Positions 1 to 64,000 of a DNA stretch of 64,000 bases are shown here, piece after piece. The position numbers and the translations under genes are program-made. The stretch is taken from positions 1 through 64,000 of the forward strand of contig CAMBBS010000010.1 in assembly GCA_945863875.1 (NCBI GenBank), read 5' to 3'. Position 1 is the first letter of the stretch. The number at the start of each line of letters is the position of its first letter. This stretch comes from Desulfopila aestuarii DSM 18488. Lineage in GTDB: Bacteria > Desulfobacterota > Desulfobulbia > Desulfobulbales > Desulfocapsaceae. The notes beneath the pieces were generated by a model. The model was not told where the DNA came from. It saw only the letters and a program-made list of their open reading frames with translations, and ran no database searches.

Positions 1-503
1 TTCTGGGGAAGCAGATAGATCATGACAGGTGGACCTCCCGCATGGGCCAGGGTTGAGGTAAAGCCAGAGACACATCCCAGAACGGCACCCTCCAGCGTTG
101 CCGGTTTGTGGTTTTTGTAGACACCGGTCAGCATATTTTTTAACATCTGGTGTACAACGAATATGACTGCCAGAAGACCGATGCCTGTTTTAAGAATCTG
201 CTGGTTTCCCTGGAAAAAACTGAAAAAGAAAGCCCCGAGGGCAATCCCGGTAACTGCCCCCGGTAGAAGCCTTTGGAGACTTTGGCGGTCAAAGCGACGC
301 CGGTAGTGGAGGAGCGAAAAAATATCACAGATGATCAGTAATGGCAAAAGCAGTGCGGCAGCATCAACAACCGGAATAGCCACGGAGAGCAAAGGAGTGG
401 CCAGCACTGCGGCACCCGCGCCGAAACCTGCTTTGGAAATACCCAGCAAGGTAATGGCGATAACAGCATATGCCCAGAAAATGGGTGGATAATCGGGTAT
501 CAT
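1..503 (-). CDS. TauE/SafE-family permease (C-terminus cut by window edge)
   Basis: Integral membrane permease of the TauE/SafE (DUF81) family, which exports or imports small organic anions such as sulfite, sulfoacetate or related acids. The reading frame is open from an ATG at 503 to the left edge, about 167 residues. The N-terminus reads MIPDYPPIFWAYAVIAITLL and is followed by the family-typical Gly-rich GISKAGFGAG turn after the first membrane helix. Several hydrophobic helices follow. A good ribosome site (AGGAG, 511-515 on the complement) precedes the ATG. The gene diverges from the BASS-type transporter. The substrate cannot be told from sequence. Confidence 0.8.
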   Translation of the reverse strand, partial: MIPDYPPIFWAYAVIAITLLGISKAGFGAGAAVLATPLLSVAIPVVDAAALLLPLLIICDIFSLLHYRRRFDRQSLQRLLPGAVTGIALGAFFFSFFQGNQQILKTGIGLLAVIFVVHQMLKNMLTGVYKNHKPATLEGAVLGCVSGFTSTLAHAGGPPVMIYLLPQ

Positions 504-524
504 CAATAATCTCCTGAATTGATT

Positions 525-560
525 CTAACCCCGGTAAACGGCAAGCAAGCGGGGATGTTT
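525..560 (+). repeat. Truncated copy of a dispersed intergenic repeat
   Basis: Begins with CTAACCCCGGTAAACGG, the same head as the repeats at 9932-10033 and 30987-31089. Similarity fades after about 35 bases. It lies between the TauE-like and BASS-like genes. The shared head is clear; calling it a true third copy is an inference. Confidence 0.45.
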
Positions 561-641
561 TTTCAAAAGAGCTGCAGCTTGTCAGGTTGGAAAAGAGTGA
601 TAAATAATACAAAATGATACTTTAACTGTATGGGAAATAAT

Positions 642-1598
642 ATGCAATTCATCCTGGGCTGTTTAGGCAGACATGCCTCAATGGTGTTGCCATTGGGGGT
701 TCTTGTCGGCCTTTTTGTACCATATCTGGCGGATAGTTTCCAGCCCCTGCTGATTCCGGCACTGTTCGTTCCTTTGACACTGTCGCTGGTCCGTATTGAA
801 ACATCTCAATTGCGCAGCTCCCTGCTGCGCTGGCATTGGGTTGCTTTGCTGAGTTTCTGGATCTTGATACTGCGTCCTGCGGCAGTGTCGGCAATGTTAC
901 AACTCTTTCCCCTCCCTGCACCTATTGTTAAAGCAGTGCTTATCACCGCTGCCGCTCCACCGGTGACCGCTTGTGCGGCCATTGCAATCTTTTTAGGTGT
1001 CGATGCTGCCATTGTTGTGGCGGTCACCGTCGCAACCATGCTCCTGGTGCCGCTGTCACTGCCGCCAATGGTCTATTATCTTGTTGACTTGCAGATAAAA
1101 ACAGAATTATGGCAATTGAGCCTGCACCTGGCGCTATTTATTTTCGCGGCATTTATTGTCGCAGCACTTACCAAAAAGTGTATGGGGCAGTCTCGAATTC
1201 ACCAGAATGCCGCAATCCTTGACGGCACCTCGGTTGTCTTTATCGGCATTTTTATTATTGGGATCATGCATGGGGTGACGGACAAATTTATGCAACAACC
1301 CTGGTATGTCTTGCAGCTTTTTGTCGTTTCGACCCTCTTGGTAGTTGGTTTATATGTATTTGCGGCGGTGCTGTTCTGGCGGCTCGGGCCAGGTACGGCA
1401 ATGGCAATAGGGCTTGTCAGCGGCAATTGCAATATGGGTTTGATGTATTTAATTTTAGTGGATCAGGTGACCCTGGACGTACTGATTTTTTTTGCCATTG
1501 GCCAGATTCCGATGTACTTCCTTCCGTCTCTCCTGGCACCATTGATCAATAGGCTTCTTGTGCGGGGCAATCTTTGCCGCACCCCGCACAAAAGATGA
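642..1598 (+). CDS. Bile acid:sodium symporter (BASS)-like transporter
   Basis: Predicted inner-membrane transporter of about 318 residues with roughly nine to ten hydrophobic segments. The pattern resembles the BASS/SBF family: an N-terminal LPLGVLVGLFVPYLAD segment, a VPLTLSL segment, and a late helix with GNCNMGLMYLI, like the conserved G-x-R-N region of SBF proteins. These carriers move organic acids with sodium. The ATG at 642 is preferred because GGGA lies six bases upstream; an in-frame ATG at 630 has no ribosome site. The C-terminus is basic. It diverges from the TauE-like permease. The family call is by pattern and only moderately sure. Confidence 0.6.
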   Translation: MQFILGCLGRHASMVLPLGVLVGLFVPYLADSFQPLLIPALFVPLTLSLVRIETSQLRSSLLRWHWVALLSFWILILRPAAVSAMLQLFPLPAPIVKAVLITAAAPPVTACAAIAIFLGVDAAIVVAVTVATMLLVPLSLPPMVYYLVDLQIKTELWQLSLHLALFIFAAFIVAALTKKCMGQSRIHQNAAILDGTSVVFIGIFIIGIMHGVTDKFMQQPWYVLQLFVVSTLLVVGLYVFAAVLFWRLGPGTAMAIGLVSGNCNMGLMYLILVDQVTLDVLIFFAIGQIPMYFLPSLLAPLINRLLVRGNLCRTPHKR

Positions 1599-1735
1599 AT
1601 CACCAGAAAAGAACTTCTTGAAAATGGCCGGGTTGTTTCGTAACGGCCCCAGAAGGGTTCCGGCGTCCCTTTTTTGTTTTATGGCGTATTCCCCTGGAAT
1701 GATACCGTTATTCATAATTGGCTCTGCGGCCGATG

Positions 1736-1747
1736 ATTACATGTAAA
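1736..1747. promoter_or_regulatory. Copy of the ATTRYATGTAAT palindrome
   Basis: ATTACATGTAAA, one base from the perfect palindrome. It lies just upstream of a promoter-like pair, TTGACA (1754-1759) and TATTGT (1776-1781), spaced 16 bases, which would transcribe the TPR protein gene. It is the left-most member of a motif family that recurs to 40.6 kb. Confidence 0.5.
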
Positions 1748-1924
1748 ATGGTCTTGACAAGGGTGCGGGGCGGTGTATTGTTAGTTCCGTATATTGGGAT
1801 ATGAGATTCATCATGTGAGACGTTGATGGCGTGCTCTATAAACAATCCATGCTGATTTGCTGCGGTGCTGCAGTTGTTTGACATTTTGCATAAGAGATAA
1901 AGGCTATGGGTAAGGAGAGAGACA

Positions 1925-3442
1925 ATGGCTGATAGTTGGGATGCGTTGAACCAGAAGGTAATAGAATGTATACAGAAAGGTCAATTCCAGGAAGCCAGGG
2001 CGGCCGGCCGCGAGGCGTTGGATATTGCCGTAAAGGAAAACGGCGAGAAGCATAAGACTGTTGCCGTAACGCTGAATAATTTAGGTGAGCTCTATCATAT
2101 GATGGGAGACTATCAAGAAGCGGAAAAAAAGCTTCTTCAGTCTGTTGAGGTCAGTGAAGCGGTACATGGGGAGTCCTCTCTGGAAGTGGCGGATACTCTT
2201 GTCAACCTCGTTGAGATGTATATTACCCAGCAAAGATACCAGGAGGCGGAGCCGAAAATGGAAAAGGTTGCCGCCATATATGAGAAGTACCACGCAGATG
2301 ATCCTTCATTGCTGCCGCCTGTTTTCAGTACTCTCGCAGCAATTTATCTCGGACAGGGAAAACCGGATTCGGCCAAAAGGCAACTTGAAAGGGCTTTGCA
2401 GCTCATAGAAAAAAATCAGGGGCAGAGCGACCCAGGGCTTGGGCCTATTCTTAAAAGTCTCTCGGTCATTGACCGACATGCCGGCGATATGGATGCCGCA
2501 GAGAAAAAACTTCGCCGGGCCCTGGTCATTTATGAAAACAGTATTGGCCCGGGACACCCTGAATTTGCAGGTATATTGACCCACCTTTCTGAAGTTTACC
2601 TGGCGAAGGGGTTGATCGCAGCAGCCGAACCGCTGTTGAACCAGGCTATTGGCATCTTCAAAGACACTCTCCCGGACGATCATCCGGAAATTGGTGCGGC
2701 AATGGACAGGCTGGCGGCATTATACGCAGCCACCGGGCAAACGGAAAAGGCCGAGCCGCTCCTGCAGGAAGCTATAAAAATATACACATCTTCTCTTGGC
2801 GAGGAACATCCGGTTCTTGCCGAAGCGCTAAACAGTCTGGCCGAGATCTTTATTCACCGTGGGCGTCATAAAGACGCTTTGCCGCTTCTGGAAAAATCTC
2901 TTGCCGCGCGAGAGAAAGCTTTGGGGGCAAAACATCCGGCTGTTGCGCAGTCTCTTAATAACCTTGCGGTGATTTATAATAAAAGGGGAGATCGGGCTCT
3001 GGCCCTGAAGCAGCATCAGCGTGCTCTTGATATTCGGGAGACGGCCTTTGGTAAAGACCATCCGGCTATTACGCAATCTCTGGAGAATATGGCCGCTCTT
3101 TATCGGGAGCAGGGGAAAAATAGCGAGGCTGAAACTATGCTCAAACAGTCTTTGGCTATCTGGGAGAAGGCCCACGGTATCGACCACCCGGCTACCGCCC
3201 AGAGTTATCACAACCTTGCTACCTTGTATGTCGATTCGGGAAAATACCAGGAGGCGGAACAGGCCCTCTTGACCGCCAGGAAGATTCTGGAAAAGAACCA
3301 TGAAGGCAATAGTATGCACATGGCAACTGTCTTCGAAACACTTTCGGGGCTCTGTCACAAGATGGGTAAAGTTTCAGAGAGTAAAGAATATGCGGCTCGT
3401 GTGCATAAAATACGCCAACCCGAACATATGAACAGACAATAA
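1925..3442 (+). CDS. TPR-repeat protein (kinesin-light-chain-like repeats)
   Basis: 505-residue soluble protein made almost wholly of about eleven tandem tetratricopeptide repeats of about 42 residues. They are the kinesin-light-chain/NPHP3 type, with recurring LNNLA.(I/L)Y...G and A..L..ALxIxE..xGxxHP blocks. Such proteins act as binding scaffolds; no catalytic domain is visible. No signal peptide or membrane helix is seen, so a cytoplasmic location is likely. The ATG at 1925 has a strong GGAGAG ribosome site. It is followed after four bases by the FMN reductase gene, so the two are probably co-transcribed. The partner is unknown. Confidence 0.85.
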   Translation: MADSWDALNQKVIECIQKGQFQEARAAGREALDIAVKENGEKHKTVAVTLNNLGELYHMMGDYQEAEKKLLQSVEVSEAVHGESSLEVADTLVNLVEMYITQQRYQEAEPKMEKVAAIYEKYHADDPSLLPPVFSTLAAIYLGQGKPDSAKRQLERALQLIEKNQGQSDPGLGPILKSLSVIDRHAGDMDAAEKKLRRALVIYENSIGPGHPEFAGILTHLSEVYLAKGLIAAAEPLLNQAIGIFKDTLPDDHPEIGAAMDRLAALYAATGQTEKAEPLLQEAIKIYTSSLGEEHPVLAEALNSLAEIFIHRGRHKDALPLLEKSLAAREKALGAKHPAVAQSLNNLAVIYNKRGDRALALKQHQRALDIRETAFGKDHPAITQSLENMAALYREQGKNSEAETMLKQSLAIWEKAHGIDHPATAQSYHNLATLYVDSGKYQEAEQALLTARKILEKNHEGNSMHMATVFETLSGLCHKMGKVSESKEYAARVHKIRQPEHMNRQ

Positions 3443-3446
3443 CATT

Positions 3447-3998
3447 ATGAAATTACTTGGAATCAGTGGAAGCATAAGGAAAGAATCATACAATACCAGA
3501 ATCTTGCACGCTGCAGCGAAATGTTTGCCCGAAGGGGTCACCATGAGTTTTAGCGACTGTGCAGATCTGCCTCTTTATAACAATGATCTTGACCAGGACA
3601 TCAAGCCGGAATCGGTCGAGCGACTGTTGCGGTCTATTAAAGACAGTGATGGATTGTTGATCGCGACTCCCGAGTACAATTATAGCATTCCCGGCGTGTT
3701 GAAAAATGCCATCGACTGGGCATCACGTCCGGGCTACAAATCAGTTCTGGCCGGGAAACCGGCGGCCATCGTCAGTGCCTCAAAAAGCGTTGTCGGTGGG
3801 GCGCGGGTGCAGCTGCATCTTCGTGATGTCTTCTCCAGTACCTTGACTCCGGTGGTCCCTTCACCGCCCTTTCTCGTGCCATTGGTCCAGGAAAAGTTTA
3901 ATCAGCAAGGTGAGCTCGTTGATGCGGATACCATGCGGCGTCTCGACAGATATATGCAGGACTTGGTCAAATGGGTGGGCCGGATGAACGATCGATGA
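3447..3998 (+). CDS. NADPH-dependent FMN reductase (flavodoxin-like)
   Basis: 183-residue flavodoxin-like oxidoreductase of the NADPH-dependent FMN reductase family (ChrR/YieF/ArsH relatives), which uses FMN to reduce quinones, azo compounds or metal oxyanions. The N-terminus GISGSIRKESYNT is the FMN-phosphate loop. PEYNYSIPGVLKNAIDWASR (about 75-94) is the family signature. It starts four bases after the TPR gene and ends 23 bases before the converging sigma-54 regulator. The physiological substrate cannot be inferred; a link to quinone-like aromatic intermediates is only suggested by the neighbourhood. Confidence 0.85.
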   Translation: MKLLGISGSIRKESYNTRILHAAAKCLPEGVTMSFSDCADLPLYNNDLDQDIKPESVERLLRSIKDSDGLLIATPEYNYSIPGVLKNAIDWASRPGYKSVLAGKPAAIVSASKSVVGGARVQLHLRDVFSSTLTPVVPSPPFLVPLVQEKFNQQGELVDADTMRRLDRYMQDLVKWVGRMNDR

Positions 3999-4021
3999 TT
4001 ATATTTCTTAATTTTAGATAG

Positions 4022-5560
4022 TTATTGTGTCAGATGATTGCGGCCGAATTCGATCCCAAGTTTGGTCATACGATTGCGAAGGGTGTTGGGGTGGATGCCG
4101 AGAAGAGCCGCCGCCCCAACATTGCCGTTTATTTTTCCCCTGGTCATCTTCAGTGTCTGGATAATGTGCTGGCGCACGACATCGTCAAGAGGGGTGACCT
4201 GTGTATCGATTTTGAGAGAGAAGTCGCTTTTTACAACCGGTGACGCTTCCTGGGGCCGTTGGAAATAGAGTGGTCCTTGACGGTGCAGAATCAGGGAGCG
4301 TTCGACGGCGTTTTCCAGTTCGCGGACATTTCCCGGCCATGTCTGTTGCATGATACTTTTCAGCTCGTCCGGAGCAATTTCCGGTACGGGGTAAATGCCC
4401 AGCTCCTTCGATTTCTTACCGAGAAAGTAGTTGATCAGCAGGGGTATGTCGTTAATCCGTGCGCGGAGCGGCGGAATAACGATGGGAAACATGTTAATGC
4501 GAAACCAAAGGTCTTCCCTGAATAATCCGTCACATACCATCTGTTTTATGTCCCGGTGGGTGGCTGCAATCACCCTGATATCTAATTTTATGGGCGGCGA
4601 GCCGCCAACCCGCTCGATCTCCTGCGTTTGCAGTACCCGTAACAGGCGGATTTGCGCCCAAGGGGGCAGTTCACCTATTTCGTCGAGAAAGATAGTCCCC
4701 TTGTGCGCCCTTTCAAAGCGCCCGCGCTTCTGGGTAACCGCGCCGGTAAAGGCGCCTTTTTCGTGACCGAAGAGCTCGCTGTCGATCAGGTTTTCCGGAA
4801 TCGCCCCGCAATTAACCTTGATGAAGGGCTCGTTCTTGCGGTGCGATTGACGATGAATTGCATTGGCGATAACCTCCTTGCCCGTACCGGTTTCGCCAAG
4901 AAGGAGGATGGTGTTTTTCAAATGGGCTATCTGAGCCACCTTGTCCATCACTTCCTGCAAACCTGTTTCGCCGCCCACTACCTTATCCCCCGACTGAGAT
5001 ATGAGTTCACTGTGCAGATAGAGGTTGTCCGATACCAGTTTTTCTTTGATGTCAACCAGTTCTTGATGTTTTAGGGCATTGGCCATGGCAATGGCAAATG
5101 GTTCCCGCAGTTGCGAGATGAGCTGGGCATCCTCTTCAGTGAAACGGTCACTACCTTTTGCAAACAGATCGATAACGCCGAGTCGGTGCCCCTCGATAAA
5201 GAGGCGCAGGGCGATAAAGCAATGGTTGGACAGATGAAACTCCGAAGTGATTATCCGCCCCAGCGGGTCATCTGCAGGGTTGTTGATGATCAGATAATCC
5301 TTTAACCTTTGTCCGCTTTCTATGGCCTGAACGAGCCCCGCCGGGAGCTTGATCGATTTTTCAATTTTGCGGCCGCCGTCACTATCCGCCATGGCGATGT
5401 ACTTGATACCACTGCTGCTCGGTTCGTAGATATTGAGATATATGGCATCAGCCGGGAGGTGTTTTCGGACGTATTGGAAGCATCGCCACAGTGCGGTTTC
5501 CACATTGAGGCTGCTGCAAAGGAGCAGTGTCGCCTGTTTAAAAAAGAGATTTTCATCCAT
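4022..5560 (-). CDS. Sigma-54-dependent transcriptional activator (GAF-AAA+-Fis)
   Basis: 512-residue bacterial enhancer-binding protein. An N-terminal GAF-like sensor domain (about 10-170) is followed by the AAA+ domain with Walker A GETGTGKE, the sigma-54-contacting GAFTGA loop and Walker B TIFLDEIGE. A C-terminal Fis-type helix-turn-helix ends in AALLGIHPNTLRNRMTKLGI. No phosphoreceiver domain is present, so activation is probably by a small ligand bound to the GAF domain, as in FhlA or MopR. The ATG at 5560 is preferred over a TTG at 5599, which would place a putative activator site inside the gene. It diverges from the transhydroxylase genes, whose promoter is of the sigma-54 type, so these are the likely target. 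Confidence 0.92.
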   Translation of the reverse strand: MDENLFFKQATLLLCSSLNVETALWRCFQYVRKHLPADAIYLNIYEPSSSGIKYIAMADSDGGRKIEKSIKLPAGLVQAIESGQRLKDYLIINNPADDPLGRIITSEFHLSNHCFIALRLFIEGHRLGVIDLFAKGSDRFTEEDAQLISQLREPFAIAMANALKHQELVDIKEKLVSDNLYLHSELISQSGDKVVGGETGLQEVMDKVAQIAHLKNTILLLGETGTGKEVIANAIHRQSHRKNEPFIKVNCGAIPENLIDSELFGHEKGAFTGAVTQKRGRFERAHKGTIFLDEIGELPPWAQIRLLRVLQTQEIERVGGSPPIKLDIRVIAATHRDIKQMVCDGLFREDLWFRINMFPIVIPPLRARINDIPLLINYFLGKKSKELGIYPVPEIAPDELKSIMQQTWPGNVRELENAVERSLILHRQGPLYFQRPQEASPVVKSDFSLKIDTQVTPLDDVVRQHIIQTLKMTRGKINGNVGAAALLGIHPNTLRNRMTKLGIEFGRNHLTQ

Positions 5561-5578
5561 AAATACCACCGCTGTTTG

Positions 5579-5646
5579 TTTCCATATATGGTAATTCAAG
5601 GTTTTGATTTACCGTATATCAAAGTTTATCTTACCGAATATGGAAA
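5579..5646 (+). promoter_or_regulatory. Three candidate upstream activator sites for the sigma-54 regulator
   Basis: Three related sites, two on one strand and one inverted: TTTCCATATATGGTAA (5579-5594), TTACCGTATATCAAA (about 5610-5624) and TTACCGAATATGGAAA (5631-5646). The shared core is TTACCGNATATSRAAA. They lie about 60-120 bases upstream of the -24/-12 promoter, the usual place for enhancer-binding protein sites. Their assignment to the adjacent activator is inferred. Confidence 0.65.
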
Positions 5647-5694
5647 TGAACTGCAACCTCAATTCTAAGTGCTTGTAAATAAGCAAGAAAATAT

Positions 5695-5711
5695 TGGCGC
5701 GTTGATTGCAT
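5695..5711 (+). promoter_or_regulatory. Sigma-54 (-24/-12) promoter for the athL1-athS1 genes
   Basis: TGGCGCGTTGATTGCAT matches the sigma-54 consensus TGGCRYRNNNNTTGCW, with exactly ten bases between the GG (5696-5697) and GC (5708-5709) pairs. Transcription would start near 5721, leaving a leader of about 35 bases. The -12 element overlaps the palindrome ATTGCATGTAAT (5705-5716), so a repressor there would block polymerase. Confidence 0.82.
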
Positions 5712-5716
5712 GTAAT
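5705..5716. promoter_or_regulatory. Copy of the ATTRYATGTAAT palindrome over the -12 element
   Basis: ATTGCATGTAAT, overlapping the -12 box of the sigma-54 promoter upstream of the transhydroxylase large-subunit gene. It is the same motif as at 9656, 28065, 28243, 30523 and 40639. Confidence 0.55.
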
Positions 5717-5755
5717 GATTGAGAATCAATGACTTATTTATGGAGGATTTACAAG

Positions 5756-8700
5756 ATGAAACTCTCGGTTGACGGTTTCTTGACCAGATATGAACGTGCA
5801 TCGAACCTGCTGTTTCAACTTATGCTGTACGCCATGCTTTTGGTGATCAGGGCCAAAAGGATGCTTATGCCCTCGTTCAGGCTGCGCTTGATGGAGAAGG
5901 ATCTGACTGCCCAGATTAAAATACGCGGCGATAGCTATGGGCGGGCGTACATCTTCAAAAATGGTAAGGTGTCCTCCGTAACAGGGGTGGCGGCAAATCC
6001 GGATGTCGGTATTGTTTTCACCAGTTCGGCCATAGCCGTGCGACTGATGCTGTCTTCTCGGGACTACCTCAGGCAGATCAACGCGATGAAAAATTTCCAG
6101 GTGGATGTCGAGGGAAAAGACGAGTGTGCCGTCTGGTTTATGCAGACCCTGAACAAGCTGCTCACTCTTTCCGAGGCTCCGCAATTCGGTATGCCTGTAG
6201 ACGAAGAGACGACCAGGTATGTCAATAACACCAACGGGGGACCTGTCTTTGTCTATGTAAAAAAAGGCAAGATCATTCGCATCACCCCTGTGGAATTCGA
6301 TGATACCGACGGCAAGTCGTGGACCATACATGCTCGAGGTAAATCTTTTACACCCCCGCGGAAGGGAACGGTAAGTCCCTATGTTTTAGGGCTGAAATCG
6401 ATGATTTATTCGAAAGACCGGCTGTTGTATCCGATGAAGCGGATAGATTTTGACCCTGACGGAGCGCGGAATTGCCAGAACCGAGGCATCTCAGGCTACG
6501 AGCAGATCAGTTGGGATAGGGCCCTTGATATCGTAGCGGCCGAGATTAAAAGAGTAAAACGAGAGCATGGTCCAGGCGCGATTATGAACGGTAGTGGTTC
6601 GCATCATACCTGGGGGAATATCGGCTACTGGCTGAGCGCCAAAACCCGTTTTATGAACACTATCGGATCGAGCCATGTGGTGCATAATCCCGATAGCTGG
6701 GAGGGCTGGTACTGGGGAGCCATGCATCACTGGGGCAACTCCATTCGAAATGGGGCGACAGACACCTACGGGACCGTTGAGGATTGTCTGAAAGAAGCAG
6801 AGATGATTGTTTTCTGGTCGAGCGATCCCGAATCGACAAGTGGCGTATACGGGGCCTTCGAAGGAACCGTGCGTCGGCAGTGGGCAAAGTCGCTGGGAAT
6901 TAAAATGGTCCACATTGATCCCTATTATAACCATACCGCGGCTCTTCTTGGCGGCAAGTGGATTGCACCACGGCCGGATACAGGAAATAGCATGTCGCTG
7001 GCCATCGCCTATGTCTGGATAAAAGAGGACCTGTACGACAAGAACTATGTTGCCAACCTGACCGTCGGCTTTGAAAAGTGGCGTGATTATATTCTCGGCC
7101 AGGTCGATGACATACCGAAGACACCGGAATGGCAGGAAGGGGAAACCAATGTGCCGGCACGTGTTGTCCGCGCTCTTGCACGCCAGTGGGGGAGCAGAAA
7201 GACCTATCTGTCGCCGGGGGGGCTGGCCGGTTTTGGCGGAGCCTGTCGATGTGCAACCGGAATTGAATGGGCCCGCTCCATGGTTTGCCTCATGGCCATG
7301 CAGGGCCTGGGCAAACCAGGGGTGAATATGGGCTGCCTGCAGCAGGGTGCCCCGGTGGACACCAATTTTTACTTTCCCGGTTATGCGGAGGGCGGGCTCT
7401 CGGGCGATCTGGACTATACCGGTCTGCGGGTCAGCATGTATCAACGAATGCCGCAGCTGCCGTCGATGAATTCCGTTTCCCAGATGATTCCACGATTACG
7501 CATTCCGGAGGCGATTCTTAACCAGTCCTGCGAGGGGTATCCTACTGATCCTAAGAGTATTGAAGGCCAGTTTAAAAAAATAACCTATCCCGCTCCAGGG
7601 CACTCACCGGCCAGGATGTACTATAAATATGGTGGGTCGCATTTTGGTACCATGGCCGATTCCAACCGTTTTGCCCGGGCCTATAGAAGTGACAATCTCG
7701 AATTCGTCGTCAATCAATCGATCTGGTTTGAGGGGGAGGCCAAGTTTGCCGATGTAATTTTGCCGGCATGTACCAACTTCGAACGGTGGGATATTGGCGA
7801 GACGGCGAACTCCGGAGGGTATAGTCATCATCAGTTTATTCAGTGGAACCATAGGGTGATCACCATGCAGCATAAATGCATTGAGCCGCTCGGTGAATCC
7901 AGGTCAGACTACCAGATTTTTCTCGATCTGGCCGAGCGGCTGGGGATGGGCGCTCTTTTTTCCGAAGGGATGACCGAACTGGAGTGGTGTCAGAGGCTGT
8001 TTAATGCGAGCGATCTGCCCACCGTGGTGTCATGGCGGGCATTTTTGAAAAAGGGATATTATGTTGTTCCGGCACCCAGGGAAGAAAACCGCGCCCCGGT
8101 GTCTTATCGCTGGTTTGCCGAAGGCAAAAAGAAAAATGTGCCGGAATTAACCCCATTACCTTCGGACTATACCGATGAGTGGCGAAAAGGTTTGCAGACA
8201 CAATCGGGCAAGCTCGAGTTCGAATCTTCCAGCCTGAAAAGATTTGCCCCGGACGACCCGGAGCGGCCGCCGATCTCCACGTTTATTCCCTCGTGGGAAG
8301 GGCATCACAACACCGAGCTCTATGCCAAATACCCTTTGAATCTGATTTCGCCCCATCCCCGCTATAGTTTTCATACCATGTTTGATGGGAAAGACTGCGT
8401 CATCAACGACGTAAAGGATCACCGGGTGCTGATTGACGGCTACTATTACTGGATTGTCAGGATTAACGTCGACGATGCCCGTAAACGACATATTAGCAAC
8501 AACAGTCTGGTCAGACTCTTTAACGACCGGGGGGAGGTGATTTGCGCCGCCCATATCACCGATCGGCTTCCTCCGGGAACCATGCAGTCACCGGAAGGAT
8601 CGGCCATCTACGATCCGATCGGTGAACCGGGAGAATCTCCTGACCGGGGCGGGTGCATCAATGTGCTCACGCCCAGCAGAAACATCATCAAAAAATCTCA

Positions 8701-8764
8701 CTCAACAGCCTCCAATTCCTGTCTGGTACAGGTTGAGTTATGGGAAGAAGGAGTGGCACAATGA
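5756..8764 (+). CDS. athL: Pyrogallol/phloroglucinol transhydroxylase-type large subunit with N-terminal SCP2-like domain
   Basis: 1002-residue molybdopterin enzyme of the DMSO reductase family, closest by recall to the large subunit of pyrogallol:phloroglucinol transhydroxylase (AthL, 875 residues). It lacks an N-terminal Fe-S motif, as AthL does. Residues His283, Tyr291, Asp313, Ser314 and Trp315 match AthL His144, Tyr152, Asp174, Ser175 (the Mo ligand) and Trp176 at a constant offset of 139. The first ~139 residues are extra: a hydrophobic/basic stretch (about 15-45) and then an SCP2 sterol-carrier-like fold (about 45-130, with NPDVGIVFTSS and MKNFQVDVEGKDE). The ATG at 5756 has GGAGG nine bases upstream; an ATG at 5729 has none. 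The stop overlaps athS1 as ATGA. Substrate could be pyrogallol, resorcinol or another polyhydroxybenzene. Confidence 0.87.
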   Translation: MKLSVDGFLTRYERASNLLFQLMLYAMLLVIRAKRMLMPSFRLRLMEKDLTAQIKIRGDSYGRAYIFKNGKVSSVTGVAANPDVGIVFTSSAIAVRLMLSSRDYLRQINAMKNFQVDVEGKDECAVWFMQTLNKLLTLSEAPQFGMPVDEETTRYVNNTNGGPVFVYVKKGKIIRITPVEFDDTDGKSWTIHARGKSFTPPRKGTVSPYVLGLKSMIYSKDRLLYPMKRIDFDPDGARNCQNRGISGYEQISWDRALDIVAAEIKRVKREHGPGAIMNGSGSHHTWGNIGYWLSAKTRFMNTIGSSHVVHNPDSWEGWYWGAMHHWGNSIRNGATDTYGTVEDCLKEAEMIVFWSSDPESTSGVYGAFEGTVRRQWAKSLGIKMVHIDPYYNHTAALLGGKWIAPRPDTGNSMSLAIAYVWIKEDLYDKNYVANLTVGFEKWRDYILGQVDDIPKTPEWQEGETNVPARVVRALARQWGSRKTYLSPGGLAGFGGACRCATGIEWARSMVCLMAMQGLGKPGVNMGCLQQGAPVDTNFYFPGYAEGGLSGDLDYTGLRVSMYQRMPQLPSMNSVSQMIPRLRIPEAILNQSCEGYPTDPKSIEGQFKKITYPAPGHSPARMYYKYGGSHFGTMADSNRFARAYRSDNLEFVVNQSIWFEGEAKFADVILPACTNFERWDIGETANSGGYSHHQFIQWNHRVITMQHKCIEPLGESRSDYQIFLDLAERLGMGALFSEGMTELEWCQRLFNASDLPTVVSWRAFLKKGYYVVPAPREENRAPVSYRWFAEGKKKNVPELTPLPSDYTDEWRKGLQTQSGKLEFESSSLKRFAPDDPERPPISTFIPSWEGHHNTELYAKYPLNLISPHPRYSFHTMFDGKDCVINDVKDHRVLIDGYYYWIVRINVDDARKRHISNNSLVRLFNDRGEVICAAHITDRLPPGTMQSPEGSAIYDPIGEPGESPDRGGCINVLTPSRNIIKKSHSTASNSCLVQVELWEEGVAQ

Positions 8765-9618
8765 AAAAATACAGCTTTGTCATTGATGTGGCCAAGTGTG
8801 AAAACTGCAATAATTGTTTTTTGTCCTGCAAGGATGAGCATTGCGGCAATGACTGGCCGGGCTACTCCCTCTCCCAGCCGCTGCATGGCCAGCGCTGGAT
8901 GAATATTTCGAGAAAAGAACGGGGGCAGTTTCCTCTCATTGATGTGGCCTATCTGCCGAAGCCTTGCATGCATTGTGACGATGCGCCCTGTATAAGCGCA
9001 GCAAAAAACAGTGCGGTGTATAAACGGCCGGATGGAATTGTGCTTATCGATCCGGAAAAAGCCAAAGGGCAAAAAGCGATTGCCGGTGCCTGTCCTTATG
9101 GCGCAATCTGGTGGAATGAAGAGGCGCAGGTGGTCCAGAAGTGTACCTTTTGCGCCCACTTGCTGGACAAGGGGTGGAAGGTTCCGAGATGTGTTCAGGT
9201 CTGCCCGACCGGGGCCTTGTCGATCCTGCATCTAGAGGAGGAGGCATTAGCCGCACTGGTAGCGTCGGAGCGTATGGAAACATTAGCATCCGAGAGGATG
9301 CCTACCCAGCCCAGGGTCTATTATAAAAATCTCCACCGGTTCAACAGCTGTATTATTGCCGGCAGTGTGGCCACGGGGGAGGAGGGAGCAACCGAATGTG
9401 TCGTCGGTGCAACAGTAAGGCTGCTGAAAGATGGCAAGACTTTTTCTGAACAGGAGTCGGATGATTTTGGGGACTTTAAGTTTGACGGGCTCCCGGAAAA
9501 GAGCGGCAGCTATGCACTGGAGGTGGTCTTTGCAGGAAAATCAGCAAGAATGGAAATCGGAAAACTGCTAAAAAGTAGTTCTGTCGGCACGCTGTGGATA
9601 GAGCATGTAGCGAAGTGA
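8761..9618 (+). CDS. athS: Transhydroxylase-type small subunit, three [4Fe-4S] clusters
   Basis: 285-residue electron-transfer subunit paired with the large subunit and translationally coupled to it (ATGA overlap, AAGGAG site). It has a ferredoxin-like region followed by a C-terminal transthyretin-like beta domain (about 205-285, VVGATVRLLKDG and DDFGDFKFDGL), exactly the architecture of AthS. Cysteine sets: C13-C16-C19-C23, then CMHCDDAPC, then a lone ACP, then CTFC with RCVQVCP. The set that should read CxxCxxCxxxC is KAKGQKAIAGAC, and the fourth Cys of the preceding set is also missing. One cluster is thus cleanly lost and three remain, as recalled for AthS. Confidence 0.87.
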   Translation: MKKYSFVIDVAKCENCNNCFLSCKDEHCGNDWPGYSLSQPLHGQRWMNISRKERGQFPLIDVAYLPKPCMHCDDAPCISAAKNSAVYKRPDGIVLIDPEKAKGQKAIAGACPYGAIWWNEEAQVVQKCTFCAHLLDKGWKVPRCVQVCPTGALSILHLEEEALAALVASERMETLASERMPTQPRVYYKNLHRFNSCIIAGSVATGEEGATECVVGATVRLLKDGKTFSEQESDDFGDFKFDGLPEKSGSYALEVVFAGKSARMEIGKLLKSSSVGTLWIEHVAK

Positions 9619-9655
9619 AGACAGCTTGAAGCTGGCGACAAGAGACGGCTGGCCG

Positions 9656-9667
9656 ATTACATGTAAT
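9656..9667. promoter_or_regulatory. Perfect palindrome ATTACATGTAAT
   Basis: Perfect 12-bp palindrome, 38 bases after the small-subunit gene and about 110 bases before a second copy at 9778. Both precede the MFS carrier gene. Confidence 0.6.
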
Positions 9668-9763
9668 TATGTTTTGTCTAGAGATGCCCTGCACAGGTAA
9701 AAAAATGTCTTTGGTACACTATATTGATTATTTATATCGTTGACACGTTTCGCAAGCAAAACA

Positions 9764-9791
9764 TTGACAAAAGAGATGTTGCATGTAATAT
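9764..9791 (+). promoter_or_regulatory. Promoter overlapped by GTTGCATGTAAT operator-like site
   Basis: TTGACA (9764-9769), 16 bases, TAATAT (9786-9791) form a sigma-70-type promoter. The palindrome copy GTTGCATGTAAT (9778-9789) overlaps the -10 box, the expected position for a repressor. It would drive the MFS gene at 10108 with a leader of about 300 bases that contains the dispersed repeat. Confidence 0.5.
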
Positions 9792-9931
9792 TGCATCGTG
9801 GAAGCTGGCAATAGACAGGCGAAGAATGCTGAGACCCAGCAGGAACTCAGCAAGGTGTACGACCTGAATGTTTGTGTCAACCCGATGAGCAGGATTCTTC
9901 ATACCCCTTGTGATTTATCGCTTGCCTGGAG

Positions 9932-10033
9932 GTTAACCCCGGTAAACGGGAAAGAAGCCGGCCTAAATGCCCTGGTGGTATATTCAAGTTTTTAATATTA
10001 AAAGTGCTCTCGGCTGTCCTGTTTTTTTCAACA
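9932..10033 (+). repeat. Dispersed intergenic repeat, copy 2
   Basis: About 100 bases starting GTTAACCCCGGTAAACGGGA. It is matched, with roughly 80-85% identity by eye, by the inverted copy at 30987-31089. Shared blocks include AAGCCGGC, TTCAAGTTT and TAATATTAAAAGTG. It encodes nothing evident and lies in the leader of the MFS gene. Confidence 0.75.
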
Positions 10034-10107
10034 CTGCCTGGCGGGGAAGGGGAAATGCAAAAAAAGAACTTCTCAGGCGCTGATCGATATATTGAGAGTG
10101 CAACTTA

Positions 10108-11349
10108 ATGAGTTTGCGTGGCTACGGTGTATTTACAGCTGCTTTTTTTACCGTGTCCATAGCCTATGCCGTTCGATACGGTTACGGCATGCTGTTACCG
10201 GGAATGCTGGCAACACTTGACATAACAAAGACGCAGGCTGGGGTTATTTATGCCGCCTATTTTGGCGCGTATACGGTTTTTTCACCGATACTCGGGACCC
10301 TCTCGGATCGTTTTGATTCCCGGATATTGCTCACTTGTTTTACGGCGTTAGCGGCGGCTGGTGCATTGCTGATGGCTTTCGTGACAACGGTGCCGGAAGC
10401 GGCAGTTGTTTTCGCGCTGGCAGGGGTGGGGCATGCAGCATGCTGGGCACCGGTCGTTTCGCTGGTTCAGCAGTGGGCGGATGATAGGCATCGCGGAACC
10501 ACTCTTGCCGTTGTGACAATGGGCAGCGGTGTTGGTATTGCTGCCTGGAGTTTACTTCTCCCGGCAATAGTTGCACGTGCCAATTGGCAGGCTGGCTGGA
10601 TACAGCTGGGTATCTTTGGCTGTTTTGTTGCTGGGTTAAATTTTCTGTTCATCAGGAATCCCGGGGGAAGTGATGGTGATTTATCCACTCTTACTCGAGC
10701 TGATGTAACCAGGACATTACCAAGGGTTTCTTGCCGTCAGTTTCTCGGCAGCCTGCATTTATGGCTGATTGGTTGCTCTTATCTCCTGGTCGGTTTCACT
10801 GTACTCGTGCCTTTTACCTTTCTGGGTGTCTATGCCGCTGAAGAATTGCACTTGCCCTATACAACGGCCACACGTTTTTTCACCATCATTGCGGTGGCTG
10901 GGATGGCCGGAAAATTAAGTTTGGGGGTTTTGTCGGATTGTTGGGGCCGAATTCGGGTCATGATGATATCCTGCTGCCTGCTTGGTGTAGGCTGCTGGGG
11001 AATAGCGAACGTGCCGGATTTACGTCTCAAGATTTTTTTTGTTGTCCTGGTTGGCATTGGTTTTGGCGCCGTGTGGCCTGTTTATGCAGCAGCAGCTATG
11101 GATTTTTTTCCAAAATCCGCCGCGGGAAGTGTCATCGGGGTGTGGACTTTTTTCCTGGGACTCGGCTCCATCGTCTCCCCGATTGTCTGTGGCTGGAGTA
11201 TAGATTTTTCCGGTTCCTACACCTGGGCGTTTAACATCGGCTCTGTTGCTGCAATGCTCTCGGCAGCTTTGTTATTGCCGCTGCTGTATCAATCAGAGAG
11301 GACCCCGGGAAAATATAAATGTGGTATTAAATCCGATTTTAGGGTGTAA
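10108..11349 (+). CDS. MFS transporter
   Basis: 413-residue major facilitator with about twelve hydrophobic helices. Signatures are the loop 2-3 motif GTLSDRFDSR and its half-repeat GVLSDCWGRIR. The overall pattern resembles the monocarboxylate/oxalate:formate-type MFS group (VRYGYGMLLPGM near the start). It probably carries an organic anion across the inner membrane. It lies behind the transhydroxylase pair with its own operator-bearing promoter, so an aromatic or carboxylate substrate is plausible but unproven. The TRAP operon follows after about 230 bases that look like a promoter region. Confidence 0.85.
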   Translation: MSLRGYGVFTAAFFTVSIAYAVRYGYGMLLPGMLATLDITKTQAGVIYAAYFGAYTVFSPILGTLSDRFDSRILLTCFTALAAAGALLMAFVTTVPEAAVVFALAGVGHAACWAPVVSLVQQWADDRHRGTTLAVVTMGSGVGIAAWSLLLPAIVARANWQAGWIQLGIFGCFVAGLNFLFIRNPGGSDGDLSTLTRADVTRTLPRVSCRQFLGSLHLWLIGCSYLLVGFTVLVPFTFLGVYAAEELHLPYTTATRFFTIIAVAGMAGKLSLGVLSDCWGRIRVMMISCCLLGVGCWGIANVPDLRLKIFFVVLVGIGFGAVWPVYAAAAMDFFPKSAAGSVIGVWTFFLGLGSIVSPIVCGWSIDFSGSYTWAFNIGSVAAMLSAALLLPLLYQSERTPGKYKCGIKSDFRV

Positions 11350-11578
11350 AATAGAATCGATGAAATAAAAAAAGGACTGCTAAAAGACTAATTTTAAAAG
11401 GAATGTTTTTATAACTATTCGATAAGATGGTAAATAAGAATAAAATGAACTGTTCATTGCAAGAAAATTCAGTTGCTGCACAATTCAGTTCCTGCGCCAT
11501 GTAGGAAGATATCGAGAGGCGTAATCTCATATCTCGTATAGGTAGTTTCACAGTAAACAACATCTATGGAGGCTGCAC

Positions 11579-12598
11579 ATGAAAAAAACATTTTTGCCCA
11601 GTATCTCAATCCTCGCGCTTTTTTCATTGTTCGCTGTATTCCCGACCGTCTCGACCGCAGAGACAGTTACTCTGAAGTACAGTAACTTCTTTCCACCAAC
11701 CCATATCCAGAGCAAACTCGCCGAAGCGTGGTGCAAGGAAGTGGAGAATAAGACAGAAGGGCGTGTAAAGATAGAGTATTACCCCGGCGGCAGTCTCCTT
11801 AAAGCCCAACAGATTTATGATGGTGTCGCTGATGGAATCAGCGATCTCGGCTTCTCGGTACTAGCTTACAGTCGTGGGCGATTCCCGGTAATTGGAGCCT
11901 TGGATCTTCCCTTTGGCTACCCCTCCGGCGTTGTGGCGACCAGTGTCGCCAACGAGCTGTATAGTAAGGTTAAGCCCAAGGAGTTCGACGATACGAAATT
12001 GATGTACCTCCATGCCCATGGACCGGGATTCATCCATTCCCGTGATAAGGTTATTACCAAACTTGAAGATTTGAAAGGACTGCGCATTCGATCTACCGGT
12101 ATAAGTGCTGAAATGGTAAAAGCGCTTGGTGCCACTCCTGTGGCGATGGGGATGCCCGACTCGTATCAGAGTTTACAAAAGGGTGTCGTTGATGGTAGTG
12201 CCCATCCGCTGGAAGCAAATCTGGGCTGGAAACTTGGTGAGGTGACCAAAAATGCTGTCGGTAGTTATGCAACTGCCTACACGACCACCTTTTTTGTAAC
12301 CATGAATAAGGCTAAATGGGCGACTCTTGATGCAAAAGATCAACAAGCCATAGAGGCAATCAACACTGCCTGGTCGGTCAAGCATGGCGAAGCATGGGAC
12401 AGTAGTGATCTCGAAGGCTTGAGGTTTTTTCTTGAGCAGGGAAATACTGTCAGCGGTCTTGAACCTAAAGAGGTTGAAAGATGGAAAACGGCAGTTGCGC
12501 CGGTGATAGACGCTTATGCCGCCGACCTTGATAAAAAGAAACTAGACGGTGCTGGAGTCATTAAGGTGATTCGTGAGGCACTGAAAGCCAATAAGTAA
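11579..12598 (+). CDS. TRAP transporter substrate-binding protein (DctP family)
   Basis: 339-residue periplasmic solute receptor of a tripartite ATP-independent transporter. It has a signal peptide (MKKTFLPSISILALFSLFAV, cleavage near the following VSTAET). The DctP-family core includes GLRIRSTG, the arginine region that binds the carboxylate of the ligand, and SLQKGVVDG. GGAGG precedes the ATG. The gene is followed by a stem-loop and then dctQ and dctM. The ligand is an organic acid of unknown identity. Confidence 0.92.
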   Translation: MKKTFLPSISILALFSLFAVFPTVSTAETVTLKYSNFFPPTHIQSKLAEAWCKEVENKTEGRVKIEYYPGGSLLKAQQIYDGVADGISDLGFSVLAYSRGRFPVIGALDLPFGYPSGVVATSVANELYSKVKPKEFDDTKLMYLHAHGPGFIHSRDKVITKLEDLKGLRIRSTGISAEMVKALGATPVAMGMPDSYQSLQKGVVDGSAHPLEANLGWKLGEVTKNAVGSYATAYTTTFFVTMNKAKWATLDAKDQQAIEAINTAWSVKHGEAWDSSDLEGLRFFLEQGNTVSGLEPKEVERWKTAVAPVIDAYAADLDKKKLDGAGVIKVIREALKANK

Positions 12599-12623
12599 TT
12601 CGGCATATTTGCCCAGTGAGCGG

Positions 12624-12665
12624 GGGGCCACGACCTAGGAGCCTGTCCTAGAATGAAGTGGCCCC
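12624..12665 (+). terminator. Nested stem-loop between dctP and dctQ (operon 1)
   Basis: Outer arms GGGGCCAC (12624-12631) and GTGGCCCC (12658-12665) enclose inner arms CTAGGA (12635-12640) and TCCTAG (12646-12651). No T-run follows. It probably stabilises or partly attenuates the transcript so that the binding protein exceeds the membrane subunits. Confidence 0.6.
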
Positions 12666-12693
12666 TCTCTTGAAAAAAATCAGTTCAGTGGAG

Positions 12694-13188
12694 ATGATAC
12701 CCTCAATGGAATCGATCCAGAAAACATTATTATTTGTATCGGATAAGCTAAAGATGGCCGGGGCCGTGTTTTTGGCTGGCATGGCGTTATTGACCTGCCT
12801 GGATGTGATCGGGCGCCTTTTTAAATATCCGATATTTGGTACGGTTGAGTTGGTTAGTTTTATGGGTGCGTTAGCCCTCGCCTGCTCCTTGCCTTATACC
12901 CATCGGGAAGATGGGCATATAGGCGTTGAACTTTTTACTCGCAAACTCCCATCCAAAGTACGGCATACCGTCGAGCTGTGCACTGAGCTTCTAAGTCTGG
13001 CTTTGTTTGTACTGGTATCCTGGAGAATGTTTCACTTCAGTGTAAGCTCGAAGGCCTCAGGCGTATTGTCTATGAATCTGCAACTCCCCGAGTACGCCAT
13101 AATTTTTCTTTTGGCCTGCGGTTTTGTCATATTCACTTTGACAATCATCAATAGCATTTTTCAAACTCTCACCAAATTAAGAAAATAA
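12694..13188 (+). CDS. TRAP transporter small membrane subunit (DctQ family)
   Basis: Four-helix DctQ-type membrane subunit, about 165 residues, which bridges the binding protein and DctM. Helices lie near MAGAVFLAGMALLTCLDVIG, VELVSFMGALALACSLPY, the LLSLALFVLVSW region and the C-terminal IIFLLACGFVIF. An in-frame GTG at 12658 sits inside the stem-loop, so ATG 12694 or 12706 is more likely. The stop shares a base with the dctM start (TAATG). Confidence 0.85.
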   Translation: MIPSMESIQKTLLFVSDKLKMAGAVFLAGMALLTCLDVIGRLFKYPIFGTVELVSFMGALALACSLPYTHREDGHIGVELFTRKLPSKVRHTVELCTELLSLALFVLVSWRMFHFSVSSKASGVLSMNLQLPEYAIIFLLACGFVIFTLTIINSIFQTLTKLRK

Positions 13189-14504
13189 TGAATCCCACAT
13201 TGATCGGTATCAGTGGCATTGTCTTAATGATCGCGATATTCATGACGCGAATGCCGGTAGCATATGTCATGGCCATGGTTGGTTTTTTAGGATTTAGCAT
13301 TATGAGCTCGGTAAATGGGAGCTTGAATCTTCTGGCCAAAGATTTTTATGAAGTCTTTTCTTCTTATGATCTGACCACGGTTCCGTTATTTATCCTGATG
13401 GGACAATTGGCATTTAACTCGGGGATAAGTGCTAAGCTCTATGCATCGGCATACAGATTCTTGGGAAACACCAAGGGTGGTCTGGCTATCGCTACGGTAT
13501 CCGCCTGTACTGCTTTTGGCGCTGTCTGTGGGTCTAGTGCAGCGACAGCCGCAACAATGGCTACTGTCGGACTCCCTGAGATGAGAAAATTTGGTTATGC
13601 CGACGAACTGGCCGCAGGTTCTGTCGCCTCAGGTGGCGGATTAGGCATGATTATGCCACCGAGTGTTGTTCTGATCGTGTACGGTATTTTGACGGAACAG
13701 TCTATTGGCAGATTGTTTATGGCCGGTATTCTGCCGGCATTGCTGGTTACTGTTCTGTTTATCATCACCATAATGATCTGGTGTCATTTTATGCCGGAAA
13801 TGGGGCCGCGAGGGGAGTCGTTTACCTGGAAGGAAAAAATAAAATCCCTGAGCGGGATGGGCGAAACCCTGTCGGTTTTTGCTCTGGTTATGGGCGGTCT
13901 GTTTTATGGATTGTTTACGCCCACCGAAGCCGCCGCTGTGGGTGTTATGGGTGTGCTGCTTGTCTCTGTTGTCCGCAGGCAGTTATCCTGGCAGCGATTC
14001 GTCGATGCCCTTTACGAAACACTAAAAACCTCCTGTATGGTGATGATGCTTGTCGCCGGGGCTACTGTTTTCGGGAAATTTCTCGCCGTGACAAGAATTC
14101 CATACGATATTGCCACGTGGATCGGCAGTTTTGACCTGCCGCCAATTTTAATTCTTGGCATGGTGGTGATGGTGTACTTTATCGGCGGTTGTTTTATGGA
14201 CTCCCTCGCCCTGGTGATGCTGACGGTGCCGATATTTTTTCCGCTGGTTCTCGGTCTTGGCTATGATCCGATCTGGTTTGGAATCATCATTGTGATGGTA
14301 ACGGAGATGGGGGTTATCACTCCACCTGTAGGGATAAATGTGTATGTGGTATATGGTGTAGCCAGAGGACTGCCCGGAAGGGGGATGACACTTGAGTCCA
14401 TTTTCAAAGGGATTGCGCCATTCATGGTGGCAGTTCTTATCGGTACTATTATTCTCGCTATTTTCCCGCAAATTATTCTCTATTTACCCAACCTCATGTA
14501 TTAG
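13188..14504 (+). CDS. TRAP transporter large membrane subunit (DctM family)
   Basis: 438-residue DctM-type permease with about twelve hydrophobic segments and family motifs VPLFILMGQLAF, ASGGGLGMIMPPSVVLIVYG, FTPTEAAAVGV and VTEMGVITPPVGINVYVV. It moves the organic acid with sodium. It is the last gene of operon 1 and converges on the dctM of operon 2, with 246 bases between that hold no recognisable gene. Confidence 0.93.
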   Translation: MNPTLIGISGIVLMIAIFMTRMPVAYVMAMVGFLGFSIMSSVNGSLNLLAKDFYEVFSSYDLTTVPLFILMGQLAFNSGISAKLYASAYRFLGNTKGGLAIATVSACTAFGAVCGSSAATAATMATVGLPEMRKFGYADELAAGSVASGGGLGMIMPPSVVLIVYGILTEQSIGRLFMAGILPALLVTVLFIITIMIWCHFMPEMGPRGESFTWKEKIKSLSGMGETLSVFALVMGGLFYGLFTPTEAAAVGVMGVLLVSVVRRQLSWQRFVDALYETLKTSCMVMMLVAGATVFGKFLAVTRIPYDIATWIGSFDLPPILILGMVVMVYFIGGCFMDSLALVMLTVPIFFPLVLGLGYDPIWFGIIIVMVTEMGVITPPVGINVYVVYGVARGLPGRGMTLESIFKGIAPFMVAVLIGTIILAIFPQIILYLPNLMY

Positions 14505-14750
14505 TTTTGGAGAAATTCTCTCAAAGTATTCCATTCCAACCCTGGGAATGAGCTCGCTGGTGATAGTACCATCGGGCCCATTCCTTCGGTTGGACTGGCG
14601 TTCCTGTGGTGACAGGGACAGTTCCTACGTTTGTGTTTCTGCGCTGATCGCCACAACCAAATCTGACCCAAATCTGAGCGTAATTTAAGTCCATGTTGTT
14701 TGTGGACGCACTTGGTCGAATGTTGCCGTCTAAAGACCGGCTACCGCACT

Positions 14751-16049
14751 TCAACCCATCAAGTTCGGCAGAAACATGGTGATTTGTGGGATTGCGATGA
14801 GCAGAATGATCTCGGCGACATCGGCAATAAGAAAAGGAGTCACCCCGCGGAAAATTGTATGCATTGGAACCTTGGTAATTCCTTGGATGACAAAGACATT
14901 CAATCCTACAGGGGGAGTGATCAAGCCCATTTCCGTTACCCTGACCACGAGAATCCCAAACCAGATTGGCTCGAAATTTAGTTGAAGGATGAGCGGATAA
15001 AATACTGGAACCGTTAATAACACAATTGCCATAGAATCCATCAAACAGCCAAGCAGCAGCAATGTTAAAAGGATTAAAATCAAAATCACATAACGATTGA
15101 CAGGCAGCTCAGAGACCATTGTCGCAAGTTCAAAAGGTAATCTGGTTACCGAGAAAAAATAGCCGAGAATCATGGCTCCGAGTACAATCATGAACAGCAT
15201 CCCCGTTGTTGATGCAGTACTGGTTAAAGTCGTTTTAAAATTCTCCCAGGTCATCTTGCCCCGGAAAATTGTAAAAAGAAAGGCGATGAAAGCCCCAATT
15301 CCAGCTGCTTCGGTAGGAGTGAAAATACCTGAATAGATCCCACCTATAACAATAAGAAAGAGAACAATTACTTGCCAGGTCTTTAAAAAAGAGAAGAATT
15401 TCTCACGTGCTGTTGTGCTCGGTCCTGGAGGGCCCAGGGCTGGATTGCGTCGGCACAGTATCATGATGGTGATGATATAAAAGACAGCTTCAAGAATTCC
15501 TGGGATGAATCCAGCCATAAACAATTTGCCAATGGACTGCTCGGTAATGATACCGTAAATGATCAGAATCACACTGGGCGGAATCAGAATTCCGATACAG
15601 CCGCCGGCGGCTATGGAGCCTGTCGCCAGAGCTGTGTCGTAATTATATTTTTTCATCTCCGGCATAGCCACTTTTGCCAGGGTTGCTGCAGTAGCTAAAC
15701 TTGACCCACTGATGGCGGCAAAGCATGCACACGCCGCTACTGTAGCTATCGCCAGTCCACCCCGAAGATTGCCAAAGAGCGTGCGGACCGATCGGTAAAG
15801 ATCCTCACTCATGCCGGCAGCAAAGGCAAAGGAGCCCATGAGGATAAAGAGGGGGATGACACTCAAATCATTGCTGGCAAAGGTGGTATACGGCACCGTC
15901 TTAAGAATTCCAAACGCGGGTCCCCAGCCGGTAATATAGGCGAATCCAAAAAATCCAACTAATCCCATAGCGATGCCAATCTGCATCCGCAACAATAACA
16001 GAATGAGCATGATAAATATGCCAAGAAACCCAGCTTCAGATGGCCCCAT
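14751..16049 (-). CDS. TRAP transporter large membrane subunit (DctM family), operon 2
   Basis: 432-residue DctM permease with VIPLFILMGSFAFAAGM, IAAGGCIGILIPPSVILIIY, FTPTEAAGIGA and VTEMGLITPPVGLNVFVI. The ATG at 16049 is chosen because GAGGAGG lies just upstream; the open frame extends further, but that part overlaps dctQ. The genes overlap by 14 bases. It is the last gene of the leftward unit that begins with the two cyclase-family genes. Confidence 0.93.
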   Translation of the reverse strand: MGPSEAGFLGIFIMLILLLLRMQIGIAMGLVGFFGFAYITGWGPAFGILKTVPYTTFASNDLSVIPLFILMGSFAFAAGMSEDLYRSVRTLFGNLRGGLAIATVAACACFAAISGSSLATAATLAKVAMPEMKKYNYDTALATGSIAAGGCIGILIPPSVILIIYGIITEQSIGKLFMAGFIPGILEAVFYIITIMILCRRNPALGPPGPSTTAREKFFSFLKTWQVIVLFLIVIGGIYSGIFTPTEAAGIGAFIAFLFTIFRGKMTWENFKTTLTSTASTTGMLFMIVLGAMILGYFFSVTRLPFELATMVSELPVNRYVILILILLTLLLLGCLMDSMAIVLLTVPVFYPLILQLNFEPIWFGILVVRVTEMGLITPPVGLNVFVIQGITKVPMHTIFRGVTPFLIADVAEIILLIAIPQITMFLPNLMG

Positions 16050-16539
16050 GGGATGCCTCCTCTGTTTTTGAACCAAAGAGTTGAACGAGCATAATGACAG
16101 CATAGAGCAAGGTACCGATGGCCACCGGTATTAGAAACGGATATGCAGGAATCAACAGGACCGCAGAAGTCATTTTTGAATCATAGGTGTCGAAAATAGA
16201 TAAATAATTTTGCCAGCAAATAAGCAGGATAAAGCCTATGGAGGGGATGATAACGAGAAAATGACAAATTCTTCGCAAATTTTTTGGGAAGTGATCCACA
16301 ATCAAATCAACCGCCACATGGGATTTTTTAAGCGCGCAGTAGGCGATACTGAATGGCACGATAATAGCCATCAGGTATTCGACCAACTCCATTGCACCGG
16401 AGATTGGACTGTTAAAGATATATCGACAAAAAACATCGGCTGCTGTCAGGAACATCATGAGAGTCAGTGCCGTTGCTGCAATAACTGTTAATATTCCGGT
16501 GATAACGGTAATCACTTTTTCCACCCAACTTGGTTGCAT
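16036..16539 (-). CDS. TRAP transporter small membrane subunit (DctQ family), operon 2
   Basis: 167-residue four-helix DctQ subunit (VITGILTVIAATALTLMMF, MELVEYLMAIIVPFSIAY and two further helices). It overlaps the downstream dctM and lies about 260 bases after dctP, the gap containing a long stem-loop. Confidence 0.85.
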   Translation of the reverse strand: MQPSWVEKVITVITGILTVIAATALTLMMFLTAADVFCRYIFNSPISGAMELVEYLMAIIVPFSIAYCALKKSHVAVDLIVDHFPKNLRRICHFLVIIPSIGFILLICWQNYLSIFDTYDSKMTSAVLLIPAYPFLIPVAIGTLLYAVIMLVQLFGSKTEEASHGAI

Positions 16540-16729
16540 AGATCATATCTCCTGAATAAGCTCATCAAACAATTTTCTAACTCCGGCAAATGGTACTTTT
16601 TTAGTGCCCCTTGAGGGGGCTCTTGTAGCGCTCACGGGGGATAAACACTTTTTGTTGATTATTTTCGAACATAACATCGGGGAATACAGCTAGACTTGGA
16701 AATAATCAGTAACGCACTAACATAATATG

Positions 16730-16779
16730 GCATTGCGTGCGGGGACAGAGTTAAACCCACTCGTCACCGCACGCAATGC
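16730..16779 (-). terminator. Long stem-loop between dctP and dctQ (operon 2)
   Basis: Perfect 13-bp arms GCATTGCGTGCGG (16730-16742) and CCGCACGCAATGC (16767-16779) with a 24-base loop, 19 bases after the dctP stop. There is no T-run. A second hairpin, GCCCCTTGAGGGGGC, lies nearer dctQ (about 16606-16620). A role in raising binding-protein mRNA over dctQM is likely. Confidence 0.65.
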
Positions 16780-16797
16780 AGGAGCTTGGTTGATGGC

Positions 16798-17829
16798 CTA
16801 CTCCTGACCAAGCTGGAGCGTTGTGTCCAGAATTTCTTGGGCGTTTTTGACGCCTTTTGCTTCCATATCCTTCACCCAGTTTTGCCATATAGGTTTACCA
16901 CCAACATCAATCCATTTTTGACGCTCTTCCGGGCTCAACGCAAAGATGTTTTCTCCATTACCTGCTTCCTTGACTTTTTCTATTCCCAACGCCCGCATGT
17001 CATCAAAGAAGTGCCGGCCCCAAAATTTTGATCCAGCTTCTCCACTGACACTCATAATTGCATCCTGAACGTCTTTGGGCAGGCTGTTCCACTTAGCCTT
17101 GTTCATCACCAAAGAAAAGTAGACTGCGGGAAATGGTACTTCCGTATAATATTTGGCAACCTCATAAAATCGCCAGACGTGAATCGCCTCCCAGGGTGCC
17201 CCCATGCTATCAATGACACCCTTTTGCAGAGATAAATAGCTGTCAGGCATGGGTATGAGCATGGGCACCCCGCCAAGCGCTTTCACCATTTCGGTAGGGG
17301 GGCCACCGGTCATTCGAACTTTCATCCCACTAAAATCTGCCAAGCTTTTTACCGGCTTATTGACGGTTATCAGGGTGTATGGCGGGCTCGTATAAAAAAG
17401 AAGGACCTTCACGTCTTTGTATTCGTTCTGGATTTCTGGAAATTTCTCGTACAATTTCCAGAGAATTTCACTACCCTTTTCCGCGGTTGTGAATGGCATG
17501 GCCGGCAGGCTGATCACATCAGCTACCGGAGTCATACCCGGCCAGTAGCCATGAAAACACCAGCCGATATCGGTGATACCCATTTTAGTGGCTTCCCACA
17601 TATCCTTGCCTTTAGCAAGGGTCTGGCCGTAAAATGCTTGAATCTTGACCTTGCCTCCGGTGGCTTGTTCAATTTGTCTCAACCAAGGTTCTGAAGCATT
17701 TACTGAGCTTAGCCCGCTTTCTGGATTTTGGTGAGCAAAGCGCAAAACAATTGGTTTTTCCTCTGACTGTGCCGCAAAAGGTACTGCCATCAGTAGCGTG
17801 ATCAAAAAAATAATGACTCGTTTTTTCAT
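16798..17829 (-). CDS. TRAP transporter substrate-binding protein (DctP family), operon 2
   Basis: 343-residue periplasmic solute receptor with signal peptide MKKRVIIFLITLLMAVPFAA. DctP-family segments include the GMKVRMTGGPP arginine site and YLSLQKGVIDSMGAPWEA. GGAGG precedes the start. It lies downstream of two cyclase-family hydrolase genes in the same direction, so its ligand may be the substrate or product of those hydrolases. Confidence 0.92.
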   Translation of the reverse strand: MKKRVIIFLITLLMAVPFAAQSEEKPIVLRFAHQNPESGLSSVNASEPWLRQIEQATGGKVKIQAFYGQTLAKGKDMWEATKMGITDIGWCFHGYWPGMTPVADVISLPAMPFTTAEKGSEILWKLYEKFPEIQNEYKDVKVLLFYTSPPYTLITVNKPVKSLADFSGMKVRMTGGPPTEMVKALGGVPMLIPMPDSYLSLQKGVIDSMGAPWEAIHVWRFYEVAKYYTEVPFPAVYFSLVMNKAKWNSLPKDVQDAIMSVSGEAGSKFWGRHFFDDMRALGIEKVKEAGNGENIFALSPEERQKWIDVGGKPIWQNWVKDMEAKGVKNAQEILDTTLQLGQE

Positions 17830-17901
17830 TCGTTCCTCCAGCTCTTTTGAATTTTATAGCAATGCATCATGTAGCAACAGACTGAACTCAGGCTGTGCAG
17901 C

Positions 17902-18684
17902 TTATTGTCCGGTTTCAAAACGGAATGTCTGATCGGGGTCAACGATTGCAAGGATTCGTACTATACAACCGTCACCACCAGTCCAACGCCAGGGGAAAGC
18001 TGTAAAAAAGCAGCGCTTTCCTGTTACCTTATCTAGATCTCCGCCGACGTTTTCAATGCCGGGGATACCACCTTTGACCATGAGGGTTTTGTGGGCCGGT
18101 TCCCAGTCAGGGAAATCCTCTTTGGGATCGTGACCGGTCACTTTCTTATATTCCTCAATCAAATGGGGTTGAGAGGGACCGAGCCCATGATCCACCAGTT
18201 TGGTTGCGATTGGATGATCATTTGCCTGATGGCCGTAGCCGACACATTTCACCTTTTTGTCTACCAGCCATTGGGCACCTGCGCCGGAGATGCCGCAACC
18301 ATAGGCGAAGTATTCATCACTGTCGGCCCATTTATGATGAAAACCTGTATTGATCATGACAATGTCGCCTTCCTTGATCACTGGGCGGGCATTTTCAAGA
18401 TCCTCTGGAGTAATTACACCCCATTTGCCTTTGGGGATTGACACGGCAACGCCAGTACCGCAGAGACGCCAGGTCGGGTAACTGCTGATGCACGGGGTGT
18501 TTTCGGTTACATGGATTGGTGCATCCATATGGGTGCAACGATGCATAATGCCATCCCACCTCATCTGATAAATCCCATCTTTGGCATGAAATTTATCGAC
18601 AATGACATTGACGCTGGGCGTAGATGGCCATTCCGGCATATGATGATGAAAGACATGACTTAAATTATATACTTCGAGGCTCAT
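17902..18684 (-). CDS. Cyclase-family metal-dependent hydrolase, copy A
   Basis: 260-residue member of the cyclase family (PF04199; kynurenine formamidase-like), which binds a divalent metal and hydrolyses amides, lactones or cyclic ketones. The metal site HRCTHMDAPIH is close to the family HxGTHxDxPxH, with Cys for the Gly. A later acidic/His region (VGYGHQANDHPIATKL) matches the family too. Together with copy B and a TRAP transporter it forms one leftward unit. Hydrolytic ring opening of a reduced polyhydroxybenzene would fit, but no substrate can be read from sequence. Confidence 0.85.
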   Translation of the reverse strand: MSLEVYNLSHVFHHHMPEWPSTPSVNVIVDKFHAKDGIYQMRWDGIMHRCTHMDAPIHVTENTPCISSYPTWRLCGTGVAVSIPKGKWGVITPEDLENARPVIKEGDIVMINTGFHHKWADSDEYFAYGCGISGAGAQWLVDKKVKCVGYGHQANDHPIATKLVDHGLGPSQPHLIEEYKKVTGHDPKEDFPDWEPAHKTLMVKGGIPGIENVGGDLDKVTGKRCFFTAFPWRWTGGDGCIVRILAIVDPDQTFRFETGQ

Positions 18685-18712
18685 TGTTTATCTCCCTTAC
18701 CTTTCTGGTTAA

Positions 18713-19519
18713 TTATTTGCCGGAATCAATCCTACAGGTACCGGTAGGGTCTATCATCGCCATAAAGCGAACCGGACAGGCGTCACCGTATTGAAATTTC
18801 CAAGGTGTTGCAGCAAATGTAGCGCGTTTGCCGGATAGTATGTCAACATCACCACCTACCTGTTCAATCGTTGGGATTCCGGCAGCTAACAGGATTTTGT
18901 GCGCCACATTCCATTCCGGATGTTCTTTTTCAGGGTCAAGGCCCGTGGCTTGTTCGTAGGCATAGGCCAGGCGGTTCATGGTGGGGCCACCGCGATGCGG
19001 ACCAAGGGAGGTCGCCAGAGGATGATCCACCTGAGGCATATCAACAGCAACGAGTTTACAGTCTTTTTTCACCAGCCATTCGGCAGCATCTTTGGACAGG
19101 CCTGGGGACTCACCGAAGTATTCTATGGCATCGGAATACTTGTGGTGCCAACCTGAGTTGATCACGACGATATCGCCCAGTTGCACACGGGATCCCGCTT
19201 CTTCCAGATCTTTTGCCGTGATGACCTGATAACTTTTTTTCGGAACGTGCAGGACAATGCCATTGCCGAAGAAGCGATCAACGGGGATGCCTGCCAGGTC
19301 AGCTGCTTTCTGGATCATGTGCAAGGGAGCATTCATATGAGTTCCGGTATGCATTACCGTATTGATCCGGTGAGCCATGACACCATGTTGCGCAAATTTA
19401 ACCGAACGGAACATTTTCACATCGTCTTGACCTGGATAGGATGGTACACCGTGCCCCCAGGGGTGGCTCAGTTCAATCGTCTGCAGCCCACTGTACGGGT
19501 CTGTTGTAACTGCTACCAT
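18713..19519 (-). CDS. Cyclase-family metal-dependent hydrolase, copy B
   Basis: 268-residue paralogue of the neighbouring cyclase-family protein and first gene of the leftward unit. Its metal site reads MHTGTHMNAPLH, with Asn where the family usually has Asp. The two copies therefore differ at a position next to the metal and may not share a substrate. The second conserved block is VAVDMPQVDHPLATSLG. The ends of A and B are alike (ATPWKFQYGDACPVRFMA versus AFPWRWTGGDGCIVRILA), which points to an old tandem duplication. Confidence 0.85.
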   Translation of the reverse strand: MVAVTTDPYSGLQTIELSHPWGHGVPSYPGQDDVKMFRSVKFAQHGVMAHRINTVMHTGTHMNAPLHMIQKAADLAGIPVDRFFGNGIVLHVPKKSYQVITAKDLEEAGSRVQLGDIVVINSGWHHKYSDAIEYFGESPGLSKDAAEWLVKKDCKLVAVDMPQVDHPLATSLGPHRGGPTMNRLAYAYEQATGLDPEKEHPEWNVAHKILLAAGIPTIEQVGGDVDILSGKRATFAATPWKFQYGDACPVRFMAMIDPTGTCRIDSGK

Positions 19520-19688
19520 AATCTGCCTCTTGTCTTAGGTTCGCGCTGTCTCCGCAGGCTATTTTTTCGGCCATGAAAAGAGCAGCAGTGCAAAAGTTTA
19601 ATGCCCCCTGCGGGGGATACGTACCTTGGAAAGGTTATTTTTCTTGTTAGTGCAAGAAAATAACCAGTATGGTATGAATAACGCCCTG

Positions 19689-19731
19689 TGAGTTTCACAT
19701 AGCAAAACAAAAATTCGCAATGTGAAACTCA
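19689..19731. promoter_or_regulatory. Long inverted repeat in the divergent cyclase/MFS promoter region
   Basis: Perfect 12-bp arms TGAGTTTCACAT (19689-19700) and ATGTGAAACTCA (19720-19731), 19 bases apart. It lies between the cyclase B gene (leftward) and the MFS gene (rightward), about 170 and 215 bases from their starts. It could be a regulator site for a dimer binding two half-sites, or a transcript hairpin. Confidence 0.5.
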
Positions 19732-19764
19732 TTGTACATCGACAGGCAGACATGTCAAGAGTAT

Positions 19765-19776
19765 TTTACATACAAT
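19765..19776. promoter_or_regulatory. Copy of the ATTRYATGTAAT palindrome
   Basis: TTTACATACAAT, which reads ATTGTATGTAAA on the other strand. It sits in the region between the cyclase unit and the MFS gene, close to the inverted repeat at 19689. Confidence 0.5.
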
Positions 19777-19945
19777 ATGATATGGCGAAAACTATTGGTA
19801 ATTGATATATATATCAAAAAGATATCCCTCGGCCATGCTCTATGACGTCGGAAAGATTTATAAGGATGGGTGCCGGTGGAAGGCCCTCTCAACAAGAGTA
19901 AATTGTCATCAGCCATGCTTTTTATAAAGCAGGAAAAGGAAAACA

Positions 19946-21157
19946 ATGGACGATATCGGTTTGTATGATTGTCCCATGCCCGAGTCCTTTCGGGACAAGA
20001 TGGGACTCACCGTATTTTTGGCCTGGCTTTTTTATCTTGGCTTTGTCAGCCGGGTACTGTTTGCTCCTCTTATGCCGGAAATTGAAAAGGAGCTGGGTAT
20101 CACGCATGGGGAGGCGGGGACACTGTTTCTCATGATGTCTTTGGGGTATTTGCTGGCGCCGCTCTGTTCTGGGTATATTTCCTCGAGGATTAATCATCTC
20201 GGGACCTTGAAATTATCGGCCCTGCTCGTGGGTCTTGCCCTGATTCCCTGCAGTTTCATCAGGAGTGTATGGGGCTTGGGTTTTTGGCTCATGGTCGTGG
20301 GTTTCGCCGGTTCCATTCATTTACCCTCGGCTATCAGCACAATTACTGCAGAGATTCAGAAGTCCGACTGGGGGAAAGGACTGAGTGTGCATCAGTGTGC
20401 TCCTCCCCTCAGCTTCGTATCAGCCCCTCTGATAGCGGCTTTCTTGCTGCACTGGTTTACCTGGCGGGAAATCATACTTCTATGGGCAGGAATAGCGCTT
20501 TTTTCTGCCTTTCTTTATGGTTTTTTAGGTAAAGGAGGTGAATTCCCCGGTCGAACTGTGAATATGCAAAATGTAAAAGTTGTTGGTTCCACAGGTTCGT
20601 TCTGGATCATGATCGCCCTTTTTGCGATGGCCATGACTGGCAACGCCGGAATATTTGCTATGCTTCCCCTCTATTTCGTGACAGAGAGAGGGTTTGACCT
20701 TGGCACGGCCAATACCTTGATTGGATTGTCCCAGCTCTCCGGTCTTGTCATGGTGTTTTTCGCCGGCTGGCTTACCGACAGAGTCGGCCAGAAGAGGATA
20801 ATTGCTCTTTCGTTACTGTTGACGGGTATCTTAACTGTGCTTTTATCCTGTACCAAAGGGTGGCAGCTGATTCTGGTTTTGTTTCTGCAACCTGCTGTGC
20901 TGACAGCTTTTTTCCCCGCAGGGTTTGCGGCATTGTCCCGAATTGCACCGCCCTCCTTAAGGAGCGTTACAAGCGCTACCGGCCCGCCACTGGCCTTTCT
21001 TATTGGAGGCGGGATGACACCGCTGTTTTTAGGGTATTTCGCCCAAGCATATACATTTGCCGCCGGTATTTTCTTTGCCGGCTGTTTTCTTCTTCTCGGC
21101 CCGGTTTTAGTTCTTTTCGTTAAGCTTGGAAGGTATGATGATCAGTCGGGATGTTGA
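19946..21157 (+). CDS. MFS transporter
   Basis: 403-residue major facilitator with about twelve helices. It has the half-repeat motif GWLTDRVGQKR and an N-terminal segment VFLAWLFYLGFVSRVLFAPL. It is not close to the MFS protein at 10108. The ATG at 19946 has AAAAGGA upstream. It shares a promoter region with the divergent cyclase-TRAP unit, so the two may respond to the same signal. The substrate is unknown. Confidence 0.83.
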   Translation: MDDIGLYDCPMPESFRDKMGLTVFLAWLFYLGFVSRVLFAPLMPEIEKELGITHGEAGTLFLMMSLGYLLAPLCSGYISSRINHLGTLKLSALLVGLALIPCSFIRSVWGLGFWLMVVGFAGSIHLPSAISTITAEIQKSDWGKGLSVHQCAPPLSFVSAPLIAAFLLHWFTWREIILLWAGIALFSAFLYGFLGKGGEFPGRTVNMQNVKVVGSTGSFWIMIALFAMAMTGNAGIFAMLPLYFVTERGFDLGTANTLIGLSQLSGLVMVFFAGWLTDRVGQKRIIALSLLLTGILTVLLSCTKGWQLILVLFLQPAVLTAFFPAGFAALSRIAPPSLRSVTSATGPPLAFLIGGGMTPLFLGYFAQAYTFAAGIFFAGCFLLLGPVLVLFVKLGRYDDQSGC

Positions 21158-21269
21158 CAGATAACCGGGAAGGGAAAGGAACCTGAAAGCAGGCACCCTA
21201 TGAACAGTTGAATTATGATTGCATTTTGTTTGACAATATGAGATTTCCGCATATTTTATTGCATTGTTT

Positions 21270-21281
21270 ATTGTATGTTAT
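21270..21281. promoter_or_regulatory. Weak copy of the ATTRYATGTAAT palindrome
   Basis: ATTGTATGTTAT in the region upstream of the UspA gene, downstream of a TTGACA (about 21229-21234). It has one base more mismatch than the other copies, so membership is less sure. Confidence 0.3.
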
Positions 21282-21447
21282 AACGATTTCTGTTGAAGTA
21301 GCGCAAATGTGACTAACCTATGCACAGGATGCTGCGCGTTTAGCAGATATTTCTTGCGCACATCTCGGAAAAAACAGGTTTTTTCTGGGAGCGACAGCAA
21401 TCCACCGTGGATGCTGTTTATTTATGATAAAAGGAGATGGGAAAATT

Positions 21448-21966
21448 ATGATAAAGCCGATTCGATCGATTCTGTTTGCCACGGATTTAACACCAAACTG
21501 TCAGCCGGCTCTGGATTTTACCATAGCCGTAGCGACTCGTTTTCAGGCGACGATCTATATGCTGCACGTTATTGAGAAATTACCTGAGCACCTCAGCGGA
21601 AGGTTAAAAGGTTTGCTCGGTACCCATCAGTGGGAAAATATGGTCCATTCGCACGAGATGAACGCTCATAAATCCCTGCTCGGCAAGCAATCTACCAGTA
21701 GTGGTATCAGGGAGGCGGTAAATAATTTCTGTAAACTGGAGGGTCTTGACGATACTTCCTGTGACTTCAAATCGAGTGAGATCATAATCAGTGACGGGGA
21801 ACTTATAGAGGAGATCCTGAGCAACGCAGAGAAGAATAACTGCGATTTGATTGTGCTTGGCGGCCACAAGAATGTATTTTCCAGAACAGCCCTCGGCGGC
21901 ACTGCGAAAGGTGTGCTGAAAAAGAGTAAAGTTGCCGTAACAGTGGTTCCTTCAGTGGTATCCTGA
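21448..21966 (+). CDS. Universal stress protein (UspA family)
   Basis: 172-residue UspA-domain protein. The N-terminal strand reads IRSILFATDLTPNC and the C-terminus carries the ATP-binding type block VLGGHKNVFSRTALGGTAKG followed by SKVAVTVVP. Usp proteins bind ATP and act in stress survival; the exact role is unknown. The ATG at 21448 is chosen for its GGAGATGGG site over an ATG at 21424. It is the first gene of a redox-related group (glutaredoxin-like, ferredoxin-thioredoxin reductase, FKBP). Confidence 0.9.
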   Translation: MIKPIRSILFATDLTPNCQPALDFTIAVATRFQATIYMLHVIEKLPEHLSGRLKGLLGTHQWENMVHSHEMNAHKSLLGKQSTSSGIREAVNNFCKLEGLDDTSCDFKSSEIIISDGELIEEILSNAEKNNCDLIVLGGHKNVFSRTALGGTAKGVLKKSKVAVTVVPSVVS

Positions 21967-22050
21967 AGTGGTTGACCGGGAACGGAAGAGAGACCTTGTT
22001 CTTGCCGTTTGCCGAGGGGAGAAGATGGAGATACTGCGGTGGGAGCGTCC

Positions 22051-22323
22051 ATGGATAATAAAAATATAAAACTTTATGCCGTGAGCACTTGTGGTCACTG
22101 CAAGACCTTAAAGAAAATGCTTGAAACGGAAAGGTTTGTTTTTGATTCTGTTGATGTAGATCTCCTGGTAGGTGCACAGCGCCGGGAGACATTAGCGGAA
22201 GTGAAACAGGTCAACAAACGTTGTTCCTTTCCGACGATGGTTATTGGAGAAAAGGTCATTGTCGGCTTTAGGGAAAATGAAATAAAGGAGGCATTGGGGA
22301 TTCGGTCAACTCCCCCGCCGTGA
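22051..22323 (+). CDS. Glutaredoxin-like thioredoxin-fold protein
   Basis: 90-residue protein with a thioredoxin fold and active site CGHC (residues 11-14, in YAVSTCGHCKTLKKML), and a cis-proline region FPTMVIGEKVIVGF. It is probably a disulfide/thiol carrier reduced by the ferredoxin-thioredoxin reductase encoded just beyond the IscB remnant. ATG 22051 has GGGAGCG upstream. The stop falls only a few bases before the apparent left end of the IscB element, which may have inserted directly behind this gene. Confidence 0.85.
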   Translation: MDNKNIKLYAVSTCGHCKTLKKMLETERFVFDSVDVDLLVGAQRRETLAEVKQVNKRCSFPTMVIGEKVIVGFRENEIKEALGIRSTPPP

Positions 22324-22329
22324 AGGACG

Positions 22330-22560
22330 GAGTGTGTGCAAGCAGTTCCTGTGTTGACCAGGCACAGCCAGGGCCGCAAGGCTAACGGGCTACGTTGAGA
22401 AAGAAGAGAGAGGCACTCTGGAATGCTCCACCAGTTCCAGGCTCCGCGACAAGTGGTTCAACAGGTTGAAGGGGTTAAGCCAGTGGTGCTTGTACAAAAC
22501 CTTTCATTACCATTGCCGAGGTGGTTTTTACTCGCGAAAGTGAAGAATTTTAAAGGTAAC
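22330..22560 (+). ncRNA. Apparent omega RNA (HEARO-type) of the IscB element
   Basis: Non-coding stretch directly upstream of the IscB remnant, where IscB elements carry their guide RNA. Its core (AAGGCTAACGGGCTACGTTG, about 22377-22396) resembles the HEARO/omega RNA consensus as recalled. Hairpins are visible: CTGGAA/TTCCAG (about 22420-22442) and TTCAA/TTGAA (about 22456-22469). The guide would be the 5' end near the glutaredoxin stop. The exact ends are not determined. Confidence 0.6.
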
Positions 22561-22565
22561 CTTCA

Positions 22566-23429
22566 ATGCAGCATGTGTTGGTCATAGACAAAAACAAAAT
22601 GTTCTTGATGCCTTGTCATCCGGCAAGGGCGAGGGAGCTTTTGCGCAAGGGAAAAGCTGCTGTCTATAAAAGATTTCCTTTTCGTATCATTTTAAAAGAA
22701 AAGAGCGGCGGTGATGTTCAAGATCTCGAGGTAAAGCTCGATCCAGGGAGCAAGACGACAACCATTGCCCTGGTGGCGGAGTTTCAGCAGGGCAATGGTT
22801 GTTTGGGCCGGAGAGCTTACTCACCGTGGACAGGCCATAAGAAATACACTTCTCTCCAGGGTGGACAATGTTTTTACCTGGGCAAAGCGTCGCATCAACT
22901 TTGCTCCAGTATCCGGGATGGTGGTGCAAGCAATTTGATTCGCTATGCCACCGGCGGCAGGTTGAAGGCATTCGGCCTGCCGGTTTCCTTCTGGTCCGGA
23001 GGAAGAACCACGTATAACCGGATGAACCAAAGCTACGGAAAATCCCATTGGCTTGACGCCGTTTGTGTCGGTGCAACAGGCGGGAGTGTCCATATTCCGC
23101 CGGGACTACAACCTCTCCATGTTTCTGCTATGGGCAGAGGACCACGGCAGACGTGCCGGGTGGATAAACATGGTTTTCTTCGAACGTCAGCGGCATCAAT
23201 ACGAGTTGTCAATGGATGTAAAACCGGGGATCTGGTCAAGGCACTGGTCAAAAAAGGCAAAAAGCCCGGGACGTATGTTGGCAGGGTGTCTGTCCGAAAG
23301 TCCGGCAGTTTCAATATCAAGACAGAAGCGGGTACAATACAGGGGATTGCATGGAAACATTGCTCTCTTTTGCAGCGTGCCGATGGTTACAACTACTACA
23401 GAGGAGACAGCGTTTCCTCCTCCACCTGA
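22566..23429 (+). pseudogene. Decayed IscB (RuvC/HNH nuclease of IS200/IS605-type elements)
   Basis: The N-terminus (VLVIDKNKMFLMPCHPARAR) is the IscB PLMP domain. LDPGSKTTTIAL is RuvC-I with its catalytic Asp, and KSHWLDAVCVG is RuvC-III. The C-terminus (MGRGPRQTCRVDKHGF, TYVGRVSVRKSGSFN) is also typical. The middle is damaged. After about residue 77 the expected VVWAGELTHRGQAIRN continues in another frame, from about 22797, until a TGA. The arginine-rich bridge helix, most of RuvC-II and the whole HNH domain are missing. The remnant is 287 codons, against roughly 400-500 for intact IscB. IsrB, a natural HNH-less relative, is less likely because the bridge helix is lost and the frame is shifted. 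No transposase is present. Confidence 0.85.
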
Positions 23430-23458
23430 AGGAAGAGGTAGCCACGCTGTAATTTTAG

Positions 23459-23791
23459 ATGAATGCGGAGGAACTCTACCACAAACTGAAGGTCGTCCAG
23501 GAAAGGAGAAATCTCATTTTCAATAAAGACCGGTTGAAAACCCTGGAACTCCTCGATGGACTTCTGGTGAACAAAGAACGGTATGGGTATATGTCCTGCC
23601 CATGCAGGCTTGCTTCGGGTACGGCGGAGTACGACCGGGATATAATCTGTCCGTGTTTGTATTGTCAGTCGGATATCGAAGAATTTGGAAGTTGTTACTG
23701 CAGTCTCTATGTATCCAGAGCATGGAATGAAGGAGTGATACCCCCGGTGTATGTTCCTGAACGCCGCCCGCCGGAGAAAACAGTTTTCTGA
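23459..23791 (+). CDS. Ferredoxin-thioredoxin reductase catalytic subunit
   Basis: 110-residue [4Fe-4S] protein with the FTR catalytic-subunit pattern CPCR...CPC...C.C: SCPCRLASGT, IICPCLYCQSD and FGSCYC. These cysteines hold the cluster and the redox disulfide that passes electrons from ferredoxin to a thioredoxin-like partner. The glutaredoxin-like protein before the IscB remnant is the obvious partner, so the element appears to have split a natural gene pair. No strong ribosome site is seen before the ATG. Confidence 0.88.
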   Translation: MNAEELYHKLKVVQERRNLIFNKDRLKTLELLDGLLVNKERYGYMSCPCRLASGTAEYDRDIICPCLYCQSDIEEFGSCYCSLYVSRAWNEGVIPPVYVPERRPPEKTVF

Positions 23792-23903
23792 GTAACCTGG
23801 CATTTGCTGTCGGTCATCTGAGAAGGCTAGACTATAAATTAATTGTCAGAGAAAAGGCTGTACCGCCGTTATGATTAGAGACTCTGGCTCCTGTGAGATA
23901 ATT

Positions 23904-24332
23904 ATGAAAACTGCAGAATGGGGGAGTTACGTAAAAATTCAATTTTCCATTACACTTGATGATGGCAGGATTGTTGGGATAGCTAAAGAGAAGACCCAAC
24001 TGAATTTTAAAATCGGTGATGGTAAAGTATTGCCAGCGCTTGAATCACAGATAGTTGGAATGAAAGACAAAGAGATCAAGAAGATAATGATTTCTCCCGA
24101 AGATGGGTACGGACAATACAACAAAGATCTGGCGCTCAGGGTCGAGCGAAAAAATTTCCCGCATGACATCAATCTGACCGTTGGTCGAACAGTGCAGTAT
24201 CAGAACAGAGATGGCGAAAGGGTTAATTTCGTGGTCAATGCCGTGGACGAAAAAACGGTGACCATAGATGGCAATCATCCCTTGGCCGGACTGAATCTGA
24301 CCTATAATGTTGAACTTCTCGAAGTGCTCTGA
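23904..24332 (+). CDS. FKBP-type peptidyl-prolyl isomerase (SlyD-like)
   Basis: 142-residue SlyD-type FKBP prolyl isomerase/chaperone. The FKBP strands (GSYVKIQFSITLDDGRIV, PALESQIVGMKDKE, PEDGYGQYN) are interrupted by an insert-in-flap domain (about 70-120), as in SlyD. It lacks the His/Cys-rich metal-binding tail of E. coli SlyD and ends after NLTYNVELLEVL. ATG 23904 is preferred over 23871. It converges on athS2 with a strong terminator between. Confidence 0.9.
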   Translation: MKTAEWGSYVKIQFSITLDDGRIVGIAKEKTQLNFKIGDGKVLPALESQIVGMKDKEIKKIMISPEDGYGQYNKDLALRVERKNFPHDINLTVGRTVQYQNRDGERVNFVVNAVDEKTVTIDGNHPLAGLNLTYNVELLEVL

Positions 24333-24373
24333 GAGAAGGACGATTCATTTCGAGAGAAGGGCCGCGTAACATA

Positions 24374-24439
24374 AAAAGGCGATAACGAAAGAAACCGGCC
24401 GGGAGAACAAATCCGGTCGGTTTCTTTCGTGTCGCCTTT
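24374..24439. terminator. Strong bidirectional terminator
   Basis: Long inverted repeat: left arm AAAGGCGA, ACGAAAGAAACCG and CCGG; right arm CCGG, CGGTTTCTTTCGT and TCGCCTTT, with a 10-base loop and few mismatches. It lies between the converging FKBP and athS2 genes and would end transcripts from both sides. Confidence 0.8.
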
Positions 24440-24469
24440 GTTGCTGTTAACAGGCAGATTGGGCTTCGG

Positions 24470-25297
24470 CTATTTTGCTGCCATATCCATGGCAATATCG
24501 CCAAGTCCGCGATCAATGTCGGTTTTAATGCCGGCTATGGTCTGCTTGACACCATCTTTTTCAAAGGTGAGAGAATAACTCCTGTCATCTTGTAGTTCCT
24601 TGAACCAGAAATCGCCGAAATTCGTTGTTGTTTCGGTGAACTTTAAGCCGGATTCCTCGTCTGTCAGGGTGCAGGTTGCACCAATGATAACCTCTTTTTC
24701 TGACGGGTCATACAGGGTACCGGCAATAAATTTTTTCGGCAGACCTTTGTAATATACCCTCCCTTTGGTTCCGGCTTCCGGATTCAGCAGTTCAGCGTCT
24801 TTGATAAAATCGGCAAAATCCGCTTCTTCGCCAAACTTCAGTGCCTCGGTTGGGCACTGGTCGACACAACGGGGTACTGTCCACTCTTCATCATTATCGA
24901 GCAGGTGGCTGCAACCGGTACACTTTTGCGCAATATTCAGCTGCTCATTGAAGTAAATAGAGTTGTGTGGGCAGGTGTCAGCACAAAGTTTGCAGCCGGT
25001 GCATTTTTCCGGATCTATGATCACGATGCCGTCGTCGCGCTTGTAGATGGCATCAACCTTACATTCTTCTATACATGGAGCATCGTCACAATGATTACAG
25101 AGAAAAGGCACGTAGGAGACCCTGACGTGGGGCACATGGCCCCGGACTTTTTCCGTCAGACCAATCCAAAATTGGCCTGTGTCTGGCTGCGGTTTTGCAT
25201 AGGGTGTCCAGTCGTTCGCTACGTGCTCATCTTTACAGGCGATTTGACAGCAGTAGCAGCCGTTGCAAACTGAGAGATCTACAGTGAATACTTTCAT
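24470..25297 (-). CDS. Transhydroxylase-type small subunit, four [4Fe-4S] clusters
   Basis: 275-residue Fe-S subunit of the second molybdoenzyme, with the same layout as AthS1: ferredoxin region, then a transthyretin-like beta domain (about 195-275, VIIGATCTLTDEESGL and TNFGDFWFKEL). Cysteine sets are complete: C11-C14-C17-C21; CNHCDDAPCIEEC; CTGCKLCADTC; CTGC with RCVDQC. All sixteen ligands for four clusters are present, unlike AthS1. The start shares a base with the large-subunit stop (TAATG), with GGAGG inside the end of that gene. Confidence 0.87.
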   Translation of the reverse strand: MKVFTVDLSVCNGCYCCQIACKDEHVANDWTPYAKPQPDTGQFWIGLTEKVRGHVPHVRVSYVPFLCNHCDDAPCIEECKVDAIYKRDDGIVIIDPEKCTGCKLCADTCPHNSIYFNEQLNIAQKCTGCSHLLDNDEEWTVPRCVDQCPTEALKFGEEADFADFIKDAELLNPEAGTKGRVYYKGLPKKFIAGTLYDPSEKEVIIGATCTLTDEESGLKFTETTTNFGDFWFKELQDDRSYSLTFEKDGVKQTIAGIKTDIDRGLGDIAMDMAAK

Positions 25298-27912
25298 TAT
25301 TTTTTACCTCCGTCAACAATCCAGGCCTCAACGCGAAGACCTGATGCCGCGTCATACTTTCTATCAAAGGCTTCGGGGAAATCGCGTCGCCAGCCGTCCA
25401 TCTCTGCGCCACTCACTTTTTGCACCTCCACCAGGTAGCCACCGCCGATTTGACCGACACAGTTTTCCGAAGTAACGGCACCCGGGGTGATGGTGTTGAT
25501 GGCACCGCCACGTTCGATCGCGCCTGTCTTAATTGGATCGTGTCTCGCGCCGTGATCCATATAGGCGACACCATCACGCAGCCGTTCAGTAACATAAGCA
25601 CCGGCAAGAACTATTCCACGCTCGTTGAACACCTTGACGATATCACCGTTTTTAATGCCCCGTTTTTCCGCCTCTTTCGGGTTCAGCCAGCACGGTTCGT
25701 ACTTATATCCGTCGGGACCGGTTACCTTCATGGTGGGGGTTTCCCGTGTCCAGGTAATGTCGTCGCATTGGGCGTGAACGCGCCAGCGACCATGGTTGGA
25801 CATCTGCAGCAGGGGAAACATCTTCGCCCGGTGGCTGGACATCCTTTCGTCATGATTGTGGCTTTTTTCGATCCACTTGGGAATCGGTCCTCTTTCTTTA
25901 TCGTGAGGATAGGCCTTGGCGAGGGCTTCGGAATAAAACTCCAGTTTTCCTGTCGGGGTATTGAGTTTGTGTCCTTCCGGGTCCTCATAGAATTCACGGA
26001 AACCTGGAGGATCGTCTTCCCAGTCCGGATGCGTATTGTAAATCCAGTACTGCTTTTCTTGCAACTGTTCCCAGCTGACAAGTTTCTCGCCGCCCATATA
26101 GCCCCAGATGAGTTTTTGCAGATCGGCAGTGGTCTTGCCTTCAGTCATCTTTTCTTCCATACCTTCAAACTGCTTCGCCACTTCCAGGACGCATTGGGCA
26201 TCACTCTTTGATTCGCCGATCGGCTCGATGGCTTTTTCGGTTATCATGATATTGGGCTGCATCGTCCCTTGACGGATGTTGGTGACGATGTCGTCAACTT
26301 CCATATAGGTATTGGCCGGGAGAACGATATCGGCATAGACGCAATCGTTCTCAAACCACGGGTGTTGCGCGACGATGCACTCGACCTGCGGGCTCAGCAT
26401 GGCCAGTTCGGTCTCGTGGCCGTAGTTCCAGCAGGTGATTCTACAGGGACTGTCGGTCCAGATCATATGGATTCTAGAACCTTTTTCTTCTTTGGAAATC
26501 GGGAAGACATAGTGTTCGAATTGATCATGGGTCAACGCGTTCTGGGCTCCGGTGCCTCTAAAAGTGATCGGCTCGTCGGAGAGGATGGCATTTTGAATCA
26601 ATGTCTTGGGAATGACCTGTTGCTGCCATGCACTCACCGCACTGAGGACCGGCAAGGCGATGCGTTCTTCAATTTCCGGGTTCCAGAAAAATGTTCCGCC
26701 GAGTCCTTCGGCGCGAGGGAGGCCGAAATAGGTGAATTGATGCTGGTGCACACCTGGCCCTCCGAGTCCCTGCATGCCGAGCAGAATACACTCGAGACGG
26801 GCAGGTTCGTGCGAGAACGGTCCACGGATAAAACCACCGCCGAAATAGTGGGCGATGGAAGTGGTTTTGTCGGCAAATTCGCGGGCGAGAGCCTTGATGG
26901 TCCAGACAGGCACACCGCATTTTGGTGATGCCCACTCAGGAGTTTTGGCCACGTCGTCTTCTTTGCCCAGTACGTAGTCTGCAACCTTGTCCATGCCCAC
27001 CGTGTGCGTTTTGACGTACTCCTTGTCATAGGTGCCCTCGGTGAGCCACATATAGATGATGGCCAGCTGCAGGGCCGCATCGGTGTTGGGTAATACCGGG
27101 ATCCACTTGTCGGCATGGATGGCCGTACCATAGTTGCAGTCAGGACAGATGTACACCTGCTTGATGCCCACTTCAGTGAAAAAGTAGCAGAGTCTGCTGG
27201 CAAACTGACCGACGAAGCCCCATGGTGTGGTTTCTGGATCACAGCCCCAGAAAAGGACCATGTCAGCGTGCTCGATAGTATCTTTGACGATGTTGGCCGC
27301 CGGGTACATTATGCCCTGGGCTCCCTGGCCCCAGACGTGTTTGGCGCCCCAGTACCAGCCTTCCCAGCTGTCGGGATTGCGTACCTGGAGGGTGAAGCCG
27401 CCCAGGTATTCAAGCAGTACGCCGGGATGACCGTGCGGGGTGTTGATCGTTTTGCACTCTCCGTGGCCATCGCCCTGCATTAAAATACTGTTAACACCAT
27501 ATTCTTTGTGGCATCTTCGGATTTCGTCGGCAATCAGTTTGCTGGCCACATCCCATGAGATACGCTCAAATTTACTTTTCCCTCGGTTTTGTGTGTTTCT
27601 CTCGCCATTCGGGTCCCAGTCAACACGTTTCATGGGAAACGGCACCCGGTTTGGGGAGTAGACCCTTTTTTTGTAGGCAAGGGAGAATGGGCCGGGCAAG
27701 GATTTCCATGTCGGTCCGATGGATTTGCCGTCACGCGTCATCTTCCACTGGCGGACATCTTTCTTGTCGTATTTCCAGCCATACCGCATCGGGCGAACAC
27801 GGACGATCTTGCCGTCTTTGACGTCTACCATACCTTCGGCACCACCGCCAAAGTATCCGCCGAGGCCAAGCGATCTTAAGACCGTCTTGTCTTTTGTTTT
27901 GATTGGTTTCAT
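25297..27912 (-). CDS. Transhydroxylase/resorcinol hydroxylase-like molybdopterin large subunit, divergent
   Basis: 871-residue DMSO reductase-family molybdoenzyme without an N-terminal Fe-S motif and without the SCP2-like extension of AthL1. The length fits AthL (875). NPDSWEGW is kept, so Asp181, Ser182 (Mo ligand) and Trp183 match AthL Asp174, Ser175 and Trp176, and His150 matches His144. The residue at the place of AthL Tyr152 is Thr158, and the GGFGG/FYFPGYAEGG region is altered (TYFGLPRAEGLGG). Family relatives include pyrogallol transhydroxylase and resorcinol hydroxylase. It probably acts on a different phenolic substrate, or as a hydroxylase rather than a transhydroxylase. Confidence 0.8.
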   Translation of the reverse strand: MKPIKTKDKTVLRSLGLGGYFGGGAEGMVDVKDGKIVRVRPMRYGWKYDKKDVRQWKMTRDGKSIGPTWKSLPGPFSLAYKKRVYSPNRVPFPMKRVDWDPNGERNTQNRGKSKFERISWDVASKLIADEIRRCHKEYGVNSILMQGDGHGECKTINTPHGHPGVLLEYLGGFTLQVRNPDSWEGWYWGAKHVWGQGAQGIMYPAANIVKDTIEHADMVLFWGCDPETTPWGFVGQFASRLCYFFTEVGIKQVYICPDCNYGTAIHADKWIPVLPNTDAALQLAIIYMWLTEGTYDKEYVKTHTVGMDKVADYVLGKEDDVAKTPEWASPKCGVPVWTIKALAREFADKTTSIAHYFGGGFIRGPFSHEPARLECILLGMQGLGGPGVHQHQFTYFGLPRAEGLGGTFFWNPEIEERIALPVLSAVSAWQQQVIPKTLIQNAILSDEPITFRGTGAQNALTHDQFEHYVFPISKEEKGSRIHMIWTDSPCRITCWNYGHETELAMLSPQVECIVAQHPWFENDCVYADIVLPANTYMEVDDIVTNIRQGTMQPNIMITEKAIEPIGESKSDAQCVLEVAKQFEGMEEKMTEGKTTADLQKLIWGYMGGEKLVSWEQLQEKQYWIYNTHPDWEDDPPGFREFYEDPEGHKLNTPTGKLEFYSEALAKAYPHDKERGPIPKWIEKSHNHDERMSSHRAKMFPLLQMSNHGRWRVHAQCDDITWTRETPTMKVTGPDGYKYEPCWLNPKEAEKRGIKNGDIVKVFNERGIVLAGAYVTERLRDGVAYMDHGARHDPIKTGAIERGGAINTITPGAVTSENCVGQIGGGYLVEVQKVSGAEMDGWRRDFPEAFDRKYDAASGLRVEAWIVDGGKK

Positions 27913-28064
27913 CGATATATGTCTCCTCTGGTTGAAAGTTCACTGCCTCGGAATAGCCAGTGTTCTTGTTGATTATTTTAAAATATGTAAAGAAAGAGTA
28001 CCGGTATCCGGATTTTTTTTGCTGACACTCTCATGAGTTTTCCGGGCGCCTTTGTGCATGAAAA

Positions 28065-28076
28065 ATTACATGTAAT
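28065..28076. promoter_or_regulatory. Perfect palindrome ATTACATGTAAT upstream of athL2
   Basis: Perfect 12-bp palindrome about 150 bases upstream of the second large-subunit gene. The 363-base gap 27913-28275 holds this site and the one at 28243 and no gene. Confidence 0.6.
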
Positions 28077-28242
28077 ATGAAACGGCATGTGACAAACCAT
28101 ACTCTAACTCTATAGTAGCGAGTGACTGCTATTTTACTTGAAAGCAAAGGCTTGTCAATATTTTTTTTCAGACAGAATAGCCCCCGGTTGATAGAGTGAA
28201 TTGATCGATTGGTGCGACCAAAAGAAAAGAAATTGAACAATG

Positions 28243-28254
28243 ATTGTATGTAAT
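28243..28254. promoter_or_regulatory. Copy of the ATTRYATGTAAT palindrome
   Basis: ATTGTATGTAAT, 22 bases beyond the end of the IscA-like gene and about 330 bases upstream of athL2. It is the second copy in the same intergenic region. Confidence 0.55.
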
Positions 28255-28275
28255 GAACAGGTGGTGTTGGTCCAA

Positions 28276-28680
28276 TCAACTGTGATTCTTGCGTCGTGAT
28301 CTCATACGCTGGCCGGTGGGGCAGGGTGTTTTGCAACGGGAGCAGACACCGCAGCAACGTGTTCCTCTTCTTGAGCCGCAGCCGTAACCACAGGTGCCGC
28401 AACCGAGTGGTGGATGAATTCCAATGCCGCTTATGTGAAAGCTAAAACCATCACTGCTGATCTTGATGGGCCCGTACTGCTGCATGAGCTTGCGTTCAAT
28501 TATGTAGGTATGGCCGTCAATTTCATACAGTTCGTCTGACGGCTGAGCTGCTTCGAGGGCCAGTCCTAAGCTCTGCATGCCGCAACCGCCGATTTTAAGA
28601 AAAACCCGAATAGGCATTTTCTCTTTGTCTTGGCAGTATTCAGCAATTGCCAAGGTGGCTTTTGGGGTGACTTCAATCAT
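28276..28680 (-). CDS. IscA/HesB-like protein with a cysteine-rich tail
   Basis: 134-residue protein. The N-terminal HesB/IscA-like domain (about 1-95, with RVFLKIGGCGMQSLGLALE) is of the kind that carries or donates Fe-S clusters. The C-terminal tail has eight or more cysteines, as in CGTCGYGCGSRRGTRCCGVC, and then CKTPC, and ends basic. The three cysteines of canonical IscA are not all in place, so cluster binding may rely on the tail. The ATG at 28680 has only a weak ribosome site. It is the last gene of the leftward FmdE/MoeA-like operon; a maturation role for the nearby Mo/Fe-S enzymes is a guess. Confidence 0.75.
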   Translation of the reverse strand: MIEVTPKATLAIAEYCQDKEKMPIRVFLKIGGCGMQSLGLALEAAQPSDELYEIDGHTYIIERKLMQQYGPIKISSDGFSFHISGIGIHPPLGCGTCGYGCGSRRGTRCCGVCSRCKTPCPTGQRMRSRRKNHS

Positions 28681-28701
28681 GAGAGTCAAGCTGCTACCCC
28701 A

Positions 28702-29730
28702 CTACTTGCCAAATGGACAAACCGGATATGTACAACTTTTGCAGTTAAGGCAGAGACCTCCGTGGCCCAACTCGGCTAGCTCTTTTCTGGTGATTTTTTC
28801 ACCGGTCAAAACCCTGGGATAGACAAGATCCAATATCGTGCGGGACGCATACATTCCGCAGGCGGGAATGCCCAGCACCGGAATTTTTCCCAAGTAGGCA
28901 ACCATGAACATCGCACCCGGCAGAACGGGGGTGCCGTATACGATATCCTGTATGCCAGCCTTTTGCATGGCATGCCGCGTACGGTCGTCTGGATCGACAC
29001 TCATTCCTCCGGTGGTGATCAGCAGATCGGCACCTTTTTCCAGCTGCAATAATGCCGCCTCGGATATCATCTCGTCATCGTCGGGCAAAAAGACAACTTC
29101 GAGAATCTCTCCGCCTAGCTCTCTGACTTTTTTGGTTATTATTGACTCAAATTTATCTTTAATGAGACCGTAAAATACCTCGTTGCCGGTAATTAAAACC
29201 GAGACCCGGGGCTGTTGGATGGGGATGACACGCAAAACTCCGGTGGGGGACAGGAGAGCTGCCTCAGTTGCATTTCTGACCTTGTCCCTTGCGACAACCA
29301 GCGGAATAGCGCGGGTGGCGGCGACTGTTTCCCCTGTTTTCACCATGGTGTTCGTATGGCGGGTGGCGCACATCACGTCTCCCTGCATGTTGAACTGCAT
29401 GAGTGCGTCAACATCAACCTTGAACAAGCCGTCACGGGTGGCTTTCAAGGTGATTTTGCCTTCTGTCGGCAAATCCTGCCAACCAACCCCATTTCCGCAC
29501 AGTGCGTTTGCCAGGGCCTCTGCCGCTTCATCCTCATGCATTTCATGGTCTTCTGTCTTCAGTACATAGAGATGATTTTTTCCCAATTTACGCAAATGAT
29601 CCAGGTCGAGGGTCTGCAGAATGTGGCCTTTTCGAAAAGCGGCTCCCTTGAATTCCCCCTGGCGAATTTCTGTAATATCGTGGGCCAGCGGCAAGCCGAT
29701 GGCTTCTTCAAGTGTTACAATCTGTTTCAT
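28702..29730 (-). CDS. MoeA/MoCF-like molybdopterin-binding protein with C-terminal cysteines
   Basis: 342-residue protein with a MoCF-type molybdopterin-binding fold (about 170-320: SVLITGNEVFYG, DLLITTGGMSVDPDD, VLPGAMFMVAYLGKIPVLGI), as in MoeA/MogA, which insert molybdenum into molybdopterin. The N-terminal part is not the full MoeA domain I-II. The C-terminus ends with a CLNCKSCTYPVC motif absent from MoeA, probably binding metal or Fe-S. The start overlaps the FmdE-like gene by four bases and GGAGG precedes it. The context points to cofactor handling for the transhydroxylases. Confidence 0.8.
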   Translation of the reverse strand: MKQIVTLEEAIGLPLAHDITEIRQGEFKGAAFRKGHILQTLDLDHLRKLGKNHLYVLKTEDHEMHEDEAAEALANALCGNGVGWQDLPTEGKITLKATRDGLFKVDVDALMQFNMQGDVMCATRHTNTMVKTGETVAATRAIPLVVARDKVRNATEAALLSPTGVLRVIPIQQPRVSVLITGNEVFYGLIKDKFESIITKKVRELGGEILEVVFLPDDDEMISEAALLQLEKGADLLITTGGMSVDPDDRTRHAMQKAGIQDIVYGTPVLPGAMFMVAYLGKIPVLGIPACGMYASRTILDLVYPRVLTGEKITRKELAELGHGGLCLNCKSCTYPVCPFGK

Positions 29731-30365
29731 GATATTTTTTCCTCCGTTAAATTACCCTCTGTCTCTCGAAGCGGATAGCGGTCGATGACCTTAAAATAAC
29801 TTGTATCGCTGCAGGGGCCGCACAGAGTTGCATGCCCGACATGCACCTCCTTTCCGTCCCGTACCATCTGGCCGCAGTGGTCGCAGACGGCATGAAGACG
29901 AACCGGACCGGGCATATCACCTTCAAAAAGTGCTACTTCTACCTGTTGAACATCAAACAATAATCTGTCCGGCATATTTTCGTAGCCGACTATTTGCTGT
30001 TGTTGGAGGGAGGTTTCTTTTGGGGCGTATTTATGAGCGTAGTCTCGGGACCTTTCTGTAGAAACGATTCGATACGCAAGCTTGGTATTGAGGTTGACGA
30101 AAGTCGCCGCATTGATGCCGAAATCTTTGAACTTCATAGTGCGTTTTCCGAGTTGGCAGCCGGTCACGCTGGCAATTGCGTCGGTTGCACATCGATCTAT
30201 TTCAACAAAGACGACTAGTTTTTTGCGAAATCTCGCGTCGTGGGGGTCTTCTATGCCTATCAGGCGGCAGCCAAGCATGGCCATGCGGACGCCGATCACC
30301 TGACCCGCGCACAAATGGCCGTGTTTGCGCACTGATTCTTTTAATAATATTTGGAATATTTCCAT
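29727..30365 (-). CDS. FmdE-family protein with zinc ribbon
   Basis: 212-residue FmdE-family protein (formylmethanofuran dehydrogenase subunit E-like). The core GHLCAGQVIGVRMA and VEIDRCATDAIASVTGC (about 15-75) is the family signature with Cys/His ligands. A C-terminal zinc ribbon reads VCDHCGQM...CGPC. FmdE proteins occur near molybdenum/tungsten enzymes also in non-methanogens, and their role is unproven. It is the first gene of the operon with the MoeA- and IscA-like genes. GGAG precedes the ATG. Confidence 0.88.
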   Translation of the reverse strand: MEIFQILLKESVRKHGHLCAGQVIGVRMAMLGCRLIGIEDPHDARFRKKLVVFVEIDRCATDAIASVTGCQLGKRTMKFKDFGINAATFVNLNTKLAYRIVSTERSRDYAHKYAPKETSLQQQQIVGYENMPDRLLFDVQQVEVALFEGDMPGPVRLHAVCDHCGQMVRDGKEVHVGHATLCGPCSDTSYFKVIDRYPLRETEGNLTEEKIS

Positions 30366-30510
30366 CTCGTTGCTCCATTTCCCAAGATTGCGGCAGGTGT
30401 CCAGCCACTGCGCTTTTTGGCGATGTGTTCCTCTGGGGGCTTCCTGTGTCTTTAGCCTTAAGGACCGTTTACTGCATCGAGGACAGCAGGATGATGCTTG
30501 ACTGAAATAG

Positions 30511-30534
30511 TTTGCATGTTATATTACATACAAT
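30511..30534. promoter_or_regulatory. Two abutting copies of the ATTRYATGTAAT palindrome
   Basis: TTTGCATGTTAT (30511-30522) directly followed by ATTACATACAAT (30523-30534), about 150 bases upstream of the FmdE-like gene. It is the only head-to-tail pair in the window. Confidence 0.6.
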
Positions 30535-30707
30535 AATGCACATGTCAACTTGTAACGTTGTCCTGTTGTGCTGGTAGTTGTATTCGTATGTAAATTATCA
30601 GAGTAGGAAAATGTGATGTTCAGATGACTCGAGGAGAATTCAAGACGTGGCTGGATTTTTTGGTGCCTTACCCCTTAATTTCTGTCCCTCAGTTCAGTAC
30701 CGATGGC

Positions 30708-30731
30708 AAGGTGTAAAAAGCAAGAAAACGG
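30708..30731 (-). repeat. Tail fragment of the dispersed repeat
   Basis: AAGGTGTAAAAAGCAAGAAA and the next few bases match the tail of the copy at 30987 (AAGGGTGTAAAAAACAAGAA). The two form a short direct repeat about 280 bases apart. Confidence 0.5.
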
Positions 30732-30986
30732 ATAATATTTTTTAGCATCAATAGCTGAAATAAATCGCCTAGGGACTTTTACCCCCCTGTGGGCTGTTCG
30801 AGCGGGTGTAGTGGATTGATTTTATATAAAAAGTAGATTAAGTTGCAGGGTGTTGACATACTATCCTTGATGGAATGAATACTTGGAATCTTTTTTTCCG
30901 GCAGTCGGTTGCAGAATAAAATTATCAGCTCCCTGATGTTAGATACCATGGAAACGCTTTTCTAACCCGGCCTTCTTGTCGTTTTC

Positions 30987-31089
30987 AAGGGTGTAAAAAA
31001 CAAGAAAACCGGGACCACTTTTAATATTAGAAACTTGAACATACCACAAGGCACTTATGCCGGCTTATTTCCCGTTTACCGGGGTTAGA
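30987..31089 (-). repeat. Dispersed intergenic repeat, copy 3 (inverted)
   Basis: Read on the complement it starts CTAACCCCGGTAAACGGGAA and follows copy 2 (9932-10033) over its whole length with scattered substitutions and few gaps. It ends at the start region of the GntR gene, whose ribosome site (31091-31094) lies just outside it. Confidence 0.75.
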
Positions 31090-31103
31090 TGGAGTGAACG
31101 TTC

Positions 31104-31757
31104 TTGAAGAAGCAAAGTAACCTCACATTGAAAGTGTATCAGCAGATAATTGAGTTGATGCTTAATTATGAAATTGTCCCAGGCCAGAGGTTGGTTTTTA
31201 TTGATCTTGCAACACAGCTCAATGTCAGCAGAACACCGGTCAATAATGCCTTAAGCATTTTAGCGCAGCAAGGCTACTTGGATTTTGTGCCAAACCAGGG
31301 TTATTCGGTTCACAAGCTGACGCAGAAAGAGGCGGAAAATCACTATGCAATACGCGAAGTTCTCGAGGTGGGCTTTGTTGGCCAGGCAATTCGCAAAATG
31401 ACCGATAAGAAACTGCAAACCTTAAAAAAATGTAAATCCGATTACGAAAAAGCCATAACCGGCCATGTTACCCGGAAACTCTTTATTCTGGATACGGAGT
31501 TTCACGCAGGAATACTTGAGATGGTCGACAATGATATTTTGTCGGCCCAATATCGGGATATTTGCCAGAAGATCTTTTTACGATTTCGCACCGAAGACTT
31601 ACGTCTTAATCGGATCAAGGAGATTGAGCGAGAGCACCACGAAATTTTTGAGGCCATCCGTCTAAAAGACGTTGAACATGCCAAAGAACTTCTGAAATTG
31701 CACCATAAGTCTTCGCAAAAAAACCTCTTTCCAATCATATTTCCTTCCGAACAATAG
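31104..31757 (+). CDS. GntR-family regulator (FadR subfamily, FCD domain)
   Basis: 217-residue transcription factor. An N-terminal winged helix (about 10-75, LATQLNVSRTPVNNALSILA) is followed by an all-helical FCD ligand domain. The metal-binding residues are LDTEFH (Asp, His), EREHHE and LKLHHK, typical of FCD domains that bind a small carboxylate. The start is a TTG at 31104 with GGAG nine bases upstream. It diverges from the FmdE-like operon and precedes the FAH/MhpB-like operon. It is the best local candidate to bind the palindrome family, by position only. Confidence 0.88.
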   Translation: MKKQSNLTLKVYQQIIELMLNYEIVPGQRLVFIDLATQLNVSRTPVNNALSILAQQGYLDFVPNQGYSVHKLTQKEAENHYAIREVLEVGFVGQAIRKMTDKKLQTLKKCKSDYEKAITGHVTRKLFILDTEFHAGILEMVDNDILSAQYRDICQKIFLRFRTEDLRLNRIKEIEREHHEIFEAIRLKDVEHAKELLKLHHKSSQKNLFPIIFPSEQ

Positions 31758-32100
31758 CCGGAGCGGTTCGGGCGTGTGATGGGGAATGTGCCATATGGAG
31801 AAAATTTGGTCACTATTATACATCCATGGCGATGGGTTTTCCCCAGAGAGGGCCGCAATGACTTTTTGCAGGTGCTCGTGTTTGTATAATGCATAATCGC
31901 AAGAGAGCGTCCGTCACCCCCCGTACCGGACTTTTATCACTTTTTTCAGAGACTGTTTTGAGGGGAACCCTTATGTCTGCCGGGGGGTGCATGTAAAAAA
32001 ATATGCAAACCGCGGTCATTTTTCAGGGACTGGCCGGTCTGTCGGGTAACAGGAGTGTTCGTTAATAAAAGAAAGTGCATGAGGAAGAGGAGGTTGCAAA
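31758..32100. other. 343-base region upstream of the FAH operon
   Basis: No gene seen. It contains a half-site-like GTGCATGTAAAA (31988-31999). No clear sigma-70 or sigma-54 promoter or hairpin stood out. Confidence 0.5.
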
Positions 32101-33081
32101 ATGAAATTGGTCAGTTTCACCTGCCGGGAGCAGGAACGGATAGGGGTAATAAACGCGGAATCAGGGATTGTTGACCTGGATCTTGCCCTGTCTCAGCTGA
32201 AGGATCACCCCCGTACTATGATTGACTTCATAAAGTTGGGTGATGAGGGCCTGGCGCTTGCGGCACAGGCCTTGGCTGCAGGCAGCAGTTCTGCCATAAT
32301 TCCCGCAGACGAGGTAGTGTGGCTGCCTCCTGTTCCACATCCAGGAAAAATCTGTGGCGTGGCTCTCAACAATTCGGCCAGTAATAGCCGGAAAATATCC
32401 GCACCGGAGCATCCGGCTTTTTTCCTCAAACCACCGTCCTGTCTGGTGGGACATGGGCAGCCTCTGGTCATGCGAAGCTATTATGGCAGTATGCATCCGG
32501 AACCGGAGCTGGCAGTGATCATTGGTACGATTACCCGTGATGTGGATGCTGTGGATGCACCTAATTATATATATGGCTATGCCATCTTTAATGACATCAC
32601 CGGTAATGAAATGAGGGCGGAAGATCTCTTTCATTATCAAGCCCTCTACGCCTCAAAGGAAGATCCGGACAAGATTGAGCAGCGTGAACAGCATCTCTCC
32701 TATGCCGGGCGATATAAAGGGACGGACAACTTCGGTGTGCTTGGCCCCTGGCTGGTGACGAAAGATGAAGTGGGAGACCCGGATAATCTGGCGGTTACCT
32801 GCACGGTCAATGGCGAGACAGTGGCCGACGATAATACCCGGTATTATAATTACAAGGTTGCAGAAATTGTAAGTTTTATAAGTCAGTTCCATACTCTTTA
32901 TCCAGGCGATGTCATTTCCTGTGGGACCGCTTTCAAACCTTCGAAAAACAGGAAGTCCATTCACCAGGCGAATTTTCTGGTGACTGGTGGCCCCGTGGAA
33001 ATCAGCATAGAAAAACTTGGCACCCAATACAACCCGATCATTGTCGAACAGAGGGAGATCGGCAAATGGAGACTCGTCTAG
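32101..33081 (+). CDS. Fumarylacetoacetate hydrolase (FAH)-family protein
   Basis: 326-residue FAH-fold enzyme. Such enzymes hydrolyse or hydrate/decarboxylate beta-diketo acids such as fumarylacetoacetate or 2-oxohept-3-enedioate with a divalent metal. HPEPELAVIIG carries the metal-binding glutamates, and PGKICGVALNNSASN and YGYAIFNDITGNEMR are family blocks. It is the first gene of a four-gene operon with SnoaL-like, MhpB-like and BKACE genes, and overlaps the second by 16 bases. GGAGG precedes the ATG. In this setting it would act on a ring-cleavage product. Confidence 0.88.
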   Translation: MKLVSFTCREQERIGVINAESGIVDLDLALSQLKDHPRTMIDFIKLGDEGLALAAQALAAGSSSAIIPADEVVWLPPVPHPGKICGVALNNSASNSRKISAPEHPAFFLKPPSCLVGHGQPLVMRSYYGSMHPEPELAVIIGTITRDVDAVDAPNYIYGYAIFNDITGNEMRAEDLFHYQALYASKEDPDKIEQREQHLSYAGRYKGTDNFGVLGPWLVTKDEVGDPDNLAVTCTVNGETVADDNTRYYNYKVAEIVSFISQFHTLYPGDVISCGTAFKPSKNRKSIHQANFLVTGGPVEISIEKLGTQYNPIIVEQREIGKWRLV

Positions 33082-33536
33082 AGACGTTGGAGTATCTTGT
33101 AATGCGGCAGGCCATTGAGGCCTTGAATGCGGATTTTTGTTACTATCTTGATGGCAATATGATTGAAGAACTGGTCGGACTCTTTACTGAAGATGCCTGT
33201 TATAGCCATGGTCTTCGGAGCAGTTCCGGCCGGGATGAAATCCGTCAACTCTTTGTCAACAGGGTTATGGCCGGTGCACGCACCTCCAGGCATATGCAGA
33301 CCGGTCTGAGGATAACGCTGCTCGATCCCCGGAAAGCCCGAGGCCAAAGTGTCTGTTTGACTTTTGCCGGTGATGGCCCTCCTCCTGTTTCTCCGGCAAC
33401 ACCCTTTCTTGTCGCTGATTTTATTGATGAATATCAATACGGTATGGACGGTAAATGGCGGATTCGAAAAAGACATATTGAACGGATCTTTACAGCCTCC
33501 GATAATAAAGGGCCGGTTGGTCAAGCACCTTCATGA
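33066..33536 (+). CDS. SnoaL/NTF2-like protein
   Basis: 156-residue NTF2-fold protein of the SnoaL-like/ring-hydroxylating dioxygenase beta-subunit type (ALNADFCYYLDGNMIEELVG, LFTEDACYSHG, MQTGLRITLLD, WRIRKRHIERIF). These small cone-shaped domains act as isomerases, dehydratases or accessory subunits. No large-subunit partner with a Rieske centre is present, so a stand-alone enzyme is more likely. It overlaps the FAH-family gene by 16 bases, with GGGAG just upstream of its ATG. Confidence 0.78.
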   Translation: METRLETLEYLVMRQAIEALNADFCYYLDGNMIEELVGLFTEDACYSHGLRSSSGRDEIRQLFVNRVMAGARTSRHMQTGLRITLLDPRKARGQSVCLTFAGDGPPPVSPATPFLVADFIDEYQYGMDGKWRIRKRHIERIFTASDNKGPVGQAPS

Positions 33537-33667
33537 CCGTCGCAAGGTCTTGTGCCCTGCGAAGGCACCGAACTGATCACCACTGACAAGATATTGTCAA
33601 GAATGCAGATGAATTGACCATCTATTGGAGTTAGAAAAATAACTGTACACGACAGGAAGATACTATC

Positions 33668-34627
33668 ATGCAGACCAGATTGATATGTGCCTCGCACAGC
33701 CCCTTGCTGTACTGCTATAAAAAAGAACCCGAGAGATGGGCAGAGCTGCAGCATGCCTTTCAGGCTCAGGCGGAAGCGATTCGTGCTTTTGATCCCGAGC
33801 TGGTTGTAGCTTTCGGGTCAGACCATTTCAATGGATTTTTTCTGAAGATGATGCCGGCTTTTTGTGTTGGATTTCAGGCCACGGCGGTCGGGGATATCGG
33901 CGGTTTTCCTGGCTCTCTGGATGTTCCGGAAGATCTTGCGAAAGCCCTTGCCGATGATCTTCGAAAAGAAAAAATCGACACGGCCGTTTCTTACCGGATG
34001 ACCGTCGATCATGCCTTTTCTCAGACCATCCATCTTATGCTCGGCGGGCTCTCGGCTCGGCCGGTTATTCCCGTTTTTATCAACTGCATTACTCCGCCGT
34101 TTGTTCCGTTCGTCCGATCCCGCCTGCTTGGTGAAGCTGTTGCCCGTTTCAGTGCAAAACTTAAAAAGAGGGTGTTGTTTCTCGCATCTGGGGGGATGTC
34201 CCATCACCCGACGAGATATTATCCCGCTCTGGGCGACGGTGAGGAGCCGGTTGAGGCCTGGCAGATTTCGGGAGGTGATGATCCGAAATCACTCACCAGG
34301 CAGCAATGGCTCGAACGATTATACCACATGCACCATGAAGGGGCGGAGATGATTGCTCGAGGAGAGCGTACAGCTGTGCAGATGCATCTCAATGCGCAAG
34401 CTGACCACCGTTTTCTCAACACCATGCAACAAAATATGTTGGATGAATATGACGCCTGGGATCAAAATACCTTAATCGCCGAGGCCGGTATCGGGTCGAT
34501 GGAACTGCATACCTGGATCGCCGCTGCTGCAGCACACCGGCAGGCTGGAGGAAATTCACCGCGCATCAGCTTTTATGAGGTAATGCCGGAAATCGGTATC
34601 GCGGCCGGGGTGGTGTACGCGGACTAG
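33668..34627 (+). CDS. MhpB-like extradiol dioxygenase (LigB superfamily)
   Basis: 319-residue class III extradiol ring-cleavage dioxygenase, most like MhpB (2,3-dihydroxyphenylpropionate 1,2-dioxygenase, 314 residues). His10, His53, His115 and His179 stand in ASHSPLLY, SDHFNGFF, VDHAFSQ and SGGMSHHP. His115 and His179 have the same numbers as the catalytic pair of MhpB. Fe(II) and O2 would be needed for ring cleavage, which is surprising among so many anaerobic genes. It lies between the SnoaL-like and BKACE genes. Other LigB-superfamily roles without O2 cannot be ruled out. Confidence 0.87.
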   Translation: MQTRLICASHSPLLYCYKKEPERWAELQHAFQAQAEAIRAFDPELVVAFGSDHFNGFFLKMMPAFCVGFQATAVGDIGGFPGSLDVPEDLAKALADDLRKEKIDTAVSYRMTVDHAFSQTIHLMLGGLSARPVIPVFINCITPPFVPFVRSRLLGEAVARFSAKLKKRVLFLASGGMSHHPTRYYPALGDGEEPVEAWQISGGDDPKSLTRQQWLERLYHMHHEGAEMIARGERTAVQMHLNAQADHRFLNTMQQNMLDEYDAWDQNTLIAEAGIGSMELHTWIAAAAAHRQAGGNSPRISFYEVMPEIGIAAGVVYAD

Positions 34628-34646
34628 AAATCCAAAGAAGGGGAGA

Positions 34647-35465
34647 ATGATGGCCGGTGGACCAATGCTCATAGCTGTTGCGCCCAATGGTGCCCGAAAA
34701 ACAAAACTGGATCATGCGAAGTTGCCTCTCACCTCGGCTGAGTTAATAAAAACCGCCATAAGCTGCATGGAAGCGGGCAGTGCGATGATGCATTTTCATG
34801 TGCGTGACAGTTCCGGCAAACATACTCTGGACCACAAAATATATGGTCCGGTGCTGAGGGAACTGGAAACGGTTGTGGGGCAAAACATGTTGCTGCAGGT
34901 CTCCTCTGAATCAGCAGGAATATATCAGCCGGATGAACAGATTGAGCAGATGAAACGGTTGGCGCCGCATTGCCTTTCCTGTGGTCTTCGTGAGCTGGTT
35001 AAAGATCAAAACGACTATGCCGCGGGGCATGCATTTTTTTCCGAACTGCGGCGGGCTGGGGTTCTGGTGCAGTATATTCTCTATAGTCCTGCCGATGTCG
35101 AATGGTATGAGACCCTCTGTACCATGGGTGTTCTTCCCGGTGAAAACCATCTGTTGCTCTTTGTCCTTGGTCGATATAGGCAAGAGGGTAAACAAACCTG
35201 CGATCTGCATAGCTATGTTACCGCCCTTCAACGAAAGAGCCCGTGGATGGCCTGTGGTTTTGGGCAGGTTGAGCATAGGATAATGGCTCAGGCGGCAGAA
35301 CTTGGCGGCCATGCGCGGGTTGGCTTTGAAAATAACCAGCACCTGCCGGACGGTACGGAGGCTCCTGATAACGTTGCACTTGTCAAAATCACTTCGGATC
35401 TGGCTCGTTTTGCCGGACGGACGCCGGGTGATAAACACTTTGCCGAGTTTTTGTATGGACTCTAA
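34647..35465 (+). CDS. Beta-keto acid cleavage enzyme (BKACE, DUF849)
   Basis: 272-residue BKACE-family enzyme. These TIM-barrel, zinc-dependent enzymes exchange a beta-keto acid with acetyl-CoA, giving acetoacetate and a new CoA ester (the founding member acts on 3-keto-5-aminohexanoate). The metal site MMHFHVRDSSGKHTLD is near residue 50, and IMAQAAELGGHARVGFENN near 215 holds the second conserved block. GGGGAGA precedes the ATG. A role in cleaving a triketide-like product of ring opening (as in phloroglucinol breakdown) is possible; this is inference. Confidence 0.88.
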   Translation: MMAGGPMLIAVAPNGARKTKLDHAKLPLTSAELIKTAISCMEAGSAMMHFHVRDSSGKHTLDHKIYGPVLRELETVVGQNMLLQVSSESAGIYQPDEQIEQMKRLAPHCLSCGLRELVKDQNDYAAGHAFFSELRRAGVLVQYILYSPADVEWYETLCTMGVLPGENHLLLFVLGRYRQEGKQTCDLHSYVTALQRKSPWMACGFGQVEHRIMAQAAELGGHARVGFENNQHLPDGTEAPDNVALVKITSDLARFAGRTPGDKHFAEFLYGL

Positions 35466-35805
35466 AAATTAAAGCTCGAGGACAGGTGAGGGAATGGAAA
35501 AGAGTACATCTCGGGAAAATGGCCTTGCCAATGCCGTTTTTACTGTCTCGATGGAGAGTCAAGGTAGTCGGTTGCAGCAACAAGCGGTAGGACTGTTATC
35601 CTCCATGAGGTGATTGTTGATCTGCGCCTTCTGGCGGAGCAGATACTTTGCGCCACAGGTACGGTAGTACGGTAATGATAGAGCGGATACCCCAAAGCTG
35701 AGGGCCCAAGGACGCATCACGAAGTGACGCGTCCTTGGGCCTGTCCGTTGTCTGCCTGCCGGCAGCGGGTGAGACAATGATGATGCCGGCTTTGGCAAAC
35801 GTTTG
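35466..35805. other. Convergent intergenic region after the BKACE gene
   Basis: No gene. Apart from the hairpin at 35703-35741 nothing was recognised. Confidence 0.5.
35703..35741. terminator. Long hairpin, probable terminator
   Basis: Arms GGCCCAAGGACGC and GCGTCCTTGGGCC, extended inward by TCAC/GTGA with one mismatch and a three-base loop. It lies between the converging BKACE operon and the SnoaL-like gene. No clear T-run, so the termination role is probable rather than certain. Confidence 0.65.
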
Positions 35806-36243
35806 CTACTCGAAACTACCGGTAATGATAGGCATGACTCCAAACTGGTAGGTCAACCCAAGGTAGTCGTTATAAACCCACTCCTCGACGATTTTACCGT
35901 TATCCCATGTGGAAACAACGCATCCGGGCATGGCGATCTCTCTGCCGGTTGGAGGTGTTCGAAGGGTTGGGATTTTCCCGGTGTTTTTTCCTGTGAGAGT
36001 AAGCCGCACCACTGTCTTGTTTTCGGCGGTTATGATTTCATCAAGTACCATGTTGAAATTTGTATAGGCGCCCCGGACCTCGGATATAAAGGCCTTATAG
36101 GCGGCAAGCCCCTGTACATTTTTCATCGGCGGCTGGTGGCGAAGGTAATCGACGGCAATAAGATCGTCCAGGGCATCCAGGTTACCTTTGTTATAGACCT
36201 CTTTATAAATTTTTTGAACTTTAAGGCTGAGTTCTTCAGACAT
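35806..36243 (-). CDS. SnoaL-like polyketide cyclase family protein
   Basis: 145-residue NTF2-fold protein of the SnoaL-like ester cyclase type (VYNKGNLDALDDLIAVDYLR, HQPPMKNVQGLAAYK, GREIAMPGC, KIVEEWVYNDYLG). The family includes aldol cyclases and many proteins of unknown substrate. The ATG at 36243 has GGGAG upstream. It is unrelated in detail to the SnoaL-like protein at 33066. It stands alone, leftward, after the ring-cleavage operon. Confidence 0.8.
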   Translation of the reverse strand: MSEELSLKVQKIYKEVYNKGNLDALDDLIAVDYLRHQPPMKNVQGLAAYKAFISEVRGAYTNFNMVLDEIITAENKTVVRLTLTGKNTGKIPTLRTPPTGREIAMPGCVVSTWDNGKIVEEWVYNDYLGLTYQFGVMPIITGSFE

Positions 36244-36484
36244 GGTTATTTCTCCCTTTGAGGTGAACATTTCGTATACTGCCCAATGGTGTCCGCAGTA
36301 CTGCTAAAAAGGAAAGTAATGCCAAAAGGGTACAGAAAACAACGAGACGACAAGATACCCTTTTCAATGCCGTAAAGAGTGTGTGCTGCATTTATTATAC
36401 CTTGTTATCATAAGATGATTATGAACAATTTTAGCTTAAAAAGTTACGAACTGCGCATTATTGGGGATTTTAGTCGGTAAAATT

Positions 36485-37348
36485 TCAGTTTCGGGTCCTG
36501 ATTGGCCGCCGCAAAGAGTGTTGCCGGGCCTGCTGGTCAGCAGGTATTTGCGCCAAGATCTCTTCAGAGATGCCCATTTTCTCGACCAACAATTTAAGCC
36601 TGCCTTCATGAGACAGCGGTGTTGTGGTAAGCTTGCCGGAAGACAAGAAAATGACCGCCATTCCATTCGATATCCCCAGCACACTCTCTGCTGTATTGAG
36701 CCGAATATACAGGGCATTATTGAAAGGGCCTCGGCTTCGGCTTGCTTCATTTAGCTGCCGGAACGTATCTCTGGTGACAGAGAATCCTTCAATTCTGCAA
36801 CTACAGCCGTCCGGCATGTGCAGAGGACGCCAGCGGATGGCATAGTGCTGCAGGTGGGGGGAGCAGGTGAGACCCCAGGCCGGATGATCAACGGCAGAAG
36901 GTTGGTTCGGCGTCAGTAATAAAGGGGTGTTGTGCAGCATCGATGCATCGACGAGAAATTGTTTTCCTGCACATCGAACGGCAACGGTGCCGTGGTTTGG
37001 CGGCTGGTCGGACGTGGTCATCATAGTGGCGGTGCCCCGCCTGCATGAGAAGCCGAGAGCGTCAAGGAGGGCATGCAGCGCTGCATTTCCAGCCCAACAG
37101 GTACCACCCACCCCATAACGCAACCAGCCGCGGAAAAACTCCGCATCATCATGACCGGGCAGAGGAAGGGGGTTGTTTTGTGCCAGGTGGATACGTTTTC
37201 GGATGTTATCAAAAGGAACACTGCGGCACCAGGCCCCGTAGAGGCGGGTTAATCCGGTGCAATCGACCGAGGGTGGCTCTGAAAAGCCCAGTTTCATGAG
37301 AATTTGTTCGACTTGTTCGGGCGCTAACCCATTTTTTTTCCGGCACAT
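36485..37348 (-). CDS. Arylamine N-acetyltransferase
   Basis: 287-residue NAT-family enzyme, which acetylates aryl amines or hydrazines from acetyl-CoA through a cysteine. The triad is visible: Cys84 in GVGGTCWAGNAALHALL, His119 in PPNHGTVAV and Asp134 in FLVDAS. The ATG at 37348 with GGAGAA upstream is preferred over one at 37402. The C-terminal third is divergent. It diverges from the glycosyltransferase gene. NAT-like enzymes can also act in amide synthesis of natural products. Confidence 0.85.
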   Translation of the reverse strand: MCRKKNGLAPEQVEQILMKLGFSEPPSVDCTGLTRLYGAWCRSVPFDNIRKRIHLAQNNPLPLPGHDDAEFFRGWLRYGVGGTCWAGNAALHALLDALGFSCRRGTATMMTTSDQPPNHGTVAVRCAGKQFLVDASMLHNTPLLLTPNQPSAVDHPAWGLTCSPHLQHYAIRWRPLHMPDGCSCRIEGFSVTRDTFRQLNEASRSRGPFNNALYIRLNTAESVLGISNGMAVIFLSSGKLTTTPLSHEGRLKLLVEKMGISEEILAQIPADQQARQHSLRRPIRTRN

Positions 37349-37482
37349 CTGGTATCTTCTCCAATAGAGGAAATTTAGCCTGGACGACTGAAAATATATC
37401 ATTATCCGTTTAGGAGGGGCAATTGTTATCTTCGAAATAATCTTGGTAGCAAGGTTCTTTGTTTTTTAAGGAGAAAAGTTTC

Positions 37483-38676
37483 ATGCAGGAAAAGGGCAGG
37501 TATCCTTCCTTTCGTATCTTGTGTGTCGTTACCGGTTGCGGTGGTGGCGACTGGCATCCGCTGCTCGCCCTGGCAGCAGGCCTGCACCGGCGTGGCCATG
37601 CCTTGACTGTGGTCTGTGATAGGAGCACCCTGCAACACATCCAGGCCTCTGGTTTGACACCCCTCTGCCTTCCTTCAGGTCTTGACCTGGCACATGTTTT
37701 TGAACCGGCCCTTTCGCATCTTTTGTCCAGGCAGGAGAGACTTTTTCCGGGCGACGAAAACCCCCTGGAACAGTGGGGGATAGCCTGTGTTGATTTTGTC
37801 AAAACATCACTCAATGGCTGGCACCCTTCTTTGGTGATCACATCACTGCTGGCGGTAGGGCTCGGGGCGATTCTAGCCAGAAGTCTTGCAGCACCATGGT
37901 GTTTTCTCAATCCCTCTTTTTATTTTGACTCTCCCCAAGGGCACCTCCGGGACGAGGATTTTTCTGAGATGGGGGTGCAGATGTATCGGCACTGGCTGTT
38001 GCCGCTGGTGAAAAGGGCAAACCTGGTGCTCCATGCAACGGATCAGGCGTTTGATATCTGCCCTGCGCTTCTTTCTTCCCGGCATAGGTATGTTGGGCCG
38101 ATGTTTTGGGAAATGCCCGGCAACAGTCAGGAATTTTTGAAGAAGTCCGGTTGGCCATGGGTTCTTGTTGCCCTGAGTACAAGCCCCCAGCCCGGTGACC
38201 TGACCATAGTAAGAACTGCCTTAAAGGCACTTGAATCACTGGAATTCCGCATTCTGGTTACCCTGGCGGCCGGCCATGACCAGGGGGATCTTGGCCGGAT
38301 TGCCACCAATGTCCATGTGACGGGATATATCCCCCACAGCAAAGTTTTGCCCCATTGCCGTCTGGTCATAAGTCATGCCGGTCACGGAATTGTCATGAAG
38401 TCAATGGTCCATGGCATCCCCATGGTGCTCGTGCCATGGGGGCGGGATCAACCGGGTGTTGCCGCTCGTGCCGGGCGGCTGGGGACGGCAGTGGTTGTTT
38501 CACAGCGCGGGTGCTGTGTCGACGCTCTTGTTGATACCATTCAGATGATTCTAAATGATGAAAAATACCTGCAGAAGGCACAGGTGGTATCGAACCGGCT
38601 GCGAAATATGGATGGGGTGGCGAATGCTGTTGACCACATTGAACAGTTTCTGAAAAACAGTGAAGGGCTGTCGTGA
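37483..38676 (+). CDS. UGT-like glycosyltransferase (GT1 type)
   Basis: 397-residue GT-B fold glycosyltransferase. The N-terminal acceptor half starts FRILCVVTGCGGGDWHPLLA with AAGLHRRGHALTVVCD. The C-terminal donor half has the GT1 signature region VTGYIPHSKVLPHCRLVISH, AGHGIVMKSMVHGIPMVLVP and WGRDQPGVAARAG. Members glycosylate small lipophilic or phenolic molecules. AAGGAG lies upstream of the ATG at 37483. The acceptor is unknown; a phenolic compound would fit the neighbourhood. Confidence 0.88.
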   Translation: MQEKGRYPSFRILCVVTGCGGGDWHPLLALAAGLHRRGHALTVVCDRSTLQHIQASGLTPLCLPSGLDLAHVFEPALSHLLSRQERLFPGDENPLEQWGIACVDFVKTSLNGWHPSLVITSLLAVGLGAILARSLAAPWCFLNPSFYFDSPQGHLRDEDFSEMGVQMYRHWLLPLVKRANLVLHATDQAFDICPALLSSRHRYVGPMFWEMPGNSQEFLKKSGWPWVLVALSTSPQPGDLTIVRTALKALESLEFRILVTLAAGHDQGDLGRIATNVHVTGYIPHSKVLPHCRLVISHAGHGIVMKSMVHGIPMVLVPWGRDQPGVAARAGRLGTAVVVSQRGCCVDALVDTIQMILNDEKYLQKAQVVSNRLRNMDGVANAVDHIEQFLKNSEGLS

Positions 38677-38862
38677 AAAAATTCTGATTTTTCGAGAAAT
38701 GATGGAGAGAAGAAGGTAGATTTGTCGTCGAAGTGGCAAAGATTACATCTTTGGCGACCGTCTGGAGTTTCGGTTGTCACCCGAGAAATTGAAAAAATCA
38801 GAAGGGTTGAGATAGCACCCTCGGGTTGCATCGAAAAGAAACATTTACAAAGGATCAGGGAT

Positions 38863-39693
38863 ATGAGTGGAAAAACAGACCAGAGCAGGAAGGAACGACA
38901 AGGGTCGATCGTTTTTATTTCCCATGGCGGTGGACCATGGCCCCTGCTTAACGATCCTCGACATACAAATCTTATCGAATTTTTTAAAAAGGTTCCGTCG
39001 ACACTTATTTCTCCCTCTGCAATACTGGTGATCAGTGCCCATTGGGAAGAAGATGCGCCTGCGATTCAAAGCAATCGGCAGCCGGAAATGCTCTATGATT
39101 ATTATGGATTTCCTGAAGAGTCTTATCAAATCACCTATCCTGCGCCGGGGCAACCTGAACTTGCCGCTGACATATCGGCTATACTGACTAAAAGCGGTAT
39201 AAAGACGCGCTTGGACTGTCATCGCGGCTTCGACCATGGCCTTTTTGTCCCTTTAAAGATCATGTATCCGGCAGCGACAATTCCATGTCTACAGTTATCT
39301 CTACTGAAAAGCCTCGATCCAGCGGAGCATATTCATTTAGGAAGGGCTCTGCGAGAATTGCGGCAAAAGAATATATTAATCATCGGTTCGGGCTCTTCCT
39401 TTCATAACCTTCGCGCCTTTCGAGAACCACCGACGCAGGAAACAATGGCCCGGAATGAAGCGTTTGAAAACTGGCTCAGGGAGGTTATGACAAACAGGCT
39501 ATGGTCCGAAAGCGAAAGAGAACGGCAACTGACCAACTGGTTCGACGCTCCCGGTGCGAGATATTGTCATCCTCGCGAGGAACATTTATTACCCTTGCAT
39601 GTCTGCTATGGGGTGGCCGAAGGTCCCGCGGATAGGGTTATAGACGTTGCATATATGGAGAGAAAAGCAAGTATGTATGTCTGGTCGATTTAA
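38863..39693 (+). CDS. YgiD-like extradiol dioxygenase (LigB superfamily)
   Basis: 276-residue class III dioxygenase of the YgiD/4,5-DOPA dioxygenase type. Metal and catalytic histidines lie in ISHGGGPWPLL, VISAHWEED, CHRGFDHGLFVPLK and GSGSSFHNLR. An in-frame TTG at 38722 would add 47 residues unlike the family, so ATG 38863 with AGGG upstream is chosen. It is the second LigB-superfamily enzyme in 6 kb but is not close to the MhpB-like one. Its substrate is probably a catechol. Confidence 0.88.
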   Translation: MSGKTDQSRKERQGSIVFISHGGGPWPLLNDPRHTNLIEFFKKVPSTLISPSAILVISAHWEEDAPAIQSNRQPEMLYDYYGFPEESYQITYPAPGQPELAADISAILTKSGIKTRLDCHRGFDHGLFVPLKIMYPAATIPCLQLSLLKSLDPAEHIHLGRALRELRQKNILIIGSGSSFHNLRAFREPPTQETMARNEAFENWLREVMTNRLWSESERERQLTNWFDAPGARYCHPREEHLLPLHVCYGVAEGPADRVIDVAYMERKASMYVWSI

Positions 39694-39731
39694 GCCGTTG
39701 TCAATGGCGAGCACCCGACCAGGATCTGTGA

Positions 39732-40436
39732 TTATAAACCGTGTTCCAGGCAGATCTCCAGTATTGTACCTATGTGTGCTTCCATGGCTTGTCGTGCCCG
39801 AAGCGGATCGTGGTTGACAACGGACGCAAGAATTTCCTCGTGTTGTCGATCTATTAATTCGTCTATATGCAGAGATTCCAATAAATTGCTGTAAGAATAA
39901 GACATAGCGTATGTCTGAACCTCATAGAAACTCTTCATCAGGTGGATCTGTACCACATTCTTACTGGCATAGGCAATATTCATATGAAAACTGATATCGG
40001 TATTGATTCGGATCTCATGGTCGACACGTTCTCTTTTCATCCGCTCGATGCCCTTTTTTATCAGCCTGACGTCTTCATCCGTAGCCCGTTTGGCCGCTAA
40101 TTCGGCACTTTTAACTTCCAGGGCCATTCGGATTTCCTGGATATCTGCGATGCTGTAGGTCTCGCCGTTAAGGGCCTGCAGCAAAGGCCTTTTTTCAGCA
40201 ACCCCTTTCTGGTCGAGGACAAAGATCCCCACTCCCCGCCGGCTTTCGATGAGTCCTAGATCTATGAGACGCTGCACGGCAGTGCGTATCGTGGGCCGTC
40301 CTACCTTAAACAGGGTCGCCATGTCACGTTCGGACATCAGCCGTTGTCCGGCGTCGATCTCGCCACGATAAATCATATCGCGGAGCTGCTCATAGACCTG
40401 ATCGGCTATATTGCGGTGCTTGATGGGTTTAATCAC
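39732..40436 (-). CDS. GntR-family regulator (FadR subfamily, FCD domain)
   Basis: 234-residue FadR-type regulator with an N-terminal winged helix (MATLFKVGRPTIRTAVQRLI, about 38-57) and an FCD domain whose metal/ligand residues lie in DISFHMNIAY, IDRQHEEILA and MEAHIGTILE. It diverges from the LarA-like/TRAP/dehydrogenase operon. A perfect FadR-type operator lies in the intergenic region. Control by a 2-hydroxyacid, as for LldR/GlcC relatives, is the natural guess. Confidence 0.92.
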   Translation of the reverse strand: MIKPIKHRNIADQVYEQLRDMIYRGEIDAGQRLMSERDMATLFKVGRPTIRTAVQRLIDLGLIESRRGVGIFVLDQKGVAEKRPLLQALNGETYSIADIQEIRMALEVKSAELAAKRATDEDVRLIKKGIERMKRERVDHEIRINTDISFHMNIAYASKNVVQIHLMKSFYEVQTYAMSYSYSNLLESLHIDELIDRQHEEILASVVNHDPLRARQAMEAHIGTILEICLEHGL

Positions 40437-40522
40437 AAAATATTCTCCTGATTTTCATTGGGGCGGGAACCAATTATACATATTTATATATTTTTTTCGA
40501 GCAATCACCAAATATAATATTG

Positions 40523-40547
40523 GGATATGTGGTATTACCACATATCC
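40523..40547. promoter_or_regulatory. FadR-type operator in the gntR/larA-like intergenic region
   Basis: Perfect inverted repeat, arms GGATATGTGGTA and TACCACATATCC around a single central T. The core TGGTATTACCA fits the FadR-subfamily consensus TGGTNNNACCA. TTGACA follows at 40552-40557. It is probably bound by the divergent GntR protein and controls both directions. Confidence 0.82.
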
Positions 40548-40638
40548 ACTATTGACACAATAATGGGTGTAAAAAAGACGAAAATTGTCGCTTTTTCTAA
40601 AATATATCATAAGAAAAAAACTTGTTGCAATATTTTAT

Positions 40639-40650
40639 ATTGCATGTAAT
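40639..40650. promoter_or_regulatory. Copy of the ATTRYATGTAAT palindrome
   Basis: ATTGCATGTAAT, about 80 bases before the LarA-like start. It is the right-most copy seen and would link this operon to the transhydroxylase regulon. Confidence 0.55.
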
Positions 40651-40730
40651 TATTGCCGAACAAATTGGATAAATATGTGTACCACGTCCAGGGGTCATTG
40701 TACAATGATGAACAAAGGATACGACCAGCC

Positions 40731-42026
40731 ATGCAAAACGCCTTCGTCCGATCCATATACGGTGCCGTTTCTTTTTCGCTGCCCGCCACCTGGGAGATTC
40801 TGACCCTGGCCGATTTTCCCGAATCGCGCCTTGCCGTCGAAGTTCAGGCATTGGCAACCCTGGCATTACAGTCTCCTTTGGGAACAGTCCCCCTACAAGA
40901 GCAACTCACTGCAGAGAGTACCGTTTGTATTCTTGTCGAGGACCTGACCAGGACCTCGCCCAAAAAGATTATTTTGCGAGTCGTTCTCGATATCCTTCGG
41001 GAAATCGGCATCCCCACCGACAATATTTCAATTGTCGTAGCGCTCGGAACTCACTGTCCGCTCAGCCGCCGTGAATTGGCAGACGCTTTCGGTGCAGAGA
41101 CTGTTGCCGAATACACTTTTTTCAACCACGACTGTCATGCCGACGATCTTGTGCCTATCGCCCAGCTGCAAAGCGGTGCTGTCGTCAAGATCGACAGGAG
41201 GGCACATGCCGCGGATTTTCGCCTCGGCATCGGCTCGATCTTTCCGCATCCCCTCAACGGCTTCGGAGGCGGCGGTAAAATTCTCTTTCCCGGAATCGCA
41301 GACTATCACTCCATTTTTGAGCATCACCTGCGCCACAGTTTTCGCGGCAACAGTGCCCTCGGCTTTTTGGATGGTAACGAATTTCACCATGAAATCAATG
41401 CCATGGCCCAGGCAGGGCGGCTGAATTTTATCGTCAACAGCGTTCTCGATCACAACGATGAACTGCATCAGGTGGTTGCCGGGAATCCGGTCACTGCTCA
41501 TCAGGTCGGGGTGGAGATATGTCGTGCTATCACCTCACGGCAATTTCAACAAAAAGCCGATATAACAATCATCTCGGCCTTTCCTTACACTAAAGGGCCG
41601 CAGATCATGAAACCGCTTGCTCCGGCGGAGATTATAACCAGGCAAGGAGGGTGTGTTGTCCTGTATGCAAACTGCACGTCCCCCTTGCCGGAGGAATATT
41701 TTAAAGCGTGTGAAAAATTCAGGGCGGAGCACCAGGGGGGATTGCGCCAAGCGGTCTTGAGCCACTTCCAAAATAATTGTCGGATAATGCCGGATGCTCC
41801 TCCCGAGCTCAACATGTCCATGGCTCAGTTGATGTTGGCCCTCAATGACTATTCGGTGATTCTTGTTACAGCTGATATCCCGCCAAAACAGGCAGAACGA
41901 CTGGGGGTAACAGCAGTTACACAGCTTAACCAGGCCATAACATTATGCAATGAGCGATACAGTCGGCCGTCGGTCAATATTGTGCCGTCCGGTGGGGTCA
42001 TCTTGCCTGTTTTGCCGAAGTCTTAG
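40731..42026 (+). CDS. LarA-family nickel-pincer racemase/epimerase
   Basis: 431-residue member of the LarA family (lactate racemase, 424 residues), whose nickel-pincer nucleotide is tethered to a lysine. With ATG 40731 as start, the catalytic residues align almost number for number: Arg74 (LarA Arg75) in EDLTR, His108 in LGTHCP, and His173 and Lys183 (LarA His174, Lys184) in FPHPLNGFGGGGKILFPGIA. A TTG further upstream at 40653 is unlikely. The cofactor genes larB, larC and larE are not in the window. Family members act on various 2-hydroxyacids; the substrate here is probably that of the co-transcribed dehydrogenase. Confidence 0.85.
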   Translation: MQNAFVRSIYGAVSFSLPATWEILTLADFPESRLAVEVQALATLALQSPLGTVPLQEQLTAESTVCILVEDLTRTSPKKIILRVVLDILREIGIPTDNISIVVALGTHCPLSRRELADAFGAETVAEYTFFNHDCHADDLVPIAQLQSGAVVKIDRRAHAADFRLGIGSIFPHPLNGFGGGGKILFPGIADYHSIFEHHLRHSFRGNSALGFLDGNEFHHEINAMAQAGRLNFIVNSVLDHNDELHQVVAGNPVTAHQVGVEICRAITSRQFQQKADITIISAFPYTKGPQIMKPLAPAEIITRQGGCVVLYANCTSPLPEEYFKACEKFRAEHQGGLRQAVLSHFQNNCRIMPDAPPELNMSMAQLMLALNDYSVILVTADIPPKQAERLGVTAVTQLNQAITLCNERYSRPSVNIVPSGGVILPVLPKS

Positions 42027-42191
42027 CATGTGCTTTTAAGGCTCACGATGCAAAGCCATAAATAATAAAATATTTGAAAAGGAGGCAAAATCATCAACTT
42101 TTAGAGTCTCGGCGATCCCTAATCTTCATCAGACCAGCTGGGGGGAACAACACTCCGATAGTATCGGGAAACTTTTTTAAAGGAAGAAAAA

Positions 42192-43232
42192 ATGATGAAA
42201 AAATTATTATTCACCTGCACAGTGCTTTTCCTCATATTTAGTTTCTGCAATATCTCATTTGCCAAAAAGACATTGAAAATGGGTGTCGTGGCACCTCCAA
42301 GCCACCCAGAGGTGTTAGCAGGACAGGCTTTTGCCGATTATGTCAAAGAAAAGACCAATGGCGAGATTCAAATTGATGTATTCCCCATGGGTACATTGGG
42401 TGGGGAGCGTTCCATGGCAGAACAGGTTCAAGGCGGCACCCTCGACATGATGCACTGCACGACAGCCGTTTTGGCAAACTTTATACCTGAGGTAGCTCTT
42501 TTTGATCTTCCTTTTCTCTGGCCATCAAGAGAAGTGGCATACAAGGTAATGGCAGACCCAGAATTTTTCAAAATGTTTGCAGATGCCTTCCCGCAAAAAG
42601 GTTTAGTGGCCCTTGGTTATGGGGAAAACGAATTTCGCGACCTGACCAATACAAAAAAAGAGGTTCGCCTGCCTGAAGATGTTAAGGGCATGAAAATACG
42701 AGTTATCGAATCACCAGTCTATCTTGAGACCTGGAAAACACTTGGGGCAAGCCCGGTTCCTATGCCTTTTCCAGAGGTATATAATGCATTGCAGCAGGGT
42801 GTAATTGATGCGCAGGAGAATCCACTCATGACCTCTGTGATGATGAAATTTACCGAAGTCTGTCCTTTTGCCACAAAGCTTGATTACTCGCTCCAGGAAA
42901 CATTTCAAATGATAAACATAGATCTTTGGGAAAGCTTGACACCTGAGCAGCAGCAGATTTTCCGCGATGCAGCCGCACTAAGTATTAAAGTAAATCGTGA
43001 AGGCAGTGCAACAGTGATGACTGGGATAATAGACAAGCTGAAGGCAGATGGCAAAGTCAAGGTCACCTATTTGACAGAAGAGGAGCGAGCGGCATGGAAT
43101 CAGGCAGTCCAGCCGGTCTACGCCATGTTCGAGAAAAAAGTCGGCAAGATTCCTAACAAACCGGAATACGGTCGTTATGCAGGAATGACGTATCTGCAGA
43201 TGATGAAGGAAAAAATTAAGCAGTACCAATAA
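42192..43232 (+). CDS. TRAP transporter substrate-binding protein (DctP family), operon 3
   Basis: 346-residue periplasmic receptor with signal peptide (KKLLFTCTVLFLIFSFCNIS, then FAKK). DctP-family segments include GMKIRVIESPVYLETWKTLG, PMPFPEVYNALQQGVIDAQE and NPLMTSVMM. It follows the LarA-like gene, so a 2-hydroxyacid ligand such as lactate is likely. It is followed by a stem-loop and dctQM. Confidence 0.92.
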   Translation: MMKKLLFTCTVLFLIFSFCNISFAKKTLKMGVVAPPSHPEVLAGQAFADYVKEKTNGEIQIDVFPMGTLGGERSMAEQVQGGTLDMMHCTTAVLANFIPEVALFDLPFLWPSREVAYKVMADPEFFKMFADAFPQKGLVALGYGENEFRDLTNTKKEVRLPEDVKGMKIRVIESPVYLETWKTLGASPVPMPFPEVYNALQQGVIDAQENPLMTSVMMKFTEVCPFATKLDYSLQETFQMINIDLWESLTPEQQQIFRDAAALSIKVNREGSATVMTGIIDKLKADGKVKVTYLTEEERAAWNQAVQPVYAMFEKKVGKIPNKPEYGRYAGMTYLQMMKEKIKQYQ

Positions 43233-43247
43233 CAGCAAGAGTGGAAC

Positions 43248-43282
43248 TGCCAATGGTGACGAAAGAACTCGTCCCATTGGCA
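43248..43282 (+). terminator. Stem-loop between dctP and dctQ (operon 3)
   Basis: Arms TGCCAATGG (43248-43256) and CCATTGGCA (43274-43282), continued inward by GACGA/TCGTC after a single bulged T, with a six-base loop. No T-run. Same position as the hairpins of the other two TRAP operons but unrelated in sequence. Confidence 0.65.
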
Positions 43283-43311
43283 ACCAAAAGGATTAAACAC
43301 GGGATACGTTC

Positions 43312-43821
43312 ATGAAAAAGTTGTCACATAAAATTTATGCATTCGAAGAGCTATGCATCGGTTACCTGCTGGTTTTTATCGCAACCGTGGCCACAATCCA
43401 CGTGATCGTAAGATATACGTTCGGCATCGCCTATGACTGGATTGATGAATGCTCCAGGTATATGTGTATTCTCATAACCTTTGTTGGTGCGGGGGTCTGC
43501 GCTAGAAAAGGGAGTCATTTCTGCATGGATGCGTTGCTGCAGTATGTGTCCAATCGTTCCAAGCACTTCCTTAAAGTGCTGGCAAATCTTGTGTCCACAC
43601 TGACTATGGCTGTCGTCTGCTATTACGCCTGGATTCAGATTGAAAAGCTCCATAGGTTTGGAGCAACAACACCATCATTGGAAATTCCGATGTATATCCC
43701 CTACCTGCCGATAGGCATTTTTACCGCTGTGATAGCTGTTCATTTTTGTATCAAGACCTACAGCCATATAAAGGGATTCATACACAATCTGCCCTATAAA
43801 GGCGACCAGGGGGGCCATTGA
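43312..43821 (+). CDS. TRAP transporter small membrane subunit (DctQ family), operon 3
   Basis: 169-residue four-helix DctQ protein (IGYLLVFIATVATIHVIVRY, WIDECSRYMCILITFVGAGV, LVSTLTMAVVCYYAW, PIGIFTAVIAVHFCI). The stop shares a base with the dctM start (TGATG). Confidence 0.88.
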   Translation: MKKLSHKIYAFEELCIGYLLVFIATVATIHVIVRYTFGIAYDWIDECSRYMCILITFVGAGVCARKGSHFCMDALLQYVSNRSKHFLKVLANLVSTLTMAVVCYYAWIQIEKLHRFGATTPSLEIPMYIPYLPIGIFTAVIAVHFCIKTYSHIKGFIHNLPYKGDQGGH

Positions 43822-45095
43822 TGTTAACATTTATGCTCTGTTTCTTTGTAGTACTTCTGGTCATTTCTACGCCTATAGCTATTATCATGTTGGCGGTCAC
43901 CGGTGTGACCCTGTTTTTTTACCTTGGTATTCCCTTGCAGGCCCTGGTGCAACAACTTTTCAATGGAATGGATAACTTCATCCTGCTGGCCATCCCATTT
44001 TTTATTCTGGCAGGAAACATTATGGCACAAGGCTCTATCTCCAGAAAACTCGTCGATGTCATGCAGTTGTGTGTCGGACGAATTCCTGGAGGTATGGCAA
44101 TTTCGTCTGTCCTTGCCTGTGTTTTTTTTGCAGCAATTTCGGGTTCCAGTCCGGCCACGGTCATTGCCATAGGTTCCATCATGATCCCGGCATTGATCAA
44201 ACATGGCCACGATGAGAATTTCAGTATCGGACTTCTTACTTCTGCTGGATCCATGGGAATACTTATTCCACCTTCCATTCCTATGGTCTTGTATGCCCTG
44301 GTCATGAATGTTTCGGTTGGCAAGATGTTCATGGCGGGTTTCATACCGGGAGCTCTCATCGCAGGACTGCTGATTGTTTATTCAGTTGTGCTGGCGAAAA
44401 AGCATGGCTGGGGTTCAGTAAGAGAGTATGCAAAAGGTGAAAAGTGGGCAATATTGAAGGACGCCTCATGGGGGTGCGCCATGCCTGTCGTGGTCCTCGG
44501 AGGAATATATTCCGGCATTTTCACACCCACCGAGGCCGCTGCTGTCTCTGTTATCTATGCCCTGCTTGTTGAATTATTCATCTACAAGGACATGGACCTG
44601 AAGAAACTGAACAATATTCTGAAGGATTCTGTACTCCTTTCTTCAACACTGCTTTTTATCATCGCCTGTGCAATGACCTTCATCTGGCTGCTGACCCGTG
44701 AACAGATACCTCAGATTGCAGCAGAATTTATAACGACTCATATCCAGAACAAGTATGTATTTCTCTTGATTATCAATGTCTTTCTCCTCCTCGTCGGTTG
44801 CGTCATGGATATCGTTTCAGCAATTATTGTGATATCCCCGATCCTTCTGATAGCCTTGGAAAAATTTGATATAGACCTGATACATTATGGCATAATCATG
44901 ATAGTCAACATCGAACTTGGGTTTTTAACATTTCCTTTCGGTCTGAATTTGTTCGTAGCAATGGGGATAACCGGAAAATCTTTAACACAGGTAGGTAAGT
45001 CGGTATTCCCGTTTTTAATTTTGTTGTTGATCGGTCTCTTCCTGGTAACCTACATACCTGAAATCTCACTCTGGTTACCAAATTTACTTGGATAA
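43821..45095 (+). CDS. TRAP transporter large membrane subunit (DctM family), operon 3
   Basis: 424-residue DctM permease with NFILLAIPFFILAGNIM, SAGSMGILIPPSIPMVLYAL, FTPTEAAAVSV and MIVNIELGFLTFPFGLNLFV. ATG 43821 is preferred over the TTG one codon before. It lies 15 bases before the dehydrogenase gene. Confidence 0.93.
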   Translation: MLTFMLCFFVVLLVISTPIAIIMLAVTGVTLFFYLGIPLQALVQQLFNGMDNFILLAIPFFILAGNIMAQGSISRKLVDVMQLCVGRIPGGMAISSVLACVFFAAISGSSPATVIAIGSIMIPALIKHGHDENFSIGLLTSAGSMGILIPPSIPMVLYALVMNVSVGKMFMAGFIPGALIAGLLIVYSVVLAKKHGWGSVREYAKGEKWAILKDASWGCAMPVVVLGGIYSGIFTPTEAAAVSVIYALLVELFIYKDMDLKKLNNILKDSVLLSSTLLFIIACAMTFIWLLTREQIPQIAAEFITTHIQNKYVFLLIINVFLLLVGCVMDIVSAIIVISPILLIALEKFDIDLIHYGIIMIVNIELGFLTFPFGLNLFVAMGITGKSLTQVGKSVFPFLILLLIGLFLVTYIPEISLWLPNLLG

Positions 45096-45110
45096 ACAGC
45101 TGCTGGAATT

Positions 45111-47987
45111 GTGCCGCACTCTGATGTTAAAATTAACCAAATAATCAATTCAAAGAATGTGATGGACACCTCTCTTCCCGCAAACCTAAAAGAAGACCTT
45201 GAGAAATTTATCCCGATCGAAAGAGTCTTCCATGAAAAAATAGAAAGAATCGCTTTCTCGGTTGACGCCAGCATGTTCTCGAGAGAACCGGCCATAGTGG
45301 TTGATCTTGTCAGTGAAAAAGAGGTTGCGGCCTTATTAGAGTATGCAAGAAAAACTCGAATAGGCGTAACTTTCAGAGCAGGAGGGACGAGCCTTAACGG
45401 ACAGTGCAGCGGTCATGGCATCCTGGCCCGGCTCAAAGGGCGACAGTGGGAGCAACTTGATGTAAGTGACGACAGGCAATCGTTCAAGGCCTGGTGCAAC
45501 GTGCTTGGCCTGAGAATCAACAACACCCTGGCGCCCTACAAGAAAATGCTTGGCCCGGACCCTGCATCCCTTGCCTCTGCCAGGTTTGGCGGCATTGTAG
45601 TCAACAACGCCGCGGGCATGTGCTGTACCGTAGAGCAAAACGCCTATGCAACGTTACGTTCCATGCGGCTGATGCTTAGCGATGGAACGATCGTCGATAC
45701 TTCGGACAATAAAAGTGTTGAAAATTTCCGTGAAAGTCACAAGGAACTTCTTGACGGTCTCCTGTTGTTGCGAAAGGAGATCCTGGCTCAACCGGAAGGA
45801 GCCGCCCGCATCAAAAAAAAATACGAGATAAAAAATACCTGCGGGTACTCGATAAATTCTTTTGTTGATTTCGAGGACCCGGTTGATATCCTCACCCACC
45901 TGATGATTGGTTCAGAAGGTACGCTTGGATTTGTAAGCAATGCAGCGCTGAAGACCTTTGATACCTTTTCCCACCGTGCAACGGCACTGGTTTTTTTTCC
46001 TGATCTTGGCACCGGAGCAAGAGCGGTTACCCGCTGGCATCAATCCAAAGCAGCTAACGCGGCAGAACTTTTTGACGGCCCCACCCTTAAAGCCCTTGCC
46101 AATCTCCCCTCGGCGCCGCCCATAGTCAAGAATCTCGACTTATCTGCATGTGCAGTACTCATTGAGGCCCGAGCCGGCAATGAACAATCCCGACAGGAAA
46201 AGATCGCCTCACTGCAGAGAGCAATTGACGACATAGAGACCCTCGGCCCCTATGAATTCTTCACCGATGAAGAAAGCTGCGAAGCCCTTTGGGCTTTCAG
46301 GAGGTCCATGTTCCCTGCGGTGGCCGGAGCAAGAGATGCTAACCAGTTGGTTGTGCTCGAAGATGTCTGTTTTCCTCTTGATAAGATCGAGGAAGGCTGC
46401 CTTGCCTTCGCCGAACTTTTCAAAAAATATAATTATCAGGGTGGTGTTCACGGTCACGCATTCCACGGCAACTTTCATTTTGCCCTGCCCGTAAATATGG
46501 GCTCAGAAGAAGAACGAACTAAAGTCCATGCATTTCTTGAAGAGATGATGCGGATGGTGGTAGGCTTTAACGGCTCTCTGAAGGCGGAACACGGAACTGG
46601 CTATGCAGTAGCCCCTTTCGTCGAGCTTGAATGGGGAGGGCAGCTCTACGATATCATGAAACGTGTCAAGACTCTTCTTGATCCGGAAGGGATTCTCAAT
46701 CCCGGTGTTCTCCTTAACGGTGATCCACACTGCCACACGAAAAACCTCAAAAATCCGATGGCCAGCCATGCCTTAATTGACAACTGTGTCGAATGCGGCT
46801 TTTGTGAAGCAGTATGTCCATCACAACATGTCGGACTGACTCCCAGGCAAAGGGTAGCCCTGTGGCGTCACATTTGTCGCATGAAACATGAAAATCATGA
46901 AAACACCGAGGAGTGGGAGAAGGTTTACGATCAACTCGGAACGGACCTTTGTGCCACCGACGGTATCTGCACGACCAGATGTCCTCTTCGGGTCGATGTG
47001 GCCAGCTTCGTCAGGGACCGGAGAAACCGGACCAGCACAGAATTCGCCAAAAAAATAGCCCACCGGATTGGCAACAATTTTGCGCCAACAACCAGAGGTG
47101 CATCACACCTGCTGAACGGCGTTGCTCTTTTTCAGCGACTGCTTGGTGATGCCTTGATGTACAAAGGTGCAAGGGTCACCAAAAAAGTTATCGGCAAAAG
47201 CTTGCCTTCGTGGAACGAACATATGCCCCGCGGCGGAAAGAAACTACCAAGGCTCTCCGCCAGGTCAAGCGAAGCCAAGTCGGGTGAAACCATCGTCTAT
47301 ATGCCTTCATGTGCTATCAGAACCATGGGAGACAGCGTTCATGATCCGTCGGAACCATTGGCAAAGGTGGCGATACGGCTTTTGGAACGGGCAGGATATG
47401 CGGTGGTGATTCCTGAAAATATAAATCAACTCTGCTGCGGCAAGGCTTTTGATACCAAGGGACTGGTTGATGAGGCCAGAGTTAAAGCCAGTGAAATGGA
47501 AGCGGCTCTCTTGAAGGTGAGCGACAATGGAAAACATCCGATTTTCTGCGAAACCAGTCCCTGCCTGGCCCATATGCGCAAGGTGTTGGATCAACGGTTG
47601 AAGATGTACGAACCAATTGAGTTTGCAACAAAATATCTCATGCATCGACTCACCTTTAAAAAGGTCAAGCATCGCGTTGCGATTCACCCTACCTGCTCCA
47701 CAAGATTACTTGGTCTGGCGGAGTCGTTTGTCAAGCTTGCCGAACAATGCGCAGAAGAGGTTGTCTGGCCAGAGGAAATTCAATGTTGCGGTTTCTCGGG
47801 TGACAAAGGTTTTTCCCATCCGGAACTGAACAAATCCGCTTTAGAAAATTTAGCAGAAAAGATACATGGTTGCGAAATGGGCTACAGCACCTCGAGGACT
47901 TGCGAAATAGGTTTATCACTTCACGGTAAGGTGCCGTATCGAAATATTGTGTATTTACTTGACCTTTGTACTGTCGGCAACTCGTAA
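45111..47987 (+). CDS. FAD/Fe-S D-2-hydroxyacid dehydrogenase (Dld/YdiJ type)
   Basis: 958-residue fusion of a GlcD-like FAD oxidase and a GlpC-like Fe-S module. The PCMH FAD domain (about 60-290) has FRAGGTSLNGQCSGHGIL and FGGIVVNNAAGMCC, followed by the FAD-oxidase C domain with VHGHAFHGNFHF and LKAEHGTG. Two 4Fe-4S sets follow (CVECGFCEAVCPS, CATDGICTTRCP) and two CCG cysteine blocks (QLCCGKAFDTKG, QCCGFSGDKG). Such enzymes oxidise D-lactate, D-2-hydroxyglutarate or glycolate. With LarA-like racemase and a TRAP carrier it makes a complete uptake-racemise-oxidise unit. The start is a GTG with a weak ribosome site; an ATG at 45162 is possible. Confidence 0.9.
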   Translation: MPHSDVKINQIINSKNVMDTSLPANLKEDLEKFIPIERVFHEKIERIAFSVDASMFSREPAIVVDLVSEKEVAALLEYARKTRIGVTFRAGGTSLNGQCSGHGILARLKGRQWEQLDVSDDRQSFKAWCNVLGLRINNTLAPYKKMLGPDPASLASARFGGIVVNNAAGMCCTVEQNAYATLRSMRLMLSDGTIVDTSDNKSVENFRESHKELLDGLLLLRKEILAQPEGAARIKKKYEIKNTCGYSINSFVDFEDPVDILTHLMIGSEGTLGFVSNAALKTFDTFSHRATALVFFPDLGTGARAVTRWHQSKAANAAELFDGPTLKALANLPSAPPIVKNLDLSACAVLIEARAGNEQSRQEKIASLQRAIDDIETLGPYEFFTDEESCEALWAFRRSMFPAVAGARDANQLVVLEDVCFPLDKIEEGCLAFAELFKKYNYQGGVHGHAFHGNFHFALPVNMGSEEERTKVHAFLEEMMRMVVGFNGSLKAEHGTGYAVAPFVELEWGGQLYDIMKRVKTLLDPEGILNPGVLLNGDPHCHTKNLKNPMASHALIDNCVECGFCEAVCPSQHVGLTPRQRVALWRHICRMKHENHENTEEWEKVYDQLGTDLCATDGICTTRCPLRVDVASFVRDRRNRTSTEFAKKIAHRIGNNFAPTTRGASHLLNGVALFQRLLGDALMYKGARVTKKVIGKSLPSWNEHMPRGGKKLPRLSARSSEAKSGETIVYMPSCAIRTMGDSVHDPSEPLAKVAIRLLERAGYAVVIPENINQLCCGKAFDTKGLVDEARVKASEMEAALLKVSDNGKHPIFCETSPCLAHMRKVLDQRLKMYEPIEFATKYLMHRLTFKKVKHRVAIHPTCSTRLLGLAESFVKLAEQCAEEVVWPEEIQCCGFSGDKGFSHPELNKSALENLAEKIHGCEMGYSTSRTCEIGLSLHGKVPYRNIVYLLDLCTVGNS

Positions 47988-48064
47988 GGCAATCTTGTAT
48001 CACCTTTATGCCACGTTAGTGTCGTAATGCGCGAGCTGGAAATGCAGTTTTATAATGACGAGGA

Positions 48065-48508
48065 ACTCGTACCAATGCAGCCACTGCCATCATGAAACAA
48101 GGCAACTGCAGGAACGATTTTTCGCTCGACCAATGGGTCTTTTATCAGGTGGTTTTTGACTATTTACCTGACAGCTGCGGATGAAACGGAACCTCGGCGC
48201 TTCGTCTGAGCGAACATACTGGTGTTTCCTGGATAACGGCTCACCGCATGCTGCGGGAAATCCGCATGGTCATGGTGCATCGCGATAGTATATACCGCCT
48301 TGAGAACTTGATTGAAAGCGATGATGCCTCTGTTGGAGGAAAAAGCCGGCAAGCGGGGCAGGGGTTCTGCCGGGAAAAAACCGGTTCTGCTTGCAGGAGA
48401 AAGACGGGAGATCATGCAGGGTTTATGGCAGCTGAAGAAGCGGTAGAGGCACCAAAAGCAGTGTGCAAGCATTTCTTCTTCGCCATGGAAAGCCAGGCCA
48501 AAAATTAA
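48065..48508 (+). pseudogene. Remnant of an IS1595/ISXO2-type transposase
   Basis: Pieces of an ISXO2-like transposase in two frames. A zinc-ribbon piece YQCSHCHHETRQL (about 48070-48110) is followed, after a frame change, by LDQWVFYQVVFDYLPDSCG. A TGA comes next (about 48182), and then SALRLSEHTGVSWITAHRML, YRLENLIESDDASVGGK and a damaged tail to 48508. The helix-turn-helix and the first catalytic Asp region (ESDDASVGGK) are still readable. No terminal inverted repeats or target duplications were identified. It is not expected to be functional. Confidence 0.65.
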
Positions 48509-48950
48509 GAACTGATGCTTTTCCTGCTCTGAACGTTGTGGCCAAGGCTCATAGTCATGAGAAAAAAATAACTCCACCGGAAGAAGCTGCTGGATGGTTG
48601 CCGTTTATCCAGTCATTGGTAATCTGAAAACATTTCTGAATGGAACTTTTCACGGGGGACTCGTAAATATCAACAAGAATATGGGGAAGAGTTTTGCTAG
48701 CGGTTTGATCGGCGGTTCTGGGAAGACGAGCTTCTGATAAGGTCTATTAAATACTCGCCTATCCCATTGCCCAGCTTGAAATTGAAAATTGTTTCGAGCC
48801 ATGAATTGAATTTATAGGGTAAGACAATCGGCCGCTATTGAGGTATATTGTCGATAGGTCGTGCCGGATGTGAATCGATCGCAAAATTTATTCCATATTA
48901 AAACTACTTGACCAAAAAAATGATTAAACGGGTGAAATCAAACCTATCCT
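48509..48950. other. Gene-free stretch between transposase remnant and efflux gene
   Basis: About 440 bases without a credible gene. It may include the rest of the decayed insertion element (text such as NCCRLSSHW-like short frames only). No promoter stands out. Confidence 0.4.
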
Positions 48951-50168
48951 ATGGAAACAGACAAGAAGAGCATGGGATTCGGGGAAACCATCGCACTGAT
49001 GGCTATTCTGGTTTCACTGACGGCACTGGCAATCGACATCATGCTTCCCGCATTACCGAAAATAGGCGAGGAACTAGGGACTTGGCACGCTAACGATGCG
49101 CAACTTATCGTCTCGTCGTTGATTTTCGGTTTATCTTTTGGCCAGATATTCTACGGCCCTTTCTCAGATAACACAGGGCGCAAGCCCATGCTCATTGCGG
49201 GGATTGTCATTTTTATCTGCGGTTGCGCCTTGTCCCTCTTCAGCACCACTTTTCCTGTTATGCTTACTGGACGGGTATTGCAGGGGGTGGGGCTGGCCGG
49301 GCCCCGTTCAATGGTCCTGGCCTTGATCAGGGATCAATACATTGGACGACCAATGGCGAAAATGATGTCCAGCATCATGACTGTCTTTATCATTATTCCG
49401 GTTATTGCTCCCGCAATCGGTCAGGGTATTCTTGCTGTCGCCGGCTGGCGAACTATTTTTGCCACACTATTGATCCAGGCCATAATCGCTTTAATATGGT
49501 TCGTTGTCCGGCAGCCTGAAACCCTGCCGCCGGAACATCGTGTCCCCTTTTCGCCTCGACGTGTCTTAAAGGCTTTCGCCGAAGTTTGCCGCAATCGCGC
49601 CGCCCTCGGTTACACTGCTGTGGCCGGCTGCATCCTGGGGGTATTTATCGGTTACTTAAATTGCGCTCAGCAGATCTTTCAGGTTACCTACCGGCTGAAT
49701 GACCGATTTCCTCTTGTTTTCGGGTTATTAGCCCTATCGATAGGTTGCGCATCGCTTGTCAATTCTCGTATCGTCATGCGTTATGGCATGCTGTACCTCA
49801 CCCATTATACGATGATAATCCTCTGTATATCCTCTTCGGCATTTCTGTTGTGCTTTTTCTTGATGGCTGGTCATCCGCCCCTATGGCTATTAATGGCCAG
49901 TCTGGTATTGGTTCTTTTTTGTTTTGGGATCTTATTTGGTAACCTGAATGCCATTGCCATGACACCGCTGGGCCATATAGCCGGAACAGGAGCAGCAGTT
50001 GTCGGTTCTCTGTCCACTTTTATTTCCGTACCTCTGGCAATCGTTATAGGGAGAGGATACGACGGGACGGTATTGCCTTTATTTGCAGGCGTTGCAACGC
50101 TCAGTTTAGTCTCGCTGATCATTATGAAATGGGCTGGAACAAAAGAGCTGGCCGGATGTCAACCTTAA
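48951..50168 (+). CDS. Bcr/CflA-type MFS drug efflux transporter
   Basis: 405-residue major facilitator of the drug:H+ antiporter-1 group. The opening TALAIDIMLPALPKIGEELG is typical of Bcr/CflA. The loop motif GPFSDNTGRKPMLIAG and the antiporter motif C-like VIAPAIGQGILAVAGWRTIF follow. Twelve helices are predicted. It stands alone behind the transposase remnant and would export a toxic or phenolic compound. No strong ribosome site is seen; an ATG four codons later is possible. Confidence 0.88.
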   Translation: METDKKSMGFGETIALMAILVSLTALAIDIMLPALPKIGEELGTWHANDAQLIVSSLIFGLSFGQIFYGPFSDNTGRKPMLIAGIVIFICGCALSLFSTTFPVMLTGRVLQGVGLAGPRSMVLALIRDQYIGRPMAKMMSSIMTVFIIIPVIAPAIGQGILAVAGWRTIFATLLIQAIIALIWFVVRQPETLPPEHRVPFSPRRVLKAFAEVCRNRAALGYTAVAGCILGVFIGYLNCAQQIFQVTYRLNDRFPLVFGLLALSIGCASLVNSRIVMRYGMLYLTHYTMIILCISSSAFLLCFFLMAGHPPLWLLMASLVLVLFCFGILFGNLNAIAMTPLGHIAGTGAAVVGSLSTFISVPLAIVIGRGYDGTVLPLFAGVATLSLVSLIIMKWAGTKELAGCQP

Positions 50169-50305
50169 AAAGATTTTTCACAAGGCACTTCAAGTCTGTC
50201 GGATTATCGGGCACGTGTTCCGGACTTCACAAACACAGCTTAACGTGCTGTTTATTGATAACGGTTGCCATCTGTCAGGGTATTTGACGCCAATCCTGGC
50301 ACCAT

Positions 50306-51007
50306 TTATGCCACAGAAAATTCACGGCAATCCTTATGCAAGGAACCAATCTCAGTTTTTGCCTCACAGTGTTTTTCCAGAAGCGATACCAATTCTTCTT
50401 GTGCCTGGACTCCAATTGCTGTGGTTGTTGGAGGCAGGCAGTCGATGTTGATAACGAGTGATTGACTGCTTAACCCTATTTTAGTGTGTTCTCCATTTCG
50501 CCAGTTCCAGCGGCGGCACATGATGTTTTGTGTCTTGCTATCAAAATAGATAACCTCACCTGGAGCCGGATTCTCCGTCTCCTCAGACCCGAGTGCTTGA
50601 AATGTCTCTGTCCCTTTCGCAATCCCTAAAACGAGATTCCCTTCAATGGCGGTTATGTCATCGCCGCCGCAAGGCAAACAATATTTCAATGAAATATAAT
50701 TGAAAAGTGCGACAACGGTGTTGACAAATGGCAGGGCGGCGTTGGTCTGAATTCGTTTTAAAAGCGATTTAATTGATGGTAAATATTTTTCGGGGGAAGA
50801 CCCAAACGACGCATGTGCCTCATCCCATGACTGCAGACGAGGATCATCAGCATATTCCATGCCGATTTTGTTGTCAATTTCCTGTTTTAATAGTCGGCGG
50901 ACAGGTTTAAAAGAAGATCGGTTTTGCAGTGATCGGACAATTATGACTTCACGGCGAAATGATGGAAACATGTCGAAAATCTGGTCAGCGATGATAATAT
51001 TCTTCAT
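50306..51007 (-). CDS. B3/4 domain protein (PheRS beta-like)
   Basis: 233-residue protein with a stand-alone B3/B4 domain, the fold that edits mischarged tRNA in phenylalanyl-tRNA synthetase beta (SIKSLLKRIQTNAALPFVNT, NYISLKYCLPCGGDDITAIE, GEVIYFDSKTQNIMCRRWNW). Free-standing members are common and may edit tRNA or bind amino acids. It overlaps the end of the ADP-forming synthetase gene by four bases, so it belongs to the same operon as IorAB. The link with aromatic 2-oxo acid metabolism is intriguing but unproven. Confidence 0.85.
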   Translation of the reverse strand: MKNIIIADQIFDMFPSFRREVIIVRSLQNRSSFKPVRRLLKQEIDNKIGMEYADDPRLQSWDEAHASFGSSPEKYLPSIKSLLKRIQTNAALPFVNTVVALFNYISLKYCLPCGGDDITAIEGNLVLGIAKGTETFQALGSEETENPAPGEVIYFDSKTQNIMCRRWNWRNGEHTKIGLSSQSLVINIDCLPPTTTAIGVQAQEELVSLLEKHCEAKTEIGSLHKDCREFSVA

Positions 51008-53106
51008 AATGCCATTATAATCCTTGAGTCAACTACATATAAGCGATCTGCCGAACCCTTGACAGGATTAAGATCGATTTCGCTGATTTCTGGAAAATCA
51101 GTAACCAGGTGTCCTAGGCGGACAAGAAAATCGGTCAGTATTTCTATGCTCATGCCTGGAGCCCCGCGTACCCCATCAAGCAGTGGTCGACTGCGAATAC
51201 CGTCGATCATTCGCAGGGCTTCTGACGGTGCAAGAGGTGCCAGGCTAAAGCGCACATCCTTCAGGACCTCAGCATGGATGCCGCCGAGACCAAACATCAC
51301 CAGATGGCCGAAATCACCTTCCTGACTGGCCCCGAGAATGACCTCCAGTCCATCGATCATAGGCTGGAGGAGTACCCCTGTCGCTTCGCCAATGGCCATG
51401 AGGTCCGTCCATGCAGCCAGCGCTGTATCCTCGTCTGCAATCCCGAGACGCACGCCACCGACATCGGTCTTGTGCAGTGGACCAATTACCTTCATGGCAA
51501 GCGGGAAACCCAGTTGCTGGCATTCGGCAATGAGTTCGTCTTTATTGAAGACTTCTCTCTGTTCGGGCGGACGAAAGCCTGCGGCGAGGAGCACCTGTTT
51601 CACGGTTGCAGGATCCAGGGCGCCTTTCCTGTCCTTGAGAGCCTGTTTTATTGCCAATCGGTTGTAATCTGCCGGGCTATCTCCTGCATCGACAGGTTCG
51701 AGCCAGCCTGCTACTCTGCTGACAGCTTTGCCCATGGCAACTTCGTCCGAAAAGAAGACATTGCCCTGGAGAGTGAAATCGTATATTTTTTCGCGACAGG
51801 ATGTGAGTGAGCTGAGCATGGGCAAAATGGGAATCACGCTCTTTCGACTCGCATCCGCTATAGCCTGGTAGATAGCTGCATTGTCGGACAGACCCGAATC
51901 GCCGGAGAGAAAGGCGATGACATCGAGGTTGTGCCGCTCCAGTTCGCCCAGTACCTGGATGATGGCCCCAATCTGTTTGGCGGTCCTTGAAGGGAGTGCG
52001 TCTATGGGATTTACAATCGAGCTTTCCGGCGGAAGGATCTTCGCCAGTTCTGTCCGTGTTTGATGTGAGAGAACGGGCAGTTCCATTCCGCCACGGGTCA
52101 GCTCGTCGGCGAGCATTACTCCAGGGCCACCTGCATCGGTAATGACGCAGACGCGTTTACCGGAAAATCGGCCATTGACCGCCTTGAGAACACAAGCGAC
52201 ATCAATCAGGGCACCCCGGCCAGATACCCGAATGATGCCTGCTTTGTCAAACAGGGCCTGCACCGCAGTGTCGCTGGTGGCCATTGCACCGGTATGGCTG
52301 GCAGCGGCCCGTGAGCCGACCGAGGTTGCACCGGACTTGATACCAACGAGGGCGCACCCTTTTTGTGAAAGACTGCGGGCATGACGGAGCAAAAGGTCTG
52401 GTTTTTTTACTGATTCCATATAGAGCATCAGGATGCGGGCGCAGTTCTGGTCGTAGTTTTCATCGTAAAGCTGCAGCAGGTCCTCAACGCCCATTTGGGC
52501 CGAGTTACCAAGATTAATCACCGTGCCAAAGGATAGCCCTCGGACTTCGGCGCATTCCATCACATAATCGACAGTTGCTCCTGAGCCGCTGATGAAATCC
52601 ACAGCGCCGCCTGGCAGCTTCGGTACAATGCCGGCGAACTTGCCCTTATAGGCGGTGGTGAGAAAGCCGGAACAGTTGGGGCCTATCAGACCCATCCCGG
52701 CCCTGTCGGCCACCTGTCTCATGTTCGCTTCTGTCTTTTTGCCTGCTTCATCTTTTTCACCAAACCCCGAAGTGAGAACGATAACCGCTCCACTGCCGAA
52801 TTCAGCCAGTTCAGTCACAGCAGCCAGCACCATTGAGGATGGAATGGCGACAATTGCCAGATCGGGAGGGCCGGGCAGGGCGGCAATCGATGGGAACACC
52901 GGTGTTCCGAGGAGCTCGGCAGCCTTTGGATTTACTGGCCAGAGAGAACCACCGTATCCGTTTTCGAGAATGAGTTTGAACACCCGCCCACCTGGTTTCA
53001 ATGGATCGCCGCTGGCCCCGATGACCGCGATGCTCCGTGGTCGGAAAAGGCATTGATAAATCGACTGCGAAGGCTCAGGGATGGAAGGTGCTGACATATT
53101 ACTCAT
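51004..53106 (-). CDS. ADP-forming acyl-CoA synthetase, fused alpha-beta
   Basis: 700-residue ADP-forming acetate/aryl-acetate:CoA ligase, which makes ATP from an acyl-CoA. Domain order: CoA-binding (about 20-150, SIAVIGASGDPLKPGG), succinyl-CoA ligase-like with the phospho-His region (SHTGAMATSD, about 265-275), then the ATP-grasp beta part (FPLAMKVIGPLHKTDVGGVR, about 540-560). It sits 18 bases after IorAB, so it is the expected energy-conserving step for the arylacetyl-CoA or acyl-CoA made by that enzyme. Confidence 0.92.
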   Translation of the reverse strand: MSNMSAPSIPEPSQSIYQCLFRPRSIAVIGASGDPLKPGGRVFKLILENGYGGSLWPVNPKAAELLGTPVFPSIAALPGPPDLAIVAIPSSMVLAAVTELAEFGSGAVIVLTSGFGEKDEAGKKTEANMRQVADRAGMGLIGPNCSGFLTTAYKGKFAGIVPKLPGGAVDFISGSGATVDYVMECAEVRGLSFGTVINLGNSAQMGVEDLLQLYDENYDQNCARILMLYMESVKKPDLLLRHARSLSQKGCALVGIKSGATSVGSRAAASHTGAMATSDTAVQALFDKAGIIRVSGRGALIDVACVLKAVNGRFSGKRVCVITDAGGPGVMLADELTRGGMELPVLSHQTRTELAKILPPESSIVNPIDALPSRTAKQIGAIIQVLGELERHNLDVIAFLSGDSGLSDNAAIYQAIADASRKSVIPILPMLSSLTSCREKIYDFTLQGNVFFSDEVAMGKAVSRVAGWLEPVDAGDSPADYNRLAIKQALKDRKGALDPATVKQVLLAAGFRPPEQREVFNKDELIAECQQLGFPLAMKVIGPLHKTDVGGVRLGIADEDTALAAWTDLMAIGEATGVLLQPMIDGLEVILGASQEGDFGHLVMFGLGGIHAEVLKDVRFSLAPLAPSEALRMIDGIRSRPLLDGVRGAPGMSIEILTDFLVRLGHLVTDFPEISEIDLNPVKGSADRLYVVDSRIIMAL

Positions 53107-53124
53107 GGTCGTTATTCTCCTAGT

Positions 53125-55620
53125 TTACAGAAGGTTTCGTCCGGCTAGAAACGCATGGTAGTTACCAGCCCAGGCCGGAGCCGGCGTCAACTCTTTCAGG
53201 GCGCGAAGCCACAAAACCTCAGGGATACAGGTGAAAGGCTCTATCCGGCTCAATGCGCCCATCATCACCACGTTGGCGATACGGCCGGTAGTGTCACCAA
53301 GCCCAAGTGCCGCCTCGAGAACATCGATCTCAACCAGCGTAAAACCTTCCGTTGCCTTTCTGATAGCGTTCAGTTCCGGGTAATTTTTTGCCTCCATTCC
53401 CTGGGGAACAAGAACGGTCCTGGCCGCGAGGATGGTGCCGTTCGGGCGTAAGAGTTCAAGGAAACCTGGGCGAAGGATCTCGCTCATCTCCATTGCGATG
53501 AGGCAGTCAGCTTCACCGGGCAGTAAGACCGGGCTGTGGACCTTGCCACAGGCAAAGGTACTGATAACCGGACCGCCCATCTGGGCCATGCCGTGAGTCT
53601 CGCCCTTGACGATATTCTCCTCGCCATAGCCGCTTAAGAAAGCAAGCCGGGTTAATACCTTGCCAAAGAACAGGTTGCCCTGGCCACCGACCCCGCGAAT
53701 GGCGAGACTTAATCTGCCGGGCAGGGAATTCCGATTCAGCTGGACATCCGACAGGGCAGGCGGCTCGGCAAACTTCGGGGCGTTGGTTGTGACCCGTTCT
53801 GCTTCAGTGAGCGGTACCATGGCCTTGAAAGGGCACATCTGCATGCAGGACTGTCCCTGTTCCCCGCAACCGGCACAGAGGTTGTTAAAGCGTGGAAATC
53901 CTTCCGGCCCCTGCTCGATCCCAGCACAGATAAGACAAGCGTAGCATTTGTCACATTTTTCCTCATCAATTTTCAGACGAATACCTTTTTTAGCTGCAGG
54001 CAATTTTTTCAAACAGCTGCCGCGAACCACCAGAGTGGTGAACTTGCCGTTGGCGGCATTTTTGAAGGCACTGCGCAGTGCCATCTGCAGCTCGATACGG
54101 TTATAAGCGTCGACCGCGACGGTGTCGGTACCGACGGCCTCAAGTTCTTTGACCAGGTCATAGGTGTTGGGTTGCCCGGCGAGATTGACCGGTGAGGTCG
54201 GGGCTGGCTGGCCTCCGGTCATGGCGGTCCAGTAGTTGTCTAAAACGACCTTAACGCCAGGCACTTTGCGGAAAACGGTATTGCGGGTCGCGTCCATGCC
54301 GCTGTGGCACTCGGTACTGTCACCCAGAACACTGAGGCACTTGTCGGCCATATCCGGACGGGAGAGAACAAAACCGGTACGCTTGGACTCACTCGCGCCC
54401 ATGGCTAGACCGGTATCCAAGGCATTTAAGAAGTAGAGCAGGGCATTACAGCCGATATCTCCGAAAATCGCCTCAAGCTTGCCGCGCTTCTTCATCGTGG
54501 AAATGATCTGGGCAAAGAGCGTATATGGGCAACCGGGACAGATCATCGGCGGACGGTTGACGGGAGCAAGAGTAGCGGCCCGGGTTGTTATCTCACGGCC
54601 GAGAAGTTGGGCGATGGCCGCGGGAGTATATTCGGTGCGTGGGTTAAGCGTTTCCTTGCCATGGACCTCAAGGCCCAAGATCCTCAGTTCGTCCTGGAGG
54701 TATTGGTAACCATCGTCAATGACATAGACCTTGCCGGAGATGGAAGCATGGAACCGCCGGATGAGATTTTTCGGCAGCGGGTTGGTAAAACCGAGCGAGA
54801 GGATATCGATATCCTCGCCAAAGGCCTCTTTTACTTCAAGGGCAAAGGCGATATTGGCACCGCAGGTGATGATGCCGGTCTTGCCCGAACCTCTTATCCA
54901 TTTATTATAGGGTGTTTCCTCCACCATTTGGCCCAGTGCAGGCATCCGTTCGCCAAGGACGGTGTCGTAATTCTTTCGGGCCATGCCGGGCAGCAGGTTA
55001 AAAGTGCGCAGATTCTTGTCCATGGCCAGCGGCATGCGGCTTTGAACCGGGTTCATCCGTACCAGCCCCTCGCTGTGACAGAGCGTGCCGGAAGCGAGGA
55101 TGACGACCGGTGTGGCATAGCGTCGACCGATATCGGCGGCTATACCTGCAGCTTCGAGCATTTCCTGGTGGTTACGGGGCTCGAATACCGGCAGAAAACA
55201 GGTTTTGAACAGGTAGTGCGGATCAACCAGATGCTGGGTGGAACTGGGAGTGAAATCGCTGGCGATAAAATAGATGAGTGCACCACGCGGCTCGGTGAAA
55301 AAGGAAGAACTGGTGAAGATATCCCCCGCCTGGAAGAGGCCCGGTATTTTCATGGTGACCACCGCATCCCGGCCGGCCAGGGTGTGGCCGAAGCCGACGG
55401 AAGTTGCCACCGCCTCGTTTACCGACCAGCCGACGGTGATCTTGTCCTGGACCTGGGACAGGCCTTTATCGATCACCTCTGTGCTTGGGGTTCCCGGATA
55501 GCCATCTGCGCTGTGAATACCGGCACGCACACAGCCGACAGCAAAGGCGATATTTCCTTGAAGAACCTCGGTTCGACCTGTTTCAAGCTCACAGAGTTCT
55601 TTGATTTTGTTTCGCTTCAT
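53125..55620 (-). CDS. Indolepyruvate:ferredoxin oxidoreductase, fused IorA-IorB
   Basis: 831-residue single-chain 2-oxoacid:ferredoxin oxidoreductase. The IorA part (about 1-640) holds the pyruvate-binding domain (GYPGTPSTEVIDKG), the TPP domain (FGDIGCNALLYFLNALDTG, VLDNYWTAMTGGQ) and two 4Fe-4S sets (EEKCDKCYACLICA; CAGCGEQGQSCMQMCP). The IorB part (about 655-831, IRGVGGQGNLFFGKVLTRLA, GETHGMAQMGGPVIS) is joined to its end; in most organisms it is a separate protein of about 200 residues. It oxidatively decarboxylates aryl pyruvates to aryl-acetyl-CoA and reduces ferredoxin. It is first in its operon. Confidence 0.93.
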   Translation of the reverse strand: MKRNKIKELCELETGRTEVLQGNIAFAVGCVRAGIHSADGYPGTPSTEVIDKGLSQVQDKITVGWSVNEAVATSVGFGHTLAGRDAVVTMKIPGLFQAGDIFTSSSFFTEPRGALIYFIASDFTPSSTQHLVDPHYLFKTCFLPVFEPRNHQEMLEAAGIAADIGRRYATPVVILASGTLCHSEGLVRMNPVQSRMPLAMDKNLRTFNLLPGMARKNYDTVLGERMPALGQMVEETPYNKWIRGSGKTGIITCGANIAFALEVKEAFGEDIDILSLGFTNPLPKNLIRRFHASISGKVYVIDDGYQYLQDELRILGLEVHGKETLNPRTEYTPAAIAQLLGREITTRAATLAPVNRPPMICPGCPYTLFAQIISTMKKRGKLEAIFGDIGCNALLYFLNALDTGLAMGASESKRTGFVLSRPDMADKCLSVLGDSTECHSGMDATRNTVFRKVPGVKVVLDNYWTAMTGGQPAPTSPVNLAGQPNTYDLVKELEAVGTDTVAVDAYNRIELQMALRSAFKNAANGKFTTLVVRGSCLKKLPAAKKGIRLKIDEEKCDKCYACLICAGIEQGPEGFPRFNNLCAGCGEQGQSCMQMCPFKAMVPLTEAERVTTNAPKFAEPPALSDVQLNRNSLPGRLSLAIRGVGGQGNLFFGKVLTRLAFLSGYGEENIVKGETHGMAQMGGPVISTFACGKVHSPVLLPGEADCLIAMEMSEILRPGFLELLRPNGTILAARTVLVPQGMEAKNYPELNAIRKATEGFTLVEIDVLEAALGLGDTTGRIANVVMMGALSRIEPFTCIPEVLWLRALKELTPAPAWAGNYHAFLAGRNLL

Positions 55621-55717
55621 GTTCTATCCTCACGACGGTGTTGTCTCTTTATGAATGCTCAGTATTTTTCGTATGCTGGATTGATGATTTTGATTGGTAT
55701 TCGTTCTGTGGGGCATG

Positions 55718-55759
55718 GTCAAACAGCATAGGTAAAACGTTTGACCTATGCTGTTTGAC
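55718..55759. promoter_or_regulatory. Long perfect inverted repeat between iorAB and gntR
   Basis: 16-bp perfect arms, GTCAAACAGCATAGGT (55718-55733) and ACCTATGCTGTTTGAC (55744-55759), around AAAACGTTTG. Inside it GGTCAAAC/GTTTGACC form a second inverted pair. It lies 98 bases from iorAB and 86 bases from gntR, so it is a strong operator candidate for the adjacent GntR protein. Confidence 0.75.
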
Positions 55760-55844
55760 AAAAATATGATATATTTGTTATGGTGTGTCAAGTTTTTTCT
55801 CGAAAGGCACTCTCACCACATCAAAATAATGTAATAGGAATAAT

Positions 55845-56588
55845 ATGACACAACCGCTACGAAACGTCGGTCGACCGAAAAATCTCTATATGGAGGCGGT
55901 ACGCTCAATCAAGGATGCAATCTTTCGGGGTGATTTAGCCCCTGGGCAGTGCCTCCCGAGTGAGAAAGATTTGTCGCCCCTGTTAGGCGTAAGCCGACCG
56001 GTGCTGCGTGAGGCACTGCGGATCCTTCAGAACCAGGGATTTCTCGATGTTCGAAGGGGCAGTCGCGGTGGCACCTACGTAACTGATCTCAGCAATATTT
56101 CCATAAGGGACAACCTCGAAGACCTGTTGCGCATAGGCAAACTCTCCTTGGCCGATCTGACTCAGGCCCGTCTTCTCCTCGAACCAGAAGTATTTCGCCT
56201 GGCTGCTCAGTATGCAACTGACGAACAGTTGTCCCAAATGGAGGTCCTCGTTTGTGAGGCAGATGCAACACAAGACCAGAAACAACGGATTAAGAGTCAT
56301 TCCGACTTTCACCGGCTGGTGGCAACTGCCTCGGGGAGTCCTATTTACCTGCGCTTTATGCAGATTATTTTCGAATTCATGGAGGTCTTCGCGGTCAATA
56401 TCCAACCCGAAGATTTCCAGGTTCATGATGACCAGGATCACCAGGAAATTTTCGACGCATTGAAACGCCGGGACGGGGATCGGGCTGCCATACTCGCAAG
56501 AATACATGCCGAGAAGGTCACCAAGGCGATGATCAAGCTGGAAAAACAGTGGTTGAAGGGATTGGATCCACTTCTCAATAACAGATAG
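55845..56588 (+). CDS. GntR-family regulator (FadR subfamily, FCD domain)
   Basis: 247-residue FadR-type regulator with winged helix (LSPLLGVSRPVLREALRILQ, about 45-64) and wing RRGSRGGTYV, then an FCD domain with IKSHSDFHRLVATASG, HDDQDHQEIFDA and IHAEKVTKA. AGGAA precedes the ATG. It diverges from iorAB-acd-B3/4 and probably represses them through the inverted repeat at 55718. A 9-bp hairpin AACAGATAG/CTATCTGTT covers its stop codon. Confidence 0.92.
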   Translation: MTQPLRNVGRPKNLYMEAVRSIKDAIFRGDLAPGQCLPSEKDLSPLLGVSRPVLREALRILQNQGFLDVRRGSRGGTYVTDLSNISIRDNLEDLLRIGKLSLADLTQARLLLEPEVFRLAAQYATDEQLSQMEVLVCEADATQDQKQRIKSHSDFHRLVATASGSPIYLRFMQIIFEFMEVFAVNIQPEDFQVHDDQDHQEIFDALKRRDGDRAAILARIHAEKVTKAMIKLEKQWLKGLDPLLNNR

Positions 56589-56908
56589 TCGCTATCTGTT
56601 GCTTCTCCGTCGTACCGATTCTGCGTTGTGACGGGAAAATGCTTCTGCCTGGGGCAATATGTTGGGTGTGGACAGGCTCCTGGCAAATGAAGAGTTTTCA
56701 AGGGTATATCAACGACAATCGACCTCGAATGCTTTTCTGTATGTGTGTTCTGCCATAGTGAGACGGAAAGGCACAAACACTTGTCTTTACCAAATGAATA
56801 GGTTACGATTTTGCAAATTTTTGGTTGAAATCTCGAGCCGAGATAGAAGTTTTTAAATATCCTGTAATCCACGCTCTTTTCACCACCAACTCACATTAAG
56901 GAAAAGGT
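56589..56908. other. 320-base region before the aminotransferase gene
   Basis: Apart from the small hairpin at 56580-56600 and the ribosome site AAGGAAAAGG of the next gene nothing was recognised. Confidence 0.5.
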
Positions 56909-58090
56909 ATGTCTATTTCTAATAAAATGAAAATGTTTGCGAAAAATTCATCCTGGATTCGCAAGATGTTTGAAGAAGGGGCTAGGATGAAAGCGAAATA
57001 CGGGGCAGATAACGTCTATGATTTTAGCATTGGCAACCCCGACGCACCACCCCCGTCACAATTTGACAAAATCCTTCAGGAAGTAGCACAAGATAACACT
57101 CCTGAGGTTCACGGTTACACTTCCAGCGATGGTCACCTTTGGGTAAGAGAAGCCATTGCTAAAAAAATATCTGCCGAGCAGGAGGTGACTGTCACCGGCC
57201 ATGACATGCTTATGACATACGGTGCTGCTGGGGGCCTCAATATCGCGCTCAAAACAATTCTTAATCCCGGCGACGAAGTCATCGTCCTGGCGCCTTATTT
57301 TGTTGATTACCTTCACTATATTGATAATCACGGAGGGACGAGTGTCGTCGTCGAAACTGATAAAGAATTCAACCTTGATCTGAACGCTATTGGGGCAGCT
57401 GTCAATAATAAAACCAAAGCGATACTTATTAACTCCCCCAATAACCCCTGTGGTCAAATTTATTCAGAAAGTGCCATGGCGGCCCTTGGCTCCTTATTGC
57501 AGGAGGCATCCGAAAAATTTAGGCAAGCCATTTTTATCATCGCTGATGAACCGTATCGAAAAATCGTCTTTGATGGCCACCAGGTACCCTCGATTTTTAA
57601 GGTGTATAGAAACAGTATAATTGTCACCTCATATTCAAAAGATCTCTCTCTCCCGGGGGAAAGGATTGGCCATCTTGCGGTCCATCCGGAAATCGATGAA
57701 AAAGAGCAACTCCTACAGGCACTTGGTTTAGCGAACAGGATTCTTGGTTTTATGAATGCACCTGCGATCATGCAGCGGGCTGTTGGTGCATATCCGGACG
57801 GAAGTGTTGATATTTCTTTATATACCCAAAGAAGAGAGAGTATTTGCTCTGTTTTGCAGGAAGCCGGTTATGAGTTTACCAAACCGAAAGGCACGTTTTA
57901 CATATTCCCGAAATCTCCAATAGCGGACGAAGTTAAATTTGTTGCGATGCTACAGGATCAGAAAATTCTTACGGTGCCTGGCCGCGGATTTGGTATGCCC
58001 GGTTATTTCCGAATTGCATTCTGCGCACCGGATGAAGTGATTAAGAAATCGTCGGAAGGTTTCAATCGTGCCATGGCAATGGTTTCTTAA
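56909..58090 (+). CDS. PLP-dependent aminotransferase, class I
   Basis: 393-residue fold-type I aminotransferase of the aspartate/aromatic group. SIGNPDAPPP is near the N-terminus, INSPNNPCG near 172-180 binds the cofactor ring region, IIADEPYRKIVFDG holds the Asp and Tyr for PLP, and TSYSKDLSLPGERIGH contains the Schiff-base lysine. Its product, a 2-oxo acid, would feed IorAB. It converges on the second ADP-forming synthetase with 21 bases between. Confidence 0.92.
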   Translation: MSISNKMKMFAKNSSWIRKMFEEGARMKAKYGADNVYDFSIGNPDAPPPSQFDKILQEVAQDNTPEVHGYTSSDGHLWVREAIAKKISAEQEVTVTGHDMLMTYGAAGGLNIALKTILNPGDEVIVLAPYFVDYLHYIDNHGGTSVVVETDKEFNLDLNAIGAAVNNKTKAILINSPNNPCGQIYSESAMAALGSLLQEASEKFRQAIFIIADEPYRKIVFDGHQVPSIFKVYRNSIIVTSYSKDLSLPGERIGHLAVHPEIDEKEQLLQALGLANRILGFMNAPAIMQRAVGAYPDGSVDISLYTQRRESICSVLQEAGYEFTKPKGTFYIFPKSPIADEVKFVAMLQDQKILTVPGRGFGMPGYFRIAFCAPDEVIKKSSEGFNRAMAMVS

Positions 58091-58111
58091 TTTTCGGCAA
58101 AAACATCCATT

Positions 58112-60526
58112 TTAAATTGCCGCCCCGGCCCTGATGGTATCCATATAGAGACGGCTTTCGATATAAAGAGCAACCGTGGCAACGGCACGGTCGCATACGG
58201 GAAATACCGGGATGCCGTTTTTCAGAAGTGCGTCACGTAGAGGATCGTAGAGCCGGCCGCCGTCGATGACACCAATAATTGGTACCTCACTTCGCCCAAT
58301 CACCTCGGATAACAGGGAGACAATACCATTCTCCGCATCCATTGAAAAAGCTGGAGACGCCGTATCCATGAGAGTGTGCATGGCTGGCGACAGGGGGTCC
58401 AGGCCGACAACAATGGCGTCAACCGCACCGTCCTGTGCGAGGGCATCAACGATAAGGGCATGGGTCTCGTCGTCAGCAGAAGGATTGATGTCCAGAGGGT
58501 TGCCGACAGTTACCAGGCTATCGAGGCGCTTTGCAACCAAGATTTCCCTGATCTTGGCGACTGTATTCAGAGAGTACCTGGCGAGCTGTATATGATAATC
58601 ATCCGACTGGATAGAGTCCGCCATACCGACTGCTTCAAATCCAGCGCCACTCATTGCTGCAAGGCGATTGCCCCGGATCTTTTTGTGGCTCATATTCTCA
58701 GCAAGCAAAAAGAGGTCTTGGAACTCGGTAAAAGATCGGGCCACGATCGCGCCGGCCTGACGGACACAACTCTCGCAGACCATATAATCACCAGCCAGAG
58801 ATGCGGTATGACCGCTGGTGGCATTCTTCCCTTCCGGGGTGCGGCCGGCCTTATAAAACACAACCTCTTTGCCGATCAGCACGGCCTCTCGTACCGCCCT
58901 GCAGAATTCGAGGCCATCCAGATCATTAAAACCTTCGGCATAAACGGCAATAACATCCACCTGATCGGAATCTTTAAAATACTTGATCATATCCCCCAGG
59001 GTTAAATCGGTCTGGTTGCCCATGGAAACCATATAGGCGGGAGCGAGTTCAGGACATTGGCTGCTGCGGTGCAGCATAAAAGCGCCACTCTGGCTGATTA
59101 GGGCAGAACGATGGTAGGGTGCGGTACGGTTTTTGGGCAGTTTCTCTTCTGGAATAAACCAGGTATCATATTTGCCGGGATGGGAGACGACCCCCATGCA
59201 ATTGGCCCCGAGGAAGACCGGTCCACCCTGTTGGGTCCCATGCACCGCATCGATCTTGGCAATGACCTGTGCCGCACGCCCTTTGCTCTCTTCATTTTCA
59301 CCCATCCCGCCGGGAATAAGCATCACACTGTTTGCCGCATCCAGGCTGATGATTTCGTCGACAAGCTCAGGTACCTGGTGCGCTGCTATTGCGACGACCA
59401 GAAGATCAAGCTTAGCCGGTAATGATTTCAGACTGGGGATACATGCCACCCCATCAATTTCATTGACGTCTTGCCGAATGAGAATCACATCTTTTCTCTG
59501 ATACCCTTCGGCAAGAATATTATCGAGAATTATCCGGCCAAAATTTTTCCGTGTAGCGGAAACACCGATGATACCAATGTTTTTTGGATGAATCAAGTTG
59601 TCGATCTTTCCCACCGGTCGGTGATTTTCAATTGCCTGGGGCAAAGAGAAGCGACACATACCATCCAGGGGCACCATGAGGAAATCGGTAAAGGCATAGG
59701 GATTGATTTCCATTTCCTCAATCACAAACTCTGCGTCACCATTGGCGTGTGAATACCGCCGGCCCATTTCTATAAAGGAACTGAAACATTCAACCAGCTG
59801 TTCGTCGGTGACTATACGGCGCTGACCGCGGGTGAGTCCTGCCAGTTTACGATAGGAAATTGTTTTTCGGAAAAGCTCAAAAAAACTCTCCCCATCAATC
59901 AGCTCGCAGGAGGCGGCAACTATAGCCTGGCCTTTTCTGAACCGTTTGGCGTATAACTCGGTATCGGTGCCACCCAGTCCAGCACTGATGACCATCCCGA
60001 ACTCCCGGGTATTTCGTAGCCCGACAATAAGCTCATTGCCGAATGCACCGGAGTCCGGCGGCATATATTGCACCATGAGTACGCCTTTTACATCGCGACG
60101 GATAGCGGTTATCAGCGCTTCCCCGGTGAGCCCCCGGTATGTTTCATGAACCGCATCCGGGTTTTTGTTAAACCACTGGGCATAATTTTCCGGCACCTCA
60201 TACAACATGCGACGGACAGCGGAACGAATACTGTTCGGGGCTTTGGCAACGATACGTACTCCGCCGACTTCGGTTTTATGAATGATCGCCGGGGAAACTA
60301 TTTTTAAGACAACCTTCTCTCCCGGCAAAGCCATAAGTTCGTCTTCAGACGAGCGTGCTCCAGGGGGGATAAGCATCGATTGAGGCGGTGTCTCAGACCC
60401 GGAACGGGCGAGTAAATCATAGACTTCATATTCAAACAGAAAGCTGCGTCTTTCGTCCCGCGCAGTGCGGAACAACTCGGTAATGGCTTCGAAATTAATT
60501 TCCAGACCTGGGTAACCATCCATCAT
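58112..60526 (-). CDS. ADP-forming acyl-CoA synthetase, permuted (beta-alpha order)
   Basis: About 804 residues, with domain order reversed against the protein at 51004. The ATP-grasp beta part comes first (about 35-260, EKVVLKIVSPAIIHKTEVGG, VLMVQYMPPDSGAFGNELIV), then CoA-binding (about 325-440, NIGIIGVSATRKNFGRIIL) and the ligase domain with the phospho-His region (TSGHTASLAGD). The ATG at 60526 has AAGGGG just upstream; the frame is open further back, but that part overlaps a small frame. It lies at the end of the molybdopterin oxidoreductase operon, suggesting that the acid made there is converted to a CoA ester or the reverse. Confidence 0.9.
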   Translation of the reverse strand: MMDGYPGLEINFEAITELFRTARDERRSFLFEYEVYDLLARSGSETPPQSMLIPPGARSSEDELMALPGEKVVLKIVSPAIIHKTEVGGVRIVAKAPNSIRSAVRRMLYEVPENYAQWFNKNPDAVHETYRGLTGEALITAIRRDVKGVLMVQYMPPDSGAFGNELIVGLRNTREFGMVISAGLGGTDTELYAKRFRKGQAIVAASCELIDGESFFELFRKTISYRKLAGLTRGQRRIVTDEQLVECFSSFIEMGRRYSHANGDAEFVIEEMEINPYAFTDFLMVPLDGMCRFSLPQAIENHRPVGKIDNLIHPKNIGIIGVSATRKNFGRIILDNILAEGYQRKDVILIRQDVNEIDGVACIPSLKSLPAKLDLLVVAIAAHQVPELVDEIISLDAANSVMLIPGGMGENEESKGRAAQVIAKIDAVHGTQQGGPVFLGANCMGVVSHPGKYDTWFIPEEKLPKNRTAPYHRSALISQSGAFMLHRSSQCPELAPAYMVSMGNQTDLTLGDMIKYFKDSDQVDVIAVYAEGFNDLDGLEFCRAVREAVLIGKEVVFYKAGRTPEGKNATSGHTASLAGDYMVCESCVRQAGAIVARSFTEFQDLFLLAENMSHKKIRGNRLAAMSGAGFEAVGMADSIQSDDYHIQLARYSLNTVAKIREILVAKRLDSLVTVGNPLDINPSADDETHALIVDALAQDGAVDAIVVGLDPLSPAMHTLMDTASPAFSMDAENGIVSLLSEVIGRSEVPIIGVIDGGRLYDPLRDALLKNGIPVFPVCDRAVATVALYIESRLYMDTIRAGAAI

Positions 60527-60555
60527 TTTTCCCCTTTGCACGGTAGTGGGATTAA

Positions 60556-60771
60556 TCATATTTTTTTCTGGTGCTGGAGCGATCCAGAAAGAACCCCATG
60601 ACGACCTGGCCGACAAATCCTCCTCTCTGCGGTGGCGAAATTGACTTCCATTGCCTTTTCGTCGACCGGAGATAAGGGGATTCTACTATAGACACCCATG
60701 CTGGTCATACCGCAGTCAACCCACAAGGCAAGAATAATCGAAAAGTCGGTTCGCTTTAAAACGACCTGCAC
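60556..60771 (-). CDS. Possible small protein of unknown function
   Basis: 71-codon frame with a GTG start overlapping the Fe-S gene by 16 bases and ending 29 bases before the synthetase start, so it fills the gap in the operon neatly. The N-terminal half is hydrophobic (FSIILALWVDCGMTSMGVYS) and the rest basic. No family is recognised. It may be spurious. Confidence 0.35.
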   Translation of the reverse strand: MQVVLKRTDFSIILALWVDCGMTSMGVYSRIPLSPVDEKAMEVNFATAERRICRPGRHGVLSGSLQHQKKI

Positions 60772-61307
60772 ATAGGTTCTTTTGTCTCTGATCGGTTGTG
60801 CATCGAAAGCAAACGAATAATCTGTTCTTCATGCAACAACTTTTCAGAAGAACTGATGCCGATGAGTGTCAATGCCTCACCGGGGCAGGTCTCCACACAA
60901 GGTGGCGCTGCTCCATTTTTCGACAGCCCTGGGCAAAGGTCACACTTTACCATTGTGTCATTCACCCCAAATTGCGGCACACCATAGAGGCAGGCCGCGG
61001 CACATAAGCGACAGCCGATACAAAGTGCGCTGTCGACCTCGACCAGGCCGTTTTCCACCCGTTTAACAATAGCTTTTTCCGGGCATGCTGCCGCACATGC
61101 GGGAGTGACACAATGCAGGCAGCTCAGAGACAGAGACGTGCTTTTGACCCTGGGGTACCGTCCTGTCCAGAGATTGAGAACCCGGCGGAACTGAACACCG
61201 AAGGGTAACTCCCGCCAGGATTTACAGGCAATTTGACAACCTGCGCATTGGGTGCATTTTTCAGGATCAAAGGCGATGAGCAATTCGTTACCGGATGTGG
61301 CCATCAT
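60756..61307 (-). CDS. 4Fe-4S ferredoxin-type electron transfer subunit
   Basis: 183-residue Fe-S protein with sixteen cysteines in four sets: CTQCAGCQIAC, CLHCVTPACAAAC, CIGCRLCAAAC and CDLC with CVETC. The layout resembles HycB/DmsB-type subunits. It passes electrons to or from the molybdopterin subunit encoded just before it. The start ATG overlaps the stop of that gene (ATGA), with GGGAGG upstream. No C-terminal transthyretin-like domain is present, unlike the AthS proteins. Confidence 0.9.
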   Translation of the reverse strand: MMATSGNELLIAFDPEKCTQCAGCQIACKSWRELPFGVQFRRVLNLWTGRYPRVKSTSLSLSCLHCVTPACAAACPEKAIVKRVENGLVEVDSALCIGCRLCAAACLYGVPQFGVNDTMVKCDLCPGLSKNGAAPPCVETCPGEALTLIGISSSEKLLHEEQIIRLLSMHNRSETKEPMCRSF

Positions 61308-63511
61308 GCTACCTCCCATTTTTTTACCTGCACCAGGGTCTGACTCGTCATGGCGGTGACCAGGGGATCATAGGCCCTGGCAGGATCGACACTGTACATA
61401 TTATTGACATTTGCCCCACCGTCCAGAAGAGGATAATCGTCGATTCCCAGCTCTTTACACCCCTGCCACCAACCGTGTAAAATCATAACCGTATCGGGTC
61501 GAATGCCTGGATATAACTCGGCCTTGACCTTCAGCCATCCATGGGGCGACTTGACCTTTATCCAGTCGCCGTCTTTAATCTGCCTGGTCGACGCGGCGTT
61601 TGGATGAATATGCAGAACCGGCTCCGATTGAATTTCCCTTAAAAGGGGAACATTTCGCTGCCATGAGGCACTGAAATTCTTCGATGTATGGTAGTCGGCA
61701 AGAATCAGAGGGTACTGTTGTGCAAGTTCCGGCGTTCCGCTGAAGCTTTCCGGGGGCTCATGCCACCTGGGAAGCGGCGAGAATCCGGCAGCCTCAAACG
61801 ACGTATTGTAGAGTGCGACTTTTCCCTGGGGTAAATAGGCTGGAAAGCCAAGACGTGGACTGGATTGATTAAATACCTTGGCGTATTTTTCAAAAACGTG
61901 GTCCGTCTGCTGATAATTCACACCCGTTGGCTGTAGGCGAAGCCCCTGCATGTCCATTCCCAGTGGCGCCAGTTGATCGTCCATGGCGGTTTCGATATCG
62001 CCATCCCAGAAATCTTCGCCATAGCCCATGGCCACACCTAAATCCAGGAAAAATTGAAAAATTGATTTACCCTCACCAACCGGTTCAATCACTTTACGGG
62101 TCGCCATCAACCAGCCCGGTACCATTTGAAAAGGATGGTTGACCTCATAGCCGGTGGCCACTGGAATAACAATATCCGCATACGGCATATCGGCCGTCCG
62201 GGCCACATCAACCACCACAAAAAAGTCTAGTTTCTGTAAAGCGGCAATTACCTGTTTTGTTCCACGGGTACTGACCGATGGTTGAGTGCCTGGGGCAATG
62301 ATCGTCCGCACAGGATAGGGTTTCTCGCTCAGTACACTCTCGAAAATGCGGTAATAGGCTGACGACAGGCCTTCTAAAAATGGCTGGAAGGCGATGGGGA
62401 ATTCTGGTCCGACCAGTTTCGCTAAAAGTGCCTTGGAGTACCTTTTTTTCAGAGAGATATCGCGCGGCGCGTTCTTGGGCGGGGCGATAAACAGATTCGC
62501 TCCGGGACGATCAAGGTGTCCGGTTACCGCCATCAAGAGAGCCACTGCCCGGATAGCGTCGCTCGATGATGGAGAGTGTTCCACCCCATTGCCCAAATCG
62601 ATGGTGGCACGTGGCGTCGTTGCGTACAGGTATGCAATTTCCTTGATCTGATCCGGGCTGACCCCGCAGATTTTTTCCGCCCACTGCGGGGTAAATTGCC
62701 GGACATGAACCTTCAGACGGTTAAATCCATAACACCACTTTTCGATAAAAGCGTGATCGACCAAGTCCTCCCCAATCACTACATTCAGCATGGCCAGGGC
62801 CAGGGCGGCATCCGTTCCCGGTCGCACCGGTATCCAGGTATCGGCCATACCTACATCCGGCTCGACTGAAGGCTTGATGGCGATTATTTTTGCGCCTCGC
62901 CGTTTTGCCGCGAGGAATGCTCTCGCCGGTCGAGCCACCGGACCGGAGTAGATCGGCTGCCGACCCCAGTAGATAATCATATCACTTTGATCATAATCCG
63001 GTCGCGGATAATCACCAAGGGTATAGGTAAAGGCAAAAGCGCGCTGCATGGCGCAAATTCCACTATGGCCGTAATTGGGGCTGCCGTGTGCGGTCAAAAA
63101 TCGTTTGAGATAATCGTTGTAGGACCTTTTGGCCGGTGCTAAAATCGCGAGGGACTCTGGACCGTAGATCGTCTTTTGCTGACGCAACTTCTCGGCGATA
63201 TGGGCGATAGCTTCATCCCAACTGATTTTTTCAAACTTGCCTTCGCCTTTTTTCCCGATACGGCGGAGCGGGTGGGTGAGGCGATCGGCTGAATAAACCC
63301 ATTGGGGTGCAGCATGGCCTTTGGCACAAATCGCCCCTTTGTTGACAGGGGATTCGTCCATCCCGGCAACCTTGGTAAAACGACCATTTTTAACAAAGGC
63401 ATAAATGCCACAGCCACCTCCCGGTCCTCCTGGACCACACATCCCGCATACTGTGGGGACGATTTCTTCTCCGTTGGTTCGCGCCAGATGATATGCTTGC
63501 TGGTAGTTCAT
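61304..63511 (-). CDS. Molybdopterin oxidoreductase with N-terminal 4Fe-4S motif
   Basis: 735-residue DMSO reductase-family enzyme. The N-terminus has a 4Fe-4S set (VCGMCGPGGPGGGCG, then GAICAKG near 60). Mo-bis-MGD binding blocks follow, such as DMIIYWGRQP, GAKIIAIKPSVEPDVG and ATGYEVNHPFQ, and the C-terminal molydopterin dinucleotide-binding domain has HPNAASTRQIKDGDWIKVKS. No Tat signal is seen, so it is likely cytoplasmic. It is not of the AthL type. With the Fe-S subunit and a synthetase it may reduce or oxidise an organic acid, aldehyde or aryl compound; the substrate is unknown. Confidence 0.9.
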   Translation of the reverse strand: MNYQQAYHLARTNGEEIVPTVCGMCGPGGPGGGCGIYAFVKNGRFTKVAGMDESPVNKGAICAKGHAAPQWVYSADRLTHPLRRIGKKGEGKFEKISWDEAIAHIAEKLRQQKTIYGPESLAILAPAKRSYNDYLKRFLTAHGSPNYGHSGICAMQRAFAFTYTLGDYPRPDYDQSDMIIYWGRQPIYSGPVARPARAFLAAKRRGAKIIAIKPSVEPDVGMADTWIPVRPGTDAALALAMLNVVIGEDLVDHAFIEKWCYGFNRLKVHVRQFTPQWAEKICGVSPDQIKEIAYLYATTPRATIDLGNGVEHSPSSSDAIRAVALLMAVTGHLDRPGANLFIAPPKNAPRDISLKKRYSKALLAKLVGPEFPIAFQPFLEGLSSAYYRIFESVLSEKPYPVRTIIAPGTQPSVSTRGTKQVIAALQKLDFFVVVDVARTADMPYADIVIPVATGYEVNHPFQMVPGWLMATRKVIEPVGEGKSIFQFFLDLGVAMGYGEDFWDGDIETAMDDQLAPLGMDMQGLRLQPTGVNYQQTDHVFEKYAKVFNQSSPRLGFPAYLPQGKVALYNTSFEAAGFSPLPRWHEPPESFSGTPELAQQYPLILADYHTSKNFSASWQRNVPLLREIQSEPVLHIHPNAASTRQIKDGDWIKVKSPHGWLKVKAELYPGIRPDTVMILHGWWQGCKELGIDDYPLLDGGANVNNMYSVDPARAYDPLVTAMTSQTLVQVKKWEVA

Positions 63512-63623
63512 GAACACCTCATGCTGGGAGGATGTTAAACGAAGTCAAAACACAAAATCCCCGGCCTTTTGACAGGTGATAGAAGGGTGGGGATGGCATT
63601 TTTTATAGATGTTACCGGGCCGA

Positions 63624-64000
63624 TTAACGGAAAAGAAGTTTCGAGATTTTGTCTGCGGTTTCCCGCAAGGGTTTAATTGCTGATTCCAGAAAACTGTCCG
63701 TCAACCGGTATGCCGGTCCGGCTATGACCACTGCCGCTTTGGTCTGGCCCTCCATATTATAGATGGGAGTTGCCATGGCGTGGGTATTCAGGTAACGTTC
63801 CCCTTTGTCATAGGCGATGCCGGTTTTTTTGATTTCCTTGAGAAGTTTTCGGTATTCGTCCTTGGAGACGATGGTGTTTTCATTGAACTTTCGAAATTTC
63901 TGTTCGAGGAATATCTCCACCAGCTTCGGGTCACTTTGTGACAAAATGACCTTTGCCCCGGCGGCGACGTTTATCGGGACCTGCTCTCCCTGCTCAAAAT
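63624..64000 (-). CDS. IclR-family regulator, C-terminal part (cut by window edge)
   Basis: The frame is open to the right edge. The visible 125 residues are the end of an IclR effector-binding domain: EQVPINVAAGAKVILSQSDP, then TGIAYDKGERYLNTHAMATP, IYNMEGQTKAAVVIAGPAYR and a final helix to KLLFR. The helix-turn-helix part lies outside the window. It precedes the molybdopterin oxidoreductase operon in the same direction, so it is a likely regulator of it. Confidence 0.85.
   Translation of the reverse strand, partial: FEQGEQVPINVAAGAKVILSQSDPKLVEIFLEQKFRKFNENTIVSKDEYRKLLKEIKKTGIAYDKGERYLNTHAMATPIYNMEGQTKAAVVIAGPAYRLTDSFLESAIKPLRETADKISKLLFR

What the first reader, a model, noticed from the sequence alone, without database searches (positions are those of the whole stretch)
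22330..23429. Decayed IscB element with apparent omega RNA splits a redox gene pair
PLMP, RuvC-I, RuvC-III and C-terminal parts of IscB remain, while the bridge helix, RuvC-II and HNH are lost and the frame is shifted. The upstream RNA region looks better kept than the protein. The element lies between a glutaredoxin-like gene and ferredoxin-thioredoxin reductase, which plausibly were adjacent. An RNA that outlives its nuclease could act with another IscB in the genome or take on a regulatory role.
Basis: partly seen in the sequence, partly recalled or inferred. Interest (0 to 1): 0.65.

Follow-up and report, generated by a model that had tools for sequence, protein, structure and literature searches.

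The report
Dead IscB transposon with readable frame
A dead copy of a small RNA-guided jumping gene sits exactly between two redox genes; about 30 sister copies in the same genome show that its ruined protein gene changes freely but almost never gains a stop signal, probably because the host gene directly behind it needs to be read through it.

Summary
Window 22305-23458 is a complete-ended, decayed IscB/HEARO (ISC, OMEGA) element: a full-length HEARO RNA (115.9 bits, E 4e-24), then an IscB remnant lacking the bridge helix, RuvC-II and HNH. A relative has the empty site: the glutaredoxin TGA stop overlaps the FTR-beta ATG start (ATGA), and the element lies exactly before ATGA. It is one of about 30 copies in this genome and absent from 96 relatives except one weak hit. 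One full-length IscB exists. The window copy shares its bridge-helix deletion with 11 other copies, so this is no sequencing error. Its frame is not lost: 287 codons run open from native start to native stop. Across 23 copies substitutions look neutral for amino acids (omega about 1; intact pair 0.10), yet no copy has a substitution-caused stop (0 of 20, 7-10 expected); control frames show no depletion. Most copies lie directly before start codons of genes such as argJ, pncB, pepA, mrp and gcvPB. Best reading: dead non-autonomous copies whose open frame is selected to keep the downstream host gene expressed. The selection is shown statistically; the mechanism is inferred.

The parts
22305..23458 (+). 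whole element, 1154 bp, GTCAAC...TTTTAG, inserted directly before ATGA without target duplication
   Evidence: alignment to intact copy; empty site in relative L041
22305..22531 (+). HEARO / omega-RNA, full model length
   Evidence: 115.9 bits, E 3.9e-24
22285..22304 (+). presumptive guide: last bases of the glutaredoxin gene upstream of the RNA scaffold
   Evidence: position relative to HEARO; inferred from known IscB omega-RNA layout; only own flank matches well in genome
22566..23429 (+). IscB remnant ORF, 287 aa, native start and native stop
22793..22794 (+). site of 2-nt deletion; frame shifted from here to 22925
22846..22847 (+). junction of 108-nt deletion A (bridge helix), shared with 11 other copies
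22925..22926 (+). junction of 334-nt deletion (RuvC-II and HNH); restores the frame together with the 2-nt deletion
23408..23449 (+). right-end hairpin CAGCG...CGCTG with the native IscB TGA in its loop and GGAAGAGG in its 3' arm
   Evidence: closely similar in the aligned right ends
23459..23462 (.). ATGA: target motif and start codon of FTR beta (formerly overlapping the glutaredoxin stop)
22051..22323 (+). glutaredoxin-like gene; insertion replaced its last codon and stop, now ends ...GIRSTPPP* inside the element
23459..23791 (+). ferredoxin-thioredoxin reductase beta
   Evidence: PF02943

Best explanation
A decayed, non-autonomous copy of an IscB/HEARO transposon. It inserted exactly at the overlapping stop/start codon (ATGA) of a glutaredoxin-FTR operon. 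Its nuclease is dead, and RNA and protein letters have drifted at the same rate. What selection still guards is that the frame stays open: ribosomes entering at the IscB start travel through the element to a stop just before the host start codon. That keeps the downstream gene transcribed (no nonsense polarity) and may free the element's Shine-Dalgarno-like GGAAGAGG, buried in the right-end hairpin, for re-initiation on FTR. Shown: anatomy, empty site, copy family, omega near 1, stop depletion, position before start codons. Inferred: polarity or coupling as the reason.
For: HEARO hit, IscB match, empty site, about 30 copies. Neutral amino-acid change: 105 syn/265 non observed, 103/258 expected; omega also about 0.9-1.0 for shared, older changes. 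Stops: 3 observed vs 11.9 expected by consensus frame, the other five frames not significantly depleted. In actual reading frames 1 apparent stop vs 10.5 expected, that one not real (codon reads TTC). Copies with premature stops 2 of 23, both indel-caused, vs 9.6-12.9 expected; 0 of 20 otherwise vs 7-10 (no simulation of 1500 as low). 25 right ends lie before DTGA; about 17 begin a real gene there vs 4% of ATGA sites in the window being gene starts. ORF stops cluster 29 or 6 nt before the host ATG.
Against: L016 has an early stop (39 codons) yet still precedes an intact PilZ gene; L028, L030 and L031 lost the IscB start codon. Distinct deletions are not clearly enriched for multiples of three. 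GGAAGAGG lies 20 nt from the start codon, longer than ideal. L011, L020 and L027 keep open frames without a gene starting at their ATGA. No expression data. The consensus is not a true ancestor and exchange between copies may distort counts.
Confidence: 0.55

Rival explanations
1. Plain neutral decay: the element is junk, and the open frame is chance or inherited from recently intact ancestors.
For: RNA and ORF diverge equally; codon positions 2 and 3 change alike; some copies are reduced to right-end remnants.
Against: Stop depletion survives trinucleotide context, use of the intact copy instead of the consensus, and singletons only. Intact ancestors would give low omega, as the intact pair does (0.10), but the decayed copies do not.
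Confidence: 0.2
2. The omega-RNA outlived its nuclease and works in trans with the intact IscB at C4:61650, guarding its own site by cutting the empty allele.
For: An intact IscB with a closely similar RNA exists. The guide matches the flank and ATGA fits the NTGA motif reported for IsrB (PMC9581776). Over all copies fewer pairs are broken than expected (44 vs 67).
Against: The pair signal sits mostly in the best-kept copies; the window RNA is close to expectation and scores 39 bits below the intact one. No other target in the genome. The RNA stretch is probably also the transposon end, which alone would keep it.
Confidence: 0.15
3. The shortened IscB proteins are functional nuclease-dead RNA-binding regulators, like TldR proteins derived from TnpB.
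For: Many truncated ORFs of 240-400 codons stay open; HNH and bridge-helix losses are in frame and shared.
Against: Omega near 1 in every region (0.8-1.35); a stretch out of frame in the window copy; RuvC-III Asp changed in L022; several copies end in other frames.
Confidence: 0.07

Closest known systems
IscB / HEARO (ISC, OMEGA) elements
   Same: HEARO RNA upstream of IscB, guide from the left flank, insertion before an NTGA motif, no target duplication, multi-copy, mostly without tnpA (PMC9755519 reports only a few near TnpA)
   Different: most copies here lack HNH, bridge helix or both; lineage-specific; nearest substantial IscB match found elsewhere about 64% identical
IsrB
   Same: no HNH domain; NTGA target motif (PMC9581776)
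   Different: HNH lost secondarily by a 174-nt or larger deletion in a multi-copy family; most copies also lack the bridge helix, hence not a working IsrB
TldR (nuclease-dead TnpB regulators; from own knowledge)
   Same: nuclease-dead remnant of an OMEGA effector beside its guide RNA
   Different: no protein-level constraint here
MITE-like HEARO elements in Methanosarcina (seen here)
   Same: omega-RNA copies without a nuclease gene
   Different: those are ORF-free, about 345 bp and 90-98% alike; here the ORF remnant is kept readable

Membership tests
HEARO RNA (RF02033) | covariance-model score above gathering cut-off over full length | tested here: met
   115.9 vs 83 bits, positions 1-211
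IscB element | IscB protein homology downstream of the RNA | tested here: met
   PF14239 7e-21; about 93% DNA identity to the intact copy
IscB element | RuvC catalytic set, bridge helix and HNH | tested here: not met
   bridge helix, RuvC-II and HNH deleted: a remnant, not an active IscB
IscB element | insertion next to a target motif, empty site without duplication | tested here: met
IscB element | RNA-guided DNA cleavage | not testable with these tools
   no experiment possible
IsrB | HNH-less protein that keeps RuvC I-III and the bridge helix | tested here: not met
   RuvC-II and bridge helix deleted in the window copy
IS200/IS605 mobilisation | movement by a Y1 TnpA | tested here: inconclusive
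   25 Y1 matches in the genome but no convincing shared ends
TldR-like regulator | protein under purifying selection with nuclease-dead site | tested here: not met
   omega about 1

The most novel reading that the evidence does not exclude
Dead IscB genes across a genome are selected only for being translatable: they serve as translation bridges between a host operon and the start codon they sit in front of, so a transposon ORF is kept open with no constraint on its protein.
Probability: 0.45. Interest if true: 0.68.

Novelty: new variant of a known kind. Interest (0 to 1): 0.5.

Why it matters
Start codons often contain the NTGA motif that this RNA-guided family inserts beside, so its copies land between a gene and its ribosome-binding site. 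If the dead ORF must then stay readable, this shows how a site preference lets a transposon persist in operons of housekeeping genes. It also warns that an open reading frame in a transposon remnant is not evidence of a working protein: omega and stop counts can disagree.

Tried and rejected
Sequencing error: rejected, because deletion A is shared by 11 other copies and the empty site is clean. Better-preserved RNA: rejected at base level. Regulation of another locus by the guide: no target found. Linked transposase: Y1 remnants near L015 and L031 are decayed copies of an IS200-like family, not part of the element. Control with decayed IS200 tnpA copies was too small to use. Generality test in Methanosarcina and Microseira: most HEARO copies there have no IscB remnant, so the stop test could not be repeated. 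Key older papers (Weinberg 2009, Kapitonov 2016, Altae-Tran 2021) are not held. Two literature searches failed on query format, so absence of earlier reports is not established. Deletion combinations fail the four-gamete test (A against the HNH loss and against the 116-nt deletion), so exchange between copies or recurrent deletion is needed; which was not resolved.

Full report
What is there. Window 22305-23458 is a decayed IscB/HEARO element with both ends. The HEARO model matches 22305-22531 over its full length with 115.9 bits, gathering score 83. The ORF 22566-23429 matches the RRXRR/IscB N-terminal profile. The same genome holds an intact 435-aa IscB with its RNA at C4:61379-62977, which served as reference. 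Against it the window copy lacks 108 nt (bridge helix), 334 nt (RuvC-II plus HNH) and 2 nt. The last two shifts cancel, so translation from the native ATG runs 287 codons to the native TGA, with about 45 codons in the middle out of frame.

Insertion site. In relative G015 the region aligns at 81-89% with the element missing. There glutaredoxin ends and FTR beta begins in one overlapping ATGA (GGA TGA / ATG ACT). The window element lies exactly before that ATGA, with no target duplication. Glutaredoxin has lost its own stop and now ends with STPPP and a stop inside the element; FTR has been parted from the sequence that preceded its start. Contiguous matches across other copies' sites in relatives were found for gcvPA/gcvPB (L164), L016 and a repeat at L027.

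The family. Twenty-three HEARO hits and further fragments give about 30 copies, against one weak hit in 96 relatives: a lineage-specific expansion. Copies differ by about 5-10% from each other in a star-like manner. Deletions recur in mosaic combinations: A (108 nt, bridge helix, 12 copies including the window), B (174 nt, the HNH domain), C (270 nt) and others. HNH is absent from every scorable copy except the intact one and L003.

RNA against protein. Divergence from the consensus is 4.27% for the RNA and 4.22% for the ORF. Pairs are broken less often than random placement gives (44 vs 67), but the excess comes mainly from the better-kept copies; the window copy has 2 against 3.6. Shared substitutions make these counts non-independent.

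Selection on the frame. Unique substitutions in the ORF are 105 synonymous and 265 nonsynonymous, where 103 and 258 are expected from the same spectrum. The intact pair shows pN/pS 0.10 while most decayed pairs listed range about 0.6-1.9 (the simple pairwise estimate over all pairs is 0.68, lower than the spectrum-conditioned value). Nonsense changes are depleted (3 vs 11.9), while the other five frames are not significantly depleted. Counting only codons actually translated, one stop-making change is seen against 10.5 expected, and that codon in fact reads TTC because of neighbouring changes. Shuffling the 353 unique substitutions gives 9.6-12.9 copies with premature stops; the data have 2 of 23, both caused by indels. 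Polarising on the intact copy or using singletons alone gives the same result.

Why the frame might matter. All 25 intact right ends are followed by ATGA, GTGA or TTGA, in line with the NTGA motif measured for IsrB (PMC9581776). About 17 of them start a real gene there, among them argJ, nicotinate phosphoribosyltransferase, leucyl aminopeptidase, mrp, gcvPB and cbiK, while about 4% of ATGA sites in the window are gene starts. Survival bias against insertions inside genes contributes to this. Translation through the remnant ends 29 or 6 nt before the host start in most copies. The right end folds into a hairpin with the native stop in its loop and GGAAGAGG in its 3' arm, so a ribosome reaching the stop could open it. 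That polarity or coupling is the cause is inference.

Comparison. It is a remnant of a known family (IscB/HEARO), not an active IscB, not a working IsrB (bridge helix gone), and not a TldR-like regulator (no protein constraint). New is the combination of neutral letters with a guarded frame, and the widespread placement before host start codons. Whether this has been described is not settled, because the key papers were not held.

Noticed in passing
L192, L195, L198, L201, L204, L207, L210, L213, L216, L219 (Methanosarcina STD2_179 genome): A family of about 345-bp MITE-like HEARO elements, 90-98% alike, with no IscB ORF; 45 HEARO hits in that genome.
   Followed up: partly
genomes of L093 (Scytonema NIES-4073) and L097 (Microseira wollei): About 60 HEARO RNAs each; most Microseira copies examined have no IscB remnant nearby.
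   Followed up: partly
L164 (G000:C5:34425-34996): A 572-bp mini-element sits exactly between gcvPA and gcvPB at their overlapping ATGA, with a frame open from just outside it to 6 nt before gcvPB.
   Followed up: partly
L167, L168, L169: Only 76-142 nt of the element's right end remain directly before an ATGA/GTGA (a gene start in L167); possible captured leader sequences.
   Followed up: no
L032-L039: An IS200-like Y1 transposase family (five copies with open frames of 140-168 codons, several decayed) in the same genome; possible source of trans mobilisation.
   Followed up: partly
deletions A, B, C, D across copies (L003, L004, L009-L031): Recurrent deletion endpoints occur in combinations that no single tree explains: gene conversion or hot-spot deletion.
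   Followed up: partly

Follow-up and report, generated by a model that had tools for sequence, protein, structure and literature searches.

Aromatic ring opening in sulfate reducers is generally regarded as independent of O2. The closest described systems are Escherichia coli MhpB and its mhp operon, the homoprotocatechuate (hpa) meta-cleavage pathway, 4,5-DOPA dioxygenase/YgiD, the pyrogallol hydroxytransferase of PDB entry 4v4c, whose source organism we take to be Pelobacter, and the anaerobic phloroglucinol pathway of Clostridium scatologenes. The last step of the latter is carried out by a BKACE-family enzyme and, in the available portion of the source, the four enzymes of the route are described without a LigB enzyme (PMC10470551).

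In the window (the whole 64,000-nucleotide stretch of Desulfopila aestuarii DSM 18488 analysed here), a GntR regulator gene precedes genes for FAH-family, SnoaL_4, MhpB-like and BKACE proteins (Table 1). The original prediction had joined these four genes into one operon, and the open reading frames are indeed found where it placed them, on one strand, with a 16-nt overlap between FAH and SnoaL_4 and gaps of 131 nt (SnoaL_4-MhpB) and 19 nt (MhpB-BKACE). All four proteins pass the curated Pfam cut-offs. The gene order is repeated in further genera as well as in a second phylum and is thus not a matter of chance. We compared 18 loci, 10 from sulfate reducers and 8 from Gammaproteobacteria, leaving out L032 and L026 (the same as loci L017 and L016) and entering one MAG as two loci (L018 and L020). 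FAH lies upstream of MhpB in 17 of the 18 and a complete SnoaL_4 copy is present in 15; BKACE adjoins MhpB in 9/10 sulfate-reducer versus 3/8 gammaproteobacterial loci, and a GntR gene is near the operon in 8/10 versus 0/8. The GntR protein presumably regulates the operon. Promoter scanning found 7 candidates (7.4 expected) and terminator scanning 12 (5.9 expected), none of the 12 being assigned as the operon end. TRAP transporters are also encoded nearby.

Table 1. Coordinates of the window features discussed in the text
Feature	Position	Strand	Evidence
AthL1/AthS1, close pyrogallol hydroxytransferase homologue	5729..9618	+	1043.1 bits to 4v4c
AthL1	5729-8764	+	1043.1 bits to 4v4c, full-length; Pfam AhtL-like PF21423 105.3 bits
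Cyclase-family proteins	17902-19519		
AthS2/AthL2, pyrogallol-hydroxytransferase-like molybdoenzyme and FeS subunit	24470..27912	-	365.3 bits to 4v4c
AthL2	25297-27912	-	365.3 bits to 4v4c, more distant than AthL1
GntR/FCD protein, probably regulating the operon	31104..31757	+	Pfam GntR 43 bits, FCD 71.8 bits
FAH-family hydrolase/decarboxylase/isomerase	32101..33081	+	Pfam FAA_hydrolase 153.1 bits
SnoaL_4/NTF2-like protein	33066..33536	+	Pfam SnoaL_4 72.3 bits
MhpB-like protein, probable class III extradiol dioxygenase	33668..34627	+	Pfam LigB 121.7 bits
BKACE beta-keto acid cleavage enzyme	34647..35465	+	Pfam BKACE 181.7 bits
Second LigB-superfamily protein, DODA/YgiD branch	38863..39693	+	163.0 bits to 8in2 4,5-DOPA dioxygenase
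Ferredoxin oxidoreductase	53125-55620		

The MhpB-like protein is probably a class III (LigB-type) extradiol dioxygenase that would cleave catechols in an O2-dependent reaction. It exceeds the PF02900 cut-off by far (121.7 bits versus 26.3), and its AlphaFold model (pLDDT 86.9) has the LigB fold, E. coli MhpB (8k04) being the nearest PDB chain (TM 0.90, E 1.8e-29; TM 0.70 to 1bou). All 32 fold matches with E<=0.001 belong to the LigB superfamily, and almost every one carries a dioxygenase name. The protein resembles E. coli MhpB in fold (40% identity), in length and in its metal and acid-base residues: the 2-His-1-carboxylate metal site (H10, H53, E279; roles as in LigAB) is that of E. coli MhpB and is kept in 16 aligned relatives, and E. 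coli His115 and His179, presumably the acid-base residues, align to residues 115 and 179, as had been claimed. All 18 sequences of the alignment, E. coli MhpB among them, carry these five residues unchanged. Unlike the latter, the window protein belongs to a separate clade on a long stem. This subfamily (19 sequences from sulfate reducers and marine Gammaproteobacteria) is distinct in two trees, the second without the four long-branch rows L045-L048, with support of 100/98 and 100/100; in the second tree the stem measures 2.2 + 4.2 changes per site, and such a branch length suggests that the chemistry of the subfamily may have shifted. The 3-carboxyethylcatechol 2,3-dioxygenase equivalog NF009910 was just missed (274.6 of 291), and scores were also below the NCBIfam cut-offs of NF009908 (258.1 of 467) and NF009907 (234.8 of 549). 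The window operon lacks mhpA, C, D, F and E, and a canonical mhp operon was rejected, the neighbours being GntR, FAH, SnoaL_4 and BKACE genes in place of mhpC, mhpD, mhpE and mhpF.

A different link, to the hpa pathway, emerges from the gammaproteobacterial loci. The operon lies within hpa genes at locus L058 and near hpa genes at L018, where HpaE (812.1) and HpaD (473.0, cut-off 315.95) pass their cut-offs and are encoded on the opposite strand at a distance of about 5-8 kb. In the gammaproteobacterial MAG G514, the genes run hpaE-hpaF-hpaH-hpaI-ligA-like-ligB-like-FAH-SnoaL_4-MhpB on one strand; HpaE (805.5, cut-off 638.35) and HpaH (424.4, cut-off 351.5) score above their thresholds, HpaI (367.7 of 368.8), HpaF (114.6 of 215) and the LigA-like protein (21.6 of 161) below. 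One gammaproteobacterial relative therefore shows an aerobic meta-cleavage setting, and a second has hpa genes close by. The window FAH protein resembles HpaG (133.3 bits, cut-off 276.4) and reaches no NCBIfam equivalog cut-off; unlike in the hpa pathway, homologues of hpaE, D, H and I are absent from the window operon and its scanned neighbours. The SnoaL_4 protein (model pLDDT 82.0) perhaps dehydrates or isomerises the product of ring cleavage. Its closest fold, the putative scytalone dehydratase 3ef8 (Z 18.3, rmsd 2.5 over 132 residues), is tied with 2rgq, of unknown function, and others, and the fold names no function because 996 of 1000 chains score Z >=5.

The original prediction saw a puzzle in an O2-type operon set in anaerobic surroundings. 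The setting is real: the window encodes two pyrogallol-hydroxytransferase-like proteins and a ferredoxin oxidoreductase, and the genome carries dsrA outside the window (577.4 bits, cut-off 392.85). AthL1 aligns with the Pelobacter enzyme along its entire length, with about 150 extra N-terminal residues, and carries the AhtL-like domain, as befits a pyrogallol hydroxytransferase; the distant AthL2 is missing two stretches common to AthL1 and 4v4c, SHH and YFPGYAEGG. In the Desulfopila locus L016, the AthL1/AthS1 counterpart (2110-6017) and the operon are separated by about 2.5 kb. In an aerobe the operon would have been ordinary, but the host, a dsrA-bearing member of the Desulfocapsaceae, is no ordinary aerobe. 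The genome search for respiratory oxidases that had been suggested was positive: a full-length CydA (528.7 bits) is followed by CydB (cytochrome bd), and COX1 (457.8 bits) lies inside a SCO-COX1-COX3-COX2-CtaB run, a cytochrome c oxidase operon. A strict-anaerobe reading of the host was therefore rejected and the paradox largely dissolves: the operon is unusual in a sulfate reducer, but it poses no paradox, as the host has O2-consuming enzymes. Of the two ways out originally offered, the oxidases thus favour an organism that meets oxygen; as for the detoxification of catechols attached to it, a catabolic side branch suits the genes equally well. COX1 is present in 9/10 MhpB-positive Desulfocapsaceae genomes and in 7/7 genomes behind named loci (one, Desulfopila aestuarii, of the same species as G035). 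The MhpB-COX1 association (p 0.008 family-wide) is not counted in favour of O2 use because it is gone within the 21 AthL-positive genomes (9/10 versus 10/11, p 0.79).

We thus propose, with a probability of roughly 0.72, that the operon is an O2-dependent branch of polyphenol catabolism on an anaerobic polyphenol island in an oxygen-tolerant sulfate reducer. Support comes from (i) the extradiol residues, (ii) the MhpB fold, (iii) the oxidases and (iv) the hpa context in G514 and L018. The proposal is weakened by the long branch, the missed equivalog, the missed cut-offs in G514 and the interpretation, in the part of PMC8170396 available, of the oxidases of the host's order as O2 detoxification; it is also weakened because, in Desulfocapsaceae, the MhpB-like gene occurs only in genomes bearing AthL2. 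We infer O2 use by the MhpB-like protein, its substrate, the order of the steps and those after cleavage as follows. With O2, the Fe(II) enzyme would open the ring of a catechol or a trihydroxybenzene next to the hydroxyl groups, and the resulting 2-oxo-dienoate would be hydrolysed, isomerised or decarboxylated by the FAH enzyme, the SnoaL_4 protein probably being responsible for hydration, dehydration or a lactone step. From acetyl-CoA and a beta-keto acid, BKACE would form acetoacetate plus an acyl-CoA destined for normal acyl-CoA metabolism. Without O2, the polyphenols of the island would be handled via molybdenum transhydroxylation and reduction. The conserved extradiol operon beside transhydroxylase genes in Desulfocapsaceae suggests that, at oxic-anoxic boundaries, some sulfate reducers can employ O2 as a co-substrate in polyphenol conversion in addition to removing it.

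The company kept by the operon could also be read as pointing to chemistry without oxygen: the MhpB-like metal site would open a polyphenol made by AthL1/AthL2, by hydrolysis of a cyclic di- or triketone tautomer or by a retro-Claisen step, and FAH and BKACE would finish the pathway anaerobically. An AthL2-like copy is present in 10/10 MhpB-positive Desulfocapsaceae genomes (at least 86% identical; 86-97% identical to the window copy in the nine others) and in 9 further genomes of 93, and any AthL match was found in 10/10 MhpB-positive genomes versus 11/81 others (Fisher p 5.5e-8, uncorrected for kinship). The long stem is consistent with new chemistry, BKACE has a single match in the whole genome, and the phloroglucinol pathway also ends with an enzyme of the BKACE family. 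The window shares a cyclase family with that pathway, the proteins at 17902-19519 belonging to what we take to be the family of the phloroglucinol-route cyclohydrolase. However, the window BKACE scores only 56.8 of 430 with NF053538, which we take as the model for the triacetate acetoacetate-lyase acting on 3,5-dioxohexanoate, and that role was rejected. Both MhpB acid-base histidines are kept, and in one aerobic-type gammaproteobacterium the core of the operon continues a row of O2-requiring hpa genes. AthL-type enzymes are absent from 6/7 gammaproteobacterial genomes tested, so that in those genomes the operon is independent of AthL. We know of no LigB-superfamily hydrolase. With its positive support limited to genomic company, we regard ring opening without O2 as unlikely, and quite doubtful in the specific form of a sulfate-reducer LigB-superfamily enzyme working in series with AthL-family molybdenum transhydroxylases; if true, it would mean anaerobic ring cleavage by a fold so far tied to O2.

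It is likewise improbable that the operon serves protection, two LigB enzymes clearing autoxidising catechols and O2 upon air exposure with little carbon gain. These enzymes are encoded less than 6 kb apart, and the reading of the oxidases in PMC8170396, as far as that source is available, goes in the same direction, but FAH, SnoaL_4, BKACE and the nearby TRAP transporters suggest use of the carbon skeleton. A relict or recent acquisition from marine aerobes, unexpressed in the sulfate reducer, is very improbable: the gene is patchy (10/93 Desulfocapsaceae genomes; 1/395 in the phylum sample, namely the host) and a Desulfobacula locus (L024) is reduced to MhpB and a SnoaL_4 tail, but the gene is free of stops in 10/10 family genomes from five genera, a regulator is kept near the operon in most sulfate-reducer loci, and the gammaproteobacterial sequences are nested inside sulfate-reducer diversity in both trees, though both warn of long branches and the data do not reject a tree in which the sulfate reducers form one clade (p-AU 0.207).

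The second LigB enzyme predicted at 38863 was also recovered, with an ATG at this position and a LigB score of 106.2 bits; in the 4.69 Mb genome, only this protein and the MhpB-like protein match PF02900. It resembles 4,5-DOPA dioxygenase/YgiD and belongs to the superfamily, scoring below NCBIfam PRK10628 (4,5-DOPA dioxygenase; 155.6 of 233). A copy 89.5% identical lies at the matching place in L025. No MhpB relative was found in the viral contigs searched. Desulfopila aestuarii DSM 18488 is a cultured carrier of this small MhpB-like subfamily.

The ring-cleavage operon exists as the original prediction described it and, counted with its regulator, forms a five-gene unit on one strand; a second LigB protein lies beyond it. 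FAH and SnoaL_4 overlap (gap of -16 nt), SnoaL_4 and the MhpB-like gene lie 131 nt apart, the latter and BKACE 19 nt, and 343 nt separate the end of the regulator from FAH. Apart from the two LigB proteins, the host genome has no PF02900 match, and the operon BKACE is its sole BKACE. The parts of the operon are known ones in an unusual combination, built around an MhpB subfamily that stands apart.

Genes of the ring-cleavage operon and the second LigB gene
Feature	Position	Strand	Remark
GntR/FCD regulator	31104-31757	+	first of five-gene unit
FAH	32101-33081	+	five-gene unit
SnoaL_4	33066-33536	+	five-gene unit
MhpB-like LigB protein	33668-34627	+	five-gene unit
BKACE	34647-35465	+	five-gene unit
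Second LigB protein	38863-39693		DODA branch

Between the two LigB genes (36485-38676) lie arylamine N-acetyltransferase-like and macrolide-type glycosyltransferase-like genes. At 40653-42026 comes a gene for a LarA-type nickel-dependent racemase-like protein (250.6 bits against the malate racemase model, cut-off 500), upstream of genes for a TRAP transporter and an FAD/FeS dehydrogenase-like protein.

Residues H10, H53, E279, H115 and H179 of the MhpB-like protein, the first three of which we take to be metal ligands by analogy with LigAB, are identical across 18 aligned sequences including E. coli MhpB. The predicted model (pLDDT 86.9, pTM 0.89) has E. coli MhpB (8k04) as its closest structure (TM 0.90, 40% identity), and the protein misses the NCBIfam MhpB equivalog cut-offs (best 274.6 of 291). 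In two trees it forms one group with ten other sulfate-reducer and eight gammaproteobacterial sequences, a subfamily separate from canonical MhpB (support 100/98 and 100/100) and borne on a long stem. By its sequence, the protein belongs to the class III extradiol dioxygenases, within a subfamily of its own; because the stem is long, there is room for a changed chemistry, and the reaction of the subfamily may differ.

An O2-type operon in anaerobic surroundings had been presented as a paradox with two ways out. The combination is confirmed but the paradox is largely gone, since the search for respiratory oxidases found both bd and cytochrome c types in the host. Its genome (4,685,841 bases, 93 contigs, 98.5% complete), which carries dsrA (577.4 bits; cut-off 392.85), encodes a full-length CydA (528.7 bits), followed by a 377-residue frame read as CydB, and COX1 (457.8 bits), flanked by SCO-, COX3-, COX2- and CtaB-like frames (named by eye, not by profile). 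The cell can thus meet and reduce O2. According to passages of PMC8170396, Desulfobulbales encode bd and heme-copper oxidases, interpreted as serving O2 detoxification and aerotolerance.

An O2-dependent extradiol branch is most likely the role of the operon. The MhpB-like enzyme would cleave a catechol or trihydroxybenzene with O2, FAH would act on the resulting 2-oxo-dienoate, SnoaL_4 would contribute an NTF2-type step, and BKACE would use acetyl-CoA to give acetoacetate and an acyl-CoA. The nearest models of FAH, 2,4-diketo-acid hydrolase (139.5 of 500) and HpaG (133.3 of 276.4), both below cut-off, would suit the product of a trihydroxylated ring. The pairing of the operon with AthL, molybdoenzymes related to pyrogallol hydroxytransferase, makes a polyphenol, pyrogallol for instance, a candidate substrate.

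This pairing is seen in the Desulfocapsaceae, the host family, where a copy of AthL2, the more distant homologue, occurs at at least 86% identity in 10/10 MhpB-positive genomes and also in nine MhpB-negative ones (counted from the listing). Across 91 genomes, 10 hold both MhpB and any AthL (E<=1e-100), 0 MhpB alone, 11 AthL alone and 70 neither (Fisher p 5.5e-8, uncorrected for kinship). The four sulfate-reducer genomes tested for AthL-type enzymes gave three matches each, and in a Desulfopila locus (L016) the operon and the homologue of AthL1 are some 2.5 kb apart, with genes for a sigma-54-type regulator and a flavin-reductase-like protein between them (both named by eye). Against the O2 reading, the MhpB gene tracks AthL2, an anaerobic-type enzyme, and not COX1 among AthL-positive genomes: COX1 is found in 9/10 MhpB-positive vs 10/11 MhpB-negative genomes (p 0.79). 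MhpB-positive G066 (85% complete) gave no COX1 match, and G031 only a COX1 fragment.

In AthL1 (5729-8764), about 150 residues without a Pfam match precede the pyrogallol-hydroxytransferase part, the alignment to 4v4c starting at residue 160; long frames, of 1005-1023 aa, are likewise present in G039, in the Desulfopila genome G490, in the Desulfobacula genome G489 and in G514 of the Gammaproteobacteria. AthL2 (25297-27912) is more conserved than MhpB across the same genomes (86-97% vs 68-91% identity). Two stretches of AthL1, SHH and YFPGYAEGG, are missing from AthL2, and its reaction probably differs. Beyond the window, contig positions 64988-74332 (L054 988-10332) hold a third AthL-like frame and, after it, cupin-, short-chain dehydrogenase-, acyl-CoA synthetase-, DUF35- and thiolase-like frames; in L016 a comparable set seems to come after the operon (all named by eye). 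Two adjoining cyclase-family genes (17902-19519) of PF04199, to which dihydrophloroglucinol cyclohydrolase also belongs, lie beside a TRAP transporter.

The MhpB-like gene has a patchy distribution, being present in 10/93 genomes of the host family (at least 68% identity; 5/18 genera), while in a phylum-wide spread of 395 genomes the host itself is the sole match. Among 341 genomes from the order of a Halioglobus MAG, 12 match at E<=1e-20; three of them (four copies) fall in the subfamily at 60-69% identity, the rest being 27-40% identical. A named-genome scan gave nine loci, from Desulfopila, a Desulfofustis MAG, a Desulfobacula MAG and marine gammaproteobacterial MAGs. A literature search, mostly by title and abstract start and with few subscription journals, returned no account of a sulfate reducer with an extradiol operon; the sulfate-reducer review PMC10591310 has no word starting with 'oxygenase' (compound words such as dioxygenase fall outside this search).

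Gene order was compared over 18 loci, ten sulfate-reducer and eight gammaproteobacterial (two from one MAG). FAH lies upstream of the MhpB-like gene in 17/18 and a full SnoaL_4 is present in 15/18, BKACE in 12/18 (sulfate reducers 9/10, Gammaproteobacteria 3/8), and a GntR homologue nearby in 8/10 sulfate reducers vs 0/8 Gammaproteobacteria; a Desulfobacula locus (L024) retains only the MhpB-like gene and the tail of SnoaL_4. This makes FAH-SnoaL_4-MhpB the core, with BKACE and the regulator as parts found mainly in sulfate reducers. In Gammaproteobacteria this core belongs with aerobic meta-cleavage, as seen in the two of eight loci examined for hpa genes. In G514, hpaE, hpaF-like, hpaH, hpaI-like, LigA-like and LigB-like genes precede FAH-SnoaL_4-MhpB on one strand (NCBIfam cut-offs are passed by HpaE and HpaH and missed by HpaI, HpaF and the LigA-like protein), and in L018 HpaE and HpaD, both above cut-offs, are encoded about 5-8 kb away on the opposite strand. 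AthL-type enzymes are absent from 6/7 gammaproteobacterial genomes tested, G514 being the exception. Several secreted DUF6152-type proteins surround the gammaproteobacterial operon (L020 13246-14675, L018 3414-8270); PF19649 is confirmed in two such proteins (L018 7038-8267, L022 3088-4191), the others being recognised by sequence likeness.
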